Source: Simplicispira hankyongi (GTDB lineage: Bacteria > Pseudomonadota > Gammaproteobacteria > Burkholderiales > Burkholderiaceae_C). Taken from it: a DNA stretch of 64,000 nt. Where the stretch lies: positions 1,054,001 to 1,118,000 of the forward strand of contig NZ_QXJC01000001.1 in NCBI RefSeq assembly GCF_003570885.1, in the 5' to 3' direction. Position 1 is the stretch's first letter. The number at the start of each line of letters is the position of its first letter. This document shows, in pieces, positions 1-64,000 of the stretch. Under the pieces are notes generated by a model, which saw only the letters and a program-made list of their open reading frames with translations, searched no databases and was not told where the DNA came from. The translations under genes were made by a program, and so were the position numbers.

Positions 1-641
1 GGTGTCGTCCACCAGGTAGAAGCCGTCGGGGATGCTGCCGGGCTCGAACACCTTGTCGTCGCGCGCGGCCACGGCGGGGCGGTATTCGGATTCGTCGGTA
101 TCAGTGGTCTCGTGCAGGTTAATGTGGGCGGCGAACTGGCCCTGCGGCGGTGCAGGTGCATGAGGGCGGCTGACTCCTGCGCGGGAGAGCCATCGCGGAA
201 CGACCGGTTGGGGTCGATGGCGTCGAAGTTCCAGCGCTGAAACCGCTCGTACACCCAGGGGCTGACGCAGGGCACCACCAGCAGGTTGGCGCGGACTGCA
301 AAGCGCTCGGCCTGCGTGTCCACAAACCGCAGCGCGCCGTGCACGCCACTCGTCTCATAGGCGTGCACCCCACCGGTGACGAGCACGCTGGGCAGGCCGG
401 GTTGCCAGTGGCGGCTGCGCAGGGCCCGCAGGGGAAAGCGCTCTGCCGGGTGCTGTGCGTCGGCATAAATCACATCGCCGTACATCTCCACATCCAACCG
501 GCCCCGCAGTGCCTCAATGGCCGTGAGCACGTCGTCGGCGTAGCTGCGCTGGCGCACCTGGCGTGCGCGCCACTGGTCGCGTTCTGCGGCGCCCCAGAGT
601 TGGCCGGGCGTGCCGATGGAATAGTGGGCGGTCGATGGCAT
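1..641 (-). pseudogene. M14-family metallopeptidase-like gene, frameshifted and cut by the window edge
   Basis: On the minus strand from ATG 641-639 the protein starts MPSTAHYSIGTPGQLW and carries a block (SVLVTGGVHAYETSGVHGAL) typical of zinc carboxypeptidase-like M14 proteins, where the H and E bind zinc, followed by DAIDPNRSFRDG. After codon 161 (ATG at 161-159) this frame turns into low-complexity peptide. The expected continuation (GQFAAHINLHETTDTDE, then FEPGSIPDGFYLVDD) runs open in another frame from about 158 to base 1. One missing base near 158 explains it: adding a single G after that ATG joins the frames. It may be a real mutation or a sequencing error. The C-terminus lies outside the window. 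The family assignment is from motifs only. Confidence 0.72.
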
Positions 642-749
642 GGGTGCGTGGGATGGAGTGGCTGGTGAATGGGCAAACCCGCGACTGACGGGGTAGACAG
701 GCCCGACGAGGCCAAAGGGCTTGTCGCAGGACGTTCTTAAAATGCCGCG

Positions 750-2222
750 ATGCCCTCCCCCACCCGCTGGCCGCTCCAGCTTGTCGCCCCCTTTCTTTTG
801 CTGGCCTGCGGTCTGGCAAGCGCCCAAAACGCTCCAAACGAGGCCTCTACGGGTGCTCCGGTGGTTCGCGAGCAGGCCGCTGTGCCACCGGGCGCAAGCG
901 AAGCGGGTGCGGCGCCCGCACCCGCCATCGCACCCGCCATCGCACCAGGCACCGCACCGCCTGCACCCGCAGCAGTGCCATCAGCGCCAGCCCCTGCAGA
1001 GGCGCTGTCAGGCAACGCCCGGCGCATTTATGAGCTGTCGCGCGACAAGCTGGTGCAGATCCGCACGCTGCTGCGCAACTCCAACACCCAGGCGTCCACC
1101 GGCTCGGGCTTTTTTGTGTCGGCCGATGGGCTGATCGTCACCAACTTCCATGTGGCGAGCCAGCTCGCGCTGGAGCCCGAGCGCTACAGCGGCGTGTATG
1201 TCACGATTGATGGGCAGCAAGGCGCGGTAGAGCTGCTGGCGTTTGACGTTCAGCACGACCTGGCCGTGCTGCGCGCCAAGACCCGTACCGCACCCGCGCC
1301 GGTGCTGAGTTTTCGGCCTGCGGCCGACGCCATGGCCCAGGGCGAGCGCATTTATTCACTGGGCAACCCGCTGGACATCGGTTTTGCCGTGACCGAGGGC
1401 ACCTACAACGGGCTGGTGCGGCGCAGCTTTTACCCGCGCATCTTCTTTGGCGGCACGCTCAACCCCGGCATGAGCGGCGGGCCGGCGGTGGACGATGCGG
1501 GGCGGGTGCTGGGCGTCAACGTGGCCAAGCGACTCGATGGCGAGCAGGTGAGCTTTCTGATACCCGCCGAGTTCGCCCAGGCGCTGGTGCAGCGCGCCGC
1601 CCACGCCCAGCCCATCGCCCAACCGGCCTACGCCGAGGTGACGCGGCAGTTGCTGGTGCACCAGCAACTGCTGACCGAGCGCTTCTTGCAAACGCCGTTC
1701 AAGGAGCAGCGCCACGGCAGTTACCTGGTGCCGGTGCCAGACGACGCGCTTGCGCGCTGCTGGGGCTCGGGGCGCGACCCGGACTTTCATGCGCTGAACC
1801 TGGAGCGCACCAAGTGCCAGGTCGATAGCGACGTGGTCGCGGGCGACTTCAGCACGGGCATGGTGCGGCTGAGCTACGAAGCCTACGACGCGCCAACCCT
1901 GGGCGCCGCGCGTTTCGCCCGCACCTATTCGCAGAGCTTTGGCAACGAGCCCTTCCTCAAGCGCGGCAACGGCCGCCAGACCGCTGTCGAGTGCACCGAG
2001 CGCTATGTCGACCAGGGCAGCCTGCCGCTGCGGGCGGTGATCTGCATGTCGGCCTACCGCAAGCTGCGCGGCCTCTACGACATGACCGTGTTGGTCGCGA
2101 CCGTCAACCAAGCGACGCAAGGCGTGCTGGGCCGCCTGGACGTGCGCGGTGTCGCTTTCGACAACAACCTCAAGCTGGCAGACCACTACCTGCAGGCGTT
2201 TCGCTGGGAGGCAGCGCCATGA
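750..2222 (+). CDS. Exported trypsin-like (S1C/Do-type) serine protease
   Basis: 490 residues. A signal peptide (hydrophobic stretch ending LASAQ) is followed by an Ala/Pro-rich linker to about residue 85, then a chymotrypsin-fold domain with all three catalytic blocks: TNFHVA (His), HDLAVL (Asp) and GMSGGP (nucleophile Ser). The roughly 220 residues after the protease core are not a PDZ domain that I can recognise; they contain several Cys residues and may be a substrate-binding or regulatory part. The protein should act in the periplasm. Its stop overlaps the ATG of the FHA-like membrane protein gene (ATGA), so the two are probably translationally coupled. A periplasmic quality-control or processing role is inferred. 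Confidence 0.85.
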   Translation: MPSPTRWPLQLVAPFLLLACGLASAQNAPNEASTGAPVVREQAAVPPGASEAGAAPAPAIAPAIAPGTAPPAPAAVPSAPAPAEALSGNARRIYELSRDKLVQIRTLLRNSNTQASTGSGFFVSADGLIVTNFHVASQLALEPERYSGVYVTIDGQQGAVELLAFDVQHDLAVLRAKTRTAPAPVLSFRPAADAMAQGERIYSLGNPLDIGFAVTEGTYNGLVRRSFYPRIFFGGTLNPGMSGGPAVDDAGRVLGVNVAKRLDGEQVSFLIPAEFAQALVQRAAHAQPIAQPAYAEVTRQLLVHQQLLTERFLQTPFKEQRHGSYLVPVPDDALARCWGSGRDPDFHALNLERTKCQVDSDVVAGDFSTGMVRLSYEAYDAPTLGAARFARTYSQSFGNEPFLKRGNGRQTAVECTERYVDQGSLPLRAVICMSAYRKLRGLYDMTVLVATVNQATQGVLGRLDVRGVAFDNNLKLADHYLQAFRWEAAP

Positions 2223-3202
2223 CGCAGCTACTCGCGCTCATTGAAGCCTTTGACCGCCACGGCACCCTGCTGGCGCGCGCGCCCGTCACGCGCTGGCCCT
2301 TCACCGTGGGCCGAAGCCTCGACTGCGACCTGGTGCTGGACGATCCGCACATTGCGCCCGTGCACCTGCGCGCCGATCGCCCGATGGAAGCCCCGCGCCT
2401 GGTGAGTATTCAGGTGGGCCAGACCGTGAACGGTGCCACGCTGAGGGGCAAGCGCTATGGCAGCGGCAAGTGGTTTGACTGGCCCGGCGGCGTACCGCTG
2501 GAAATCGGCCGCACCCGCCTTGCGCTGCGTCTGGCCGACGCACCGGTTGCCGCCGAGCAAGCCTTGCCCCCATCCTCGCGGCACAACGTGGCTGCCACGG
2601 TGCTCCTGGTGGCGCTAACCGTGGCCGCAGCCCTTGGCTCGTCGTGGCTGGAGGCCAGCGACGTTTCGAAATACCTCCAATCGCTGCCCGGCTTGCTGCT
2701 CACCTTGGTGGTGGTGCTGGGCGCCTGGTGTGGCCTGTGGGCGATTGCCAACAAGGTGTTCGACCACCGTTTGCAGTTCTGGCGCCACGTGCGCATCGCC
2801 TGCACGATGGTCTTGGCGGTCGAGGCGGTGGATGGGGCGGCCAGTCTGGCGGCGTTTGCCTTCTCGTGGGAGGCGCTTTCGCGCTTCGACTACCTGCTGA
2901 CATCGCTGGTCCTGGCGGCTGGTATCTATGCGCACCTGGCCGCCGTACTGCCGCGCCGCCGTGCCGGCCTGGCGTGGGCCGTGGGCGCAATGGTGCTGCT
3001 GGCCGTGCCGGCGTGGCTCGGGACGCAGTGGCTGGACCGCATGCGCCTGTCGAACGAGCTCTACATGAGCAGCCTTTTCCCGCCAAGTCTGCGGGTTGCG
3101 CCGGCTGTCCCTATTCCGCAGTTTCTGCAGGAAACCCAGGCGCTGCGCGGCCGGCTGGACCGCCGTCTGCTCAGCGATGGCCATGCGGACGACGACAAAT
3201 AG
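2219..3202 (+). CDS. FHA-domain-like membrane protein
   Basis: 327 residues from the ATG that overlaps the protease stop codon. Residues about 20-110 resemble a forkhead-associated domain: FTVGRSLDCDLVLDDPHIAPVHL, then TVNGATL. The Gly-Arg, His and Asn landmarks are present, but the Ser that normally precedes the His by two or three positions is replaced (APVH), so phosphothreonine binding may be weak. Four or five hydrophobic segments follow (about residues 120-280), placing the FHA-like part in the cytoplasm and the rest in the inner membrane. Coupling to the exported protease suggests a membrane sensor or anchor working with it. A longer in-frame ORF begins upstream inside the protease gene but is less likely. 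Confidence 0.75.
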   Translation: MTQLLALIEAFDRHGTLLARAPVTRWPFTVGRSLDCDLVLDDPHIAPVHLRADRPMEAPRLVSIQVGQTVNGATLRGKRYGSGKWFDWPGGVPLEIGRTRLALRLADAPVAAEQALPPSSRHNVAATVLLVALTVAAALGSSWLEASDVSKYLQSLPGLLLTLVVVLGAWCGLWAIANKVFDHRLQFWRHVRIACTMVLAVEAVDGAASLAAFAFSWEALSRFDYLLTSLVLAAGIYAHLAAVLPRRRAGLAWAVGAMVLLAVPAWLGTQWLDRMRLSNELYMSSLFPPSLRVAPAVPIPQFLQETQALRGRLDRRLLSDGHADDDK

Positions 3203-3450
3203 CAGCGCCGTAGGCGGTTCGCCCCGCCCCCTCTTGCTGAAAGGCTTAATGGCGGGGCGCCACACCCATTATTTGCCGGCAGGCTGGCGGTTGATGCGGC
3301 GCGTGGGTTGCACGGCGCGCGGCCCGTCGCCGCAAGCCAAGCGAACCGCCTGCTGTTAAAAATTCAAAATTGGTAGCTGCTTGCGCTTGCTGCGTAAGCG
3401 CTAGAGGCCGATTTGACCTAATAAATGCGCGGACGATTACACTGCGCCGC
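3203..3450. repeat. Intergenic region with AGCGCT-family dispersed repeat (about 3361-3421)
   Basis: After the FHA-like gene there is about 150 bp without recognisable features, then a copy of the dispersed repeat: TTCAAAATTGGTAGCTGCTT, a GTAAGCGCTAGAGGCCGATT half-stem and TTGACC. The same building blocks (TAGCTGCT, AAGCGCTAGAGGCC, ATTTGA) recur at 21763, 33893 and, on the other strand, 44005. The stem is imperfect in this copy. It lies in the leader of the GIY-YIG-like gene. Confidence 0.7.
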
Positions 3451-3783
3451 ATGCCCCGCCGCCGCCGCGCCCACCACCATGTCTATGTGGTCGAACTGCA
3501 CCCGGACGTGTTGCTGGAGACCAGGTTCCGCAAGAGCAACCCAGGCTATATCGACGGCAAACCTTGTGTTTACGTGGGCATGACGGGCCTGGACCCGGAC
3601 GTGCGCTTCGACAAGCACAAGGCCGGCATTCAGGCCAACCGCTACGTCACGCGGTACGGCCTGCGCCTGCTGCCGGACTTGTACGAAGGCTTCAACCCCA
3701 TGGGCTACGAGGACGCCGTGGACAAGGAGATCGAGGTGGGGATCGACTTGCGCTCTGCGGGGTTTGGGGTGTGGCAGGCGTGA
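3451..3783 (+). CDS. GIY-YIG nuclease-like small protein
   Basis: 110 residues from ATG 3451 (MPRRRRAHHHVYVVEL). An upstream in-frame start at 3370 would add 27 residues coded by the dispersed repeat, so I reject it. The pattern VYVVEL, then PCVYVGMTGLDPDVRFDKHK, resembles the N-terminal half of the GIY-YIG fold (the strand pair VYV and YVGMT followed by a conserved Arg and His). The rest is short (GLRLLPDLYEGF, an acidic helix) and the catalytic Glu and Asn of well-studied members are not obvious. Nuclease activity is therefore uncertain. Confidence 0.6.
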   Translation: MPRRRRAHHHVYVVELHPDVLLETRFRKSNPGYIDGKPCVYVGMTGLDPDVRFDKHKAGIQANRYVTRYGLRLLPDLYEGFNPMGYEDAVDKEIEVGIDLRSAGFGVWQA

Positions 3784-3842
3784 GGGCTGGGAAGGCCGTT
3801 GCGCTTTCGGCTTGCCAGCGCCGCGCCCAAGGTTCCGGGATA

Positions 3843-3888
3843 GGGGTCAGAGCACGCGTTTCGCTGCGCGAAATCGTGATCCGACCCC
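3843..3888. repeat. 46-bp palindromic REP, copy 1
   Basis: The sequence runs from GGGGTC to GACCCC with internal pairs CACG/CGTG and TTTCGC/GCGAAA, so it can fold into one long hairpin. Copies of the same length lie at 34044-34089 and 43855-43900. All three are preceded by TTCCGG and followed by a GCCTGCGC-like tail. This copy sits between the 3' ends of the GIY-YIG-like gene and trhO, which converge. Confidence 0.85.
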
Positions 3889-3921
3889 CATGCCTGCGCT
3901 GCTCGTCTGACGCCAGCGCGC

Positions 3922-4935
3922 TCAATCGCCACCGTTATCGAGCGGCGACTCGCACTGCGTCTGCCCTTCACTCTTGGCGCCAGGACCGGTTTTTTCCGGC
4001 ATGCGCGCACCGATGTGCGGCTGCGCCCGCTGGCGCGCCAAATCCACCTGTCTTTGCCGCTCGGCCAGGCCCGCCAACGCTTGCGCGCTGCGCGTGCCGT
4101 GGCAGTAAGGGCAACTGATGCCGCGCTCGAACAGCGGCGAGGCGATCTCGTCGGGCCCGAGCGGCCAACGGCATGAGCGGCACAGCTCATGGTGGCCGGA
4201 CGCAAGGCCGTGGCTAACGGAGACTCGCTCGTCGAAGACAAAACAATCGCCGTGCCAACGGCTGTGCTCGGCCGGAACAGTTTCGAGGTATTTGAGGATG
4301 CCGCCTTCAAGGTGGTACACCTCATCGAAGCCCTGCGTGCGCAGGTAGGCGGTTGATTTTTCGCAGCGAATGCCGCCAGTGCAAAACATGGCCACGCGGG
4401 GCTTTTGACCGCCAGTGCCAGCGAGCGCACCGCCGGGCTGGGCCTCGCGCTCGACCCAACCGGGCAGTTCGGAGAAGGTTTTGGTCAGCGGGTCAATGGC
4501 GCCTTCGAAGCTGCCAATCTTCACTTCGTAGTCGTTGCGCACATCGATCAGCACCACGTCGGGCTGTTCGATCAGCGCGTTCCAGTCGGCGGGTTTGACG
4601 TAGGTGCCGGCGTTTTGCGCGGGGTTGAGCCCTGGCACGCCCAGCGTGACGATTTCGCGCTTCGGCCGCACCTTCATCCGGTAAAAAGGCAGAACCTCGG
4701 CGGTGGCTTCCTTGTGTTGCAGGCCCGCCAGCCGAGGGTCGGCGCGCAGCCAGGCCAGCACCGCGTGCACCCCCTCAGGCGAGCCGGCAATGGTGCCGTT
4801 GATACCTTCTTCTGCCAGCAGCAAGGTGCCTTTGACGCCGTGCGTATCGCAGCAGGCCTGCAGCGGCGCGACCAGTGCGGCGTAGTCGGGCAGATCGACG
4901 AATTGGTAGAGGGCGGCGGTGAGGTAGTGGGGCAT
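3922..4935 (-). CDS. trhO: tRNA uridine(34) hydroxylase TrhO (rhodanese-like, UPF0176)
   Basis: 337 residues from ATG 4935 (MPHYLTAALYQFVDLPDY). An N-terminal acylphosphatase-like part (KGTLLLAEEGINGTIAG) is followed by a rhodanese domain (VVLIDVRNDYEVKIGSFEGA) with the active-site Cys loop CTGGIRCEKS. A C-terminal Cys-rich segment (CRSCRWPLG and CPYCHG) completes the family layout. Known members make 5-hydroxyuridine at position 34 of certain tRNAs in an oxygen-dependent reaction. An in-frame start 20 codons upstream exists but extends beyond the family N-terminus. The gene is monocistronic and faces the GIY-YIG-like gene with a REP between them. Confidence 0.92.
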   Translation of the reverse strand: MPHYLTAALYQFVDLPDYAALVAPLQACCDTHGVKGTLLLAEEGINGTIAGSPEGVHAVLAWLRADPRLAGLQHKEATAEVLPFYRMKVRPKREIVTLGVPGLNPAQNAGTYVKPADWNALIEQPDVVLIDVRNDYEVKIGSFEGAIDPLTKTFSELPGWVEREAQPGGALAGTGGQKPRVAMFCTGGIRCEKSTAYLRTQGFDEVYHLEGGILKYLETVPAEHSRWHGDCFVFDERVSVSHGLASGHHELCRSCRWPLGPDEIASPLFERGISCPYCHGTRSAQALAGLAERQRQVDLARQRAQPHIGARMPEKTGPGAKSEGQTQCESPLDNGGD

Positions 4936-5089
4936 GGCACGGAAATCATAGCGAGGGCATCTGGCGGCCACCGCGCTGCCCGGCCTGCGGGCCAAGCGTG
5001 CGCGCAGTGGAGTGGCTCAGCGCCCACACATCCAATACGCGTGAAAGCACCGGCGCTTCGGGTTCAAACAATAGCGGCCGAATCGTCCT

Positions 5090-5257
5090 CTAGGGAGCCT
5101 CTGCACGAATCGCGTGGCAAGTGGGCGCTGCGGATCGGGATGAGCTGCAAGGCGCAAATCGCAGCGATAGCCGTAGCTATGCGAGGATTTGCAACGCTGC
5201 AGATCGCCCGAGGCCGCAGATGCACACGGCGCGACGATTCGTGCAGAGGCTCCCTAG
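5090..5257. repeat. 168-bp palindromic (MITE-like) element, copy A
   Basis: It is bounded by a perfect 23-bp inverted repeat (5090-5112 and 5235-5257; arm begins CTAGGGAGCCTCTGC). The core (about 5145-5215) has a nested hairpin, GCGCAAATCGCAGC ... GAGGATTTGC, followed by a GATCGCCCGAG tail. The core matches the element at 61414-61582 closely while the outer arms differ. There is no coding capacity and no convincing target-site duplication. It lies 17 bp beyond the stop of the kinase gene. Confidence 0.8.
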
Positions 5258-5280
5258 CGCTTGTACATCAAGCGCTAGCC
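5254..5280. repeat. CTAGCGCTT...AAGCGCTAG stem-loop at the 3' end of the kinase gene
   Basis: CTAGCGCTTG and CAAGCGCTAG pair around a short loop and overlap the last bases of element A. The TAG stop codon of the kinase gene (5275-5277) lies in the stem. The stem matches the AGCGCT dispersed family. There is no long T-run on either side, so it is not an obvious intrinsic terminator, but it may protect the mRNA end. Confidence 0.6.
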
Positions 5281-7683
5281 CGACGACTGCCGAAACGCCA
5301 TCACCGCCTGGTTGCGCAGGGTGCGCAGCATGGCCAGCTCTTTTTCATCGACCACCAGGCTGCCCAGCTCTGCCTTGTCGGCATAGATCATGCCGAACGC
5401 ACGCCCCTTGAGCAGCAACGGCAGGATCAGAAAAGTGGGGGCGTCGACCGCCTTGCGGTACCAATCGGGCAGGCGCTCGGCGATGCGGGGTGCGCTGGCA
5501 TCGCTGATGAGGGTGTCCGCCCCCTTGGCACAGATGGTGGCAAACAGGTCGGGCTTGTCACCCTCGACCGCCATCGGCACGCGAAACTGCTTGACGGCGC
5601 CCTCCACGCCCATGCCCAGCCCAAAGCGGCCCGTCAGGGTATCGTTTTTGGCGTCGCGCATGCAGAACACGATGCGGTGGAAGTCCAGCGCGCGGAACAT
5701 GGTCTCCAGAATCATGCGCAGCACGTCGCTGAGCTTGAACTCTTCCACCATCGCATTGGTGATGTCCTGAATACCGGCGGCCAGGATTTCCGAGACTTGC
5801 TCGTTGCCTTGCGGGTCCGCCTCCGGCGAGGCGGGCAGTTTCTGGGTGGCCTGTAGCTCGGTCGCGGCAAGGGCATCCTGCCCCCCGGTGGACGTTGCCG
5901 GCACTGGCACTGGTGCGTCGCCGGCTCCCTGGAGCAACTGCGCCGCGCGGGAATTGGCGCGCACGGTAATGGCCATGGCCTGCGCCAACTCAACGAGCTT
6001 CTTGCGCGCCGTAGCCGTGGCAGCCTGCATAGCGTCCAGGCTCAGCCCCAGGGTTTTCTCGTAGGTCTTGGCGGCCTGGGTGAGACGTGCGTCGACGTCT
6101 CGTGGATCGGTGTGCAGCATGGCATCGGCCATGTCGTTGGCGGCGCGTGCGCTCCAGCGCAAACGTTCCAGCGCGTCGGCTGGAACCCGGCCGGGTGGCT
6201 CGCCGGGCGGCCGCACGATGCAGCGCTGGATGCTCTCGGGCAGGCCCCAGGCCTTGGCAATCCCCAGACCGAGCGCCTCGTAGGTAATGCCCAGCACACG
6301 GGTGGAGGCGACATCCTCATCGACGGGCTCGCGCGACGCGGTGACCAGCTTGCGGACATTGGCTGCCTCTTCCGGGAAGTAGAACTGCGCCAGCATGCGT
6401 CCAAGGTTCTGAAACAAAGCACCAATGAAGGCCTCTTCGCCTTCTTTGGTAGAGCGACCCATTTCGCCCGCGACCGACCCGGCCATCAGGGCACGCAGGA
6501 ATTCCTCCTTGAGCAGATGCGCGTTGGATTTGTCCTGCATGTGCTCAAGCAGCACCAGGCTGAGCGCCATGTTGCGAATGTTGTTCAGGCCCACCAGGCT
6601 CACCGCGCGCGAGACCGTGCCGATGCTGGTGCCGCGTGCATAGTGCGCGCTGTTGACCAGGCGCAGCAGCTTGTTGGTCAGCGCCACATCTTTCAGGATT
6701 TCGTTGGTAACGCTGCTGACGCTTTCCTTGTCGGAAGACGCCATGCTTTGAATCTTGCCAATCGACTCGGACAGCGCCGGGAAATCGCTCTTGCTGCGCA
6801 TGCGGCGCAGCAGAAATTCGAGGGTGCTGTTCTGCGTGGCGGAGCTGGGCGCTTGCGCCTCATCCGTGTGTGCGCCGGACCACTTGCGCAAGGCATCGAG
6901 AAATGCCTGTGCGCCTGCGTAGCGCTGCTGGGGATCAAAGGCCGTGGCGCGCAGCACGATGGCCCGCAGGGCATCGTCCAGCCCTTCGAGCAGCCCTGCG
7001 GGCAGCTGCAGTGGCTCGCGGGCAGCACGCTGCAGGGCTTTCATGGCATCCGTCCCGGTTCTGATGGGCTTGCCCCACAGCACTTCGGCCAGCAGGAGCC
7101 CGGCGCCATACACGTCCATCAACGGGGAAATGGCTTCGCCCCGAATCGCTTCGGGCGCCATGTAGCCGGGGCTTCCGGCCGCATCCTGCCCCTTGGCGCC
7201 TGCCTGCGCGCGGCCCATGCGGGCGGCAATGCCGAAATCCATGACTCTGGCCCGCCCATTGGTATCGAGCAGCACGTTGGAGGGCTTGAGATCGCGGTGC
7301 ACCACGCCACCGGCGTGCGCTACCACCAGGGCACTGAGCACGTCCTGCAAGATGGGTACCGCCGCGTTAGCGGGGATTGCGCCTTGCCCTGCCAGGCGCT
7401 GGGCCAAGGTCTGCCCTGCCACGTATTCAAACACCAGATAGGGCTGGTGCTCGTGCACATCGGCTTCAAACACCGGCACGATGTTGGCGTGCGTCAGGCG
7501 GCTGACGCTGCGCGCTTCCTGCAGCCATTGCTGGACGGCGGATGCCTCCTGCGGGGGCACCGGTTTCATCTGCTTGATGGCGACCTCGCGCTCCAGGCGC
7601 GGGTCAAATGCCAGCCAGACCTGTGCCTGTGCCCCCTGCCCCAACATTCGCTTGAGTTCAAAACGACCGATGTGGGTTTTCAT
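5275..7683 (-). CDS. Ser/Thr protein kinase-HDOD-GAF signalling protein
   Basis: 802 residues. The N-terminal Hanks-type kinase (about 7-270) has the Gly-rich loop LGQGAQAQV, VAIK with Lys37, HRDLKPSN (129-136), DFG (149-151) and a SPGYMAPE activation segment, so it should be active. An HDOD domain follows (about 300-500; FPALSESIGKIQ, LVNSAHY, GLNNIRNMALSL). A variable Ala-rich linker leads to a C-terminal GAF domain (about 640-795). I see no membrane segment. HDOD proteins often take part in cyclic-di-GMP or stress signalling and GAF binds small ligands, so this looks like a ligand-gated cytoplasmic kinase; substrates are unknown. The FHA-like protein gene lies about 2 kb downstream. Confidence 0.88.
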   Translation of the reverse strand: MKTHIGRFELKRMLGQGAQAQVWLAFDPRLEREVAIKQMKPVPPQEASAVQQWLQEARSVSRLTHANIVPVFEADVHEHQPYLVFEYVAGQTLAQRLAGQGAIPANAAVPILQDVLSALVVAHAGGVVHRDLKPSNVLLDTNGRARVMDFGIAARMGRAQAGAKGQDAAGSPGYMAPEAIRGEAISPLMDVYGAGLLLAEVLWGKPIRTGTDAMKALQRAAREPLQLPAGLLEGLDDALRAIVLRATAFDPQQRYAGAQAFLDALRKWSGAHTDEAQAPSSATQNSTLEFLLRRMRSKSDFPALSESIGKIQSMASSDKESVSSVTNEILKDVALTNKLLRLVNSAHYARGTSIGTVSRAVSLVGLNNIRNMALSLVLLEHMQDKSNAHLLKEEFLRALMAGSVAGEMGRSTKEGEEAFIGALFQNLGRMLAQFYFPEEAANVRKLVTASREPVDEDVASTRVLGITYEALGLGIAKAWGLPESIQRCIVRPPGEPPGRVPADALERLRWSARAANDMADAMLHTDPRDVDARLTQAAKTYEKTLGLSLDAMQAATATARKKLVELAQAMAITVRANSRAAQLLQGAGDAPVPVPATSTGGQDALAATELQATQKLPASPEADPQGNEQVSEILAAGIQDITNAMVEEFKLSDVLRMILETMFRALDFHRIVFCMRDAKNDTLTGRFGLGMGVEGAVKQFRVPMAVEGDKPDLFATICAKGADTLISDASAPRIAERLPDWYRKAVDAPTFLILPLLLKGRAFGMIYADKAELGSLVVDEKELAMLRTLRNQAVMAFRQSSG

Positions 7684-7800
7684 GGGAGTTGCGGCTGACC
7701 AAATATCTCTGTGAAGTATGGCATGTGCTGCGCCTCTCGCGCCCCTGCCGAAACCCTGAAAGCACTGCCGCGCCGTGGCCGGCGAACGAAGCGAATGCCG

Positions 7801-9357
7801 TCAGCTTCTGCCTGAAACCGCCTCGATAGATATGCGCCACTGCTCGCGCAGCGCCGTCTTTAGCACCTTGCCGTAGTTGTTCTTGGGCAGCGCCTGCACG
7901 ACGCGGTAGTGCTTGGGCCGCTTGAAGCGCGCCATCTGCGCCAGGCAGTGCTGGTCGAGCGTTTCGGTGGTGGTCGCGGCGCCAGACTGCAACACCACGA
8001 AAGCGACGACCACTTCGCCCCAGGCCGGGTCCGGCGCGCCCACTACGGCCACTTCTGCCACGCCGGGGGCGGTGAGCAGGACTTCTTCCACCTCGCGCGG
8101 GTAGATGTTGGAGCCGCCGCTGATGATGAGGTCTTTGCTGCGGTCTTTGAGCGTAAGAAAGCCCTCGGCATCCAGACAGCCGACATCGCCGGTAAACAGC
8201 CAGCCACCGCGCAAGGCCGCCGCCGTGGCCTCGGGATTGCGCCAGTAGCCGGCCATGACACTGTCGCCCCGCACCAGCACCTCACCGACCTCGCCCAGCG
8301 GCAGCTCAGCGCCGTGTTCGTCGGCCACGCACAACTGCACCGGTGTCTGGGCGACGCCCACCGAAGCGAGACGCACCAGGTAGCGCGGATGCGCGGCGTC
8401 CGCCAGTTGCGCACGCGAGAGCGCGGTGGCAACCATGGGCGTTTCGCCCTGGCCATAGATCTGTACAAAGCGGGGCCCCATGACCTGGAGCGCACGCTGA
8501 ATGTCCGCCACGTACATGGGCGCACCACCGTAGACAATGGTCTTGAAGGCGCGGGCGCAGGCCTCTTGGTCCAGTCCCGCCTGCTGCGCGTGGTCCACCA
8601 GGCGATTGACGATGGTGGGAGCAGCAAAGGTGGAGAGGCCGCCCAGTTCCCAGCCCAGCGCAAACAGCTCGGCCGGGTCCACCCCGCCGGACTGGGGCAC
8701 CACGTGGCGCGCACCCGCCATCAAATGCGGGATGGCATACAGCCCGGCGCCGTGCGACATGGGCGCGGCGTAAACGATGGCGTCCTGCGCGGCCACCGGG
8801 TCCACGTCGATGAAGTACGTCAGCCCCATGGTCATGAGGTTGCGGTGCGTGAGCATCACGCCCTTGGGCCGGCCGGTGGTGCCGCTGGTGTAGAACAGCC
8901 AGGCGACGTCGTCCGGGGCACGCTCGGCGGTGGGCACGGCCCACGGGTCATCCACCGGCGCCAGCAAGGCGTCGGCCTCGGGCGACTCCACGTCGATTTG
9001 CCGCTCCAGCCCGGCCAGCGCCCCGGGCGCCACGTCGCCGGTCACAAAACCCCAGCGCGCCTGGGCGTTGTCCACGATCCATTCGGTTTCACGCGGGTGC
9101 AGCTTGGCGTTGACCGGTACCACCACCAGGCCGGCCCACCAGGCGGCGCACAGCACCTCCAGGTAGCGCGGGTGGTTGCGCATGAAGAGCAGCACCCGGT
9201 CGCCGGGCACCAGACCCGCGGTGCGCATGCGTCCGGCCAGCGCGGCACTGCGCGCGGCCCATTCGCCGTAGCTCGCCCAGGGCTTGCGGCCTTCGAAGAT
9301 GGCGGGGCGATCGGGGGACAGGCGGGCGTGGCGCTGCAACAGGTGAATGAGGCTCAT
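7801..9357 (-). CDS. AMP-forming acyl-CoA synthetase / acid-CoA ligase
   Basis: 518 residues from ATG 9357 (MSLIHLLQRHARLSPDRPAI); an alternative ATG lies five codons upstream. It has the ANL-superfamily motifs: the P-loop-like LFYTSGTTGRPKGVMLTH, the YGQGE segment, GWLFTGDVG and a C-terminal KDLIISGGSNIYPREVE hinge, with the conserved Lys in the KNNYGKVLK tail. These enzymes activate carboxylic acids to acyl-adenylates and then CoA thioesters. The substrate (fatty, aromatic or branched acid) cannot be read from sequence. It is divergent from the YeeE pair and lies upstream of the kinase gene on the same strand with 117 bp between. Confidence 0.88.
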   Translation of the reverse strand: MSLIHLLQRHARLSPDRPAIFEGRKPWASYGEWAARSAALAGRMRTAGLVPGDRVLLFMRNHPRYLEVLCAAWWAGLVVVPVNAKLHPRETEWIVDNAQARWGFVTGDVAPGALAGLERQIDVESPEADALLAPVDDPWAVPTAERAPDDVAWLFYTSGTTGRPKGVMLTHRNLMTMGLTYFIDVDPVAAQDAIVYAAPMSHGAGLYAIPHLMAGARHVVPQSGGVDPAELFALGWELGGLSTFAAPTIVNRLVDHAQQAGLDQEACARAFKTIVYGGAPMYVADIQRALQVMGPRFVQIYGQGETPMVATALSRAQLADAAHPRYLVRLASVGVAQTPVQLCVADEHGAELPLGEVGEVLVRGDSVMAGYWRNPEATAAALRGGWLFTGDVGCLDAEGFLTLKDRSKDLIISGGSNIYPREVEEVLLTAPGVAEVAVVGAPDPAWGEVVVAFVVLQSGAATTTETLDQHCLAQMARFKRPKHYRVVQALPKNNYGKVLKTALREQWRISIEAVSGRS

Positions 9358-9407
9358 GCCAGCATTTTCCATGCTCCCCGCAGACAGCGTGCAGACCCGC
9401 CCAGATA

Positions 9408-9890
9408 ATGCAGCCCATGGACCTGGCGCATTCCCTCTTTCCTCTGGGCTGGCAGCACTACCTGCTCGGCGGCGTACTCATTGGCACCGGCGTGGCGCTG
9501 TTGTTTGTGCTCACCGGCCTGGTGGGCGGCATGAGCACGGTGTTCTCATCCACCTGGTCGTTCGTGGTCCAGCGGCCATACTTTCAGCAAGCCAGATTCA
9601 CCGATTCGCGCGGTTGGCGGTTGGTCTTTGCGCTGGGACTGGTGCTCGGCGCCTTGCTGTGGTGGCTGGTCCTTGCCCATGGCGCACCGCAAACCACGGG
9701 CCTGCCGGCATGGCGTTTGCTGCTCGGGGGTGTCCTGGTGGGCTACGGCGCGCGGCTGGGCAATGGCTGTACCTCGGGCCATGGCATTTGCGGGCTGGGC
9801 TCGCTGCAGTGGCCCTCGCTTCTGGCCGTGCTGACCTTCATGGCCACGGCCTTCCTCACCGCCAATTTGGCCGCAAGGTGGCTGGCATGA
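9408..9890 (+). CDS. YeeE/YedE family transporter, N-terminal half protein
   Basis: 160 residues with four hydrophobic segments and the family signature RLGNGCTSGHGICGLG near residue 125. The conserved Cys is characteristic of the YeeE/YedE (TsuA-like) family, linked to uptake of thiosulfate or other sulfur compounds. In E. coli YeeE is one long chain; here the family is split into two small proteins. The stop overlaps the ATG of the next gene (ATGA), so the halves should be made in equal amounts and assemble together in the inner membrane. Confidence 0.85.
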   Translation: MQPMDLAHSLFPLGWQHYLLGGVLIGTGVALLFVLTGLVGGMSTVFSSTWSFVVQRPYFQQARFTDSRGWRLVFALGLVLGALLWWLVLAHGAPQTTGLPAWRLLLGGVLVGYGARLGNGCTSGHGICGLGSLQWPSLLAVLTFMATAFLTANLAARWLA

Positions 9891-10315
9891 GCGCGCAACG
9901 CATGAACCTGCCGCGCTTTGTCACCGTGCTGGTGGCCGGCGCGCTGTTTGGCTTTGGCCTGGCCGTCTCTACCATGGTTCGGCCCGAAGTGGTACTGGGT
10001 TTCCTGCGCTTTCAGGATTTCGGGCTGATGCTCGTGATGGGCGGCGCCATGGGGGTCACGCTGGTCGCCTACCAGTTGGCGCCGCGCATGCTCTCGCGCC
10101 CACTGATCGGAGAGCGCTTTCACCACCACGCCAGCGTGTGGAACCGCGACACCGTGCGCGGTGCTGCCCTGTTCGGCATCGGCTGGGGCCTGTGCGGCGT
10201 CTGCCCCGGCCCGGCCATTGCGGGTCTGGGCACTGGCAACTGGACGCTCTTGTGGGCACTGGCCGGCATTGCCCTCGGCGCACTGGCCCAGGGCCTGCGC
10301 GCCAGGCACCAATAA
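9887..10315 (+). CDS. YeeE/YedE family transporter, C-terminal half protein
   Basis: 142 residues from the ATG overlapping the preceding stop. It has several hydrophobic segments and the second family motif IGWGLCGVCPGPAIAGLGTG, the counterpart of the NGCTSGHG motif in the partner. This pattern of two half-length YeeE proteins is common in proteobacteria. The expected role is half of a sulfur-compound channel; the substrate is not shown. A longer upstream-extended ORF is open but overlaps the partner gene entirely and is rejected. Confidence 0.85.
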   Translation: MSAQRMNLPRFVTVLVAGALFGFGLAVSTMVRPEVVLGFLRFQDFGLMLVMGGAMGVTLVAYQLAPRMLSRPLIGERFHHHASVWNRDTVRGAALFGIGWGLCGVCPGPAIAGLGTGNWTLLWALAGIALGALAQGLRARHQ

Positions 10316-10325
10316 ATTGGTAAAT

Positions 10326-10340
10326 TGGGGTCAGACCCCA
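10326..10340. terminator. Candidate bidirectional terminator hairpin
   Basis: TGGGGTCAGACCCCA is a perfect 7-bp stem around a single A, followed by GTTTTC on the plus strand and preceded by an A/T-rich stretch serving the minus strand. It lies between the convergent YeeE half and methyltransferase-like genes. The same half-motif (TCTGACCCCAATT) recurs at about 59076. The T-run is short, so efficiency is uncertain. Confidence 0.5.
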
Positions 10341-10350
10341 GTTTTCTGCA

Positions 10351-10815
10351 CTACAGCCACCGGCGCACCTGGCTGCGGTAGGCGGTGTAGGCGGCGCCGA
10401 AGCGCTCGGTGAGCACGCGCTCCTCCGGCAAGATCTGAAAACGTGTGATGTAGGCCGCAAACGCTGGCGGCCCGAGCAAGGCCCAGGGTGCGGCCAGGTA
10501 CAGCGCCAGGCCCAGCAGGATGAACACCAGTCCGAGGTACATGGGGTTGCGCGTGATGCGGTAGATGCCTGTCGTCACGACATGCGTGCTGGTGTGCGGC
10601 GCCATGGGGTTGACGGTCGTTTTTGCCCGCCTGAAGGCGACCAGGCCCGCCAGGTCACAGCCGACGCCCACTGCAGCAAGGACCAGAGCGCCGCCTACGC
10701 GTACACCTGCCGGCAGCGCCAGTACAGGCCCGAGCCCGAGCGACGCAGACACCATGGCTGCAGCCGTAATGGCAGCGACCAGTGGCGGAGGAATTTTGAG
10801 TTCGAGGGCAGACAT
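10351..10815 (-). CDS. Isoprenylcysteine carboxyl methyltransferase-like membrane protein
   Basis: 154 residues from ATG 10815 (MSALELKIPPPL). Four hydrophobic segments are followed by the ICMT/phospholipid methyltransferase signature: TGIYRITRNPMYLGLVFILL, then the RFQILPEERVLTERFG tail containing the conserved Glu pair. In this family the C-terminal motifs bind S-adenosylmethionine at the membrane face. Bacterial members are seldom characterised, so the methyl acceptor is unknown. An in-frame ATG at 10866 is possible but adds a non-hydrophobic lead. Confidence 0.82.
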   Translation of the reverse strand: MSALELKIPPPLVAAITAAAMVSASLGLGPVLALPAGVRVGGALVLAAVGVGCDLAGLVAFRRAKTTVNPMAPHTSTHVVTTGIYRITRNPMYLGLVFILLGLALYLAAPWALLGPPAFAAYITRFQILPEERVLTERFGAAYTAYRSQVRRWL

Positions 10816-10959
10816 GAGCGGCACAACATTCAAAGGGTGGTACCCACCATGATGCAAGCTGTTCATCGGGCACACAAAGGGTATAAGGCACTTTAGCGCA
10901 CTGCTCCAAGCCCGACGCGCCGGGTATGCTCCTCGTGCCGAAACCCGCACCATCCCACC

Positions 10960-11208
10960 ATGAAAAAACTCCACGTCACCATCGAACTCGAAATGTCCGT
11001 TCCCGACGATTGGGAACTGGCCGACACCTCCGAGGGCACGCCCGTGCTCAAGCTGCCCGATGGCACCTACCTCGATCTGACCATCGAACCCCTGTTTGCC
11101 GCCAACCCGGAAGACACCTGGGCCAGCGCCGACGATGACGAAGTACTGAACGATTTGCTGGACATGGTGGACAGCGAGCTCGTGCGCTATGAATTCGTGA
11201 CGCACTGA
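10960..11208 (+). CDS. Conserved small acidic protein, function unknown
   Basis: 82 residues starting MKKLHVTIELEMSVPDDWEL. It is strongly acidic towards the C-terminus (NPEDTWASADDDEVLNDLLD) with no Cys, no membrane segment and no motif I recognise. The strand-rich start and codon use similar to its neighbours support a real gene. It stands alone between divergent (methyltransferase-like) and co-directional (M23 peptidase) genes. Function not assignable. Confidence 0.65.
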   Translation: MKKLHVTIELEMSVPDDWELADTSEGTPVLKLPDGTYLDLTIEPLFAANPEDTWASADDDEVLNDLLDMVDSELVRYEFVTH

Positions 11209-11264
11209 AGCACATAGCTTAGCCAGCCAGCGCCCGCGTGCGCACACTGGTAGGCTTGCCAACC

Positions 11265-12182
11265 ATGCCTGCACTGCGCTACACCCCCGATTCATCCCCC
11301 ACGCTTGGTATGCCGTCCCGTCGCTGGGCACTGGCCGGTGCGCTCGCGGTGGCGACTTGGCCGGCACTGCGGCCTGCCTGGGCAGCCCCCGCCAATCGCA
11401 CTGACGGCCCGCTGCCGCGCACGCTGCAGGTGCCCGGCGGCGTGGCGCGCCTGGCGCTCGGTCCGGCGGCTGCACGCCCACGCGCCTTCACGGCTGCCAC
11501 GGACGGTGCCAGCGAGGTGCCTTTGCTGGTGCTGGGGGACCCCAGGGGCTGGACGGCAGTGCTGGGCATTGCCCTCTTGGCCAGTACCGGCGCGGCGCAG
11601 ATCCGCGTGGAGGACGCAGGCGGCAGCAGCCGGACCATTGCCTACACCATCGCGCCCAAGCAGTACCGCGAGCAGCGGCTGACGGTGGCACCGCGCACGG
11701 TGGATTTGTCACCCGAGGACGAAGCCCGCTGGGAACGCGAGCGCGCGCACCAGGCCGGTGTGATGGCCACGTTCAGCACGCCGCTGCCGCGCAGCCTGGC
11801 CTTGCAAGTGCCGGTGCCGGGCCGGCGCTCCAGCTCATTTGGGCTGCGCCGGGTGTTCAATGGCCAGGCGCGCAATCCGCACAGCGGCATGGACATCGCT
11901 GCCGCTACCGGAACGCCGGTGCTAGCGCCGCTCCCGGCACGCGTCATCGACACGGGCAACTACTTTTTCAACGGCAACACCGTGTGGCTGGACCATGGAG
12001 GCGGCCTGCTCACCATGGACTGCCACCTGAGCGCCATCGACGTGCAAGTGGGAGACACCGTGGACGCAGGTCAGCGTGTGGGCGCTGTCGGCGCCACCGG
12101 CCGCGTGACGGGGCCACACCTGCATTGGGGCGTGATGCTCAACCGCTGCATGGTGGACCCTGCGCTGTTTCTGCCAGCTTGA
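11265..12182 (+). CDS. Exported M23 (LytM-type) metallopeptidase
   Basis: 305 residues from ATG 11265; ATG 11310 would start directly at the signal peptide MPSRRWALAGALAV ... PAWA. The mature part has an N-terminal beta domain and a C-terminal M23 domain with the zinc ligands HSGMD (His and Asp) and the catalytic GPHLHWGVML block. All key residues are kept, so the enzyme should cleave peptidoglycan cross-bridges in the periplasm. It ends 8 bp before the convergent patatin gene stop. Confidence 0.88.
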   Translation: MPALRYTPDSSPTLGMPSRRWALAGALAVATWPALRPAWAAPANRTDGPLPRTLQVPGGVARLALGPAAARPRAFTAATDGASEVPLLVLGDPRGWTAVLGIALLASTGAAQIRVEDAGGSSRTIAYTIAPKQYREQRLTVAPRTVDLSPEDEARWERERAHQAGVMATFSTPLPRSLALQVPVPGRRSSSFGLRRVFNGQARNPHSGMDIAAATGTPVLAPLPARVIDTGNYFFNGNTVWLDHGGGLLTMDCHLSAIDVQVGDTVDAGQRVGAVGATGRVTGPHLHWGVMLNRCMVDPALFLPA

Positions 12183-12190
12183 CGCGGGCA

Positions 12191-13147
12191 TCAGAGAAAC
12201 ATCGCCAGGCGATCCCGGTCCAGCTCGCTCAGGGTTTTCTGCCCCAGTGCCATCAGGGTCTTGGTGGCTTCTGGCGTGGCAACGTCAATCCCCAGGCCTG
12301 CCTGCGCCGGCCAGTGCGCGTCGATGCGCAGGTAGCGCTCTTCCAACAGGTCTTCCATGACTGCCTCCACATGCTGCTGCTGCACCGAGATCAGGGTCAG
12401 GATCAAACGCCCCTCGCTTAGCCAACCGACAGCTCCGGCGTCGGCCTCCACATTGTCGGCGGGCTGGTAGCCCATGGTGGCGGTGCCTACGGCGAGCATG
12501 CGCACCTTGGCCTGCTTGGCGCCCATGAAGTGCTGCGCCTCGTGCAGCGCCACCTGATCTGGCGCCACGGCAAAAAGCCCGCCATCGGCGTACAAGCGCT
12601 CTCCCACCTTGACGCACGGAAAATACGCCGGCGCAGCGCAGGTGGCGAGTGTCACGTCTACCGCGGACAGTGCCTCGTCGCCCAGAGAGCCCTGGGTATG
12701 GGGCGTCTTGAACACCTTGGTGACACTGCGGCTGACGTCCACCGCCGGAACCACCACGGCGTGTTGGGCGTCGCCCATGGTGCGGTCGCCAAAATGTTTC
12801 GCCAGTTCGCGCCGCAGGGCTTCTCCGGTGTACTTGGGGCCAAGCACCGAACGCGTCATGTCCAGCAAGCGCGTGACCGTGCCACCGGGCAGGCGGCGTG
12901 AGGAAAACACCTCTTCACCACGCTCGACAAAGAGCCGCACGATCTGCGCCATCGGCACTTCGAAGGCCAAGGCCATCGCCAGCAGGCCGCCAACGGAAGT
13001 GCCGGCAATCAGGTCAAAACGCCGGCCCAGCGGTTCCCCCACCCGGGCTTCCAGGTCAGCAAGAACCACGGCGGTATACAGGCCCAGATACCCTCCCCCG
13101 CTGAGCGATAGGATGCGAAATTCGTTGGGGCTGGTCATGCTGGGCAT
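12191..13147 (-). CDS. Patatin-like phospholipase, CapV-like architecture
   Basis: 318 residues. The patatin core is complete: the oxyanion block LSLSGGGYLG, nucleophile elbow GTSVGG with the catalytic Ser, and the DGG motif (LYADGG) with the catalytic Asp. The first lines (FRILSLSGGGYLGLYTAVVL and FDLIAGTSVGG) closely resemble CapV phospholipases that act as effectors in CBASS anti-phage systems, and the length fits a patatin domain plus a C-terminal extension. No CD-NTase, Cap2 or Cap3 gene lies nearby, so either this is an ordinary lipid hydrolase or an orphan effector. There is no signal peptide; action on inner-membrane lipids from the cytoplasm is expected. Confidence 0.85.
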   Translation of the reverse strand: MPSMTSPNEFRILSLSGGGYLGLYTAVVLADLEARVGEPLGRRFDLIAGTSVGGLLAMALAFEVPMAQIVRLFVERGEEVFSSRRLPGGTVTRLLDMTRSVLGPKYTGEALRRELAKHFGDRTMGDAQHAVVVPAVDVSRSVTKVFKTPHTQGSLGDEALSAVDVTLATCAAPAYFPCVKVGERLYADGGLFAVAPDQVALHEAQHFMGAKQAKVRMLAVGTATMGYQPADNVEADAGAVGWLSEGRLILTLISVQQQHVEAVMEDLLEERYLRIDAHWPAQAGLGIDVATPEATKTLMALGQKTLSELDRDRLAMFL

Positions 13148-13222
13148 TGCGGGCGGGGCACAAAAAAGAACAGCGCTTGCTTCGCCCGGACAAAGTCTTG
13201 GGCACTGCTGCGTCTGGCAGGG

Positions 13223-16200
13223 TCAGGTCCGCGTGGAATTTCGACCTGAAACTACCTCAGGGCCGCCCTCACGCGCAAACATCCAGTCGGTCACGGCCTG
13301 CTCAGGCATGGGGCGGGCGAAATGGTAACCCTGCGCTTCATGGCAGTGGTAGAGGCCCAGGATGCGCGCGACCTCCTCACTCTCGACACCTTCGGCAATG
13401 ACGCGCAGTTTCAGGCTGCGCGCCATGCTGATAATGGCGCGCACGATGGCAGCGTCTTCCGGATCGCTGACGATGTCGCGCACGAAGGATTGGTCGATCT
13501 TGAGCTTGTCCACCGAAAAACGGCGCAGGTAGGCCAGGCTCGAATACCCGGTGCCGAAGTCATCGATCGACAGGCACACCCCCAGCGCCTTGAGGCGGCG
13601 CACCGTCTCCAGGTTGTGGTCGGCGTCGTCGAGCAGCAGCGATTCGGTCAGTTCCAGCTCCAGCCGGCCGGGGTCCAGGCCCGATTCCTCCAGCGCCTGC
13701 GTGACGCTGGCCAGCAGGTCGCCGCGCTTGAACTGCACGACCGAGAGGTTGACTGCCATGGTCAACTCGGGCAGGCCCGCCTGCTGCCAGCGCATGGCCT
13801 GCGCGCAGGCTTCGCGCAGCACCCACTCACCAATTGGCACGATCTGGCCGCTGTCTTCGGCCGCCGGGATGAAACGGCCGGGCGGAATCAGCTCGCCGTC
13901 GCTGCGCTGCCAACGCAGCAAAGCTTCAAAACCCACCACCACCCCGCTCGCCAGGTCGATCTGCGGTTGGTAATGCAGCACAAATTCCCGCTGGTCCAGC
14001 GCCCAGTGCAGGGCCGAGCGCATCTTGAGGTTTTCCAGCGCCTGGACATTCATCTCACCGGTGTAGAACACGTAGGTGTTGCGTCCGGCGTCCTTGGCGC
14101 GGTACATCGCCGTGTCGGCACGTTGCAGCAGGGTATCGAAGTCGGCCCCATCGTCGGGCCAGAGTGCAATGCCCATGGAGAGCGTCGCCGCCAGCTCGTG
14201 GCCTTCAATATGAAAAGGTCGGGCGAGCGCTTCGATCACCTTGTCGGCAATGCGCCCGACCGATTCCACGTCCTGCACGTCGGTAAGCGCAATCAGGAAC
14301 TCATCGCCGCCCTGGCGGCTGATGGTGTCGGTGTCGCGCAAGGTGGTGGTGAGCCGCTCGGCCACCTGCTGCAGCAGCAGGTCTCCCACCGGGTGGCCCA
14401 AGGTGTCGTTGATGGTCTTGAAATGGTCCAGGTCCAGGTACATCAGTGCCAGCTTGCTGCCACTGCGTTCGGACCATGCCTTGGCCAGGTCAAACCTGTC
14501 GCGAAACAACACGCGGTTGGGCAAATGGGTGAGCGGGTCGTGGTGCGCCAGAAATTCAATGCGGGCGGCATTTTCCTTGCGTTCGGTAATGTCCTGCACA
14601 AAGACAACCACGTGCTGCTCTTCGTCGACCTCAATGAGTTCCGCCGACAGGCTGACCTGCCGGTGCTCGCCACTCTTGCAGACCCATACGGCCTCGAACT
14701 CCAAGGTGGAGCCTTTGCGCCGCAATTCCTCGCGCCAAGCCTCGCGCACCCCCAGATCGGCCCACAAACCCACCTCCAAGATGGTGCGCCCCACCAGCTC
14801 GGCAGGCGACCAGCCGAACCAGGTGGTGTAGCGATCGTTCACTTCCACGAACATGCCATCGCGTACGCGTGAAATGGAGGCGGCCAGCGGGCTGGCGCGG
14901 AAAGCCACCTTGAAGCGCATCTCGCTCTCGCGCAGGCTGGTGATGTCCTGGAGTGCTCCGCCCAATGAGAGCGGCTGACCTTCGCCGTCGCGCTGCACGC
15001 TGCCGCTGGCAAAGCCAACGCTGAGGCTGCCGTCGACACGGCGAAAGCGAAACTCGATTTCGTAGGCGGCGTCACCCGCCAGCGCATCGTCCACGGCCTT
15101 GCGCACCCGCGACCGGTCCGCAGGCTCGACATGGCTGAGAAAACCCTCGAAACTTGGTTTCACTTGGCCCGGCGCATAGCCAAAGCAGGCAAAGGTTTCG
15201 TCGCTCCAGTGCAACTCCTGGCTGACGATGTTCCATTCCCAGTGCCCCACGCGTGCAATGCGGGCTGCTTCGCGCATGCCGCGCCGGGCTTCCTGCATCT
15301 CGGTGATGTCATGGAACAGCTCCAGCTTGCTGATGCTGCCGTCCGCATTCTTCAGCGGAATGTCAAAAAGATCGTAGGTGCGCCCCTTGGGAGACACCCA
15401 TTGCCATTGCACCATCTTGCCGGCGAGCACCTCGGGGTTCTTGCACCAAGTGCATGGCGAGGCATTCTGGTGAAAATAATCGTGGCACTTGCGCCCCATC
15501 ACGTCGCCAAATTCGCGCTGCAGCGCTGGGTTGATGTATTCGATCTCGTACTCGGCATTGACGATGTACACCCCGTCGGGCAATGCCTCCAGAATATCGA
15601 GCAGGCGCTGGCGCTCGGCGGCGAGCTTTTCTGCAAGCGACTCGATGTGCTTGATCTTGCTGATTTCGGTCCAGGTCAGGACCACTCCATCGCCCTGGCG
15701 GTCGGCGTTGAAAATGGGCAGCATGCGCTCGAACACCCAGCGCCCGTCGGGCAGCATGGCTTCGCGCTCTACGCGCTGTTCGCCGCTGGCGCAGCGGCGC
15801 AGATCGTCCAGGAATGCCTCCTGCGCACCCAGGCGGTAGCGGATATCCCCCACCGAGCGGCCGATGTCACTGGCCCGCAGCGCCAGGAAGTCGTTCACGC
15901 CGGGACTGAAGCGCCGTACGCACAGGTTCATGTCAAGGAAGACGGTGCCAATCTCGGTGCTGTCAAGCAGGTGGTCGTAATCGCGGTTGAGGGCATCGAG
16001 TTCGTCGTTGCGCTTCTCCAGTTCCGTATTGAGTGCGTACAAGTCCTCGTTCACGGATTTGAGCTCTTCATTGGTGCTCTGCAGCTCCTCGTTGGACGCC
16101 GTGAGTTCCTCGTTGCCCAGGTCCAGGCGCTCGTGGCTGGCTTGCAGTTCCAGCACCATCTCGTGCAGGCGCTCGCGCGTCGCGTCCAGCTCGGCTGCCA

Positions 16201-17167
16201 GCCCTTCAGGCGTTTGCGCGGACTCCAAAGGCGGCATGGACGGAATCGCCGGAACCGCCTGGGCATTGACCGTGTGGGCGTCAAAATTGCGGTGCAGCAC
16301 CGCCGGTTGTTTGCGAAACAGCTTGTGCGTGCGGTCCACGACCGAAAACGCGCTGGACTCAAACGCGCCGACGTTCTCGCTGGCACCCAGCAGCAGAAGA
16401 CCCTGTTGCTTGAGCGCGAAATGCAACTGCGACAAAGCCCGGAACTGCGCCTCGGGCTTGAGGTAAATCAGCAAATTGCGGCACAGCGCCAGATCAATGT
16501 TGGTGAATGGTGGATCTGAGAGCAGGTTGTGGCGGGCAAACACCAGGTGGCGGCGCAGGCTGGTATCAGCGCGCAGGCTGCCTGCAGAGTCGGCCTGCAG
16601 GAAGCGGCGCTGCAAGTCCTCCGGCACCGAGGCGAGGGCGTCGGCGGCGTAGCGCCCGCGCGAGGCCTGTGCCAGAACTTCTGGCGCCAGATCGGTGGCG
16701 AAGACCTTCACATTGCCATGAAACCCCAGGCGCCCTGCGGCGTCGAGGGCCAGCATGGCGATCGAATACGCCTCTTCGCCGCTGGCGCAGCCGGCACACC
16801 AGATGCGCAGATCCTCGCCCGGGTTGCGCCCGCGCAGCAAATCCGGCAGCACTGCGCTGGCCAGTTGCTCGAACACCTCGGGGTCGCGGAAAAACTCGGT
16901 GACGTTCACCAGCAGCTCGGCGCTGAGCACTTCGCGCTCAGCAGCCTGCTGGTGCAGGAGATCGAGATAGTCACTGGGGTTTTCAACGCCCAGCCGGACC
17001 ATGCGCTGGCGCACCCGGCGGGTCAGCGTAGTCGTCTTGTAGCCGGCAAAATCGATCCCGCAGAGCCGCCGCAGCAGATCGAGCATCTCGCCCAACTGGG
17101 GCAAAGACTCTTCTACCGCCTCGGTCCACTGTCCAGAATCTTCGGGCTGAGGCTCAGGCACGTCCAT
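13223..17167 (-). CDS. CheR methyltransferase-PAS-GGDEF-EAL multidomain signalling protein
   Basis: 1314 residues. Order: CheR N-terminal helical part and SAM-binding methyltransferase (about 25-280; IWCAGCASGEEAYSIAML), a coiled-coil linker (about 330-400; NEELTASNEELQSTNEELKS), several PAS domains (about 400-880, one with a Cys cluster around HQNASPCTWCKNPE), GGDEF (about 890-1040; RQGGDEFLIAL) and EAL (about 1050-1300; GFEALLRW, and DDFGTGYSSL). Both cyclic-di-GMP motifs are intact. Many relatives carry CheB in front of CheR; it is absent here. The protein probably turns over cyclic-di-GMP in response to PAS-sensed cues, with the CheR part acting as a sensor or modifying chemoreceptors. 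No membrane segments are seen. Confidence 0.92.
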   Translation of the reverse strand: MDVPEPQPEDSGQWTEAVEESLPQLGEMLDLLRRLCGIDFAGYKTTTLTRRVRQRMVRLGVENPSDYLDLLHQQAAEREVLSAELLVNVTEFFRDPEVFEQLASAVLPDLLRGRNPGEDLRIWCAGCASGEEAYSIAMLALDAAGRLGFHGNVKVFATDLAPEVLAQASRGRYAADALASVPEDLQRRFLQADSAGSLRADTSLRRHLVFARHNLLSDPPFTNIDLALCRNLLIYLKPEAQFRALSQLHFALKQQGLLLLGASENVGAFESSAFSVVDRTHKLFRKQPAVLHRNFDAHTVNAQAVPAIPSMPPLESAQTPEGLAAELDATRERLHEMVLELQASHERLDLGNEELTASNEELQSTNEELKSVNEDLYALNTELEKRNDELDALNRDYDHLLDSTEIGTVFLDMNLCVRRFSPGVNDFLALRASDIGRSVGDIRYRLGAQEAFLDDLRRCASGEQRVEREAMLPDGRWVFERMLPIFNADRQGDGVVLTWTEISKIKHIESLAEKLAAERQRLLDILEALPDGVYIVNAEYEIEYINPALQREFGDVMGRKCHDYFHQNASPCTWCKNPEVLAGKMVQWQWVSPKGRTYDLFDIPLKNADGSISKLELFHDITEMQEARRGMREAARIARVGHWEWNIVSQELHWSDETFACFGYAPGQVKPSFEGFLSHVEPADRSRVRKAVDDALAGDAAYEIEFRFRRVDGSLSVGFASGSVQRDGEGQPLSLGGALQDITSLRESEMRFKVAFRASPLAASISRVRDGMFVEVNDRYTTWFGWSPAELVGRTILEVGLWADLGVREAWREELRRKGSTLEFEAVWVCKSGEHRQVSLSAELIEVDEEQHVVVFVQDITERKENAARIEFLAHHDPLTHLPNRVLFRDRFDLAKAWSERSGSKLALMYLDLDHFKTINDTLGHPVGDLLLQQVAERLTTTLRDTDTISRQGGDEFLIALTDVQDVESVGRIADKVIEALARPFHIEGHELAATLSMGIALWPDDGADFDTLLQRADTAMYRAKDAGRNTYVFYTGEMNVQALENLKMRSALHWALDQREFVLHYQPQIDLASGVVVGFEALLRWQRSDGELIPPGRFIPAAEDSGQIVPIGEWVLREACAQAMRWQQAGLPELTMAVNLSVVQFKRGDLLASVTQALEESGLDPGRLELELTESLLLDDADHNLETVRRLKALGVCLSIDDFGTGYSSLAYLRRFSVDKLKIDQSFVRDIVSDPEDAAIVRAIISMARSLKLRVIAEGVESEEVARILGLYHCHEAQGYHFARPMPEQAVTDWMFAREGGPEVVSGRNSTRT

Positions 17168-17224
17168 CCGGCCATTATGGCGGGCCTGGGGCCCAGCTTT
17201 CCAGGCCTGCGGACCATGGAAACC

Positions 17225-17812
17225 CTATTTCGCCTCGGCAGCGGGTTCATCCACGGGATCATCCCGCAGGTAGCCTTTGACGATGTCAAAGAAACTGTCG
17301 TAGAACTTTTCCGAATTGATGGTCTGGCTCCCCACTTTCACCAGGGACTCGCTGCCCGCCATGAACGGCAGCGAGAGCGAGCCAAGGGCCGGCACGCCAA
17401 GGCTGGCAGAGTTGTTGGCCTTCTTGACGGTATAGCTGTCCTGCAGCGCCGTCACGAAGCCCAGTGAGACACTGCCCTGGCCGCCATCGGGCACGCAGAC
17501 CACGCGGATGGTCATCTGCATATGCGACTCGGCGTCCGGCTGGAAGCTCTTGCTGCCTTCGACCAGATCGGGCCTGGCGACATTGACGAAATAGCCCTGG
17601 CTGAGCAAGGCACGCCGCCCAGCCTCGCAGGTGCGCGCTGGCGTGGCATCGAACAGGCGCGAATGCATGTTGCCCGAACCAAAGCGCTCCTGCGTGGCAG
17701 CGCTGTGCCCCGGAGAGCCACAACCGGCCAGCAAGACCGCGCACAGGAGAGCCGCTAGCGCGGCACGCAATTGAACAAAGAAAGCCATGTCAAACCGCAA
17801 AAAACGCTTCAA
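17225..17812 (-). CDS. DUF2242-type lipoprotein
   Basis: 195 residues; ATG 17788 is an alternative start giving a cleaner signal. A lipobox, LLAGCGSPG, puts a lipidated Cys at about residue 31. The mature part (RLFDATPARTCEAGRRALLSQGY, then GSKSFQPDAESHMQMTIRVVC) matches the pattern I recall for DUF2242 lipoproteins of Burkholderiales. It is probably outer-membrane anchored. Function unknown. Confidence 0.75.
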   Translation of the reverse strand: MKRFLRFDMAFFVQLRAALAALLCAVLLAGCGSPGHSAATQERFGSGNMHSRLFDATPARTCEAGRRALLSQGYFVNVARPDLVEGSKSFQPDAESHMQMTIRVVCVPDGGQGSVSLGFVTALQDSYTVKKANNSASLGVPALGSLSLPFMAGSESLVKVGSQTINSEKFYDSFFDIVKGYLRDDPVDEPAAEAK

Positions 17813-17855
17813 AGAATAGCAACAAACCTAGATCCAATAAGCGCTGATGGCATTT

Positions 17856-18752
17856 TTAATCCATATTCTTCGTAAGCACTTGTGCACGCAGCATCGTGCG
17901 CAGCGCATCCGCCACCAGCACACCGACAGCCGCGAACACCAGGCCATACAGCAGCCACTGCCCCGGCGCCAGGCGCTCGCCCAGCCACCATGCGACCAAC
18001 GCCAGCAGCACAGGTTCCACGTAAGTCAGCAAGCCAAACAGCCCCATGGGCAACAGGCCGCTGGCAGCCATGTAGAGCGCCAGCGCCACCGCGCTGAGCA
18101 CGCCGACCAGCAACACCAGCGCGGCCAGGGCGCCATCGCCCGCCACCGTGGGCACGGTGGACGGCGCACGCAACACGAACCACGCCGCCACGGGCAGGGC
18201 CAGGGCCATGTCCACCCAGTGGCCGCCGAGCTGCTCGGTGCGCAGGCGCCGGCGCAGGGCGAAGTACAGCGGGTAGCCCAGCGCCACCAGCCAGGTCTCC
18301 CAGGACACACCGCCGGCCCGCAGCAGTTCCGCCCCCACGCCAGCGCTTGCCAGCACCGTCGCCAGCTTGTGCGGGCCCGAGAGGCGCTCGCGGTACAGCA
18401 CCCGGCCGACCAGCACCATCACCAGCGGCAGCAGAAAGTAGCCCAGTGACACCGGCAGCGCGCGGCCGGCCATGGGCGCCCACATGAACAGCCACAGCTG
18501 CACACCGACCATGGCGGCGCTCAGCAGCAGCGCCACGCCCAGCAGGGGCCGGGCGCGCACCCGCGCTGCAATGGCGCGCACCTGGCACCATTCGCCGCGC
18601 CAGAGCAGCAGCACGGTGGTGAACGGCAGTGTCGCGATCATGCGCCAGCCAAAAATCTGCTCGCCCGTCAGAGGTTTCAGAGACGGCGATATCCAGTAGA
18701 TGACACCAAACAGCACCGACGCCAGCACCGACGCCATGACACCCTTCAGCAT
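17856..18752 (-). CDS. RarD-type EamA/DMT transporter
   Basis: 298 residues with about ten hydrophobic segments in two EamA repeats. The N-terminus (GVIYWISPSLKPLTGEQIFGWRMI) matches the RarD subgroup, in which the segment after helix 1 has this conserved pattern. Likely an inner-membrane metabolite exporter; the substrate is unknown. It ends 43 bp before the DUF2242 gene start on the same strand, so the two may share a transcript. Confidence 0.85.
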   Translation of the reverse strand: MLKGVMASVLASVLFGVIYWISPSLKPLTGEQIFGWRMIATLPFTTVLLLWRGEWCQVRAIAARVRARPLLGVALLLSAAMVGVQLWLFMWAPMAGRALPVSLGYFLLPLVMVLVGRVLYRERLSGPHKLATVLASAGVGAELLRAGGVSWETWLVALGYPLYFALRRRLRTEQLGGHWVDMALALPVAAWFVLRAPSTVPTVAGDGALAALVLLVGVLSAVALALYMAASGLLPMGLFGLLTYVEPVLLALVAWWLGERLAPGQWLLYGLVFAAVGVLVADALRTMLRAQVLTKNMD

Positions 18753-18795
18753 GGTGCGCCTCTACCGGCCAGCGCTTGCCCTGCCAGCCTGGCCA

Positions 18796-19719
18796 TCACA
18801 GCCCGGCCGCGTCGAAGCGCCCACCCAGCAGCTCGGGCAGGCGTGCAGCGCTGGTCTTGAAACCGCAAGCCTGCGCGTGCCCACCGCCGCCCATGCTTTG
18901 CGCCAGCGGGATGCAGTCGTAGCCCCGCTGCGAGCGCAGCCCCACCTTGACCACGCCGCCCTTGCCCGCCGTCCACATCAAGGCAAACGTGCCCGAGCGG
19001 CGCGAGAGCAGCTCGCCCACCAGGCTGTGGAACACGCCGGGCGCGTTCACCATCAAGCCCGCCTCGCCGTTGAACACCAGCGGCTCGGCGCCTTCGGCAA
19101 TGTCGGCGGCCAACTTGCTGAATTTCTCGTCCATGGCCTGGCCGCGCGCCATGAACTGCGCACTCTGCTGCGGCGTGAACGCGGCCAACTCGCTCCAGCG
19201 CGCCAGCTCCTGCGGTTCCATGTCGAGGGCGGCGAGGTAGGCCGGGCTTTCGGGGAACTGCCAGTTCCACAGGTCGCGGTCTTCGACGTAGCGCACCAGG
19301 TCGGGCACGGGCGCCTCAGGCAAAAAGAACTCCCAGGCCAGGCGCGCGCCGGATTTGGCCATGTCGAAGTGCACCACGCCGCAGCGGCAGGCAAAACCGT
19401 CCAGCGCGTCGGCGGCGCTCTTGTGGTGGTCGAGCAGCACCAGCCGCGCGGCGCGCTCGTCGATGGCGCGCAGAAGCTCGGCCGGGAAGGAAAAATCGAG
19501 GATGTAGACCGCGCGGCCGTCGATTGCCGGCAGGTCGGCGAGGGTTTTCACCTCGCCATGGTCCAGCCCGCGCAGTTCGACCTGGCCGCCATAGAAGCGC
19601 CAGGCAGCAAGCGCCGCGGCAAAGCCGTCGGGGCAGTTGCGGCCGTGGTAGAGCACCAGAGGCGCAGGGTCGTCGTGGCGCGGCGCCACCAGAAGTTGCA
19701 AAGGGAGTATCGTTTTCAT
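18796..19719 (-). CDS. DHH-family phosphoesterase
   Basis: 307 residues from ATG 19719 (MKTILPLQLLVAPRHDDPAP). Motifs run in order: YHGRNCPDGFAAA (metal-binding Asp), VYILDFSF, LLDHHKSA (the DHH signature) and a C-terminal DHHA1-like GGGGHAQACGF. This is the layout of small oligoribonucleases and cyclic-dinucleotide-linked phosphodiesterases; the exact substrate is open. A 100-codon in-frame upstream extension exists but has no homologous look and overlaps the leader of the TerB gene. Confidence 0.85.
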   Translation of the reverse strand: MKTILPLQLLVAPRHDDPAPLVLYHGRNCPDGFAAALAAWRFYGGQVELRGLDHGEVKTLADLPAIDGRAVYILDFSFPAELLRAIDERAARLVLLDHHKSAADALDGFACRCGVVHFDMAKSGARLAWEFFLPEAPVPDLVRYVEDRDLWNWQFPESPAYLAALDMEPQELARWSELAAFTPQQSAQFMARGQAMDEKFSKLAADIAEGAEPLVFNGEAGLMVNAPGVFHSLVGELLSRRSGTFALMWTAGKGGVVKVGLRSQRGYDCIPLAQSMGGGGHAQACGFKTSAARLPELLGGRFDAAGL

Positions 19720-19825
19720 GACCCTTCGATTGTCGCCCGCCACCTGAAATACAGGGCAGGGAACCTTGCCGCGCCAGGACGGATCAAGCCCATTTCTGCC
19801 CCTTTTCGCTACCTCGCACCCGCCC

Positions 19826-20293
19826 ATGTTCCAGAGCTTCAAGGATTTTCTCGCCGACATTACCGGCTCCGCTGCAGCGCCCACTCCCGAGGAGCGCGCG
19901 CAGCGGGTGCAGTTGGCAACGGCGGTTCTACTGGTGGAAGTGGTGCGTGCCGATGGCAGCATGGATGCCAAGGAGCGCGCGGTCGCGCTCGCCGCACTGC
20001 ACCAACGCTTTGACCTCACGCCCCAGGCGCTGGACGAACTGCTGACACATGCCCAGGACAGCTCGCAAACCGCCTACGACTACCAGCAGTTCACCGGCCG
20101 CATCAACGACGCCTTCAGCCACGACGACAAGGTGCGCCTGGTCGAGGCGCTGTGGCAGGTGGCCTATGCCGACGCGCATGTCGATGCCAACGAGAACCAC
20201 ACCATCAGCAAGATCGCCGGGCTGCTGTACGTGACGCACGGCGAATACATCGCCGCCAAGATGCGCGCCAAGGCGGCAGCGCATATCGAGTAG
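19826..20293 (+). CDS. TerB-like (tellurite-resistance domain) protein
   Basis: 155 residues from ATG 19826 (MFQSFKDFLADITG). Helical TerB domain with paired acidic motifs: VLLVEVVRADGSMDAKERAV and ALWQVAYADAHVDANENHTI, each carrying Asp/Glu residues that bind a divalent metal in relatives. It lacks other ter genes nearby, so tellurite resistance is unlikely; isolated TerB proteins are common in beta-proteobacteria with unknown role. Divergent from the DHH gene. Confidence 0.85.
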   Translation: MFQSFKDFLADITGSAAAPTPEERAQRVQLATAVLLVEVVRADGSMDAKERAVALAALHQRFDLTPQALDELLTHAQDSSQTAYDYQQFTGRINDAFSHDDKVRLVEALWQVAYADAHVDANENHTISKIAGLLYVTHGEYIAAKMRAKAAAHIE

Positions 20294-20557
20294 CGAATAT
20301 CTAAAACAATAGCTGCAGACGCTTCATGCGTAGGCGCTGCCGGCCATTTTGATTGATTTTTTGCACTGGGTCAGGTATCGGCAAACGCTGGCGGCCAGCA
20401 GCACCTCAGAACGCAGCCACGGATTTGAAGCCTACCCGCGCGGGACAGGCCATACCTCGGCGCCTGCGCTACATTGCGTGCACCCCAAAACGCCATCGAA
20501 GGCTCGTGCCCTGGCACTTCTGGCGCTGGCACGCACGCCCACGGTCCCATCTTCTTG
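20294..20557. repeat. Intergenic region with a degenerate AGCGCT-family repeat (about 20300-20360)
   Basis: AAACAATAGCTGCAGACGCTT ends the first half-stem here and is followed by GTAGGCGCTGCCGGCCATTTTGATTG, a diverged copy of the dispersed family. The remaining 190 bp to the transporter start contains no gene that I can support. A weak GG-N10-GC match lies at 20512 but its -12 box is poor. Confidence 0.55.
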
Positions 20558-21439
20558 ATGTCTCAGCCCATCCACGGCCACGGCAACCTGCGCGGCGTGC
20601 TCGCCATGCTGGCCGCCGTCGGCTGCTTTTCGCTGATGGACGCGCTGCTGAAAACCCTGGCAGGCCATTACCCGCCCATGCAGGTAGCCGCGCTGCGCGG
20701 GCTTGCCGCCTTGCCGCTCGTGCTGGCGTACGTTCTCTGGCAGCGCCAAGCGCATACCCTGCTGCAAGCCCGTTGGCGGCTGCACCTGCTGCGCGGCATG
20801 CTGGTGGTGGTGATGCTGGCACTGTTCACATACGGGCTGCAGAGCCTGGGGTTGGCCGAGGCCTACACGCTGTTTTTCATTGCCCCGCTGCTGATCACGG
20901 CACTTTCTGCCCCGGTGCTGGGCGAGCGCGTGCGGGCCAGCCACTGGCTGGCCATTGGCCTGGGCTTGCTCGGCGTGCTGGTAGCGCTTCGGCCCGAGCA
21001 GAGCGCGATGCTGACACTGGGCGGCCTCGCGGTGCTGGCGGCAGCGGCCTGCTACGCTGTATCCGCGGTGGCCGGCCGTGTGCTGACGCGCACCGATTCC
21101 AGCGCCACCATCGTCTTCTGGACCACCACCATGCTGGCCATCGGCGCCGGCATCCTGGCGTTGCCTGGCTGGGTGGCCGTGTCAAGGGAGCACTGGCCTC
21201 TGGTCGCGGGCCTTGCCGTGACCGGTTTCCTCGGACAGACCGCCATTACCGAGGCCTTCCGCCATGGCCAGGCCGCCGTGATTGCGCCTTTTGAATACAC
21301 GGCGCTCGCCTGGGGCGTAGGACTCGACTGGCTGCTGTGGCAGGCACTGCCCGACGGCGCCACGCTGCTGGGCGGCGCGATCATCATCGGCAGCGGCATC
21401 TACCTGGTGCACGGCGAGCAGCGGCGCGCGCCGACATGA
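20558..21439 (+). CDS. EamA/DMT family transporter
   Basis: 293 residues from ATG 20558 (MSQPIHGHGNLRGVLAMLAAVGCFSLMDALLKTLAGHYPP). Ten hydrophobic segments in two EamA repeats; conserved PMQVAALRGL after helix 1 and HGQAAVIAPFEYTALAWG in the second half. An inner-membrane exporter with unknown substrate. An upstream in-frame start at 20474 is less likely because the added residues are hydrophilic and low-complexity. Confidence 0.85.
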   Translation: MSQPIHGHGNLRGVLAMLAAVGCFSLMDALLKTLAGHYPPMQVAALRGLAALPLVLAYVLWQRQAHTLLQARWRLHLLRGMLVVVMLALFTYGLQSLGLAEAYTLFFIAPLLITALSAPVLGERVRASHWLAIGLGLLGVLVALRPEQSAMLTLGGLAVLAAAACYAVSAVAGRVLTRTDSSATIVFWTTTMLAIGAGILALPGWVAVSREHWPLVAGLAVTGFLGQTAITEAFRHGQAAVIAPFEYTALAWGVGLDWLLWQALPDGATLLGGAIIIGSGIYLVHGEQRRAPT

Positions 21440-21533
21440 CCGAAGGCGACAGGGTGCGCAGCCTTTTGCGCGCTCGTCCCACAAGGCCTGCGGGCCGGAC
21501 GGCTTCCAATATGCTGTTACGGAGGATCTGTTC

Positions 21534-21758
21534 ATGACCCAGCAAGCCACTATTTGCGGCGACGTCACCTACACGCCCGGCGACGGTGCGCCCATTGCCA
21601 TTCCACGCGGCCCGGTAGAAGTCGAGCACAGCGAAGACAGCGCCACGCTATCGTGGACGGCGGACAACAACGCGGCAGGCTCTGCCGCCATACCGCGTAC
21701 CGAGTTCGAACGCTATGTGAGTGAAGGCAAAATTGCGCTCGGTGACAAACCCACCTGA
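21534..21758 (+). CDS. Conserved small protein, function unknown
   Basis: 74 residues starting MTQQATICGDVTYTPGDGAP. It reads as a compact beta-type protein (VEVEHSEDSATLSW, then a basic/acidic tail) without membrane segment or motif that I recognise. A GGAGGATCTG sequence 8-12 bp before the ATG is a good ribosome binding site, which supports the call. It lies between the transporter and DUF924 genes, same strand. Confidence 0.7.
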   Translation: MTQQATICGDVTYTPGDGAPIAIPRGPVEVEHSEDSATLSWTADNNAAGSAAIPRTEFERYVSEGKIALGDKPT

Positions 21759-21762
21759 ATGG

Positions 21763-21825
21763 CTATCAGTTTTGATAGCTGCTTACGCAATCCACATAAG
21801 CGCTAGAGGCCAATTTGACTGATAT
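21763..21825. repeat. AGCGCT-family repeat overlapping the DUF924 start
   Basis: GCTATCAGTTTTGATAGCTG forms a stem by itself, followed by ATAAGCGCTAGAGGCCAATT and TTGACTGAT. The repeat supplies an AGAGG (21805-21809) 5 nt before the TTG start codon of the DUF924 gene, so this copy forms the translation initiation region. Confidence 0.75.
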
Positions 21826-22372
21826 TTTTCTGCCCAGCGCGCAAGACGTTCTCAGCTTCTGGTTCGGCGAGCTCACGGCAGAGCAGCACTTTGCCAAAGA
21901 CGCGGCACTGGACGCGCGCATCGCTGAACGATTTGGCACGCTGCTGCGGGCGGCCGAGCGCTGCGAACTCGCCGCCTGGCGCGCCACGGCAGGCGGGCGG
22001 CTGGCGGAAATCATCGTGCTCGACCAATTCTCGCGCAACATCTACCGCGGCCAGGCCAGCGCCTTTGCCAACGATGCCCTGGCGCTCGCGCTGGCGCAGG
22101 AGCTGGTGGCAGGGGCGCACGACCGCCAGTTGCCCGTGGAGCAGCGCGCTTTTGCCTACCTCCCCTTCATGCACAGCGAATCGCTCGCGCTCCACGCCCA
22201 GGCACTGGTGCTGTTCGACCAGCCCGGGCTGGAGAACAACCTGCGCTTCGAGCGGGCGCACCTGGAAATCCTGCAACGCTTTGGCCGCTACCCGCACCGC
22301 AACGCGGTGCTGGGCCGCACGTCTACGGCGCAGGAACTGGCGTTCCTGGCGCAGCCGGGGTCGTCGTTCTGA
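21815..22372 (+). CDS. DUF924-family protein
   Basis: 185 residues from TTG 21815. The family core begins at once (AQDVLSFWFGELTAEQHFAKD) and no ATG or GTG lies near, so TTG is the start. Other family blocks: IIVLDQFSRNIYRG, AYLPFMHSESLALH and HLEILQRFGRYPHRNAVLGR. Helical, soluble, related to tetratricopeptide-like folds; biochemical role unknown. Convergent with the deacylase gene (17 bp between stops). Confidence 0.88.
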   Translation: MTDIFLPSAQDVLSFWFGELTAEQHFAKDAALDARIAERFGTLLRAAERCELAAWRATAGGRLAEIIVLDQFSRNIYRGQASAFANDALALALAQELVAGAHDRQLPVEQRAFAYLPFMHSESLALHAQALVLFDQPGLENNLRFERAHLEILQRFGRYPHRNAVLGRTSTAQELAFLAQPGSSF

Positions 22373-22389
22373 CCGCGTGACGCAAGCCC

Positions 22390-23331
22390 TCAGGCGGCCA
22401 GCGGGCGGGTGAGGTAAACCCCCTCGCGCCCAACGACAGGCTCGCGGGTCGGCATGAACACCGTGCAGTGGTCACACGGCGCACGAATCTCGCGCGCGCC
22501 ATCGGTGGCGATGAGCTCGCCGCTGGCAAAGGTCTCGAACCCCACCAGCGGGCGCACGAAGGCAAAGCTGGCCGTCTCCACCAGGCAGACATCGAGCAGC
22601 TCAAAGCGCCGGGCTGGGGCCAGTGCGAGGGGCGGCTCAGGCGGTGCTACCAATCCGAAATGGGCCAGAAACCCGAGCGTGACCGCAATCGCCGTGTCAC
22701 CCGAGGCCTTGCGAAAGTGCTGGCCGCATTCCGCCACCAGGCCCACGCCCTTCCCGCCCACTTGGCCGTGGCGGCCATGCTCGATCAGCGGCACGCCAGT
22801 GCCCAGGCCCCTGGGCATCACCAGATGCACCGCCGGGATGCCAATGGCGAGCGCAGCGCGCGCGTTGCGCTCGAAAGCGGGGTAGACCCAGAAGGGCTCG
22901 ACGTCCTGGCTCGTCGAATGCAGGTCAAGAATGTGGTCGGCAGCCGCCACCACCGGACGCAATGCGCGTGCGCGCACCAGCTCCGGGCTCAGGGCGCTGC
23001 CATCCAGATCGGCCGCCGACCACACGCGGTTGAGGTTGTGCACGAGCTGGCGGCTCTCAAACGGCCGCGCCGGGTCAAAGCTTTCGTAGGCCGCCACGTT
23101 GGCAAAGCTCACCGTGAGCGCGCCAATGCGCGGGCGCACGCCCGACTCCAGCAGGTGCAGCGCGGCCACCATGCCGCAGAACTCGTTGCCGTGGGTCAAC
23201 GCGTTGATGAGCACCTGCGGGCCAGGCTCGCCAGAGTCAAACCGGTGCACATAGTCAACGCCGGTATTGCCGACACGCCACGCAGAGAGGTCACGCGGCA
23301 GGAGTTCAAACGGCATGGCAGCTCGCTTCAT
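22390..23331 (-). CDS. Aspartoacylase/succinylglutamate desuccinylase-like M14 deacylase
   Basis: 313 residues. Zinc site residues are visible in LTHGNEFCGM (His, Glu) and ILDLHSTSQ (His), and HNLNRVW supplies the substrate Arg. This is the AstE/AspA family, which removes acyl groups from N-acyl amino acids or related amides. The C-terminal beta domain (about 220-313) is typical. It is divergent from the sigma-54-controlled ABC operon with a shared 224-bp control region, so it may process the transported compound; that link is inference. Confidence 0.83.
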   Translation of the reverse strand: MKRAAMPFELLPRDLSAWRVGNTGVDYVHRFDSGEPGPQVLINALTHGNEFCGMVAALHLLESGVRPRIGALTVSFANVAAYESFDPARPFESRQLVHNLNRVWSAADLDGSALSPELVRARALRPVVAAADHILDLHSTSQDVEPFWVYPAFERNARAALAIGIPAVHLVMPRGLGTGVPLIEHGRHGQVGGKGVGLVAECGQHFRKASGDTAIAVTLGFLAHFGLVAPPEPPLALAPARRFELLDVCLVETASFAFVRPLVGFETFASGELIATDGAREIRAPCDHCTVFMPTREPVVGREGVYLTRPLAA

Positions 23332-23414
23332 GGACCAAAACCTTCATGTGTGCGATCAGCGGCGCCCGTCCGACGAACGGTTGCGCGGAAAACCGGAATT
23401 TTGCGGGATTTCAT

Positions 23415-23428
23415 TGCGGATTTTCGCA
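23415..23428. promoter_or_regulatory. Candidate upstream activator site for the DctD-like regulator
   Basis: TGCGGATTTTCGCA is a near-palindrome (TGCG and CGCA half-sites) about 75 bp upstream of the -24 box. A second related piece, TGCGCGGAAAACCGGAA, starts at 23382. Position and spacing fit enhancer sites for a sigma-54 activator, but no binding data are available. Confidence 0.4.
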
Positions 23429-23502
23429 GACCCCTACGTCCCTATTCCATGTCGCGTGAACAAATGTGAATCAAATCAACTACTTGCAAATTCGGCTCTC
23501 CC

Positions 23503-23518
23503 TGGCACGAAGGCTGCT
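23503..23518 (+). promoter_or_regulatory. Sigma-54 (-24/-12) promoter of the ABC transporter operon
   Basis: TGGCACGAAGGCTGCT has a perfect -24 TGGCACG and a -12 CTGCT (consensus TTGCW), with GG at 23504-23505 and GC at 23516-23517 separated by exactly 10 bp. The expected transcript start is about 23529, leaving a roughly 27-nt leader with AAGGAG (23543-23548) before the ATG at 23556. A sigma-54 activator gene ends the same gene cluster. Confidence 0.8.
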
Positions 23519-23555
23519 CTATGGAGCAGGCAACCCAACCCAAAGGAGACTACGC

Positions 23556-24533
23556 ATGAAGCACATCACCCGCACCCATCTGATTCTCGGCTGCATGGCC
23601 CTGGCGTCCAGCCTGGCGGCGCACGCCCAGGACACCGTCCGGCTTGGCAATCTGAAGTTTGCCCATTACGGGGCCGTCTCGTACATCAAGGAAATCGCGC
23701 CAAGTTGCGGCATCAAAGTGGAGGAACACGTGTTTGCCAAGGGCCCCGACATCATGCAGGCCATCATGGCAGGCGAACTCGATGTGGGTGCGGCGGCCTC
23801 TGAATCGGCGATTTCGGCGCGTGCCAACGGCGCGCCGATCTACGTGGTGGCCGGCTTTGCCAAGGGCGGCGCACGCCTCGTGGCGCGGCCCGACTCGGGC
23901 ATCAAATCGGTGAAGGACCTCAAGGGCAAAAAGGTCGGCGTCACCCGCGGCGGCATTCATGAAATCCTGCTCGCCGCCGAACTGGCGAAGAACGGCCTGA
24001 CGATGTCGGAGCAGCCGGGCAAGGACGTGCAGATCATTTACCTGGCCTTTGCCGACCTCAACCAGGCGCTCCTGGGCAAGAACCTGGACGCCATCATGCA
24101 AAGCGAGCCGCAGTCGTCGCAGGCGATCAACAAGGGCTACGGCGTGGAAGTGATCAAACCTTACGACACGCCCATCGGCGAACCGGTGCGCACGCTCGTG
24201 ATGACCGAGAAGTTCTACAAAGAGCAGCGCCCGCTTGCGGAGAAATTCATGCAGTGCTTCGTCAAGGCGACCGCGACCTTCATCCGCGAACCCGCTACGG
24301 CAGGAAAGTACGTGCGCGAGACCATCTTCAAGAACCAGATCACGCCGGAAGATTTCGTCAATGCCATCGCCAACTCGCCCTATTCCTACGACGTTGGCCC
24401 GGCGCATATCCAGACCACCACGGACCTGATGCAGAAATACGGTGTCGGCAAAATGGCCAAGCCGCCACGCGCCATGGACTGGGTCAAAACCGATTTGCTG
24501 GAACAGGCCAAAGCGAGCCTGCACATCCAGTAA
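23556..24533 (+). CDS. ABC transporter substrate-binding protein (NMT1/SsuA-like)
   Basis: 325 residues from ATG 23556, with AAGGAG seven bases upstream. The signal peptide ends SLAAHAQ. The mature protein begins DTVRLGNLKFAHYGAVSYIK and has the family features MAGELDVGAAASESAISARANG and DLKGKKVGVTRGGIHEILL, the hinge of periplasmic proteins that bind sulfonates, taurine, nitrate or pyrimidine-like compounds. First gene of the sigma-54 operon, with permease and ATPase following at 10 and 1 bp spacing. The ligand cannot be read. Confidence 0.88.
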   Translation: MKHITRTHLILGCMALASSLAAHAQDTVRLGNLKFAHYGAVSYIKEIAPSCGIKVEEHVFAKGPDIMQAIMAGELDVGAAASESAISARANGAPIYVVAGFAKGGARLVARPDSGIKSVKDLKGKKVGVTRGGIHEILLAAELAKNGLTMSEQPGKDVQIIYLAFADLNQALLGKNLDAIMQSEPQSSQAINKGYGVEVIKPYDTPIGEPVRTLVMTEKFYKEQRPLAEKFMQCFVKATATFIREPATAGKYVRETIFKNQITPEDFVNAIANSPYSYDVGPAHIQTTTDLMQKYGVGKMAKPPRAMDWVKTDLLEQAKASLHIQ

Positions 24534-24543
24534 AGGGCGCGCC

Positions 24544-25362
24544 ATGTTGCAAATCAAATGGCGCGAGGTGGGCACCGGCCTCGTGGTGCCGGTGGCCATT
24601 GTGGCCCTCTGGCAGGCGGTGGCCGCGATGGGCTGGGTGAACCCGCAAATCCTGCCGTCCCCCCTGGCCGTGGTACGCAAATGGGTCGAATACCTGCTGC
24701 CCCTGGAACCGTACAAGGGCAGCGGCAATTGGCTGGCCTGGGCCGTGTCGGGCGAACTGCCGTACGACGCCGTGTGCAGCATGTACCGCGTGGTCATGGG
24801 TTTCCTGGCCGGTGCCGTCCTGGCGCTGCCCATAGGCCTGGCCATGGGTGCCAGTGAGCGCGTGTACCGGTGGCTGAACCCGCTGGTGCAGGTGGTGCGG
24901 CCCATCCCGCCGATTGCCTACATCCCGCTGTCGATTCTGTGGTTTGGCCTGGGCAACCCGCCCGCCGTGTTCCTGATTGCACTAGGCGCCTTCTTCCCGG
25001 TGCTGATGAACACGGTCGCAGGCGTGCGCCATGTCGATGGCATCTACCTGCGCGCCGCGAGAAACCTGGGGGCCAGCCAGCGCACCATTTTTCTGCGCGT
25101 GATGCTGCCGGCTGCCGTCCCTTACGTACTGACCGGGGTGCGCATCGGCATCGGCACCGCCTTCATCGTGGTGATCGTGTCGGAAATGATTGCCGTCAAC
25201 AACGGACTGGGGTTTCGCATTCTCGAAGCACGCGAATATTTCTGGTCCGACAAGATCATCGCCGGAATGATCAGCATTGGCCTGCTCGGGCTGGCCATCG
25301 ACATTGGCATGAACCGGTTGAACAACCATTTGCTGCGGTGGCACCGCGGCCTGGAGAACTGA
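24544..25362 (+). CDS. ABC transporter permease (SsuC/TauC-like)
   Basis: 272 residues from ATG 24544. About six membrane segments and the EAA loop of binding-protein-dependent permeases: YLRAARNLGASQRTIFLRVMLPAAVP, where the conserved Ala and Gly contact the ATPase. Downstream of the binding protein by 10 bp and one base before the ATPase gene. Inner membrane. Confidence 0.88.
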   Translation: MLQIKWREVGTGLVVPVAIVALWQAVAAMGWVNPQILPSPLAVVRKWVEYLLPLEPYKGSGNWLAWAVSGELPYDAVCSMYRVVMGFLAGAVLALPIGLAMGASERVYRWLNPLVQVVRPIPPIAYIPLSILWFGLGNPPAVFLIALGAFFPVLMNTVAGVRHVDGIYLRAARNLGASQRTIFLRVMLPAAVPYVLTGVRIGIGTAFIVVIVSEMIAVNNGLGFRILEAREYFWSDKIIAGMISIGLLGLAIDIGMNRLNNHLLRWHRGLEN

Positions 25363-25363
25363 C

Positions 25364-26161
25364 ATGGGTACTGCGCAAATCAAGGTCTGCGGTGTCAACA
25401 AATCCTTCAAGGCCGACCAGAAGGAAGTGGTGGCGCTGAAGGACATCAACCTCGATATTTCGGCCGGCGAGTTTGTCTGCCTGCTGGGGCCGTCGGGCTG
25501 CGGCAAATCGACACTGCTCAACGCCGTCGCCGGTTTTTCTCCGCCCACCAGCGGAACCATCACCACGGACGGCAAGCGCGTGACGGGCCCCGGGCCAGAC
25601 CGCGGCATGGTGTTCCAGGAGTACGCGCTGTTTCCCTGGATGACGGTCGAGCAGAACATTGCGTTCGGCCTGGAAATCGGTGGCATGGAGCCCGCGCAGC
25701 GGCGCCAGCGTGTCAGCTCTCTGCTGGAAAAACTCGGCCTGAGCGATTTTCGCAACCGCTTTCCCAAGGATCTGTCCGGCGGCATGCGCCAGCGGGTGGC
25801 GATTGCGCGGGTGCTCGCGCTCGATTCGCCCATCATGCTGATGGATGAGCCGTTCGGCGCGCTGGACGCGCTGACGCGCCGCAACCTGCAAGACGAACTG
25901 CTGCGCATCTGGGCCGAGTTGAAGAAGACCATCCTCTTCGTCACCCACAGCATCGAGGAAGCCATCTACCTGGCCGACCGCATCGTCGTCATGACGTACC
26001 GGCCCGGCACCGTCAAACGCGACATGCGCATCGAACTGACCAGACCGCGCGATCCGGCATCGCCGGAATTCAACCAGTTGAAGCGCGAGCTGGGCCAGTT
26101 GGTGATGGAAGAGCAGCAGCGCCATCACAATGACGAACTGCGGCTGGCGGCGATCGATTGA
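25364..26161 (+). CDS. ABC transporter ATP-binding protein (SsuB/TauB-like)
   Basis: 265 residues. Walker A GPSGCGKST, Q-loop VFQEYALFPWMT, signature LSGGMRQRVAIARVL, Walker B IMLMDEPFGALD and switch His VTHSIEEA are all intact. It energises the transporter from the cytoplasmic face. The pattern groups with the SsuB/TauB/NrtD class. Third gene of the operon. Confidence 0.9.
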   Translation: MGTAQIKVCGVNKSFKADQKEVVALKDINLDISAGEFVCLLGPSGCGKSTLLNAVAGFSPPTSGTITTDGKRVTGPGPDRGMVFQEYALFPWMTVEQNIAFGLEIGGMEPAQRRQRVSSLLEKLGLSDFRNRFPKDLSGGMRQRVAIARVLALDSPIMLMDEPFGALDALTRRNLQDELLRIWAELKKTILFVTHSIEEAIYLADRIVVMTYRPGTVKRDMRIELTRPRDPASPEFNQLKRELGQLVMEEQQRHHNDELRLAAID

Positions 26162-28064
26162 GGCTCTTTCCCTGAACCTTGTCGTCGCTGGAGCGCGCGC
26201 ACCCAAGCCGAAACCACTGCCATGCCGCACGACCCCGCCGCGCAGGAACACACGCCCGCTGTGGCGGGGCATCGCCCGCGCCTGCGGCGGCGCATCGGGT
26301 GGGCGCTGCTGGCCGTGGCCTTGGCCGTGGCGCTGATCTCTCTGGTCTACCGCGTCGCTGCCCACAAGGCGGCGAACGATATCCATGCCGCAGCCGACCG
26401 GCAGTTGCAGATCATTGCCCTCGACCTCGAGTCAATGCTGGAGAAATTCGAAACCCTGCCCTTTGCCATTGCCTTCCACCCGGATGTCGTGCAGGCACTG
26501 GCGCAACCCGATGACGCGGCCCTGATCCACCGCCTCAACCTGACGCTGCAAGCGATTCAGGAGCATGCCAAAGCCAGCGCGATCTACCTGATGGACCGGG
26601 ATGGCAACACCCTGGCGTCGAGCAACTGGAACGAAGCCCTGAGTTTCGTCGGCAGAAACTTCGGCTTTCGCCCCTATTTCCGTGACGCCCTGGCAGGCGG
26701 CGCCGGACGCTTTTATGGCATTGGCAACGCCACCAGCGAACCCGGCTATTTCATAGCCCAGCCGGTGTACCCGCTGGGCGCACCGGCCGGCGCGGCGCCG
26801 GTAGGCGTCATCGCGGTCAAGATCAGTCTGGCGGAGTTCGAGCTCGCCTGGGCCAGCAGCGAAGAGCCGCTGGCACTGGCGGACCGCAACGGCGTCGTCT
26901 TTCTCAGCAATCGCAGCCCGTGGAAGTACCACAGCATGCAGGTGCTGGGCGGCGAAGCCCAGGTCCACCTGGCCCATACGCAGCAATACGCCCGCCAGGT
27001 GATTGGCGCCATCTCGGCCCTGCCGCAAGACGAGCAAATCGGCTTTGGCGGGTATGTCAGCAAGCCGGTGGGCCGCCTGGGCTGGTCCTTGATGCTGTTC
27101 CCCTCCCCCGCAAGGGTTGCGCGCTCGGCACTGCTTTCGGCACTGGCGGCGGCCTTGGTGCTGGCGGTGGCGATCGTCTCGCTCTGGGCCATGCACCAGC
27201 GGCGCCGGCGGCTGGAAGAGCGGCATGAGTCGCGCAAGGCCTTGCAGCACGCGGCGCAAGAGCTGGAGCGCCAGATCACACTGCGCACCGGGGAGCTGCT
27301 GCAAACCAACCACAACCTCGAAGCCCGCTACGCCAAGCTTCAGGAGACCGAACGCCTGCTGCGCAGCACGCAAACCGAGCTGGTGCAGGCTGGCAAGCTG
27401 GCCACGCTGGGCCAGATGGCGGCCGGCGTCACGCACGAGCTGAACCAACCCCTGACAGCGATCCGCGCCTTTGCCGACAACGCCGTGGTGTTCCTGCAGC
27501 GCAACCAGGCGGAACAGGCCGGTGCGAATCTGGCGCACATCAGTGCTGCGGCTGCACGCATGGGCGCCATCATTGGCCAGCTCAAGGGCTTCGCGCGCAA
27601 GAGCCATGGCAGCGTTGCCAGCGTGGACCTGGCGCAGGCGATTGAAGCGTCCGCCATGCTGCTCCAGGGTGATTTCCGGCGCCAGCAGACCCAGCTTGCG
27701 ATCGACGCACGCGAGCAGGTGCAGGTGACAGGCGACGCACTGCGCATCGAGCAAGTCCTGATCAACCTGCTGAGAAACGCGCTGGATGCCGTGGAAGATG
27801 CGCCGCTGCGGCGCGTCGACGTGGTGCTGCGCCGTGAAGCGCAGGAAGCCGTGGTGAACGTGCGCGACTCCGGCCCTGGTATTGCCATAGATGCGGCGCA
27901 GCACCTGTTCGAGCCCTTCTTCACCACCAAGGCCTCCGGCAAGGGGCTGGGGCTGGGGCTGGCCATTTCCTCGTCCATCGTTCAGGCGATGGGCGGGCAA
28001 CTGCATGCGCAGAACCTGGAGGGCGGCGGCGCGGAGTTCACGCTGCGACTGCCGCTGCGTGACA

Positions 28065-29468
<1,404 letters not shown>

Positions 29469-29514
29469 ACCGAGGCCCTGCCAACCTGCGCTGTGCGGGA
29501 AGGCCCCCCAAGCC

Positions 29515-30543
29515 TCAGTGCCGCACCAGCTCCACCCGCCGGTTTTTTGCCCGGCCGGCGGCGGTGTTGTTGTCGGCCACAGGTGCCAGCGGACCTACGC
29601 CATGCGCAGTCAAGCGACTGTGGTCGATCTCGAAGTCGTGTTCCAGCGTATCGACCACCGCTTGCGCGCGCTGGCGCGAGAGTTCGAGGTTGTCTTCCAG
29701 GTTGCCCGTGCCATCGGTATGCCCCACCACATAGAGGCGCACAGCCGGGTTGGCCTTGAGGTAGGTGGCCACACGGGCCAGCACAGCGTGCGTCGTCTCG
29801 TCCATCACCGCACTGCCCGAGCCAAAACCTGCACCTGCAAGCAGCACACGCCCGCTACTGGCCAGGCTGCGGATCAGGGCATCGTCTTGCGCCGCCGGGG
29901 TGTGCGCCGCCGGCTCCTGCAGCACGCGCGCCTCCACGATGTCGATGGCGATATAAGCCCCTTTGCGGGCCTTGGACGCCGCATCCCCTTGTAGCCAGTC
30001 GATCGCCACCAGGCGGACCGTCGTGTTGTCCTTCTGGAACGTGCCGGTGCGCAGGCTGGCCGTGCGCGCCGACGAGAACACCTGGCACGAACGGTTGTTC
30101 GGCAATGCGTCGCGCTTGCCATTGGCAAAGCTGGCCAGAAAATTGACCCACTTGCCGGCGCCCGCGCCGCTGTCCTTGGTGGAATCGTAGAGCGCCTTGA
30201 ACCCTTGGGCCGTAAGCGCCCGTGCCTGGTAGTCGTAGAGTTGCGCAGAAGTGGTCTTGCCTGCCGCCTCGTACCACAGGCGCGTGACGCGGCCATCGAG
30301 GGTCAGCGGCGCTTCGGCGTAGCGGCGCCGGCCTGTGTCCAGGTCAAAGCCGGTGTAACTGGTGCTCTGAAAATCGATGCTGCCATGGTGCAGTTGCGCA
30401 TACCCCACCAGCGTGGCACCGGGATACCGCTGAATCAGCGGGTGGTCTTGCCCCCCCGCCACATCCTGCGCCACGGCGCTGGCGACCCCACCCAGCGCGA
30501 GTGCCAGCCACAGCACCCAGCGCACCCAAAAACCTGCTCGCAT
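29515..30543 (-). CDS. OmpA-domain outer-membrane-associated protein
   Basis: 342 residues with a signal peptide (VASAVAQ). The N-terminal part (about 25-210) resembles DUF4892-type domains found before OmpA domains; the C-terminal OmpA domain (about 225-342) has LYVVGHTDGTGNLEDNLELSRQRA and GVGPLAPVADNNTAAGRAKNRRVEL, the peptidoglycan-binding site. It should tether to peptidoglycan in the periplasm. Convergent with the DctD-like gene. Confidence 0.83.
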   Translation of the reverse strand: MRAGFWVRWVLWLALALGGVASAVAQDVAGGQDHPLIQRYPGATLVGYAQLHHGSIDFQSTSYTGFDLDTGRRRYAEAPLTLDGRVTRLWYEAAGKTTSAQLYDYQARALTAQGFKALYDSTKDSGAGAGKWVNFLASFANGKRDALPNNRSCQVFSSARTASLRTGTFQKDNTTVRLVAIDWLQGDAASKARKGAYIAIDIVEARVLQEPAAHTPAAQDDALIRSLASSGRVLLAGAGFGSGSAVMDETTHAVLARVATYLKANPAVRLYVVGHTDGTGNLEDNLELSRQRAQAVVDTLEHDFEIDHSRLTAHGVGPLAPVADNNTAAGRAKNRRVELVRH

Positions 30544-30627
30544 GCACCAGTCCTCTCAAAACACCAGACACGAATCATAGAGGTGCCACGCGACCACAAG
30601 GTTCGCGCTCAAACTCACCCTTCTCGC

Positions 30628-31569
30628 TCACTCACCCATTGCTTGGGTTTTCCGGCCCTTTCGGGCCGCCTTTTTCGCTTCGCGCGCTGCGTCTTCGAGT
30701 GCACCTGCCGCACGCCAGCCCTCGAATTCTTCGGGCGTCTCCAGCGTGATGCGTCCAAGTACCGCGCTGCGAAAGTCGGTGAGCACGATTTCTGCCGCCT
30801 TTTGCAGATTGACACGTCCGCCGGCCATGACCGCGCCGCGCTTTCTTCCGATCGCAGCCAGCAAGTCTTCGTCCAGCATGTCCGCCAGCGCCGCCTCCGC
30901 GAGGCCCAATCGGTAGCGCGCTTCGAGCAGCGCCGCGTAGTGCGCCTGCAGACGGCGCAGCAGTTCCAGGGCGACAAGCTCCTCATCGTAGGCGTTGCGC
31001 CCCACGGCGCCGCTTGCCGCCAGGTGGTAGCCGCTCTCGGGCGCGGTGATACGCGGCCAGAGCATGCCCGGCGTGTCCCAGAGGTAGAAATCGTCCGCCA
31101 GGGTGATGCGCTGCTCCAGCTTGGTGATGCCGGCTTCGTCGCCCGTCTTGGCTTGGCGCTTGTTCGAGAGCGTGTTGATGAGCGTCGATTTGCCCACGTT
31201 GGGCACACCGCAAATAAGCACCCGCATGGGTTTGGCCATGCCACCCCGGTTCGGCGCCAGCAGATGGCAGGCATCGATCAGCCGGCGCGCCGGCGCGCTC
31301 TCGGACGCATCCAGCCCCATGGCACGCGTGCCCTGCTGGGCGTTGTACCAGTTCACCCATTCGGGCGTGCGCAGCGGGTCGGCCACGTCCTGCTTGTTGA
31401 GCACCTTGAGCGTCGGCTTGTGCCCGGTGAGCTCGGCCAGCAAGGGATTCGCGCTCGATCCCGGCAGGCGTGCGTCAAGCACCTCGATGACCACATCAAT
31501 GTCCTTGATGCGCTCGGCAATCGCCTTCTTTGTCAGGTGCATGTGCCCTGGAAACCACTGAATCGCCAT
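30628..31569 (-). CDS. ylqF: Ribosome biogenesis GTPase YlqF/RbgA
   Basis: 313 residues starting MAIQWFPGHMHLTKKAI, the family hallmark. Circularly permuted GTPase order: G4 NKQD, then G1 GVPNVGKST and G3 DTPGM. A helical C-terminal domain and basic tail (EAKKAARKGRK) follow. RbgA acts in late assembly of the 50S subunit. It lies 38 bp downstream of the prenyltransferase gene on the same strand. Confidence 0.92.
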   Translation of the reverse strand: MAIQWFPGHMHLTKKAIAERIKDIDVVIEVLDARLPGSSANPLLAELTGHKPTLKVLNKQDVADPLRTPEWVNWYNAQQGTRAMGLDASESAPARRLIDACHLLAPNRGGMAKPMRVLICGVPNVGKSTLINTLSNKRQAKTGDEAGITKLEQRITLADDFYLWDTPGMLWPRITAPESGYHLAASGAVGRNAYDEELVALELLRRLQAHYAALLEARYRLGLAEAALADMLDEDLLAAIGRKRGAVMAGGRVNLQKAAEIVLTDFRSAVLGRITLETPEEFEGWRAAGALEDAAREAKKAARKGRKTQAMGE

Positions 31570-31607
31570 CCGTCTGCCTCACCCTCGTGTTTGTTTGCAG
31601 GGCGCAC

Positions 31608-32558
31608 TCACGCGCGCACCATCCAGAATCCCCAAGCCAACCCCAGGCCGTACACCAGCGCTGCCACGATCCCCAGTACCAGCGCCGGGCGCAAGCGGCC
31701 CGGCTGGCCCGCATGGCGCCGCAGCAGCACGCCAGCGGCCAGCGACAAGGGCGCCGCTGCCAGCGCCGCGAGCGTGGGCAGCGGCAGCACCAGTGCCGCC
31801 ACCATGGCCACCACCCAAGCCTGCGCCGCGAGCGCCACGGCCAGATACAGCCAGGCCGCACGCGCCAGGCCCAGGCGCACCGCCAGCGTGCGCTTGCCCA
31901 CGCGGGCGTCCGCCACCGCATCGGGACAGGCGTTGGCCAGCAGCACGTTGCCTATCATCAAACCATAGCCCAGCGCCGCCACCGCCGGGATGACGAAGAA
32001 ACGGCCGCGCTGCACATAGTCAGCGCCCACCACCACCAGCGCCCAGGCCAGCGCAACCGCGATTTCCCCCAGTCCACGCGACATCAGCGCCAAGGGCGGC
32101 GCCGAATACGCCCAAGCCAGCAGCAGACCAGCAAGCCCAATGAGCAGCAGCCCCCCGCCGCTTTGGAACGCCAGCAGCAGCCCACCCAGCGCCACGATCA
32201 TGCCGAGCCCGAGCGAAACCTGGCGCATGTCCTGCGCCGTGACCACGCCGCCCTGCACCAGGCGCGAGCCGCCAGTGAAGGGGTACAGCCCGGCGGTGTT
32301 GGCGGCATCCGCACCGCTCACGGCGTCGGCAAAATCGTTGTGCATGTTGGCGCTGGCGTGCGCCAGCAGCGCCAGCGCCAACGTGGCCACGGCGCGTGGC
32401 CAGGAAAAGCCGCAGCCGCAGGCTGCGGCAGACGCCATACCCACGGCGCAGCCCACCGCCGTGACAACGAGAAAACCGGGCCGCGCCATGCGCAGCCAGA
32501 GCCTCCAGGAGGCGGGGGAAAGGGGAACGGGCGAATTCACAGAGGTAGCAGAGCCCAT
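31608..32558 (-). CDS. UbiA-superfamily prenyltransferase (MenA-like)
   Basis: 316 residues from ATG 32558 (MGSATSVNSP); an ORF start at 32615 adds 19 residues. Eight to nine membrane segments. The first Asp-rich motif is clear (NMHNDFADAVSGAD), GGSRLVQGG follows as in MenA, and a second weaker motif, NACPDAVADARVGKRTLAVRLG, keeps the KRTLAV signature. It attaches a polyprenyl chain to an aromatic or quinone ring. Whether the substrate is 1,4-dihydroxy-2-naphthoate is uncertain because ubiquinone is the usual quinone in this group. Confidence 0.75.
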   Translation of the reverse strand: MGSATSVNSPVPLSPASWRLWLRMARPGFLVVTAVGCAVGMASAAACGCGFSWPRAVATLALALLAHASANMHNDFADAVSGADAANTAGLYPFTGGSRLVQGGVVTAQDMRQVSLGLGMIVALGGLLLAFQSGGGLLLIGLAGLLLAWAYSAPPLALMSRGLGEIAVALAWALVVVGADYVQRGRFFVIPAVAALGYGLMIGNVLLANACPDAVADARVGKRTLAVRLGLARAAWLYLAVALAAQAWVVAMVAALVLPLPTLAALAAAPLSLAAGVLLRRHAGQPGRLRPALVLGIVAALVYGLGLAWGFWMVRA

Positions 32559-32678
32559 TGAACAGGCAGGCGGCAAGCTTACGTCACGGGAGCCCATGCC
32601 CCCACGCTCCCGCAAGCCGCAAGCCCAATTGACCCGAATTGTCGCGTGGGACCGCGCCAGCGGTTAGGCTTGCACCCC

Positions 32679-33890
32679 ATGGATTACGACATTCTCATCA
32701 GTGGCGCCGGCCCTGCCGGTCTGTGTCTGGCGCGCTCGCTCTCGGGCTGTGGGCTCTCCATTGGCGTGGTCGAGCCACAGCCGCTCGCCGCCTTGGAAAC
32801 CCCCGCCTACGACGGGCGCGAGATTGCGCTCACCCAGCGCTCGGCGCAGCAAATGCGCGCGCTGGGCCTGTGGGAACGCATCGAGGGCTACGAGCCCACC
32901 GCCTTCTCGGCGCTGCGCGACGCCCAGGTGCTCGACGGCCATTCGCGCTACGCCATGCGCATCGACCACGGCCTCTCGCGCCACGACGAGCTCGGCTGGC
33001 TGGTGTCCAACCACCTGATCCGTCGGGCCGCATTCGCCGAAATGCGCGCGGCGCAAGAGCAGCATGGCGATATCACCCTGCTGGCCGGCGAGAGTGTGGC
33101 CAAGGCGCACACCGACGAACAGGCGGCCCACGCCACGCTCGCCAGCGGCAAGGAACTCACGGCACGCCTGCTGGTAGCGGCCGACAGCCGGTTCTCTGGC
33201 ACGCGCCGGGCCATGGGCATCAGCGCCGACATGCACGACTATGGCCGCTCCATGCTGCTGTGCACCATGACGCACGAAGCACCGCACCACCATGTCGCCT
33301 GGGAATGGTTCGGCTACGGACAGACGCTCGCCCTGCTGCCCATGAACGACGCGCCAGAGACCGGCGCACACCGCTCCTGCGTGGTGTTGACGCTGCCACA
33401 CCACCAGCTCGACGGCCTGGAAAACCTCCCCGCGCCCGAGTTTGGCGTTGCGCTGACGGCCCGCTTCTCGCAGCGGCTGGGCCGCATGGAACTGGCCAGC
33501 ACGCGCCATTTGTACCCGCTGGTCGGCGTGCGGCCGCACCGCCTGGTGGCGCAGCGCTTTGCCTGCGTGGGCGACGCGGCGGTGGGCATGCACCCGGTGA
33601 CGGCGCACGGCTTCAACTTCGGCTTGCTGGGCATTGCGACGTTGTCCGACGCCATCCGCTCGGCCCAGCTCAATGCGGGCGACATCGCCGCGCGCCGCCT
33701 GCTGGCCGACTACGAACGCGCCCACCGCCGCGCAACCCTGCCGCTGTACCTGGCCACCAACCTGGTCGCGCGCCTCTACACCGACGACGCCGGGCCGGCC
33801 CGCCTGCTGCGCGGCGCTGCGCTGCGGCTGGCGCAGAACTTTCCGCCGTTCAAGCGGATGGTGGCGGCATCGCTGTCGGGCAGCCACTGA
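32679..33890 (+). CDS. UbiH/UbiF/VisC-family FAD monooxygenase
   Basis: 403 residues from ATG 32679 (MDYDILISGAGPAGLCLARSL), the Rossmann GxGxxG FAD-binding start. Further motifs: an internal DxxR-type RLLVAADSRFSGTRRAMG and the FAD-sealing FACVGDAAVGMHPVTAHGFNFGL. The family hydroxylates the ubiquinone ring; the final motif favours a UbiH-like enzyme in aerobic ubiquinone synthesis. It is divergent from the prenyltransferase gene (120 bp between starts), which may share its pathway. FAD and NAD(P)H cofactors expected. Confidence 0.88.
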   Translation: MDYDILISGAGPAGLCLARSLSGCGLSIGVVEPQPLAALETPAYDGREIALTQRSAQQMRALGLWERIEGYEPTAFSALRDAQVLDGHSRYAMRIDHGLSRHDELGWLVSNHLIRRAAFAEMRAAQEQHGDITLLAGESVAKAHTDEQAAHATLASGKELTARLLVAADSRFSGTRRAMGISADMHDYGRSMLLCTMTHEAPHHHVAWEWFGYGQTLALLPMNDAPETGAHRSCVVLTLPHHQLDGLENLPAPEFGVALTARFSQRLGRMELASTRHLYPLVGVRPHRLVAQRFACVGDAAVGMHPVTAHGFNFGLLGIATLSDAIRSAQLNAGDIAARRLLADYERAHRRATLPLYLATNLVARLYTDDAGPARLLRGAALRLAQNFPPFKRMVAASLSGSH

Positions 33891-34585
33891 GATACCAAAA
33901 CAATAGCTGCTAGCGCTTACCAGATAAGCGCTAGAGGCCTATTTCATGCAAAACTTTAACCGCCCATGCGCTGTTGGGCGTGCTGCCAAAATCCGGGGTT
34001 GTGGTTGTGGTTGCGCCAACGCTACGCCCTGCGTTCCGGCAGCGGGGTCTGAGCACGAGTTTCGCGGCGCGAAATCGTGGTCCGACCCCACTGCCTGCGC
34101 TGCGTGCCCAGCGACAACTGTTCACGGCCAAGGAAGCCTGAGACAACTGGCCCGGTCACGCGGTTCGCTCTTTCGCTACGAAAGTCTGAGACAGGAGGCC
34201 CCCAGCCGGTCGCGAGCAGTCACGGTGGCAATGTGTGAGGCAGCGAGGATGGCCGCTTCAGGCTGGTTGCAGCCGCTGAGATTTGGCAAGCCTGTGACTG
34301 CTGCCGCCGATATCAGACTTTGACCTGCTATCTGGCCAGACGTCCGCTGTTCGCCTCAAACCAGAAACTGGCTGGATCGCAGTGCGCCAGACAATCTGAA
34401 CGATAGCTCTCGTAAGCTGCGAATTGGTGCTGCCTACCCGTTGCTGTCGTGCCAGCTTCCACCGGCAATGCTTGCTGTGCAGCGAACTCTGCCGGTCAGT
34501 GCCAGCGGAGTGGTCAACCTTATCCGGCACAGGTGGTCAGTTCAGGCGGTATCAACACTCGGGCGACAGGGCCGGACGTGCCGCA
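33891..34585. other. 695-bp gene-poor region, probably decayed sequence
   Basis: It begins with an AGCGCT-family repeat (33893-33946; perfect TAGCGCTTACC ... ATAAGCGCTA stem) and contains REP copy 2 (34044-34089). The remaining 450 bp has no ORF with a plausible start, ribosome site or motif; short ORFs run through the repeats. A CTGAGACA motif occurs twice (34138 and 34186). Base composition is less GC-rich than the flanks. It may be the worn boundary of the inserted module that follows. Confidence 0.6.
34044..34089. repeat. 46-bp palindromic REP, copy 2
   Basis: GGGGTC at 34044-34049 pairs with GACCCC at 34084-34089; inside lie CACG/CGTG and TTTCGC/GCGAAA. Same length as copies at 3843 and 43855. 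Located between the convergent monooxygenase and AAA+ activator genes. Confidence 0.85.
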
Positions 34586-36223
34586 TCATCGACCGTCGTC
34601 GGCGACGTCCTTGAGAAGCGCTTGCGCTTTGCGGCTGGCCCATTTCCCCAGATCTAGGTGGACCTTGTTCGTTCGTAGGAATTTCTTCAACGCTGGCGGA
34701 GACTTCTTCTTATAGACGGCAAGCCTGCTTTGGATGGCGCTCACGTTGAATTCGTTTGCTACGAGCAGTGCTTCAATTTCCCTAGCAATTCGAGCCTGTG
34801 TCGCGTCACTCGCCGTGACTTCGATTCGAGTGTCTTCCAGAGGCACGCCGATGGCAGCCTGGAAGGTGCTTACCCAGTCTGTGGAACCGGTGCGGTCGTA
34901 TTCAAGGAATGCATCGAAGCAGACACGCTCGAACTCCCGCAAGTTGCCGGGCCAGTCATAGGCCTCAAGCACACCAAACGCTTTACGGTCGATAGAGGGA
35001 AGGATGCTTGCGACAAGCCGTGTCTTAAGATCGTCCTCTGCGATGGCGAGGCGCCCCGCTTGGAACTCGATTGCAGGAGCGCTTCGCCATCTATGCAGCC
35101 GCAACAAGCGAATGAGCAGGTCGCCTTCAGTGCCCGCGCGCAAACGCTGCGCAAGGGGCTTCAGCTCCATCCTCGCGCGGATGCGATAGGCCAAGTCCTT
35201 GCGCAACCGGCCCTTCGCTAGCAGCGAGGCCTCGGATTCGTTGGTTGCCATGATGACCCGGACGCGAAAGCGCTTGCGTTCCTTGCCTTGGGCGGCGATT
35301 GGTTCCACTTCGACCGTGTCGGACACAGGGCTGAGCAGGTCCAGCAATTGCACCTGGAAGTCCATTGGTGCCGCCTGGATTTCATCGAGAAATAGGGTGC
35401 CACCGTTGGCTAGCTCGAACCATCCTTTTTGATCCGTCTTGGCGTCGGTGAAGGAGCCCTTGAGATAGCCGCGCAGGCGCGCCTCCAGCAGACTGGGCGA
35501 GACCGCAGCGATGTTCACGGATTTGAAGTCCCCCGACCGCCCTGTTTGCGCTCGCAACTTCTCGTGCAGCGCACGAGCCAGTTCGCTCTTTCCGGCGCCC
35601 GTCTCACCAATGAGCAACCGGGGACCTTCCTTGGGGGAGTGATCGTTGGGCGTGACGGACGTCAGCTGGGACATTACCTGACGCATCAGTTCGTCGAAGG
35701 CTTGGTCCGAAGTATCGACAGCATCATCAGAAACGCAGGAGCGAAGGCGGATGAACGATACGGAGTTGTCTTCAAGCAGGCGAGGCCTCTCCGCCAGTTC
35801 TCTGGCGATCTTGGCGGCAGGCAGTGTTTCGGAGGTGGACGTCTGCAAGAAGCCGATAACCGAACGGCGGGCTACGATTTCGCCCGCGAGCCTTATCAGC
35901 GGCGCCAACTCCTTGATCGAATCTAACTCAGGTTGATCAACCAACTGGGCGGGCTCCATGGTGAGCAACTGGTTCACCAGCTCAGGCCAAGTCTTGCCTG
36001 GAAGCTTCTCAGGTCTTCCTTGCAGCGCGCGCAGGCGTCCAATGACAGACTGATTCGTCTGCTGAACCAGCCGCCACTCTTCCCCGCGTGCCTGGTCGAT
36101 CCAGCCCGATATGAGCGCCTCATCCGCCGACATCACGGCCGCGTGCACCCAGACCCCGTCGCGGCGCCGGGCTGGCGCATCCCGCATTCCCACGACGATG
36201 AAACGCTGCGACAGAATATTCAT
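34586..36223 (-). CDS. Sigma-54-type AAA+ transcription activator without receiver (RtcR/PspF-like layout)
   Basis: 545 residues from ATG 36223. The N-terminal roughly 195 residues have no family I can name with confidence. The AAA+ domain (about 196-435) has Walker A GETGAGKS (206-213), Walker B GGTLFLDE (274-281), sensor I VIMATNES, an Arg-finger RKDLAYRI and WPGNLREFER. The sigma-54 contact loop reads GSFTDA (256-261) instead of GAFTGA, keeping Phe-Thr. The C-terminal segment (about 478-520; ARIAREIEALLVANEFNVSAI) may be a weak DNA-binding helix pair. It faces away from a sigma-54 promoter (36332) and two genes that it probably controls. Confidence 0.8.
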   Translation of the reverse strand: MNILSQRFIVVGMRDAPARRRDGVWVHAAVMSADEALISGWIDQARGEEWRLVQQTNQSVIGRLRALQGRPEKLPGKTWPELVNQLLTMEPAQLVDQPELDSIKELAPLIRLAGEIVARRSVIGFLQTSTSETLPAAKIARELAERPRLLEDNSVSFIRLRSCVSDDAVDTSDQAFDELMRQVMSQLTSVTPNDHSPKEGPRLLIGETGAGKSELARALHEKLRAQTGRSGDFKSVNIAAVSPSLLEARLRGYLKGSFTDAKTDQKGWFELANGGTLFLDEIQAAPMDFQVQLLDLLSPVSDTVEVEPIAAQGKERKRFRVRVIMATNESEASLLAKGRLRKDLAYRIRARMELKPLAQRLRAGTEGDLLIRLLRLHRWRSAPAIEFQAGRLAIAEDDLKTRLVASILPSIDRKAFGVLEAYDWPGNLREFERVCFDAFLEYDRTGSTDWVSTFQAAIGVPLEDTRIEVTASDATQARIAREIEALLVANEFNVSAIQSRLAVYKKKSPPALKKFLRTNKVHLDLGKWASRKAQALLKDVADDGR

Positions 36224-36402
36224 GTTTTCATTGATGAAGCAAATTTCAATTTCAATGATAAGACGAAATTAAATATATGGATTAAATCCCAAGTCATTGA
36301 TTCATATAGAAGTCGTACACTGGAATGGCCCTGGCACAGTTCATGCGGAGTAGTTGGCGTGCATGTCGATGGTCGGCATGCCGCAACCCAGGAGATATAT
36401 CT
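36224..36402. promoter_or_regulatory. AT-rich divergent control region of the sigma-54 module
   Basis: Positions about 36225-36310 are markedly AT-rich (for example TTAAATATATGGATTAAATC) compared with the GC-rich genome, as expected for a bent enhancer region between divergent genes or for imported DNA. The sigma-54 promoter lies at its right end, and AGGAG (36390-36394) serves the small membrane protein gene. The activator gene probably starts from its own promoter within the AT-rich part. Confidence 0.65.
36332..36347 (+). promoter_or_regulatory. Sigma-54 (-24/-12) promoter of the glycine-zipper/GTPase operon
   Basis: TGGCACAGTTCATGCG has a perfect -24 TGGCAC and a GG (36333-36334) to GC (36345-36346) distance of exactly 10 bp; the -12 box ATGCG keeps the TGC core of TTGCW. 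The expected start is about 36358, some 45 nt before ATG 36403. The only gene on the other side codes for a sigma-54 activator. Confidence 0.72.
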
Positions 36403-36780
36403 ATGCAATCCAGTCTGTCCATCAACCGCGCCATTGACATCAACAAGCTGTTGGCATTCCTACGCGCAGGTGCGCCGGCTACCTTCCAGGTGAAGGAGGA
36501 ATTGAGGGATCTAGTGATCAATGCCCTGAAGGAGTTCGCGCGCAGCCACCGCATCACGGTACGCTACGTGGAACCGGGCCGAGAGACGCTCATCATCTGC
36601 TCGGCGGCCGGCTTGATGGCAGGTGCTGGTGCGGGAGCGGCGCTCGCAGGTATCGCGGGTGCGCTGGCCGGTGCCGGCTTAGGTCTCGCCGTTGGCTACG
36701 CTTGCGCCCACGTGAGCGTGAGCATCAGCCCTCTTGCCCACGGCCAGCTTGGCTTCACCGTCGATACCCTCCGTGCTTGA
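36403..36780 (+). CDS. Small glycine-zipper membrane protein, unknown
   Basis: 125 residues from ATG 36403 (MQSSLSINRAIDINKLLAFL), AGGAG at 36390-36394. The first 70 residues are helical and charged (QVKEELRDLVINALKEFARSH). Residues about 72-108 form a glycine/alanine zipper hairpin (GLMAGAGAGAALAGIAGALA, then GAGLGLAVGYA) that probably inserts as two close-packed helices. A short tail ends the protein. I do not recognise a family. It precedes the GTPase gene by 20 bp, so the two should act together at the membrane. Confidence 0.7.
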   Translation: MQSSLSINRAIDINKLLAFLRAGAPATFQVKEELRDLVINALKEFARSHRITVRYVEPGRETLIICSAAGLMAGAGAGAALAGIAGALAGAGLGLAVGYACAHVSVSISPLAHGQLGFTVDTLRA

Positions 36781-36800
36781 ACCGCTTCCAGGACACTGTC

Positions 36801-38072
36801 ATGACCACCCAGAAAAAACTGTCGCTCGTCGACGTAATCCATCGCACTGCGAACCATGCCGTCGAGGACGTCCTGCCGCTGCTGAAGTACCTCGACTTCA
36901 AGCCCGAGGCCAGCGACCTTACCTCGCGCTCTGCAGCACAGCAGATCGCCGACCACCTGCGCCGCATGGGCAGCAATGACATCGCGAGTCTTTTCCGAGG
37001 CGGCGATGGCGTGTCCTACGCGGAAGTGGTTTGCGACGTGGGCGAGAAGCTAAAGGCCAAGGACATATCGTCGTCGAACACGGTGGAGCGCAACGAAGAG
37101 CTAGTCATCGAAAAGGTCTTCGCCGACACGCTCGACTCGATGACTGCTGAGGAAAAGCGCGTCCTGTTCCGCTCAATGAACCTCGACGTCAAGGACGTGC
37201 CGTACGCCGCGAGTGCCGCCGTGCTGATGCCCATCCTGCTGCGTCAACTCGGTGGCTTCGCTACATACAGGTTCGCAGTTATCACCGCGAATATGGTGTC
37301 GCGAGCCTTGTTGGGAAGCGGCCTGAGCTTTGCCACGAATGCCGTCATCACCCGGTCCATCGGTACGCTGCTAGGCCCTATTGGTTGGATCGCCTCAGGC
37401 GCTTGGCTGGCGGTTGACCTCGCCGGACCGGCGTTCCGAAAGACGGTGCCAGCCGTCCTTTACACGGCAACACTGCGCCTCGCGCTGGCCAACCGGCTGA
37501 GCATCGGCGTCGTTGGAGACGGCTCGACCGGCAAGGACACGCTGATCGAGAAGGTTTTCGGCATACCGACCAATGCGGATCCCGTCGCCGGCTCCACCTC
37601 TGAGGCGATGCGCTATGCACTAGGCGGCGGTGGCGACGCCTTCGTCACCAACTATCCCGGTTTCAACGACTATCGGGCTAGGGTGAATGCCTCGACCGAC
37701 GATGCGCTCCACCATACAGATGTCTTCCTGCTTGTCATGGATGCCACTCGCGGCGTTTCAGGCACAGACGTTGCGCTGTGCGAGAAGGTTCGGGCGTTCG
37801 GCAAGCCCGTACTTGTGTGCCTGAACAAGTGGGACCTCATCCGTACCGAGAAGGACGGCATTTCCCTGATGGATGCCGCGCGTAAGCGCTTGAAGATTGA
37901 GCGTATTCAAGGTCCCGACGTGCCCGCCCAGGAAGCGGAACTTGTGCTCTGCGCGCTGGACCCGCTGCCGGCCCTCGGTATCGAGTCGCTAGGAGCCAGC
38001 GAGGTCCGCGAATGGGTCAAGGCGAAATTGCAGACGGCAGGCAAGAACGAGAGCCTCTTGGACGAGTTTTGA
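36801..38072 (+). CDS. YaaW/UPF0174-like membrane domain fused to a GTPase
   Basis: 423 residues from ATG 36801. Residues 1-230 resemble E. coli YaaW: LRRMGSNDIASLFRGGDG followed by VCDVGEKLKAK (YaaW has FGGDSIANKLRG, LLDVSKRLKLK) and, after hydrophobic segments (about 137-175 and 185-207), DLAGPAFRKTVPAVLYTATL (YaaW: GSAYRVTIPAVLQIACL). Residues 232-423 form a GTPase: G1 GDGSTGKDT (239-247, Asp where Ser or Thr is usual), G3 NYPGFND (Asn instead of Asp), G4 NKWD (342-345) and G5-like CALD. It could be a membrane-anchored, dynamin-like or signalling GTPase. Second gene of the sigma-54 operon. Confidence 0.78.
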   Translation: MTTQKKLSLVDVIHRTANHAVEDVLPLLKYLDFKPEASDLTSRSAAQQIADHLRRMGSNDIASLFRGGDGVSYAEVVCDVGEKLKAKDISSSNTVERNEELVIEKVFADTLDSMTAEEKRVLFRSMNLDVKDVPYAASAAVLMPILLRQLGGFATYRFAVITANMVSRALLGSGLSFATNAVITRSIGTLLGPIGWIASGAWLAVDLAGPAFRKTVPAVLYTATLRLALANRLSIGVVGDGSTGKDTLIEKVFGIPTNADPVAGSTSEAMRYALGGGGDAFVTNYPGFNDYRARVNASTDDALHHTDVFLLVMDATRGVSGTDVALCEKVRAFGKPVLVCLNKWDLIRTEKDGISLMDAARKRLKIERIQGPDVPAQEAELVLCALDPLPALGIESLGASEVREWVKAKLQTAGKNESLLDEF

Positions 38073-38456
38073 CGAGGCGCCGGGGGTGCGCAACGCGCGG
38101 CGGCTCAAGCCCATTGTTGCCCGATCGGCAGCGCCGCCCAACCCGGCTTAGGGTTCATCACCCAGTAGGACTTGTTCCCTGTGTCAGTCTTTACTCGCAG
38201 CAGATCCGAACGGCGAAGTCAAGGGCTGATGGTGCGCCCGGCGGTAATGGTCTAGAGCGTCCACGCGACGAGCCGCAAAACAGCGCTTATGAACGACCGC
38301 TTGGTGCCAGTCACCGTGAGTATGCCGAGCGGTGGCCACCGGCAGCACTCGCTGCATAGCGAACGTTCCGGTCTGTCCCCATGCCTCAGGCTTTAATACG
38401 CTGTCTCGGACATTAATGGCAAGGAACAATAGTCCAAGGGTGCCCATGGGGCATTG
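38073..38456. other. 384-bp gene-poor region right of the module
   Basis: No ORF with good coding features is visible. The stretch GAACGACCGCTTGGTGCCAG and the end CTGTCTCGGACATTAATGG look like worn intergenic or mobile DNA. CTGTCTCGGAC (38401-38411) is the reverse complement, with one mismatch, of GTCTGAGACAG at 34184-34194 on the far side of the module. A terminator for the GTPase gene is not obvious. Confidence 0.5.
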
Positions 38457-39392
38457 CTACGCGTTCGCTGCCCGCAGGCCCTGCTCCACCGTCGGGTAGG
38501 CCAGCCGCAGACCCAGTTCGCACGCCATGCGCGTGGTGTCGAGACGGCGCGATTCGCTCATGAAGCTCATCTGCATCGCACCCAACTGCTCGGCCATCTC
38601 GCTGCGCGCGATGCGCGGCGGGCGCGGCAGGCCGTACAGGTCGGCGGCCAGGTCGAAGTAGTCGCCCATGGGCAACTGGCTTTCGTCGCTCAGGTTGTAG
38701 ATGCGCTGCGGCGCGCCGCGCCACAGGGCCGCCAGGCAGGCGCGCGCCAGGTCGTCGGCGTGGATATGGTTGGTGACCACGTCGTCCTGCGCCCGCAGTA
38801 CCGGCGTGCCCCGGCGCAGGCGCGCCTCCGGCGTGCCGCCCGCGCGGTCTGGTGCGTAAATACCCGGCACGCGCAGCACGCTGGCACGCACCCCGGCGCG
38901 CCCAAAGCGGCGCACGCTTTGCTCGGCGTGCACGCGGCGCCGGGCGCGGGCGGTCGCCGGCGCCACGGCGCGCGTCTCGGCCACCCAGGCGCCGCCGCAG
39001 TCGCCGTACACGCCACTGGTCGAGGCGTACACCAAAGTTTTGGGCAGTGTGCGCAGGCGCAAGGCGGCGAGCAGTGCTGCCGTACGCGGGTCGGTGGCAC
39101 CGGATTGCGGCGGCGGAGCCAGGTGCAGCACATGCGTGGCCACGCCCGCGAGGCGGCGCAGCGTGGCGGGGGCATCGAGGTTGCCCAGCAGCGGCTCGGC
39201 GCCCAGTGCGCGCAGCTCGGCCACGCGCTCGGCGCTCGATGTCAGCGCCAGCACGCGCAGGCGCGGGGGGTTGTCGCCTTGCGAGAGCGCACGCAGCACG
39301 CGCACGCCCACGTCGCCGCAGCCGACGATGAGCAGCCTGGGGCGGCGAAAGCGCGCGGGCAGCGCGCCGGAGGGGTTTTGGTTTGAGGGCAA
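38457..39392 (-). CDS. NAD(P)-dependent epimerase/dehydratase-like protein
   Basis: 311 residues if TTG 39392 is the start (LPSNQNPSGALPARFRRPRL); an ATG at 39461 would overlap the divergent ferredoxin reductase leader. The Rossmann start LLIVGCGDVGVRVL and VYASTSGVYGD (Ser and Tyr of the extended SDR active site) are clear; the usual Lys of YxxxK is not obvious, so it may be an atypical or non-catalytic member. It lies 41 bp from the divergent reductase gene. Possible substrate: nucleotide sugar or unrelated. Confidence 0.7.
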   Translation of the reverse strand: MPSNQNPSGALPARFRRPRLLIVGCGDVGVRVLRALSQGDNPPRLRVLALTSSAERVAELRALGAEPLLGNLDAPATLRRLAGVATHVLHLAPPPQSGATDPRTAALLAALRLRTLPKTLVYASTSGVYGDCGGAWVAETRAVAPATARARRRVHAEQSVRRFGRAGVRASVLRVPGIYAPDRAGGTPEARLRRGTPVLRAQDDVVTNHIHADDLARACLAALWRGAPQRIYNLSDESQLPMGDYFDLAADLYGLPRPPRIARSEMAEQLGAMQMSFMSESRRLDTTRMACELGLRLAYPTVEQGLRAANA

Positions 39393-39433
39393 AATCGAAC
39401 GGCTCTTTGCAGAACCTTGAGGATACCCAAAGC

Positions 39434-40495
39434 ATGACCAGCGCCGCGCCCGCAGCACCACCCTTTCAGATTTCCGTGCTGCCGAGTGGCCGCGCCTTTG
39501 CCGCCGAAGCGAACGAACCCATGCTGACGGCCGCCATCCGTGCCGGTGTTGGCCTGCCTTACGGCTGCAAGGACGGCGCCTGCGGCTCCTGCAAGTGCAA
39601 GAAAATATCGGGCACCGTGGTGCACGGCGAGCACCAGGAAAAAGCCCTGAGCGCGGCGGAAGAAGCCGCCGGCTTCGTGCTCACCTGCTGCAGCGTGGCG
39701 CACAGCGACGTGGTGCTCGAATCGCGCCAGGTGACCGACGAAGGCGCTTTCCCCATCCGCAAGCTCCCGGTGCGCATTGCCGCGCTGGAGCAGCTCTCGC
39801 ACGACGTGATGCGCCTGCGCCTGCAACTGCCAGCGACCGAAGCCTTCCGCTACCACGCCGGCCAATATGTCGAATTCATTCTGCAAGGCGGTGTGCGGCG
39901 TTCGTACTCGATCGCCAACGCGCCGCACACGCAGGAAGCCGTGGGCGGCGTGGAACTGCACCTGCGCCACATGCCCGGCGGAAAATTCACCGACCATGTG
40001 TTTGCCGGCATGAAAGAGCGCGACATCCTGCGCATCGAAGGGCCGTATGGCAGCTTCTACTTGCGTGAAGATTCCGACAAACCCATCGTCCTGCTCGCCT
40101 CGGGCACCGGCTTTGCGCCCGTCAAGGCGCTGATCGAGCAATTGCAAAAGAGCGGCAGCACCCGGCCCGTGGCGCTGTACTGGGGCGGGCGACGCCCGCG
40201 CGACCTGTACATGGACGCCTGGGTGCAAGAGCGTCTGGCCGAGCTGCCGCAACTGCGCTACATCCCGGTCGTCTCCGATGCCCTGCCGGAAGACGGCTGG
40301 AGCGGCCGCACCGGCTTTGTGCACCAGGCCGTGCTCGACGACTTTGCCGACCTCTCGGGCCACCAGGTGTATGCCTGCGGCGCGCCCATCGTCGTGGACA
40401 GCGCGCGCGACGCCTATTGCGGCCAGCGGGGCCTGCCAGCGGAAGAGTATTTCGCTGACGCGTTCACTTCGGAGGCCGACAAGCACGGCGCTTGA
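39434..40495 (+). CDS. 2Fe-2S/FAD/NAD(P) oxidoreductase (CDP-6-deoxy-delta-3,4-glucoseen reductase-like)
   Basis: 353 residues from ATG 39434 with GAGGA 12 bases upstream. N-terminal plant-type ferredoxin (GCKDGACGSCKCKK and LTCCS provide the four Cys ligands) is followed by FAD-binding (RRSYSIAN) and NAD(P)-binding (LLASGTGFAPVKALI, VYACGAP) parts. This order is that of AscD-like and methane/phenol hydroxylase reductases, which pass electrons from NAD(P)H to an iron or radical partner. No obvious partner oxygenase is next door, so its acceptor is unknown. Confidence 0.88.
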   Translation: MTSAAPAAPPFQISVLPSGRAFAAEANEPMLTAAIRAGVGLPYGCKDGACGSCKCKKISGTVVHGEHQEKALSAAEEAAGFVLTCCSVAHSDVVLESRQVTDEGAFPIRKLPVRIAALEQLSHDVMRLRLQLPATEAFRYHAGQYVEFILQGGVRRSYSIANAPHTQEAVGGVELHLRHMPGGKFTDHVFAGMKERDILRIEGPYGSFYLREDSDKPIVLLASGTGFAPVKALIEQLQKSGSTRPVALYWGGRRPRDLYMDAWVQERLAELPQLRYIPVVSDALPEDGWSGRTGFVHQAVLDDFADLSGHQVYACGAPIVVDSARDAYCGQRGLPAEEYFADAFTSEADKHGA

Positions 40496-40564
40496 AAACG
40501 GCCCCTGCCGTCCCGGCGGTGGGAGCGGACAGCGTGCGCAGGGCATTTTTTGCACAATAGCGCC

Positions 40565-41539
40565 ATGAAACTCCGCACTCTCCTCCTTGCCAGCGCTGCC
40601 GCAGCCGCGCTGTTTGCCACCGGCGCGCAGGCGCAAGACGCGTCGCACCCGATTCGCCTCATCGTCCCCTACGGCCCCGGCGGCCCGGTGGACGTCACGG
40701 CACGGGTACTGGCCGAAGGCGTCAAAGATGCCCTTGGTACGGTGATCGTCGAGAACAAGCCCGGCGCAGGCGGCAACATCGGCGCCGACATCGTCGCCAA
40801 GGCCGCGCCCGACGGCAACACCATCGGCATCGCCGCCACCGCCACGCATGCCGTGAACCCCTGGCTGTTCAAACGCATGCCCTACAACGCCGCCAAGGAT
40901 TTCGCTGGCATTACCCAGATGGTGCGCATCCCCAACGTGCTCGTGGTGAATGCCAACATCGCCAAGCAGCGCCATATCGCCACCCTGGCCGACCTGATTG
41001 CCTACGCCCGTGCCAACCCCGGCAAACTCAACTATGGCAGCGGCGGCAACGGCAGTGCCGGCCACCTGGCGGGTGAAATGTTCAAGCAGCAGGCGGGCAT
41101 CTTTGGCGTGCACATCCCCTACAACGGCGGCAAACCGGCGCAGCTTGCCCTGCTCTCGGGCCAGGTCGATTTCAACTTTGACAACCTCGCCACCGCGGCA
41201 CCCAACATCCAAAGCGGCAAGCTCCTGGCATTGGCCGTGACGAGCGCCCAGGCAAGCCCTGCCCTGCCCGGTGTGCCACCCGTGGCCGACACGTTCAAAG
41301 GTTTTGAAATCGACACCTGGTGGGGCCTGGTGGCGCCCGCGGGCACACCCAAGCCTGTCCTCGACAAGCTGAACAAGGCGTTTGTCGCCGCGCTGAACGC
41401 GCCAGAAACCAAGACCCGCTTTGGCCATTTGCTGGCCGAACCTGTGCCAACCACGCCCGAGCGGTTCGACAGCTTCATGGCGGCCGAGCGCGCCAAGTAC
41501 AAGACGCTGGTGAAGGCGTCGGGCGCCACGGTGGATTGA
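40565..41539 (+). CDS. Bug-family (tripartite tricarboxylate) periplasmic binding protein
   Basis: 324 residues from ATG 40565 with a signal peptide ending ATGAQAQ. The mature part carries the Bug signatures PIRLIVPYGPGGPVDVTARV and VENKPGAGGNIGADIVAKAAPDG. Bug proteins are very numerous in Burkholderiales and bind carboxylates; most work without a linked TctAB permease, as here. It follows the reductase by 69 bp and ends at a strong hairpin. Confidence 0.92.
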   Translation: MKLRTLLLASAAAAALFATGAQAQDASHPIRLIVPYGPGGPVDVTARVLAEGVKDALGTVIVENKPGAGGNIGADIVAKAAPDGNTIGIAATATHAVNPWLFKRMPYNAAKDFAGITQMVRIPNVLVVNANIAKQRHIATLADLIAYARANPGKLNYGSGGNGSAGHLAGEMFKQQAGIFGVHIPYNGGKPAQLALLSGQVDFNFDNLATAAPNIQSGKLLALAVTSAQASPALPGVPPVADTFKGFEIDTWWGLVAPAGTPKPVLDKLNKAFVAALNAPETKTRFGHLLAEPVPTTPERFDSFMAAERAKYKTLVKASGATVD

Positions 41540-41571
41540 CCAACAGCCGCTCCATTTTTTAGATCAAAACG

Positions 41572-41612
41572 GCTGCTAGCGCTTATTGGACAAGCGCTAG
41601 CAGCTATTTTTT
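41572..41612. terminator. Intrinsic terminator formed by an AGCGCT-family repeat
   Basis: GCTGCTAGCGCTT (41572-41584) pairs perfectly with AAGCGCTAGCAGC (41592-41604), a 13-bp stem, followed by TATTTTTTTT; the left side is preceded by an A-rich stretch, so it can act in both directions. It separates the convergent Bug and isomerase genes and belongs to the dispersed repeat family. Confidence 0.85.
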
Positions 41613-41620
41613 TGGAAGCA

Positions 41621-42217
41621 TCAGGCGCGCGCCAGCGCCTGCGCGACCTGATCCAGCCGGTCCTGCCCCCAAAACAGCTCATCGCCCACGAAAAAGCTCG
41701 GCACACCGAAGACCCCGCGCGCGATCGCATGGCTGGTGTTGTCCTTCAGCCGGTCTTTCACCGCTTGCTGGCCGATCTGGGCCATGGCCTCTGCCGCATC
41801 GAACCCCGCCGCCGTGAGCACGGCCGCCACCTCGGCCGGGTCGCCCATATTGCGCGGCTCGCCAAACATGGCGTGGTACATCGCCTGCATATAGCGCTGG
41901 AAGGGCTCGTCGCCCTGCATCTGCATGGCGACGGCGCCGCGCATCAACGCCAGCGTGTGGATGGGGAACGCCGGGTTGCTGGCGATCTGCAGGCCCCAGG
42001 CCTGCGCCCAGCGCGCCAGGTCAATGTCCAGATAGCGCGCCTTGGCCGGCACCTCCGCCGGGCTGGCATTGCCCGTGGCCTGAAAGATACCGCCCAGCAG
42101 CACCGGCGTATAGACGGTGCGGGCGCCCTGCGCTGCTGCCACCTTGGGCAACTGGTGCCAAGCCAGGTAGCTGTAGGGGCTGCCCAGGTCGAACAGGAAT
42201 TCAACGGTTTTGGTCAT
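41621..42217 (-). CDS. DsbA-family 2-hydroxychromene-2-carboxylate isomerase-like protein
   Basis: 198 residues from ATG 42217 (MTKTVEFLFDLGSPYSYLAWHQL). The SPYSYLA block is typical of the isomerase/kappa glutathione-transferase group within the DsbA fold, with a Ser where thiol oxidoreductases have Cys. GVFGVPSFFVGDELFWGQDRL contains the cis-Pro. It may isomerise aromatic ring-cleavage intermediates or use glutathione. Downstream of the SDR gene (31 bp) in one operon. Confidence 0.83.
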   Translation of the reverse strand: MTKTVEFLFDLGSPYSYLAWHQLPKVAAAQGARTVYTPVLLGGIFQATGNASPAEVPAKARYLDIDLARWAQAWGLQIASNPAFPIHTLALMRGAVAMQMQGDEPFQRYMQAMYHAMFGEPRNMGDPAEVAAVLTAAGFDAAEAMAQIGQQAVKDRLKDNTSHAIARGVFGVPSFFVGDELFWGQDRLDQVAQALARA

Positions 42218-42248
42218 GGGGGTCCTTGGGTGAGATCGGGGCAGCGGG

Positions 42249-42995
42249 CTACCAGCGCTCCATCCACGGGCGCAGGTCGAGTTCGTGGGTCCAGGCGTCG
42301 CGCGGCTGGGCGTGCAAATGCCAGTAGTTGTCGGCAATGTGCTCGGGGTTGAGGATGCCGTCCTGGTCCTTCAGCGCATAGCGCTCGGGGAAGCTCTCGC
42401 GGATGAAATCGGTGTCGATGGCGCCGTCGACCACCACATGCGCCACATGGATGTTCTTCGGCCCCAGCTCGCGCGCCATGCTCTGCGCCAGCGCGCGCAG
42501 CGCATGCTTGGCGCCGGCGAAAGCGGCAAAGTTGGCCGAGCCGCGCAGCCCCGCCGTGGCGCCCGTGAACAAAATCGTGCCGCGCCCGCGCGCCACCATG
42601 CGCCGCGCCACCTCGCGCCCGGCGAGGAAGCCGCCGAAGCAGGCCATCTCCCAAATCTTGAAGTATTTGCGCGCTGTTTCGTCCAGGATGCTGCACGGCA
42701 CGTTGGCACCGATGTTGAACACCATCACCTCGATCGGGCCGACTTCGCGCTCGATGGTGTCCACCAGCGCCACCACCTCGTCCTCCTTGCGCGCATCGGA
42801 GGCAAAGCCACGCGCCTGGCCACCCAAGCGGGTAATCTCATCGACCAACGGCACCAACTTGTCGGCGCTGCGGCGGGTAACACAGGCCACCAGGCCTTCG
42901 CGCGCAAAGCGCTTGGCGATGGCGCCACCCGTGGCGTCGCCCGCGCCCACGATGAGGGCTGCGGGGCGCAGCGGCAGTTGAGTCTCTGTGTTCAT
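42249..42995 (-). CDS. SDR-family oxidoreductase with altered active site
   Basis: 248 residues. The NAD(P) site reads VGAGDATGGAIAKRFA and NIGA. The usual catalytic Tyr of YxxxK is Phe here (FAAFAGAKHAL), while Lys is kept; the catalytic Ser position reads TGATAG. The enzyme may be a reductase of unusual mechanism or a binding protein. It shares a 77-bp region with the divergent TetR regulator, whose operators cover it, so the SDR/isomerase operon is probably under its control. Confidence 0.82.
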   Translation of the reverse strand: MNTETQLPLRPAALIVGAGDATGGAIAKRFAREGLVACVTRRSADKLVPLVDEITRLGGQARGFASDARKEDEVVALVDTIEREVGPIEVMVFNIGANVPCSILDETARKYFKIWEMACFGGFLAGREVARRMVARGRGTILFTGATAGLRGSANFAAFAGAKHALRALAQSMARELGPKNIHVAHVVVDGAIDTDFIRESFPERYALKDQDGILNPEHIADNYWHLHAQPRDAWTHELDLRPWMERW

Positions 42996-43012
42996 AGTGG
43001 CCTAGGTTTAAG

Positions 43013-43041
43013 ATAACGGTCGTTATCGTAACGATCGTTAT
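43013..43041. promoter_or_regulatory. Tandem palindromic operators for the TetR regulator
   Basis: ATAACGGTCGTTAT (43013-43026) and TAACGATCGTTA (43029-43040) are near-perfect and perfect palindromes sharing the TAACG/CGTTA half-site, centres about 15 bp apart. They lie between the divergent SDR and TetR genes, the usual place for TetR self-regulation and repression of the neighbour. Confidence 0.78.
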
Positions 43042-43072
43042 GCCACACTGCAAGCGTTTTTAAGGCACCCCC

Positions 43073-43645
43073 ATGCGCTACCCCACCACCCACAAACAAG
43101 ACACCCGCGCCCGCCTGCTCAAGACCACGGGCGCGTTGGCCAAGCGCCAGGGCTTTGCCGGCACCGGCGTCGACAGCCTGATGGCCGCCGCCGGCCTGAC
43201 CTCGGGGGCGTTCTATTCGCACTTTCGCTCCAAGAGCGAACTGCTCGAAGCCATCGTGCACAACGAATTGCAGCGCTCGGGCAAGCTGTTCCACGGCAAA
43301 TCGCGCAAGCAGTTGCTGCGCATCGTCGAGGGGTATCTCAGCCCCGCCCACATCGAGCAACCAGAGACGGGTTGCGCCATCCCCGCGCTGGCGGGCGAGG
43401 TCGCGCGCGCCAACGACGCGACCCGGCTGGCGTTTGAGCAGGGCGTGGTAACCCTCAAGGACAGCATGGCGACCGCGACGGGCCGCGAGGCCGAGGCTTG
43501 GTCGGTGGTGGCGCAGTTGGTGGGGGCTGTGGCACTGGCGCGGGCGATGCCGTCGGCGGAGGTGCGGGAGGCGTTGCTGGAGGGAGTGTTGGGGAGTGTG
43601 CGGGAGCAGCTTGGGGCAGCAGATCTTTCTGGTGAAGCAACATGA
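43073..43645 (+). CDS. TetR-family transcription regulator
   Basis: 190 residues. The N-terminal HTH (about 12-58) reads RARLLKTTGALAKRQGFAGT then VDSLMAAAGLTSGAFYSHFRSKSELL, characteristic of TetR. The C-terminal ligand domain has Cys in QPETGCAIPALAGEVARA, the pattern of the subgroup related to NemR/AcrR. It should repress the divergent SDR operon and itself. Ligand unknown. Confidence 0.9.
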   Translation: MRYPTTHKQDTRARLLKTTGALAKRQGFAGTGVDSLMAAAGLTSGAFYSHFRSKSELLEAIVHNELQRSGKLFHGKSRKQLLRIVEGYLSPAHIEQPETGCAIPALAGEVARANDATRLAFEQGVVTLKDSMATATGREAEAWSVVAQLVGAVALARAMPSAEVREALLEGVLGSVREQLGAADLSGEAT

Positions 43646-44066
43646 CAATCCGACGGGTGTCTTAGCTTGCTGGCTACCTTGGACGCCGTGTAGCAAGACG
43701 CGGGATAGAGGTGGGCATGGGCACTCGCGCTGTGCTTGGCCCGTAAAGTCAATGGCGCTGGCTGGTTGCGTCTGACCGTGAAACCTTGGCGAAGGCACGC
43801 CGTCAAAAGGACGGAATTGAGTGCATCTGACGCAGCGCCCACCATTCCGGGATCGGGGTCTGAGCACGCTTTTCGCTGGGCGAAATCGTGATCCGACCCC
43901 AATGCCTGCGCCGTCCAGGCTCCCACCCTTGGCAAGGGCCGGCTGCCAAAAATGCGGGCACACCCGCCGTGCACCCGCCCGTGCAGCGAAGCATAAAAAT
44001 ACACAGTGAAATTGGCCTCTATCGCTTATGGGATAAGCGCCTACAGCTATATATTTCGAACTAATT
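43646..44066. other. 421-bp region with REP copy 3 and an AGCGCT repeat
   Basis: REP copy 3 lies at 43855-43900, and an inverted AGCGCT-family copy at about 44005-44055 (GGCCTCTATCGCTTATGGG, then GATAAGCGCCTACAGC). The remaining sequence (43646-43840) shows no gene: short ORFs lack ribosome sites. It is the space between the convergent TetR and folK genes. Confidence 0.65.
43855..43900. repeat. 46-bp palindromic REP, copy 3
   Basis: GGGGTC at 43855-43860 pairs with GACCCC at 43895-43900; TTCCGGGATC precedes it. Central loop bases differ from copy 1 (TTTTCGCTGGGCGAAA). Between convergent genes as in the other two copies. Confidence 0.85.
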
Positions 44067-44561
44067 TCAAACGAGGATATTGCCCCAATCGGCCCCGCCC
44101 CACCGCTCGATGGCCTGCCCCGCTACCCCCGCCAGCCACTCCGGCGCCACCCGCTCCGGCGCGAGTTCCGCCAGGGGCAGCAGCACGAAGGCGCGTTCGT
44201 GCAGGCGCGGGTGCGGCAAGGTGAGCCCGGCGCTCTCCAGGCTCACATCGCCGTAGAACAGGATGTCCAGGTCCAGCGTGCGCGGCGCGTTGCGGTAGGG
44301 GCGCTCGCGGCCCGCTGCCTGCTCCAGCGTTTGCAGGGCTTCCAGCAAGGCCTGGGGCGTGAGGAAGGTGCTGACTTCCGCGACGGCGTTCAAGTAGTCC
44401 GGCCCACCCGCATCCACCGGCGCACTGCGGTAGAGCGAGGACACGCGCAGCACGCGCGTACCGGGCAAAGCGCCAAGGCCTGTAAGGGCGCTGCGCAGCG
44501 CGGCGGCGCGCTCACCGAGATTGGCGCCAAGGCCAATCCAGGCGGTGGTTTGCACTGTCAC
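44067..44561 (-). CDS. folK: 2-amino-4-hydroxy-6-hydroxymethyldihydropteridine diphosphokinase FolK
   Basis: 164 residues. WIGLGANLGER, LYRSAPVDAGGPDYLNAV and RNAPRTLDLDILFYGD, then LPHPRLHERAFVLLPL, are the full set of HPPK motifs for ATP, Mg and pterin binding. It transfers pyrophosphate in folate synthesis. Last gene of the hda-HAD-pcnB-folK block on this strand, 12 bp after pcnB. Confidence 0.93.
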   Translation of the reverse strand: MTVQTTAWIGLGANLGERAAALRSALTGLGALPGTRVLRVSSLYRSAPVDAGGPDYLNAVAEVSTFLTPQALLEALQTLEQAAGRERPYRNAPRTLDLDILFYGDVSLESAGLTLPHPRLHERAFVLLPLAELAPERVAPEWLAGVAGQAIERWGGADWGNILV

Positions 44562-44573
44562 GGCAAGCCGAAG

Positions 44574-46178
44574 TCATTCGTCGCCGTGGGGCGCCGCGTC
44601 GCTGTGCGATTGGCCCGCCGGCGCTTCCCCGCCACCACCCGTGGGCTTGCGGCGGCGGCGGCGGCGCTTCTTGGGCGCGCCGGTTTCGGCGCCTTCCGCG
44701 CGCTCGGCCAATTCTGGCAAGACATCGCCGCTGCCAGCCGGAGCGGCCGCCGCTTCGCGCGGCACGCGCCGTGCTGCGGGCGCTGCGGAACGGGTACGGG
44801 GCTTTTGCTCTTCCCGTGCCTGCTCCATGAGATCTTCACGGCGGAATTCGTCGGCGGTGCTGTACTCCTGCCACCAGCTGGCCAGGGCTTCATCCACCTC
44901 GCCGATGTCGGCGCGCAGGCGCATGAAGTCGAAGCCGGCGCGAAAGCGCAGTTGCGCCACCATGCTTTCGGGCACGCGGCCGGTGCGCTTTTCGAAGCGC
45001 GGCTGCATGACCCAGATTTCGCGCATGTCGGCGGCGAGCTTGCCGCGGCCGGAGACATCGCCGATGCGGCGCTCGAACACGCCATCAATAGCATCCTGCA
45101 AGGCCGGTAGCGCGTGTTCGCCCTTGGCCAGGTGCCGCTCCCAGCCCGATTTGACGTCCTGCCACAGCACGCAGGCCAGCAGAAAGCTGGGCGCCACGGG
45201 TTTGCCTTCCTTGACGCGGCGGTCGGTGTCGGTCAGGGCCGCCAGGACGAAGGGCGTATCGGCGCGCTCGACCACCACGTCCAGCAGCGGGTAGATGCCC
45301 TTGGCCAGGCCCAGCTTCTTGAGCTGCTCGATGGTGGCGATGGCATGCCCCGTCTGCAGGAGCTTGAGCATTTCATCGAACATGCGGCTTTGCGGCACGT
45401 CGGCAAGCAGTTGCTGCGATTGCACCAACGGCGCAGCGGTCTTGGGTTCGAGCGTGAAGCCCAAGGCGGCCAGCTTGGCCACGAAACGCACGGCACGGAT
45501 GATGCGCACCGGGTCTTCGCGGTAGCGCGTGGCCGGGTCGCCGATCATGCGCAGCGTTTTCTTCTTGGCGTCCTCGATGCCGTGGTGGTAGTCGACCACG
45601 ATCTGGCTTTCGGGGTCGTAGTACATCGCGTTCAGGGTGAAGTCGCGCCGTGTGGCGTCTTCGTCCTGCGGGCCCCAGACGTTGTCGCGCAGCACGCGGC
45701 CCGTCGAATCCACCGCGTGCTGCATGCCCGCCAGGGCGGCGCGCGAGGTTTTCTCATTGCCGGCGACCTGCTCGGCCGCCGCGTTGTCGAGGTAGGCGCG
45801 GAAGGTGGAGACCTCAATCACCTCGTTCTCGCGCCCGCGCCCGTGCACCACATGCACGATGCGAAAGCGGCGTCCGATGATGAAGGCGCGGCGGAACAGG
45901 CCTTTGACCTGTTCGGGCGTGGCGTTGGTGGCGACGTCGAAATCCTTGGGTTTGAGACCCAACAACATATCGCGCACCGCGCCGCCGACGATGTAGGCCT
46001 CGAAACCGGCCTGCTGCAGCGTGCGCACCACGTCGATGGCGCGGCGGTCCACGCGCGCCGGGTCGATGCCGTGCACCGAGGCGGGCACCTCGACGCGCTT
46101 GCCGTAGGGGTGTGCCGGGCGCTTGCGCGCGCCGGAGCCGGCCTTGGAGAGCAGCTTGTCGATGAAATTCTTGATCAT
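44574..46178 (-). CDS. pcnB: Poly(A) polymerase I PcnB
   Basis: 534 residues from ATG 46178. The nucleotidyltransferase core reads VGGAVRDMLLGLKPKDFDVATNATPEQV with the catalytic Asp pair DFD, followed by the tRNA nucleotidyltransferase/poly(A) polymerase RNA-binding domain. A long basic, Arg/Ala/Pro-rich tail ends in KKRRRRRRKPTGGGG, a frequent extension in beta-proteobacterial PcnB. It adds A tails that speed RNA decay. It lies in the conserved order hda-HAD-pcnB-folK. Confidence 0.92.
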   Translation of the reverse strand: MIKNFIDKLLSKAGSGARKRPAHPYGKRVEVPASVHGIDPARVDRRAIDVVRTLQQAGFEAYIVGGAVRDMLLGLKPKDFDVATNATPEQVKGLFRRAFIIGRRFRIVHVVHGRGRENEVIEVSTFRAYLDNAAAEQVAGNEKTSRAALAGMQHAVDSTGRVLRDNVWGPQDEDATRRDFTLNAMYYDPESQIVVDYHHGIEDAKKKTLRMIGDPATRYREDPVRIIRAVRFVAKLAALGFTLEPKTAAPLVQSQQLLADVPQSRMFDEMLKLLQTGHAIATIEQLKKLGLAKGIYPLLDVVVERADTPFVLAALTDTDRRVKEGKPVAPSFLLACVLWQDVKSGWERHLAKGEHALPALQDAIDGVFERRIGDVSGRGKLAADMREIWVMQPRFEKRTGRVPESMVAQLRFRAGFDFMRLRADIGEVDEALASWWQEYSTADEFRREDLMEQAREEQKPRTRSAAPAARRVPREAAAAPAGSGDVLPELAERAEGAETGAPKKRRRRRRKPTGGGGEAPAGQSHSDAAPHGDE

Positions 46179-46194
46179 GGTTTTAGGGGACTTT

Positions 46195-46902
46195 TCAGCC
46201 CTGGGGAAACAGGTCCAGGATGCGCCAGCCGCGCTGCGCCGCAAGGGCGCGCAGGCGCGCGTCGGGGTTGGTGGCGATGGGTACGTTCACGCGCTCGAGC
46301 AGCGGCAGGTCGTTGGTGGAATCGCTGTAGAAGGTGCTGTGCACCGCGTCCCACGAGAGGTCCCGCGCCGCCAGCCATTGTTCCATGCGCCGCACCTTGC
46401 CCTCTCGCATCGAGGGAACGCCGCGAATCTCGCCGGTGAACCAGCCACCCGCATCGCGTTCGAGCTCTACGGCCAGCAGGTGCGGCACGCCGAGCAACTG
46501 GGCAATCGGGCGGGTGACGAATTCATTGGTCGCGGTAATGATGATGGGCGTGTCGCCGGCGTCCCGGTGGGCACGAATCAGGTCGAGCGCTGCCGGACGA
46601 ATCGCCGGCTGCACGACTTCGCGCAGGAACTGCGCATGCGCCTCGGCGGCCGCCTCGGCCCCGCGCAGGCGCAGCGCTTCGGTGGCAAAGCGCACGTAAT
46701 CGTGCACGTCGAGCGTGCCGGCCTGGTAGTGGGCGTAAAACTCGGCGTTGCGGCGGCCGAACTCTGCCGGGTCGGTCCAGCCGATGCGCTGGGTGAATTC
46801 GCCCCACTCGTAATCCGAGTCGATGGGCAGCAGCGTGTGGTCGAGGTCGAACAGGGCCAACCGGGGTTTCTCGGATGCAATGGCAGACACGGGTGCAGTC
46901 AT
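46195..46902 (-). CDS. HAD-superfamily phosphatase (SerB-like, subfamily IB)
   Basis: 235 residues. Motif I LFDLDHTLLPIDSDYEW (nucleophile Asp), motif II with Thr IIITATNEFVTRP, Lys in GKVRRME and motif III YSDSTNDLPLL are intact. The pattern is that of HAD-IB hydrolases (PSPase-like) next to hda in Burkholderiales; histidinol-phosphate or another phosphomonoester is possible. Its ATG directly follows the hda stop (TAA|ATG). Confidence 0.88.
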   Translation of the reverse strand: MTAPVSAIASEKPRLALFDLDHTLLPIDSDYEWGEFTQRIGWTDPAEFGRRNAEFYAHYQAGTLDVHDYVRFATEALRLRGAEAAAEAHAQFLREVVQPAIRPAALDLIRAHRDAGDTPIIITATNEFVTRPIAQLLGVPHLLAVELERDAGGWFTGEIRGVPSMREGKVRRMEQWLAARDLSWDAVHSTFYSDSTNDLPLLERVNVPIATNPDARLRALAAQRGWRILDLFPQG

Positions 46903-47592
46903 TTATTCAGAATCCAGCATGTCCTTGAGCAGCGGCACCGTGATGGCGCGCTGCTTGCGCAAGGCGTGGCGGTCAAGGCGGTCGAGCAGTTGCATCAGGC
47001 TGCCCAAGTCGCGCGAAAAGCGGCTGAGCATGAAATCCATGACCTCATCGCTCAGAAACAGCCCGCGCGCATCGGCATGCTGGCGCAGCACCGAGCGGCG
47101 CTCGGTCTCGCCCAGCAGTTGCAACTGAAACACATGGCCCCAGGCCAGGCGCGTGCGCAGGTCGTCGCGCAGTGGCAGGTCGGCAGGCGGCACGCTGCCA
47201 GCGGCCAGCACCCAGCGCGGCGCGCCGGTGGCGGGGCTCAGCGCGTTGACGAACCAATTGAATGCGGCCGCCTGCTGGCCCGTGCTGTAGAGCTGCACAT
47301 CGTCGAGCAGCACGGCGTGCCAGCGCTCGTCAAAGGCGGGCGGGTGATCGGTCGTGGCATCGCACCAGCCACACAGCACACCCTGCTCGCGCAGCGCCTC
47401 GCGCACCGCACGCAGCAAATGGGTCTTGCCGGTGCCGGCCTCGCCCCACAGGTAGGTGGGCACGGGCGAGCGCGCACTGCCGCCCTCGACGGCCATGCGC
47501 AGATGCTGCAAGGCTGCGGCATTCGGCCCGCCAAAAAAGCTGCCCAGCGTGGGCAGCGGCGCCAAACCAATGTCAAGCGCCAGTTGCTTCAT
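46903..47592 (-). CDS. hda: DnaA regulatory inactivator Hda
   Basis: 229 residues from ATG 47592 (MKQLALDIGLAPLPTLGSFF); the N-terminal QLALDI matches the clamp-binding motif of Hda. Walker A GEAGTGKTHLL and Walker B HAVLLDDVQ follow, then a lid with FSRDLGSLMQLLDRLD. It binds the replication clamp and promotes ATP-DnaA hydrolysis. First gene of the operon hda-HAD-pcnB-folK, divergent from purM. Confidence 0.9.
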   Translation of the reverse strand: MKQLALDIGLAPLPTLGSFFGGPNAAALQHLRMAVEGGSARSPVPTYLWGEAGTGKTHLLRAVREALREQGVLCGWCDATTDHPPAFDERWHAVLLDDVQLYSTGQQAAAFNWFVNALSPATGAPRWVLAAGSVPPADLPLRDDLRTRLAWGHVFQLQLLGETERRSVLRQHADARGLFLSDEVMDFMLSRFSRDLGSLMQLLDRLDRHALRKQRAITVPLLKDMLDSE

Positions 47593-47956
47593 GCAGAGCA
47601 GCCGCTGCACACGGCACGCCGCTGGCCGCGCCGGGACGGCGCCCAGGCGAGAACAGAAGGAGTGAAGCGAGAGAGGCTGGATTTCACAAAAAAGGAGGTT
47701 GAAGCTCGCTGCGGCGTCTTGCGGCGGCGCATCTGCGCATCTGCGCGCCTGCGTGGGCGCCAAGGGCCCAAGGTGACCGTGTGTGCCGTGACCGTGCGTG
47801 CCGCAAAAACCTGCATTTTAATGTGCCCGCGCACTGCGCAAGCCTGCAGTCTGGCCGATGGCGGGCGCGCACCTAAGCCCCGGAGTTGCCCGTCGCCTAA
47901 AATCCGCCCCATTGCGCGCCCCGCGCGCCCCTCTTTGCAGCCACCAGCCCTTTCCC
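47593..47956. other. 364-bp divergent region between hda and purM
   Basis: The region must hold the promoters of both operons, but I see no convincing -35/-10 pairs. A short CATCTGCG/CGCATCTGCG duplication lies at about 47730. No purine (PurR-like) operator or riboswitch is recognisable. An ORF extending hda upstream through part of it lacks family sequence. Confidence 0.5.
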
Positions 47957-49039
47957 ATGAGTTCCTCCACCCCTTCCAACACCAGCTCGCCCATTTCCTA
48001 CAAGGACGCGGGGGTGGACATCGTCGCCGGCGACGCGCTGGTGGACCGCATCAAGCCGCTGGCCAAGAAAACCATGCGGGACGGCGTGCTCGCCGGTATC
48101 GGCGGCTTCGGCGCCCTGTTCGAGGTGCCCAAGCGCTACCAGGAGCCGGTGCTGGTCTCGGGCACCGACGGCGTGGGCACCAAGCTCAAGCTGGCGTTTG
48201 AATGGAACATGCACGACACCGTGGGCATCGACCTGGTGGCCATGAGCGTCAACGACGTGCTGGTGCAAGGCGCCGAGCCCTTGTTCTTCCTCGACTACTT
48301 CGCCTGCGGCAAGCTGGATGTGGACACCGCCGCCGCCGTGGTGGGCGGCATTGCCCGCGGCTGCGAACTCTCGGGCTGCGCGCTGATTGGCGGCGAGACC
48401 GCCGAAATGCCCGGCATGTACCCCGCCGGCGAGTACGACCTGGCCGGTTTTGCCGTCGGCGCGGTCGAAAAATCGAAAATCCTCACCGGCGCCAGCGTGC
48501 AGGCCGGCGACGTGGTGCTGGGTCTGGCATCCAGCGGCGTGCATTCGAACGGCTTCAGCCTGGTGCGCAAATGCATTGCGCGCGCTGAAAGCACAGGCAA
48601 AGTGCCCACCACCCTCGACGGCAAGCCGTTTCGCGCCGCGCTGATGGAGCCCACGCGCCTGTACGTCAAATCCGTGCTGGCGGCCCTCGCCGCGCACCCG
48701 GTCGCGGACGGCGGCAGCCGCGGCATCAAGGCGCTGGCGCACATCACCGGCGGCGGCTTGCTGGAGAACATTCCCCGCGTGCTGCCGGACGACCTGGCCG
48801 CGCACCTTAAGCCAGGCAGTTGGCCGCAAACCGAGCTGTTTGCCTGGCTGCAGGCCACGGCGGCCATTTCCGACGAGGAAATGAACCGCACCTTCAACAA
48901 CGGCATCGGGATGGTGCTGGTCGTCGCGCCGCAAGACGCGCAGGCCGTCACCAGCTTGCTGGCCAGCGCCGGCGAGGCGGTGCACCGCCTGGGCCAGATT
49001 GCGCCGCGCGGCGACGGCGCGGCTGTCGTCGTGGCGTGA
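47957..49039 (+). CDS. purM: Phosphoribosylformylglycinamidine cyclo-ligase PurM
   Basis: 360 residues from ATG 47957. [55 protein letters not shown] and [17 protein letters not shown] are the usual AIR synthetase blocks. It makes 5-aminoimidazole ribotide in purine synthesis. The stop overlaps the GTG of the AI-2E permease gene (GTGA). Confidence 0.95.
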
Positions 49040-50121
49040 GCAAGACCCCACCCGCTTCGCCGGCGCCGCTGCGCCACCCGTTGCGCGTGCCAGGGCAGGT
49101 GCCGCTGCCGCGCGGCGTGGCGCTGGCCAGCTACCTGTTGGTGGCTGGCGGCTTGCTGCTCGTCATGCGGCACGGGCTGTTGCCAGGGCTGCTGTGCCTG
49201 TGCCTGGCGTTCATTGCCACGCGGGCGCTCACGCGCTGGCTGGTGCCGCTGTGGCCCGGTGCTGCCGCCTCGCCAGCACCTGCGCGCGGCGCCCAGATCG
49301 TGGCGGCAACGCTCGTCGTGCTGCTGCCTGTGGGGCTGCTGGCGTTTGCCGTGACGCATTCGCGCGGCTATGTGGTCGAAGCGCCGCTGCAGTACCGGGA
49401 ATTGCTCGACTACATGGCGCGCACCGTGCTGGAGCTGCGCGTCAAGCTCCCGCCCGACATGGCGGCCCACCTGCCCGACGGCGCCGACGCCATCCAGCGC
49501 ACCATTGCCAGCTACCTGGCGGCCAAGGCCGGCGCGCTCGCCATGGCGGGGCGCGCCTGGCTGGGCGGCCTGCTCTATGCCTACGTGGGGCTGCTGATCG
49601 GCGCGCTTGCCGCCGTGCGCACCGTCGCCCCCAGAAGCGGCCCACTGGCGCTGGCACTGGCCAAGCGCTTGCGGGTGTTTGCCGAGGCGTTCCGCCAGAT
49701 CGTCGCGGCGCAGATCTGGATTGCCGCCTTCAACACCACGCTTACCGCCATTTTTCTGCTGTTCCTGATGCCGCTGTGGGGCGAGCGCCTGCCCTACACG
49801 CCGGCACTGATCACCCTGACCTTCGTGGCCGGGCTGGTGCCCATCGTCGGCAACCTGCTGTGCAACAGCGTCATCACCATCGTGGCCCTCTCCGTCTCGC
49901 CCCAGGCTGCCGCCGCCTGCCTGGCGTTTCTGGTGCTGATCCACAAGGCCGAATATGTAATCAACGCCCGTGTGGTCGGCCAACGCACGCAGATCGGCGT
50001 CTGGGAGCTGCTCACGGTGATGTTCGTTGCCGAAGCCGTCTTCGGCCCGGCAGGTCTGGTGGCGGCGCCGCTGTTTTATGCCTACCTGAAGAAAGAGCTG
50101 GCGGCGGCGGCTCTGGTGTAG
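49036..50121 (+). CDS. AI-2E family transporter
   Basis: 361 residues from GTG 49036, overlapping the purM stop; no ATG lies near the family start. About eight membrane segments, with the middle soluble part (about 100-160) and the family C-terminal features [20 protein letters not shown] and [28 protein letters not shown]. The family includes quorum-signal exporters and Na+/H+ antiporters; here the function is unknown. The purM-permease pairing is frequent in beta-proteobacteria. Confidence 0.87.
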
Positions 50122-50248
50122 CCGCCCCTTCGGACTGCGTAGAAAATAGTCTGAAATTGATCGGAAAATGTCCGGGTAGACAATAGCGCCCAGGGGCTAG
50201 CGCAGGCACCATAAGCGCTGCAATCTTCACCAGCCCAAGGACATTGTC

Positions 50249-50821
50249 ATGAAAACCTGTCTCATTGTGATCGACGTGCAAGAGTCGTTTCGCCACCGTC
50301 CCTATTTCACGGACGCCGATATGCCGGCCTACCTGCAGGCACAGAACGCACTGATTGCGGGCGCTGGCGCGCTGGGCCTGCCCATCGTGCGCGTGCTGCA
50401 CAGCGACGGCCCGCCGAGCGCCGACAACCCGTTCGCGCAAGCCTCCGGCCTGGTGCGCCCGCTCGATGGGCTGGCCGACTTCACCGCCGCCGCCAGCTTC
50501 ACCAAGTCGCGCCACAGCGCGCTGGTGGGCACGGGCCTGGACGTGTGGCTGACGCAAAACGGCATCGGCCGCCTGATCGTCAGCGGCATTCGCACCGAGC
50601 AGTGCTGCGAGACCACCACGCGCCACGCCAGCGATCTGGGCTGGCAGGTCGATTTCGTGCCCGACGCCACGCTCACCTGGGACATGGTTCAGCCCGATGG
50701 CCAGCCGCTCACGGCCCGCGACATCAAGGCGCGCACGGCGACCGTGCTCACCGGGCGCTTTGCACGCATCTGCACAGTGGACGAAGCCCTCTCCCAAGCC
50801 CGTACGCACGCCCTGCCATGA
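50249..50821 (+). CDS. Isochorismatase-family cysteine hydrolase
   Basis: 190 residues. Catalytic triad: Asp9 (LIVIDVQESF), Lys in SFTKSRHSALVGTGL and Cys in SGIRTEQCCETTTRHA. The family hydrolyses amides or ether bonds (nicotinamidase, isochorismatase, biuret-like). ATG overlaps the next gene (ATGA), linking it to the GlxA-like regulator, a common pairing in proteobacteria. Substrate unknown. Confidence 0.9.
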   Translation: MKTCLIVIDVQESFRHRPYFTDADMPAYLQAQNALIAGAGALGLPIVRVLHSDGPPSADNPFAQASGLVRPLDGLADFTAAASFTKSRHSALVGTGLDVWLTQNGIGRLIVSGIRTEQCCETTTRHASDLGWQVDFVPDATLTWDMVQPDGQPLTARDIKARTATVLTGRFARICTVDEALSQARTHALP

Positions 50822-51816
50822 AGCCCCCGGCCCCGGCGCCTGTTCACGTCTGGTTTGCCCTGCTGCCCGGCAGCCTGGCTCTGGACTGGGCCGGGCCGGC
50901 CGAGGCCTTGCGCTCGGCCAATGCGCAATTGGTGGCCGCCGGCCAAGCCGAGCGCTTCGTGCTGCACTTTGCCGCCCCCTCGCCAGTGGTGGCCAGTTCG
51001 GTCGGTGTGCAGCTCGCCGGGCTTGTGCCCTTGCCGGGCGAACTGCCGGCGCCCTCGTGGGTCATCGTCGTCGGGATGGCGGGCGGCGACCTCGATGTCT
51101 CTGGCGACGACGCGCAGCAGTTGCTGCACTGGCTGCGCGGCCTGCGCTTGCGCCAGGGCCAGCTCGAACTGCTCACCGTCTGCGCCGGCGCCGTGCTGGC
51201 GGCGCACGCCGGGCTGCTCGCCGGGCGCCGCGCCACCACGCACCACCAGCACCTGGAGGAACTCGCCCGAACCGAACCGCGCTGCGACGTGGTCGCCAAC
51301 CGGGTGTTCGTGGCCGATGGCGCGCTCTACAGCAGCGCTGGCGTCAGTACGGGCATGGACCTGGTGCTGCACCGCATCGCCCAGATCTGCGGCCCGGCCG
51401 TCGCGGCGCAGGTGGCGCAAACGCTGGTACTGGCACTGCGGCGCGGGCCGGACGACCCGCAGATTTCACCCTTCATGGCCAACCGCAACCATTTGCACGC
51501 CGGCGTGCACCGGGTGCAGGACGCGGTGTGCGCCGCGCCGCAGGCCACCTGGAGCGTGCCGGCGATGGCGGACATCGCCCACACCTCGCCGCGCCACCTC
51601 ACGCGCCTGTTCCTTGAACACGCCGAGATTGCCCCGCTGGCCTGGCTGCGCCGCATCCGGCTGGCACGGGCGGAGGCGCTTTTGCACGCCGGCCAGAACG
51701 TCACACAAGCCGCCGAAGGCGCCGGGTTTGCGTCAGACACCCAATTGCGCCGCGCCTGGCGCCAGTTCGGCCGACCGGGGTCGCCGGCACATCCGCCGGC
51801 CAGCTCGGCCGCATGA
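50818..51816 (+). CDS. GlxA-like AraC-family regulator with DJ-1/PfpI domain
   Basis: 332 residues from ATG 50818. N-terminal DJ-1/PfpI-like domain (about 8-185; VCAGAVLAAHAGLLAGRRAT holds the nucleophile-elbow Cys) and a C-terminal AraC HTH pair (about 235-320; MADIAHTSPRHLTRLFLEHA, then GFASDTQLRRAWRQFG). It probably controls itself and the coupled isochorismatase gene. Confidence 0.9.
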   Translation: MKPPAPAPVHVWFALLPGSLALDWAGPAEALRSANAQLVAAGQAERFVLHFAAPSPVVASSVGVQLAGLVPLPGELPAPSWVIVVGMAGGDLDVSGDDAQQLLHWLRGLRLRQGQLELLTVCAGAVLAAHAGLLAGRRATTHHQHLEELARTEPRCDVVANRVFVADGALYSSAGVSTGMDLVLHRIAQICGPAVAAQVAQTLVLALRRGPDDPQISPFMANRNHLHAGVHRVQDAVCAAPQATWSVPAMADIAHTSPRHLTRLFLEHAEIAPLAWLRRIRLARAEALLHAGQNVTQAAEGAGFASDTQLRRAWRQFGRPGSPAHPPASSAA

Positions 51817-51822
51817 TCCAGA

Positions 51823-51885
51823 GATTTCTATAATTTTGATAGCTAGATAGGCTTACGGGTATTGCGGTAAAGGCCAATTTATCTG
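51823..51885. repeat. Degenerate AGCGCT-family repeat
   Basis: TATAATTTTGATAGCTAGAT, then GCGGTAAAGGCCAATTTATC, is a diverged copy with the conserved GATAGCT and GGCCAATTT ends but without the strong AGCGCT stem. It separates the convergent GlxA-like and esterase genes. Confidence 0.55.
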
Positions 51886-52971
51886 CTATTTGTCAACGAA
51901 CTGGCGCGCCATGAAGGCCCAGATCAACGCCGTGGCATCCGGCCCGCTGGGGTCGCTGTAGGCGGCGCTCGCGGTGCCGCCGCTCCAGGCATGGCCGAGG
52001 CCCTCGATCTCGCGCAGCACCACTTGCACTTTGCCGCGTGCACGCCACTCGGTCACGCGCATGGCGCGCCGGGCACCGCGCTGCTGCACGCGCACGGGAC
52101 CTGGCTGCGCGCCCAGTGCGTGTGCCCACCAGGCGGCGGTGCGGCGCGCGCTCTGCAGCGCCACCACGCCGTCGGCATCACCGTGCAAAAGCAGCAGCGG
52201 CGGCGGCGCGATGGCGGCAGATCCGGCGTCGGCAGCGGCCAACCCCTGCGGCTCGCGCTCACCCCGCATCGCCGCCAACGCCGTGGCGGTGGACTCTGCG
52301 CTGCCCGGCGGCGCACCGGAATGCATCGCCACCGCACAAAAGCGCTGCGGCGCCAGCAGTGCCATCTGCCCCGCCATGCTGGCGCCCGCCGAGAGCCCGG
52401 CAACGCCAATGCGCGCCGGATGCACCGGGTAGCGCTGCGCCACCTGGTCGATAGCGGCAAGCAGCGTCGCCGCCTCGGCGTCCGCCCGGCCATTGCGGCG
52501 TGCGAACCAGTTCCAGCAGCCCTGGACGTTCGCCATCCGTTCCTGCTCGGGGTAGAGCACCAGAAAGCGCTCGCGCGCCGCGCGCTGGTTCATGCGCGTG
52601 CTGGCGGCAAAGCCGTGGGCCGTTTGCCCGCAGCCGTGCAGCATCACCAGCAGCGGAAGGCGCGTGCGGCTGGTACGGCTGACACCCGGCGGCACGTAAA
52701 GCTGGTAGCGCCGCGCGCCCGCCGGGCCGGGCGCGATGCCGGCCAGCCACTGGCCCAGCGCTGGTTTTGTGCTGATCGCGCGGACGGTTTTGCGCGCTGG
52801 CTGGCGCGCTCGAAGCGCCAGCGGCCCGGCAAGCGCCGACACGCGCTTGGGGCGACGCTTGGTTTTTGCCGCAGGCAGCGTTTGCAGGGCGCGCGCCATC
52901 GCGCGCAGGTTGCGCTGGTAGGCGCGCGTGAACGCTCCCAGCAAGGGCATCTTGGGGCGACGGGCCATCAA
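51886..52971 (-). CDS. PHB depolymerase-family (PHB/feruloyl) esterase
   Basis: 361 residues. A long basic, Arg/Lys-rich N-terminus (about 1-75) without a clear signal peptide is followed by an alpha/beta hydrolase: LLVMLHGCGQ (oxyanion), the lipase box GLSAGAS (nucleophile), LLLHGDADGVV (Asp) and EGLGHAWSGG (His). The GCGQTAHGF motif is that of class I PHB depolymerases/feruloyl esterases. It may cleave polyhydroxyalkanoate inside the cell or an unknown ester. Confidence 0.87.
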   Translation of the reverse strand: MMARRPKMPLLGAFTRAYQRNLRAMARALQTLPAAKTKRRPKRVSALAGPLALRARQPARKTVRAISTKPALGQWLAGIAPGPAGARRYQLYVPPGVSRTSRTRLPLLVMLHGCGQTAHGFAASTRMNQRAARERFLVLYPEQERMANVQGCWNWFARRNGRADAEAATLLAAIDQVAQRYPVHPARIGVAGLSAGASMAGQMALLAPQRFCAVAMHSGAPPGSAESTATALAAMRGEREPQGLAAADAGSAAIAPPPLLLLHGDADGVVALQSARRTAAWWAHALGAQPGPVRVQQRGARRAMRVTEWRARGKVQVVLREIEGLGHAWSGGTASAAYSDPSGPDATALIWAFMARQFVDK

Positions 52972-53052
52972 TCTCCAGACAAAGCCATGGTGGCGGTGGG
53001 TGGGTGGACGGGGTCAGCCGGCCATCTCGGCGCGAGCAGGTGGCGAATGGGG

Positions 53053-53901
53053 CTACCGTATGGCGCGGCGCAGCGTCTGCAGCCGGTCGGCCAGAATTTC
53101 AGTGTTGTCGTCGCCGCGCACATGGTGCAGATAGGTTTCCAGGTCTGCCACCGCCAAGGCTGCATGGCCGCACTCAGCATGCGCCAGGCCCCGGTCGCGC
53201 ACCTCGTCCCAGGCGGCGGGCAGCAGCAGCACCAGCCGCTCCTGCACCGCCAGCAGGCGCTGCCAGTCGCTGCCCGCGCGGTGCACTTCCTTCAGGTTGC
53301 GCAGCATGCGCGCGATGATCTCGCGCGGCTGGGCTGCCTGCAGGTACAGGCCCAGGGGGGGTTCGGCGCCGTCGGGCAGGCCGCCGGGCTGAAACGGCGC
53401 CAGGCGCTCCAGCAGCTCCTCGCGCGAGAGCGATTCGCCGGTGAACGGGTCGATCAGCACCTGCCCGCGTGGCAGCAGCGCCTTGACCATGAAGTGGCCG
53501 GGAAAGGCCACGCCGCGCACGTGCAGGCCCAGGCTCTGTGCCAACTCCAGCCAGAGCACGGCCAGGCTGATGGGAATGCCCCGGCGCGTACGCAGCACGC
53601 TGTTGAGGTAGCTGTTCTCGGCGTCGTAGTAGTCGTTGACGTTGCCAGCAAAGCGCAGGTCGACAAAGAACAACTGGTTCAGCGCACGCAGGCGCTCCAG
53701 GGCCGGTGCATCGCGCGCCACGGTGCGCGCCAGCCGCGCCGCCAGTTGATCGACTTCGTCCAGCAGGGCCTGGACATCCAGCCCGGGGTACGCGTCCATG
53801 GCAAGGCTGGCGGCTGTCTCCAACAGGGGAAACTGCGCATCGCTTTGCACCAGCGAGGCGAAGTATTCCAACGGGGTGGGAAGTTCAAGGCTCAGGGGCA
53901 T
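53053..53901 (-). CDS. SirB1-family transglutaminase-like protein with TPR
   Basis: 282 residues. The core RRGIPISLAVLWLELAQSLGLHVRGVAFPGHFMVKAL, then LIDPFTGESLS, is the SirB1/transglutaminase-like domain, in which Cys is often lost. A tetratricopeptide-like tail (NLKEVHRAGSDWQRLLAVQERL) follows. Biological role unknown; it lies on the same strand downstream of murJ by 40 bp, an arrangement I recall from relatives. Confidence 0.86.
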   Translation of the reverse strand: MPLSLELPTPLEYFASLVQSDAQFPLLETAASLAMDAYPGLDVQALLDEVDQLAARLARTVARDAPALERLRALNQLFFVDLRFAGNVNDYYDAENSYLNSVLRTRRGIPISLAVLWLELAQSLGLHVRGVAFPGHFMVKALLPRGQVLIDPFTGESLSREELLERLAPFQPGGLPDGAEPPLGLYLQAAQPREIIARMLRNLKEVHRAGSDWQRLLAVQERLVLLLPAAWDEVRDRGLAHAECGHAALAVADLETYLHHVRGDDNTEILADRLQTLRRAIR

Positions 53902-53941
53902 GCCGACATCCTAGCGGTTGGCCGCCAACGCTGCACGCAGG

Positions 53942-55507
53942 TCAGTGCCGCACAAGCGCGCCCACCCGCAGCCCGGCGAGCCACAGCACGCCGAAGTACA
54001 GCAGCGCTGCCGCCGCCATACAGGCAGCGAGCAGCGCCGCGCGTACGCCGTGCGCATCGCCCATGGCAATCCAGGAAAAGTGCGTGCTGAACCACGACAG
54101 CAGCGCCCCAAGCAGCAGGCTGGCCGCAAGCACCTGCGCACCCAGAAGCCGCCAGCCAGGTTCCGGCCGAAAGCTGCCGCGCCGCAGCAGACCCAGCAGC
54201 AGCCACCCCGCATTGACCAGTGCACCCAGACCAATCGACAGCGCCAGGCCCGCGTGCGCCATGCGCGGCACCAGCACCACATTGAGCAACTGGGTAATGA
54301 CCAACACGGCAATGCCGATCTTCACCGGTGTGCGCACGTCCTGGCTGGCGTAGTAGCCGGGCGCCAGCACCTTGATCGCCACCAGCCCCAGCAGGCCGGC
54401 GCCGTAGCCTGAGAGCGCCACGGCAATCTGCACCACGTCGTCGGCTTTCAGTGCGCCGTGGTGGAACAAGGTGGCGACCAGCGGGGTGGCAAAGGTGAGC
54501 AGTGCCACGGCGCTGGGCACGGCCAGCAGCACGACGATGCGCAGGCCCCAGTCGAGCATGGACGAATAGCGCGCCGTATCGCCCGCAGCGCGCGCGGCGG
54601 TGAGCTGCGGCGTCAGCACCACGCCCAGCGCCACGCCCAGCAGCGCGGTGGGAAACTCCATCAAGCGGTCGGCATAGAACAGCCAGGTGACGCTGCCCGG
54701 CGCCAGGTACGAGGCAATCTGCGTATTGATGAGCAGCGAAAGCTGTGCCACGCCAACACCCAGGAGAATGGGGGCCATCAATTGCAGCACCCGGCGCACG
54801 CCGGGGTCGCGCGCCGCGTCGCGCAGCTGCGCCCAGTGCATGCCAATGCGCGGCAGCAGATCGAGCCGCAGCAACGCCGGTATTTGCACGCCCAACTGCA
54901 ACGCCCCGCCCAGCACCACACCACCGGCCATCGCATAGATGGGCTCGATGCCCCAGCGGCGAAACAATGGTGCGCCGAACCAGGCGGCGCCGATCATGGC
55001 GATATTGAGCAGCACCGGCGAGACGGCCGGCACGGCAAAGTGCTTCCAGGTGTTCAGAATGCCGGCCGACAGCGCCACCAGCGACATGAAGCCGATGTAG
55101 GGAAACATCCAGCGCGTCATGACCACCGCAGCGGCGTACCCCTCGGGGCTCTGGCGCAGGCCGCTGGCCAGCGCCCACACCAGCAGCGGCGCCCCGAACA
55201 CACCGAGCATGCAGGTGACCAACAGCGCCCAGAACAGCACCGTGGCGACGCTGGCAATCAGCACACGGGTGGTCGCATCGCCCTGCTGCGCGCGCGTCGT
55301 CGCCAGCACCGGCACAAACGCCTGGCTGAAAGCGCCTTCGGCAAACAATCGCCGGAACAGGTTGGGGATGCGAAAGGCGACATTGAACGCGTCGGTCAGC
55401 GCATTGGCGCCGAAAATGGACGCCATGAGTAGGTCACGCACCAAGCCCGTGACGCGGGACGCCAGGGTGAGCAACGAAACGGTGGAGGCGGATTTGAGCA
55501 GAGACAC
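53942..55507 (-). CDS. murJ: Lipid II flippase MurJ (MviN)
   Basis: 521 residues from GTG 55507 ([30 protein letters not shown]), matching the family N-terminus and usual length; an ATG further upstream gives an extension of 31 residues. About 14 membrane segments; the early [23 protein letters not shown] is the family signature. It moves lipid II across the inner membrane for peptidoglycan. Divergent from rpsT. Confidence 0.93.
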
Positions 55508-55550
55508 AGGCTGCGAAGTGTATGCGCTGGCTCTGGCTGGAGCGTGGAAA

Positions 55551-55579
55551 CAGCTGGTAAAACGCCCGCAGGCTATAAT
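55551..55579 (+). promoter_or_regulatory. rpsT promoter with extended -10
   Basis: TATAAT at 55574-55579, preceded by GGC, is a perfect -10; the -35 (around 55551-55556) is weak. Transcription would start about 55586, giving a leader of roughly 39 nt for rpsT. It faces away from the murJ start. Confidence 0.7.
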
Positions 55580-55624
55580 GGCGGGCTTCGCTGGCAACAT
55601 CCTCAGACCCTAGGAATATTTACC

Positions 55625-55924
55625 ATGGCATCCACCAAGCCCAAGAAAAAGAACCCGCGCCTCGCGTCGGGCCGCAAACGCGTCCGTCAAGGCACCAAAC
55701 TCAACGCAGCCAACACCTCGCTGCGCTCCAAATACCGCACGGCGGTCAAGAACGTTGAAAAAGCCGTTCTCGCCGGCGACAAGGTCAAGGCCACCGAACT
55801 CTTCGGCAAGATGCAAGCTGTGGTCGACACCATTGCCGACAAGGGCATCTTCCACAAGAACAAGGCCGCTCGCGACAAGAGCCGCCTGTCCACCAAGGTG
55901 AAAGCCTTGGCACTCGCCGCCTGA
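55625..55924 (+). CDS. rpsT: 30S ribosomal protein S20
   Basis: 99 residues from ATG 55625 ([20 protein letters not shown]), very Lys/Arg-rich, with [17 protein letters not shown] and [17 protein letters not shown], the typical bS20 end. It binds 16S rRNA in the small subunit. Single-gene transcript with a strong promoter and a clear terminator. Confidence 0.96.
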
Positions 55925-55994
55925 TCCACTTCAGGCAAACAGCCCGGGTGGCCCAGCCGCCCGCCGTTTGACACGGGTGCGCTGCCAGCAAAGC

Positions 55995-56022
55995 AAAAAA
56001 GCCGTCGCAAGACGGCTTTTTT
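55995..56022 (+). terminator. Intrinsic terminator after rpsT
   Basis: AAAAGCCGTC pairs with GACGGCTTTT around GCAA, followed by TT and preceded by an A-run, an excellent rho-independent terminator. The A-rich left side means it can also work in the reverse direction for DUF3579. Confidence 0.92.
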
Positions 56023-56047
56023 GTTGGGTGAAACCCAAGCGCGCGAC

Positions 56048-56206
56048 GCGCGCCTTTGCTGGCACCCTGCTGCTTTGGGGACAGACCTGACGCGGCGAGA
56101 GCCGTGGCAGCTCTGTCCTCGACATTTCAATGGTGCAGCGCGCCTTTGCTGGCACCCCGCTGCTTTGGGGGCAGGCCTGGCACAAGCCGTGGCAGCTCTG
56201 CCTTCT
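56048..56206. repeat. Two tandem copies of a roughly 70-bp sequence
   Basis: GCGCGCCTTTGCTGGCACCC, GCTGCTTTGGGG and GCCGTGGCAGCTCTG appear twice, starting at 56048 and 56138 (period about 85-90 bp with a small indel). The sequence lies between the rpsT terminator and the DUF3579 gene end; no coding role is visible. Confidence 0.75.
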
Positions 56207-56222
56207 GCCTCTCAAGGGATGC

Positions 56223-56549
56223 TCAACGCTTCTTCTCCACCGGCATATCCGGCAGCAAACACGCCTCTGCCACCTGCAACTCGTTGTCGCGCGCGAAGTG
56301 CATGACGAAATCCCAGGCCATGGGCTCGTAATCGCGCAGCTTCTCGTTCACCACCACGCATTTGATGCCATTGATGACCTTGGGAATACACCAGGGCGAA
56401 TAGCTCAAGTGGCTTCCAGGCTGTACGCCACCTGGCCGAAAACTGCTCATCACGCCAGCCAGGCGCTCGGCCCAATCGCTCGGACGGAAAGTCTTGCCAG
56501 CGGACGTGATGCCCTGGATGAAAACTTCTTTGGAGGACGGTATGGCCAT
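56223..56549 (-). CDS. DUF3579-family protein
   Basis: 108 residues. The full family pattern is present: FIQGITSAGKTFRPSDWAER, then LSYSPWCIPKVINGIKCVVV, EPMAWDFVMHFARDNELQV. The family is nearly restricted to beta-proteobacteria and lies next to argD/rpsT in many; function unknown. It is divergent from argD. Confidence 0.9.
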   Translation of the reverse strand: MAIPSSKEVFIQGITSAGKTFRPSDWAERLAGVMSSFRPGGVQPGSHLSYSPWCIPKVINGIKCVVVNEKLRDYEPMAWDFVMHFARDNELQVAEACLLPDMPVEKKR

Positions 56550-56779
56550 CGGCAGGAGAGTGGTTCAATCGGCAGCAAAATACTTGCTGCGCCGCAGCAG
56601 GAATTCTAACTCTTATATAAGAGCTGGCCTACCTTTTTCAGGCACGCGCTGGCCATCAGCCCAAAACATGGCATTACTGTGATGCGCAATCGTCAACAGG
56701 TCAGCGCCGCATCCGCCCTAGAATTGCCTCTCGATTTTGCGCGCCACCCTGGCGCCATGCCTGCCCTGGAGAACCCCGC
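56550..56779. promoter_or_regulatory. Divergent region DUF3579/argD with a 14-bp perfect palindrome
   Basis: CTCTTATATAAGAG (56610-56623) is a perfect palindrome and may be an operator or overlap a -10 box for either gene. The rest has no gene. An ARG-box-like repeat is not apparent. A possible ribosome site GGAG lies just before the argD ATG. Confidence 0.6.
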
Positions 56780-57976
56780 ATGACTGCATTGATTGAGGCT
56801 GCCTCACCCCACGTGATGAACACCTATGGCCGCGTGCCGATCGCGCTGGAGCGCGGCCAGGGCTGCCGCGTGTGGGACGTGAACGGTAAGGAATACCTCG
56901 ACGCCTTGGCCGGCATTGCCGTCAACACGCTGGGCCACAACCATCCGCAACTCGTGCCGGCGCTGTGCGACCAGATCGGCAAGCTGATCCACACCTCCAA
57001 CTATTACCACATCCCTGGCCAGGAGCAGCTGGCCGCCAAGCTGGTGCAGCTCTCGGGCATGAGCAAGGTGTTTTTCTGCAATTCAGGGCTGGAGGCCAAC
57101 GAGGCCGCGCTCAAGATTGCCCGCAAGTACGGGGTAGACCGAGGCATCGCCAAGCCGCAGATCGTCGTGTACGAGAAGGCCTTCCATGGCCGCTCGATTG
57201 CCACCATGTCGGCCACCGGCAACCCGAAGATCCACAGCGGCTTCGGCCCACTGGTCGAGGGCTTCATCCGCGTGCCAATCAACGATATCGCCGCCATCAA
57301 GGCCGCTACCGAAGGCAACCCGAATGTCGTCGCCGTGTTCTTCGAGACGATTCAGGGCGAAGGCGGCGTACACCCCATGCGCGTGGAATATCTGCAGCAG
57401 TTGCGCCAGTTGTGCGATGAGCGCGAGTGGCTGATGATGATCGACGAAGTGCAGTGCGGCATGGGCCGCACCGGCAAGTGGTTTGCCCACCAATGGGCCG
57501 GTATCGTGCCCGACGTGATGCCGCTGGCCAAAGGCCTGGGCTCGGGCGTGCCCATCGGCGCCGTGGTCACCGGCCCGAAGGCGGCCGACGTGCTGCAACC
57601 GGGCAACCATGGCACCACCTTTGGTGGCAACCCGCTGGCCATGCGCGCGGGCAACGAGACCATTCGCATCATGGAAGAAGACGGCCTGTTGGCCAACGCA
57701 GCCGGTGTGGGTGCCCACCTGATGGCTGCGCTGCAGCGCGAGCTGGGGAGCTTGCCGGGTGTGAAGGAGATTCGCGGCCAGGGCCTGATGATCGGCGTCG
57801 AGCTGGCCAAGCCCTGTGGCGCATTGGTAGCGCGCGCCGCCGAGGCCGGGCTGCTGATCAGCGTGACGGCGGAGAAGGTGATCCGCATCGTGCCAGCGCT
57901 TATCCTCACCCCCGACGAAGCCGACGAAATCGCCACCCGGCTTGCCCCGCTGGTGCAAGCCCTGCTGGCCGAATGA
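56780..57976 (+). CDS. argD: Acetylornithine/succinyldiaminopimelate aminotransferase ArgD
   Basis: 398 residues. Class III aminotransferase with FCNSGLEANEAALKIARK, KAFHGRSIATMSATG, LMMIDEVQCGMGRTG (PLP Asp) and PLAKGLGSGVPIG (PLP Lys). It acts in arginine synthesis. The stop overlaps an ATG (ATGA) upstream of argF, and the two form an operon. Confidence 0.94.
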   Translation: MTALIEAASPHVMNTYGRVPIALERGQGCRVWDVNGKEYLDALAGIAVNTLGHNHPQLVPALCDQIGKLIHTSNYYHIPGQEQLAAKLVQLSGMSKVFFCNSGLEANEAALKIARKYGVDRGIAKPQIVVYEKAFHGRSIATMSATGNPKIHSGFGPLVEGFIRVPINDIAAIKAATEGNPNVVAVFFETIQGEGGVHPMRVEYLQQLRQLCDEREWLMMIDEVQCGMGRTGKWFAHQWAGIVPDVMPLAKGLGSGVPIGAVVTGPKAADVLQPGNHGTTFGGNPLAMRAGNETIRIMEEDGLLANAAGVGAHLMAALQRELGSLPGVKEIRGQGLMIGVELAKPCGALVARAAEAGLLISVTAEKVIRIVPALILTPDEADEIATRLAPLVQALLAE

Positions 57977-57996
57977 AGCGCACTGCGCCTGATGCC

Positions 57997-58947
57997 ATGA
58001 AACACTATCTCCAATTCAACGACCTGGACGCCAACGAGTACGCGTACCTCTTCGAGCGCGCCGCGCTGATCAAGAAGAAATTCAAGTCCTACGAAAAACA
58101 CCACCCGCTGGTGGACCGCACGCTGGCCATGATTTTCGAAAAGGCCAGCACGCGCACCCGTGTGAGCTTCGAAGCCGGCATGTACCAGATGGGTGGCAGC
58201 GTCGTGCACCTGACCACCGGCGACAGCCAGCTCGGCCGCGCCGAGCCCATTGAGGACAGTGCCAAGGTCATCAGCCGCATGGTCGACCTGGTGATGATCC
58301 GCACCTTTGAGCAGACCAAGATCGAGCGCTTTGCCGAACATTCGCGTGTACCCGTCATCAACGGCCTGACCAACGAGTTTCACCCCTGCCAGATCCTGGC
58401 CGACATCTTCACCTTTCTTGAGCACCGCGGCACGAATTCGGAAGGCAAGCCCGACCTGGCTTGCCTGGCCGGCAAGACGGTGGCCTGGGTAGGCGACGGC
58501 AACAACATGGCCAACACCTGGCTGCAGGCCGCCGAGCTGCTGGGCTTCAAAGTCCATGTCAGCACTCCACGTGGCTATGAAGTCGATGAGAAATTGGCCG
58601 TTGGCGCAGGTGGAGCAAGCGCTGACAGCTATCAATTTTTTAGCAACCCATTGGATGCTTGCCGGGGCGTCGACTTGGTCACCACCGATGTCTGGACCAG
58701 CATGGGCTACGAGGCCGAGAACGAAACCCGCAGAAAAGCCTTTGCCGACTGGTGCGTGGACGAAGACATGATGGCCGCCGCCCGCCCCGACGCCCTGTTC
58801 ATGCACTGCCTGCCCGCCCACCGCGGCGAGGAAGTCACCGCCGAAGTCATAGACGGCCCCCAATCCGTCGTCTGGGACGAGGCAGAAAACAGGATGCACG
58901 TGCAGAAGGCACTCATGGAGTACCTTCTGCTCGGTCGGATTGCATGA
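57997..58947 (+). CDS. argF: Ornithine carbamoyltransferase ArgF
   Basis: 316 residues from ATG 57997 (MKHYLQFNDLDANEYAYLFE); ATG 57973, which overlaps the argD stop, would give 324. STRTR carbamoyl-phosphate site (KASTRTRVSFE), HPCQ motif (EFHPCQILAD), GDGNNMANTW and HCLP (FMHCLPAHRG) are all present. A low-similarity insert (AVGAGGASADSYQFFSNPLD, around codons 200-215) coincides with a dispersed-repeat-like piece of DNA. Confidence 0.94.
   Translation: MKHYLQFNDLDANEYAYLFERAALIKKKFKSYEKHHPLVDRTLAMIFEKASTRTRVSFEAGMYQMGGSVVHLTTGDSQLGRAEPIEDSAKVISRMVDLVMIRTFEQTKIERFAEHSRVPVINGLTNEFHPCQILADIFTFLEHRGTNSEGKPDLACLAGKTVAWVGDGNNMANTWLQAAELLGFKVHVSTPRGYEVDEKLAVGAGGASADSYQFFSNPLDACRGVDLVTTDVWTSMGYEAENETRRKAFADWCVDEDMMAAARPDALFMHCLPAHRGEEVTAEVIDGPQSVVWDEAENRMHVQKALMEYLLLGRIA
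58604..58645. repeat. AGCGCT-family fragment inside argF
   Basis: AGCAAGCGCTGACAGCTATC followed by AATTTTTTAGC reads, on the opposite strand, like the dispersed family (GATAGCTGTCAGCGCTTGCT). It lies wholly in frame within argF and codes for the odd residues ASADSYQFFS. Apparent insertion of the repeat into a coding region without loss of frame. Confidence 0.6.
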
Positions 58948-59070
58948 AATGCAAGCCGATGGCGCGCCAGCGCCAGCAGCCTGTTTCGGCGCAGGCTCCT
59001 ATCCGCGCAGCGGATGTGAAGCAGCCGCAGGCTGTGTGCCGACGCCCAAATCGCCCCGTCCGGAAATTAA

Positions 59071-59400
59071 TTGGAATCTGACCCCAATTCTTTGCACCCT
59101 TGCCTGAGCTGCGGTGCCTGCTGCGCTGGCTTTCGGGTGGACTTCGCCGTGCAGGAGCGCAGCGACCAGGGCGGCTGCGTGCCCGAGGGGCTGACGGTGG
59201 AGGTCACCAGCACCATCAGCCGCATGCGTGGCACCGACCACGCGCTGCCCCGCTGTGCTGCGCTGACAGGCGTGGTGGGAAAGCACGCCGCCTGCGGCAT
59301 TTACGAATGGCGGCCGTCGCCCTGCCGGGAATTTGCCGCCGGCTCCGAGGCCTGCGAGCGCGCGCGGCTGCGGCGCGGCCTGGCGCCCTATCCCTGGTGA
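59071..59400 (+). CDS. YkgJ-family cysteine-cluster protein
   Basis: 109 residues if TTG 59071 is used; TTG 59092 would begin MHPCLSCGACC and is equally plausible. The Cys cluster CLSCGACC, then PRCAAL and CGIYEWRPSPCREFAAGS, probably binds zinc or an iron-sulfur cluster, as annotated for the family. The start overlaps the TCTGACCCCAATT repeat. Role unknown. Confidence 0.75.
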   Translation: MESDPNSLHPCLSCGACCAGFRVDFAVQERSDQGGCVPEGLTVEVTSTISRMRGTDHALPRCAALTGVVGKHAACGIYEWRPSPCREFAAGSEACERARLRRGLAPYPW

Positions 59401-59429
59401 CCCGTGCGGGCGCCTGTGCCCGCGCCAGC

Positions 59430-60416
59430 TCAGTCGAGCGTCAGAATGGTGCAACCTGTGGTCTTGCGCGCTTCCAGATCGCGGTGCGCCTGTTGCACTT
59501 CACGCAGCGGGTAGCGCTGGTCGATGTGGATCTTGACCTGACCGCTTTCCACCACGGCAAACAGATCGTCGGCCATGGCCTGCGTGGCCTCGCGCGTGGC
59601 CATGTGCACGAACAGGGTCTGGCGCGTGACATACAGGCCGCCACGCGCGCCCAGCGACGCGGGCGCGAACGGCGGCACCGGGCCGGAGGCATTGCCGAAG
59701 CTTGCCATCAGGCCAAAGGGGCGCAGGCAGTCGAGCGACTTTTCCCAGGTGTCTTTGCCCACCGAGTCGTACACCACCTTGACGCCCTTGCCACCGGTGA
59801 TCTCTTTCACGCGCGCGGCGAAGTCCTCGGTGCGGTAGTTGATGGCGTGCGCCGCACCATTGGCAAGCGCCAGCTGGCACTTGGCGTCGGACCCGGCCGT
59901 GGCAATCAGCTCCAGACCGAGCGCACGGGCCCACTGGCAGGCAATCAGGCCAACCCCCCCCGCAGCGGCGTGGAACAGCACAGCGTCGCCACGGTGCAGG
60001 CCTTCGACCGGCAACGTCTTCTTGAGCAGGTACTGCGCCGTCATGCCCTTGAGCATCATCGCGGCACCGGTCTCGAAGCTGATCGCATCGGGCAGGCGAC
60101 AGACGCAGCGCGCCGGCATCACGCGCTCGGTGCTGTAGCTGCCCGGCGGGTTGCTGGCATAGGCGACGCGGTCGCCCACGCGCAGGTGCGCCACGCCCTC
60201 CCCCACGGCCTCAACAACACCTGAGGCTTCCATGCCCAGCGTGAGTGGCATGGCGCTGGGGTACAGACCGGTGCGCTGGTAGACGTCGATGAAGTTCAGG
60301 CCGATGGCGCGGTGGCTGATGCGCACTTCGCCCGGCCCAGGGTCGCCCACCTGAATGTCGACCAACTGCATTTCTTCCGGACCGCCGTTCTGGCGAATCT
60401 GTATGGCAAGGCTCAT
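59430..60416 (-). CDS. Quinone oxidoreductase (zeta-crystallin/QorA-like)
   Basis: 328 residues. MDR fold with RAIGLNFIDVYQRTGLYP, LGMEASGVVEAVGEG and the nucleotide site HAAAGGVGLIACQWARALG; no zinc-binding Cys set. NADPH-dependent quinone reductase of the QorA type. Divergent from the EamA gene; the 80-bp gap holds both starts. Confidence 0.9.
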   Translation of the reverse strand: MSLAIQIRQNGGPEEMQLVDIQVGDPGPGEVRISHRAIGLNFIDVYQRTGLYPSAMPLTLGMEASGVVEAVGEGVAHLRVGDRVAYASNPPGSYSTERVMPARCVCRLPDAISFETGAAMMLKGMTAQYLLKKTLPVEGLHRGDAVLFHAAAGGVGLIACQWARALGLELIATAGSDAKCQLALANGAAHAINYRTEDFAARVKEITGGKGVKVVYDSVGKDTWEKSLDCLRPFGLMASFGNASGPVPPFAPASLGARGGLYVTRQTLFVHMATREATQAMADDLFAVVESGQVKIHIDQRYPLREVQQAHRDLEARKTTGCTILTLD

Positions 60417-60496
60417 GGTATCTCCTGAAGGGTGCTCAAAACCCTTGATCGTGCCATGTTTGCACGCGCACTGCAGGCGGCCGCTACAGTGTCGGC

Positions 60497-61396
60497 ATGC
60501 AAGAAAAACTCAGCGCCCGCACCGCCATACTCCTGGGCCTTGCGCCGCTGCTGTGGGCAGGCAACGCCGTTGTGGGCCGCGTGGTGCACGACATGGTGCC
60601 GCCTCTGACCCTTAACTTTCTGCGCTGGCTGCTGGCCTTCATCATCCTGCTGCCGCTGGCACACGGTGTGCTGCGGCGTGGCAGCGGCCTTTGGCCGCAC
60701 TGGCGGCGCTACGCCTTGCTGGGCCTGCTGGGCATCGGGCTCTACAACGCGTTGCAATACCAGGCGCTGCAGACCTCCATGCCGATCAACGTCACCTTGG
60801 TGGGCTCCAGCATGCCGGTGTGGATGCTTGCCGTAGGGGCGCTGTTTTTTGGCGCGCGCGTTACATCACAGCAGTTGCTGGGTGCTGCGTTCTCGATGGC
60901 GGGCGTCCTCACGGTGCTCAGTCGAGGGCAGTGGAGTGAGTTGCTCGCGCTGCGGCTGGTACCGGGCGACTTGTACATGCTGCTGGCAACCATTGCCTGG
61001 GCGTTCTACAGCTGGCTGCTGGTGAAAACCAGCGAACCCACCCGATTGCGTGGCGACTGGGCGGCGTTCCTGATGGCGCAGTTGGTCTTCGGGCTGGGCT
61101 GGTCCGGCCTGCTGGCCGGCAGCGAGTGGGCCAGCGGCCGCACCGCCATCGATTGGGGCTGGCCGCTGGCGGCGGCGCTGGTCTTTATCGCGGTGGGCCC
61201 CGCTGTGGTGGCCTACCGCTGCTGGGGCATCGGGGTGCAACGCGCCGGACCGGCGGTAGCGGGTTTTTTTTCCAACCTCACACCGCTATTTGCCGCACTG
61301 CTCTCGGCCGCATTTCTCGGCCAGGCGCCCCATGCCTACCATGCCGCAGCCTTTGCGCTGATTGTGGGCGGCATCCTGGTGTCTTCGCGCCGCTGA
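60497..61396 (+). CDS. EamA/DMT family transporter
   Basis: 299 residues, ten hydrophobic segments. Two EamA repeats: GLAPLLWAGNAVVGRVVHDMVPPLTLNFLRW near the start and GPAVVAYRCWGIGVQRAGPA, then FFSNLTPLFAALLSAAFLGQ near the end. Inner-membrane exporter, substrate unknown. It ends 17 bp before element B. Confidence 0.86.
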   Translation: MQEKLSARTAILLGLAPLLWAGNAVVGRVVHDMVPPLTLNFLRWLLAFIILLPLAHGVLRRGSGLWPHWRRYALLGLLGIGLYNALQYQALQTSMPINVTLVGSSMPVWMLAVGALFFGARVTSQQLLGAAFSMAGVLTVLSRGQWSELLALRLVPGDLYMLLATIAWAFYSWLLVKTSEPTRLRGDWAAFLMAQLVFGLGWSGLLAGSEWASGRTAIDWGWPLAAALVFIAVGPAVVAYRCWGIGVQRAGPAVAGFFSNLTPLFAALLSAAFLGQAPHAYHAAAFALIVGGILVSSRR

Positions 61397-61413
61397 GCAC
61401 TGCTGAATTTTGC

Positions 61414-61582
61414 TTAAGGCGATGCTGAATAAGTCACCGCGATGACGCGCGCCGTGCATCGGGATGGGATGCCAGGCGCAAACCGCAGCCATAGCCGCAG
61501 CTATGGCGAGGATTTGCAACGCCGCAGACCGCCCGAGGCACGGATGCGGGGCGCGTGAGGGACTTGCTCAGCATTGCCTTAA
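61414..61582. repeat. 169-bp palindromic (MITE-like) element, copy B
   Basis: Outer arms at 61414-61435 (TTAAGGCGATGCTGAATAAG) and 61561-61582 are inverted repeats with three or four mismatches. The core (about 61469-61545) matches copy A closely: GGCGCAAACCGCAGCC, CGCAGCTATGGCGAGG, ATTTGCAACGCCGCAG. The TAA stop of the GGDEF-EAL gene (TTA at 61579-61581) lies in the right arm. The arms are about 60% identical to those of copy A but still pair. Confidence 0.8.
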
Positions 61583-64000
61583 GGCGGCGGCAGCAAGGCC
61601 AGCAAATCAGTGATCGGCATGGGCTGGCCCAGCAAATAGCCCTGGTAAAAGCTGCAGCCATAGTGGCGCAGCAAGGCGCGTTGCTCTTCGGTCTCAACCC
61701 CCTCCGCAATCACCTCAAGCTCCAGGTTGTGGGCCATGCCGATGATGGTTTGCACGATCACTTCGTCGGTCGGACGCGTTCCCAGGTTGCGCACAAACGA
61801 CTGGTCGATTTTGAGCTGGTGCAGCGGCAGACGCGTGAGGTAGGCGAGCGATGAATAGCCCGTACCAAAGTCATCCACCGAGAACCGGATGCCACGGGTA
61901 CGCAGTTGGAGCATGCGGGCAACGGTTTCCTCCACGTTGTCCAGCACCAGCGATTCCGTGAGTTCCAGTGTCAGCAGATGGGCGCGGGCACCCAGGCGAG
62001 CCACCTCGCTGAGCACCTGATCGACAAACCCTGCATGGCGGAACTGGCGGGCGCTCACATTGACCGACAGTTGCAGCTTTTCGCAGCGTGGGTCTTGCTG
62101 CCACTGGGCCAACTGCACACAGGCCGTGCGCAGCACCCAGTTGCCGATCAACACGATGAGATCGCTTTCTTCAGCAGCCGCAATAAAGGCGGCGGGCGGC
62201 ACCAGTCCACGCTCTGGGTGTTGCCAGCGCAGCAGTGCCTCGGCGCCCACCATGCTGCCATCGTACGCAAACTGAGGCTGGTAATAAAGCAGGAACTCGG
62301 CATTGCGCAGCGCCGATTTCAGGTCGGTTTCCAATTGCGCCCGGTTGCTGATCGCCGTTTGCATTTGCGGGTCGAAAAAGCACAGCCCATTGCCATGGCG
62401 TGCCTTGACCTGGTACATCGCGATATCCGCCTGGCGCAGAAGTTCGGCTGCCGCCTGGGGCACCTGACCAAACAGCGTGGCGCCCAGGCTGGCAGTGATC
62501 TGGTGTGCATGCTCCCCCAACGCATAAGGCTGCTCAAGACTGCACAACAGCTTTTCAGACACACGCTGGGCCTGGGCAGCGGCCTCCACCGCAGCACCAG
62601 AGAGGTCATTGAGCATGATCACGAATTCGTCTCCGCCCAGGCGCGCGACGGTATCTGCGCCCCGCACGCCATCGCGCAGCCGACGCGCCACCTGCTGCAG
62701 CAAGGCATCACCCATGTCATGCCCCAGCGTATCGTTAATGGTCTTGAACTGGTCCAGGTCCAGAAACAGCAGCGCACCGAGTTGACTGGAGCGCTGCGCA
62801 CGCTCGGTCGCCTGGCCCAAACGGTCCAGCAGCAGGCGGCGGTTGGGAAGCCCGGTCAGTGGATCGTAGAACGCAAGCGTCTCGATTTCGGCCTGCGCAC
62901 GCAGCACGTCGGTCACGTCGCTGTAGGTGATCACCATGCCGCCGTCGGGCGTGCGGTGCTCCATGATTTGGAGCGTCCTGCCATTGGGCAAGACCTGCTC
63001 ATGCGGCCCAACCGAGTTCTTTTGTGCCGCCAGGCGTTTGTCTATCCAGGCGCTGCGTTCGGCTTCGCTCGCCTGCGGCAGGTGGTGCGATACGGTCGCC
63101 TCAAGCACCTTGCGGAACGGCAGTTGCGGCGCCATGACACCGGCAATCCAGGGAAATATTTCGTCGAAGCGCTGATTCCAATGCACCACCCGGTGCTCGC
63201 TGTCGAGCAACACGAAGCCGCTGGTCATGGCTTCGAGTGCCTGGTCGAGCTGCACTTTCGACTCTGCAAGCGCGTGGCGTGCCTGGCCAATGCGGTGCAG
63301 GTGCGCGGTAAACATATAGGCGGCAGCCAGGCACATCAGCGCAAATACGGCACTGACGACCGCCACGGCCTGGGCGTCATCACGCCAGGATTCCAACGCA
63401 GCACGCTCGGACAGGCTGGCGGATATCCACAGGTCGTCGTAGATCAGCGAGCGCGCCACCACCCGGCCCGGGGCACCGGTCAGCCGTGTCGGCATGTCCC
63501 AGGTCGGCGGCGCGGCGGGCACTTGCCGCAATGGCGCCAGCGCAGGCGCAGCAGCACCGCTGGCGGGCAGGGTGAACATACGCCTGCCGTCTCCCATTTC
63601 AAGAACGACCTCCAGACCCGGAATCTGCGCGTCCTGCGCCAGCACCGAGGCCAGCATGGCAACGGGCACTTCGGCGACGGCCACTAACCGCTCGCCGCTG
63701 CGCGTATGCAGATGGCGTGCCAGGAATATGACGTCCTCCGAACTGGCGAAACTGCGGACCGGGCCGCTGAGCACCACCACAGCCACGGCCGGCGCCAGCG
63801 CCTGTTGCACAAAACCCTCGGGCAGTTGCAACTGCACCCTTGCCCCACGTGGATCGGAGGAGGCCAGCACCTGCCCCTTGGCATCGAGCACGGCCAACAG
63901 CCGCACGCTCAGATTGGGCCGCGTGGTGCGCGCCAGCATGGCGCTGGCGGCCTCGGGGGGCACGCCATTGGTGGTAGCGTCGTCCAAGCCAAGCACCTCA
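61579..64000 (-). CDS. Membrane GGDEF-EAL cyclic-di-GMP protein, N-terminus outside the window
   Basis: About 805 residues are visible; the true N-terminus lies beyond the right edge. The order is a periplasmic Cache-type sensor (to about 210), a membrane segment (about 210-240), PAS, GGDEF (RLGGDEFVIML) and EAL (GAEALLRWQ; DDFGTGYSSL). Both catalytic motifs are intact. It may synthesise and degrade cyclic-di-GMP in response to an external signal. Stop codon within element B. Confidence 0.88.
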   Translation of the reverse strand, partial: EVLGLDDATTNGVPPEAASAMLARTTRPNLSVRLLAVLDAKGQVLASSDPRGARVQLQLPEGFVQQALAPAVAVVVLSGPVRSFASSEDVIFLARHLHTRSGERLVAVAEVPVAMLASVLAQDAQIPGLEVVLEMGDGRRMFTLPASGAAAPALAPLRQVPAAPPTWDMPTRLTGAPGRVVARSLIYDDLWISASLSERAALESWRDDAQAVAVVSAVFALMCLAAAYMFTAHLHRIGQARHALAESKVQLDQALEAMTSGFVLLDSEHRVVHWNQRFDEIFPWIAGVMAPQLPFRKVLEATVSHHLPQASEAERSAWIDKRLAAQKNSVGPHEQVLPNGRTLQIMEHRTPDGGMVITYSDVTDVLRAQAEIETLAFYDPLTGLPNRRLLLDRLGQATERAQRSSQLGALLFLDLDQFKTINDTLGHDMGDALLQQVARRLRDGVRGADTVARLGGDEFVIMLNDLSGAAVEAAAQAQRVSEKLLCSLEQPYALGEHAHQITASLGATLFGQVPQAAAELLRQADIAMYQVKARHGNGLCFFDPQMQTAISNRAQLETDLKSALRNAEFLLYYQPQFAYDGSMVGAEALLRWQHPERGLVPPAAFIAAAEESDLIVLIGNWVLRTACVQLAQWQQDPRCEKLQLSVNVSARQFRHAGFVDQVLSEVARLGARAHLLTLELTESLVLDNVEETVARMLQLRTRGIRFSVDDFGTGYSSLAYLTRLPLHQLKIDQSFVRNLGTRPTDEVIVQTIIGMAHNLELEVIAEGVETEEQRALLRHYGCSFYQGYLLGQPMPITDLLALLPPP

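Follow-up and report, generated by a model that had tools for sequence, protein, structure and literature searches.

A transferred cassette joining a JukA-GTPase fusion with a divergent sigma-54 activator is a probable inducible variant of Juk-type phage defense

Results

We describe a cassette in Simplicispira hankyongi that probably represents an inducible form of a known phage defense, Juk, because a fusion of a JukA relative with a GTPase is joined there with a small membrane protein and with a sigma-54 activator of its own. The window, that is, the whole 64,000-nucleotide stretch of DNA analyzed here, had been given a preliminary description that placed a self-contained unit with gene-poor flanks at 34586-38072. 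We found the activator, the small gene and the fusion at these positions and the flanks to be non-coding, and the unit is supported as a transferable cassette. The stretch from 34414 to 38364 is shared, at 96.6-96.7% DNA identity by blastn, with IMG/VR contig 3300025116_000059 (L020), one alignment covering 34414-38355 and a second reaching 38364, and its GC content is 0.599 versus 0.661 for the remaining window. In 4 of the 19 congener loci read, the same neighbor genes are directly adjacent and the cassette is absent. Two forward-strand copies of a 29-bp direct repeat (76% between copies) lie near the cassette ends, at 34459-34487 and 38336-38364; the right copy ends where the similarity to L020 ends, and a pattern built from both copies matched twice in the window against 0 expected.

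The second copy, on L020, is 96.7% identical and keeps all three genes intact, with dN/dS values of 0.48, 0.40 and 0.15, so we regard all three as real genes. Judged from this comparison, they are under purifying selection. L020, the one contig matched in scans of viral contigs, carries an integrase and, 15 kb further on, a phage-type transposition protein. In plasmids and phages, searches with the fusion met just one of its two halves at a time, and no match reached 80% coverage of a fusion.

The core of the cassette is a 423-aa protein encoded on the forward strand at 36801-38072, with JukA as its N-terminal half and an MMR_HSR1 GTPase as its C-terminal half. Three PADLOC JukA models match it, the best (PDLC04111, E 6.7e-42) over residues 9-231 (36825-37493), the YaaW/DUF3944-type helical domain. 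The YaaW-GTPase fusion of the preliminary description was found, with its YaaW half now recognized as JukA. NCBIfam NF007593 (PRK10236, listed as "acidic protein MsyB"), which we take to be YaaW, matched residues 42-229 (E 2.6e-9) with 37 bits against a curated cut-off of 395, and we therefore regard the fusion as a domain relative and not as an equivalog. In an AlphaFold2 model of the fusion, the JukA domain is helical with a mean pLDDT of 82.9, but of only about 50-65 at residues 171-210.

The GTPase half matched PF01926 above its cut-off (E 1e-6), and this part of the model matches Era/EngB-type chains. Among the Foldseek matches listed for the fusion model (50 of 1771), all were GTPases, with TM scores of 0.22-0.33 by query length: NOG1 in ribosome particles (rmsd near 18), Era, EngB, EF-Tu, IRG and mitofusin; none of these 50 was related to just the JukA half. 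By its motifs the GTPase half is atypical at two nucleotide-binding sites. TRAFAC GTPases usually have a P-loop of the form GxxxxGK[S/T] and a G3 motif of the form DxxG. The P-loop here, GDGSTGKD (37515-37538), has an aspartate at the usual Ser/Thr position, and GKD is found in 7/7 close fusions. The G3 motif, NYPGF (37650-37664), has Asn at the usual Asp position; G3 reads NYPGF, NFPGF or NYAGF in the seven close fusions, with Asp replaced by Asn in all. The G4 motif, NKWD (37824-37835), keeps the NKxD form in all seven. The preliminary description does not mention the unusual P-loop and G3.

The activator (bEBP, 545 aa) is encoded on the reverse strand at 34586-36223. It comprises an N-terminal domain of roughly residues 1-175, an AAA+ domain at about 180-440 and a C-terminal part that is divergent and presumably holds an HTH. 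PF00158 (Sigma54_activat) matched with E 3e-38, the AAA+ match starting at residue 180, and a receiver domain was not among the 17 Pfam families listed, in agreement with the earlier account of a receiver-less sigma-54 AAA+ activator. The closest PADLOC model is RtcR_PspF2 (E 3e-44, residues 124-434), and matches of the AAA+ domain include solved PspF chains and PspF models. The sigma-54-contacting loop, canonically GAFTGA, is present as expected of a sigma-54 enhancer-binding protein, in the variant form GSFTDA (35441-35458 in translation, reverse strand). It reads GSFTDA also in L020, GAFTDA in L012, GSFTGA in L013 and GAFTGA in L038; Asp thus replaces Gly in three of five activators. Residues R341, D343, R347 and R349, presumably of arginine-finger type, are invariant in all five.

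The termini of the activator are less clearly defined. No Pfam HTH was found in the C-terminal part at E up to 1, where a Fis-like pattern is discernible by eye, and the AlphaFold2 model of the N-terminal domain has a mean pLDDT of 45.7. A profile comparison of this domain with seven RtcR_PspF2 N-termini, of CARF type, gave a probability of 1.2% and lent no support to a CARF domain, in a weak test with four rows on the activator side. Plasmid proteins resembling the activator number 2342 records, and the three neighborhoods viewed among the 30 matches listed held ABC or tricarboxylate transporter genes and two-component neighbors.

The activator had been described as divergent from a sigma-54 promoter, which is what we find. 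A predicted -24/-12 site, TGGCACAGTTCATGCG, lies on the forward strand at 36332-36347, 71 bp upstream of the ATG of the small gene, and agrees with the consensus at 9 of 11 positions; the host genome has rpoN. By itself the window site is weak: the pattern with up to two mismatches occurs 62 times across the window versus 56.7 expected, no enrichment, and shuffles of the 179-bp intergenic stretch reached its score with p ~0.01 on the operon strand and ~0.03 on either strand. It becomes credible because four other loci with a divergent activator have a site, matching at least 10 of the 11 positions, 50-72 bp ahead of the operon. L020 has it at the same position as the window (71 bp), and the sites of L012 (68 bp), L013 (50 bp) and L038 (72 bp) are similar. 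On the operon strand, shuffling gave p of 0.0096 for the window, 0.0012 for L020, 0.0004 for L012, 0.0024 for L013 and 0/5000 for L038; the window site is thus the weakest of the five, and that of L038 agrees with the consensus throughout (11/11).

Downstream of the site, an AGGAG ribosome-binding site recognized by eye (36390-36394, forward strand) precedes the small gene (36403-36780 from ATG to stop, forward strand). A gap of exactly 20 bp (36781-36800), the spacing noted earlier, separates it from the fusion gene. The small gene encodes a 125-aa glycine-zipper protein, a candidate membrane effector, with an N-terminal part of about 60 residues followed by a hydrophobic Gly/Ala-rich region; the hydrophobic stretch at about residues 62-102 contains GxxxGxxxG three times, with overlap between two of the motifs. 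No model of Pfam, NCBIfam or PADLOC matched it below E 0.01, none of the PHROGs did so up to E 0.01, and its profile found nothing below E 0.11 among solved structures. JukB was considered as its identity and gained no support: PADLOC gave no JukB match at E up to 1. The JukB model PDLC04114 (323 positions) had no match in the host genome, but it had none in the 14 control genomes either. A small-protein HMM matched the corresponding Rheinheimera ORF (E 1e-14). The gene is absent from L038, and in its stead L080 and L081 have a protein of 111 aa with poor alignment (17% identity) and no GxxxGxxxG. The glycine-zipper gene of the preliminary description thus stands for the window and not as a universal part.

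A divergent activator and a sigma-54 site accompany 5/7 close fusions found: those of the window, the IMG/VR contig, Rheinheimera, a Polyangiaceae MAG and one further genome. Activator, site, small gene and fusion are all present in the window, L020, L012 and L013, and activator, site and fusion in L038, which supports an arrangement conserved over two phyla. No activator accompanies the remaining close fusions (L080, L081) or L082 and L084, the pair of distant Myxococcota fusions that we read; a site-like match upstream in L081 scores 9/11, equal to that of the window. Scattered homologues without activator or promoter had been named as what would speak against the unit, and the outcome is mostly favorable: five close fusions keep both elements, and L080, L081, L082 and L084 do not. 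More distant fusions may be missing from this set, because E was limited to 1e-10 or 1e-20 when genomes were searched. Stand-alone JukA loci showed no sigma-54 activator in any of 15 regions read, and the best site score upstream of their 16 jukA genes was 8/11. Sigma-54 activators are sparse in two of the genomes with the divergent arrangement: one has 12 over 4.1 Mb, the other 50 over 8.0 Mb, about one per 160-340 kb. It is therefore very improbable that the activator adjoins the operon by chance and controls something else: the window site alone is not exceptional, and two of seven close and both distant fusions read lack an activator, but the divergent layout with its site recurs in four well-separated sequences (window/L020, L012, L013 and L038). 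The neighborhood of L013 holds DISARM DrmA/B/C and an integrase. In L038, genes matching PADLOC LeoA/LeoBC models adjoin the JukA-GTPase gene, so that GTPases with membrane segments recur; these dynamin-like GTPases belong to different families and are absent from the window.

Discussion

Juk (Jumbo phage killer), in which a JukA sensor acts with the pore-forming JukB or other effectors against nucleus-forming jumbo phages at the stage of the early vesicle, was reportedly described by Li et al. in Cell in 2025. The cassette has in common with it the JukA domain, another gene whose product is a candidate for action on the membrane, and a defense and mobile context; it differs in the fusion of JukA to a GTPase, in a 125-aa glycine-zipper protein in place of JukB and in its own divergent activator. 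JukA is the sensor of this published anti-jumbo-phage defense and localizes to the early vesicle or to the point of phage injection, according to the available part of a review (PMC13282480), and few defenses specific to nucleus-forming jumbo phages are known (PMC12931631, in part). In the portion available, expression of jukAB in P. aeruginosa PA14 is given as constitutive (PMC12571901). YaaW-GTPase fusions (UPF0174 + MMR_HSR1) were noted in 2008 in Shewanella and Campylobacter coli (PMC2268670); the same two domains are joined there, and the sections available contain no account of a promoter, an activator, a small gene or a function. The preliminary description knew of no account of the combination, which does not hold for its core. 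We found no description of sigma-54 control of JukA or YaaW-GTPase fusions in the literature covered, the original Juk paper lying outside it; that paper may already have met such loci, because the review, in the part available, lists "transcriptional regulators" among Juk effectors (PMC13282480).

We lean, with moderate confidence, toward the cassette being a horizontally moving, sigma-54-inducible anti-phage module around a JukA-type sensor. Gene order, site, co-recurrence and DISARM neighbor are read directly from the sequences; the steps from signal to membrane breakage are what we infer. A phage-infection or envelope signal would act on the N-terminal domain of the activator, whose AAA+ hexamer would open the sigma-54 RNA polymerase complex at 36332-36347, and the fusion and small protein would then be made. 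As published for JukA, the JukA half would be drawn to the early vesicle or to the place where the phage injects; the GTPase half may be a switch, either on/off or for assembly, that handles nucleotides unusually; and the glycine-zipper protein would insert in the membrane and break it, in the place of JukB. RtcR-like sigma-54 AAA+ activators are predicted to sense infection and switch neighboring genes, some beside restriction-modification (PMC4012209, in part). The activator resembles these in its class and in its best PADLOC model, and differs in that no CARF domain is detectable, by a weak test, and in its adjacent operon, which is neither rtcBA nor restriction-modification and encodes the small protein and JukA-GTPase.

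Several observations count against the anti-phage reading. The small gene is missing from L038, differs in L080/L081 and has no JukB match; two of seven close and two of two distant fusions read lack the activator, with a 9/11 site-like match in activator-free L081; and the sensor-domain model is poor (pLDDT 45.7), no Pfam HTH was found, the window site is the weakest and the loop carries Asp in three of five activators.

Of the alternatives, a Psp-like envelope-stress response not specific to phage seems unlikely. In it, the activator would be released upon damage to the membrane, and the inner membrane would be mended or reshaped by the GTPase and the zipper protein. The logic is the same in outline, a receiver-less activator switching an adjoining membrane-linked operon via sigma-54, and the AAA+ domain matches PspF. 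In the available part of PMC4012209, PspF is the activator of the membrane-associated phage shock system and consists of AAA+ and HTH only, but the activator here has about 175 residues before its AAA+ domain, which begins at residue 180. No PspA model was among the Pfam and NCBIfam matches of the two operon proteins. The core protein is moreover JukA, whose tested relatives act against phage, and the narrow distribution, the cassette insertion and the DISARM neighbor also speak against it. The earlier description had left membrane stress and phage response side by side; JukA homology and the DISARM neighbor favor the latter as the likely role.

Still less likely is mobile-element cargo for competition or maintenance, of abortive-infection or addiction type, with the zipper protein as a self-directed membrane toxin held low by tight sigma-54 control. 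The integrase and phage-type transposition protein beside the near-identical IMG/VR copy and the integrase in L013 fit such cargo, and tight promoters would suit toxic products, but we recognized no antitoxin-like partner and the published role of JukA is not addiction. This explanation overlaps the anti-phage module and does not exclude it.

If the module is anti-phage, JukA loci under a sigma-54 switch of their own would extend Juk by inducibility, by a step involving a GTPase and by another candidate pore, in a compact format of about 4 kb. A more speculative, rather unlikely extension is a closed PspA/PspF-like loop, in which JukA-GTPase would be a membrane-bound sensor controlling the activator, for example by sequestering it, with release upon binding of GTP or phage. 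If that were true, the phage early vesicle would trigger a burst of sensor and pore protein, a self-amplifying inducible Juk whose GTPase would represent a new type of nucleotide binding. The nucleotide site, conserved as GKD/NxxG, poses a biochemical question of its own.

Organization of the unit

A sigma-54 AAA+ activator without a receiver domain (34586-36223, minus strand) lies divergent from a small gene (36403-36780), whose 125-aa product has a hydrophobic glycine-zipper stretch, and a JukA-GTPase fusion (36801-38072) that starts 20 bp past the small gene. A sigma-54 -24/-12 site, TGGCACAGTTCATGCG, is found at 36332-36347, and rpoN is present in the host genome. The preliminary description had placed all three genes and the promoter correctly. 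Its label for the fusion, YaaW-GTPase, misses the JukA identity of the core. In NCBIfam the N-terminal half matches PRK10236, which we take to be YaaW, with a score far under the cut-off; it matches the PADLOC JukA models with a best E value of 6.7e-42 (residues 9-231).

PF01926 identifies the C-terminal half as a GTPase domain. The fusion was modelled with AlphaFold2 from 22 rows at a mean pLDDT of 82.9, with lower confidence at residues 171-210 and 370-377. In this model the JukA half is helical and the GTPase half alpha/beta, and Foldseek with it returned GTPases among the matches listed, at low TM over the whole chain. GTPases usually carry a P-loop GKS/T and a G3 motif with Asp. In all seven close fusions the P-loop ends in GKD and Asn replaces the G3 Asp, and GTP hydrolysis is therefore not to be assumed. 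PMC13282480 describes JukA as the sensing component of the Jumbo phage killer (Juk) system. It recognizes early phage proteins inside the early infection vesicle, and its partners are diverse effectors that include the pore former JukB.

Relatives of the unit

One scan of genome contigs yielded 64 pattern matches, two of them relatives, in Rheinheimera sp. 4Y26 (L012; Pseudomonadota) and a Polyangiaceae MAG (L013; Myxococcota), with fusions 54% and 51% identical to the window's. Both have a divergent activator, a small gene and a fusion, ordered as in the window. Among viral contigs a single record, IMG/VR 3300025116_000059 (L020), carries the entire unit, at 96.7% DNA identity to window 34414-38355. 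Whole-genome searches with fusion alignments (398, 196, 394, 235 and 369 genomes, in samples that may overlap) added three close fusions with E values near 1e-117: L038 (genome G624, of the same family as Rheinheimera per the search grouping), L080 (G971) and L081 (G1002). L038 has an activator and a perfect site and lacks the small gene. Next to its fusion are GTPase genes of the LeoA/LeoBC type; these dynamin-type genes (LeoBC-like, 821 aa; LeoA-like, 555 aa; 4468-8597, plus strand) are convergent with the JukA-GTPase gene. L080 and L081 have no sigma-54 activator within 15 kb; in both, a poorly aligning 111-aa protein adjoins the fusion and a WYL-type regulator is nearby. Their common block (L080 5261-12922, L081 5224-12898) holds the JukA-GTPase, the 111-aa protein, the regulator (called as WYL by PADLOC in L080) and a gene that is RadC-like by eye. 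Activator and site are present in five of the seven close fusions, and since L020 nearly duplicates the window, these five positives represent four well-separated sequences.

The AAA+ part of the activator is ordinary, except that the loop contacting sigma-54 (GSFTDA/GAFTDA) carries an Asp in three of the five activators (window, 34586-36223; L020; L012). The N-terminal parts in L012 and L013 are 24-25% identical to the window's; that of L038 gave no match with the N-terminal HMM. A profile comparison of limited power, with 4 rows on the activator side, revealed no resemblance of the N-terminal part to CARF N-termini. The small proteins of L012 and L013 are 28% and 33% identical to the window's, with three GxxxGxxxG motifs in each of the three; the 111-aa protein of L080 has none. 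The window's small protein had no convincing family match in Pfam, NCBIfam, PADLOC or PHROG, including JukB, whose PADLOC model spans 323 positions. From its position and composition, it may be a JukB substitute.

More distant fusions occur in Myxococcota. At least two GTPases matching the fusion's GTPase half are present in 29 of 235 Myxococcota genomes, many of them adjacent and some with a faint JukA-like N-terminus; they look like a paired family of their own. Two such loci, L082 (14 kb) and L084 (11 kb), carry distant fusions and contain no sigma-54 activator, giving activators in five of nine fusion loci examined. The three proteins examined there (L082 6415-7626, minus strand; L084 3982-5076 and ~5040-6254, plus strand) have the GKD P-loop and the Asn in G3.

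Promoter site and controls

By itself the window's -24/-12 site is weak evidence, because the pattern is not enriched across the window (62 found versus 56.7 expected) and shuffles of the intergenic stretch equalled its score about once in 100 on the same strand. The comparison among loci carries the predicted promoter: sites score 9/11 in the window, 10/11 in L020, L012 and L013, and 11/11 in L038, at 71, 71, 68, 50 and 72 bp, respectively, from the first operon ATG. Of the 179 intergenic bases, 20 are different in L020 from those of the window; the site's first 15 bases and the 16 preceding bases are unchanged and the last site base is changed.

As controls we took 13-18 kb around 15 stand-alone JukA loci with 16 genes (L021-L024, L039, L040, L083, L085-L092). 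An HMM found a sigma-54 activator in none of the 15, and no site upstream of these jukA genes exceeded 8/11. Upstream of the activator-free fusions there is a 9-of-11 match in L081 and no match in L080. Outside the control set are twelve stand-alone-JukA genomes (G795, G907, G915, G933, G966, G973, G990, G1058, G1147, G1231, G1433 and G1458) and G727, whose coordinates are those of G285. The activator query matched 12 times in 4.1 Mb of Rheinheimera and 50 times in 8.0 Mb of Polyangiaceae, and a chance activator within 2 kb is therefore expected at ~1-3%. Chance does not account for four such neighbors, each with a divergent site. In a tree of 23 JukA domains, 15 of 16 stand-alone rows form one group (support 89/83) that contains none of the seven fusions; the branch of the remaining row, L024, is too long for placement. 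Two stand-alone JukA proteins (L021 8779-9564, minus strand; L023 7994-8959, plus strand) end, by eye, in a four-cysteine zinc-ribbon-like tail.

Neighborhood and mobility

The cassette has a GC content of 0.599, against 0.661 for the rest of the window, and its flanking genes are 4566 bp apart. Both neighbors are found in 4 of 19 congener loci (L095-L098) with a gap of 232 to ~800 bp; the remaining 15 are uninformative, their left neighbor falling outside the stretch compared. DNA similarity to the closest locus, L095, ends near 34100 and restarts inside the right-hand gene. Among the matches listed for 25 congeners, several with incomplete genomes, only the GTPase part was hit. A 29-bp direct repeat, 76% alike, lies near both cassette ends (34459-34487 and 38336-38364), a combined pattern with 0 occurrences expected by chance.

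The L013 cassette is flanked by an integrase on one side and DISARM DrmC/DrmB/DrmA on the other. L020 has an integrase at the contig end; ~15 kb further along is a gene whose product matches phage DNA transposition proteins. Beside its cassette (6034-7302 and 7218-13433, minus strand) are two genes: one product, of 422 aa, falls in no PADLOC or PHROG family, and the other, of 2071 aa, contains an ATPase domain. An edge frame of 1117 aa in L031 (1-3352, minus strand) has no PHROG family. The L020 and L031 genes beside the cassette are possible candidates for novel defense genes.

Relation to known systems

Sigma-54-controlled JukA was not found in the available portions of PMC13282480, PMC12571901, PMC2268670, PMC4012209, PMC12931631 and PMC11394524, and a literature search found no paper on jukA together with sigma-54; the primary Juk paper was outside both. 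The search likewise found no paper on glycine zippers in defense, and term look-ups in the accessible parts of PMC7159879 and PMC12908238 gave no match. RtcR-like sigma-54 activators adjoining restriction genes were predicted in 2014 as defense switches (PMC4012209). The combination had been proposed as undescribed; this fails for the core, as JukA is already published, and no account of sigma-54-controlled JukA turned up within the literature searched. We regard the sigma-54-controlled JukA-GTPase arrangement as a variant on a known core, part of which may be already known because Juk effectors include transcriptional regulators (PMC13282480).

The unit singled out in the earlier proposal is real, conserved and mobile. 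Its sigma-54 control is probable, and the guess of a phage response appears right on present evidence.
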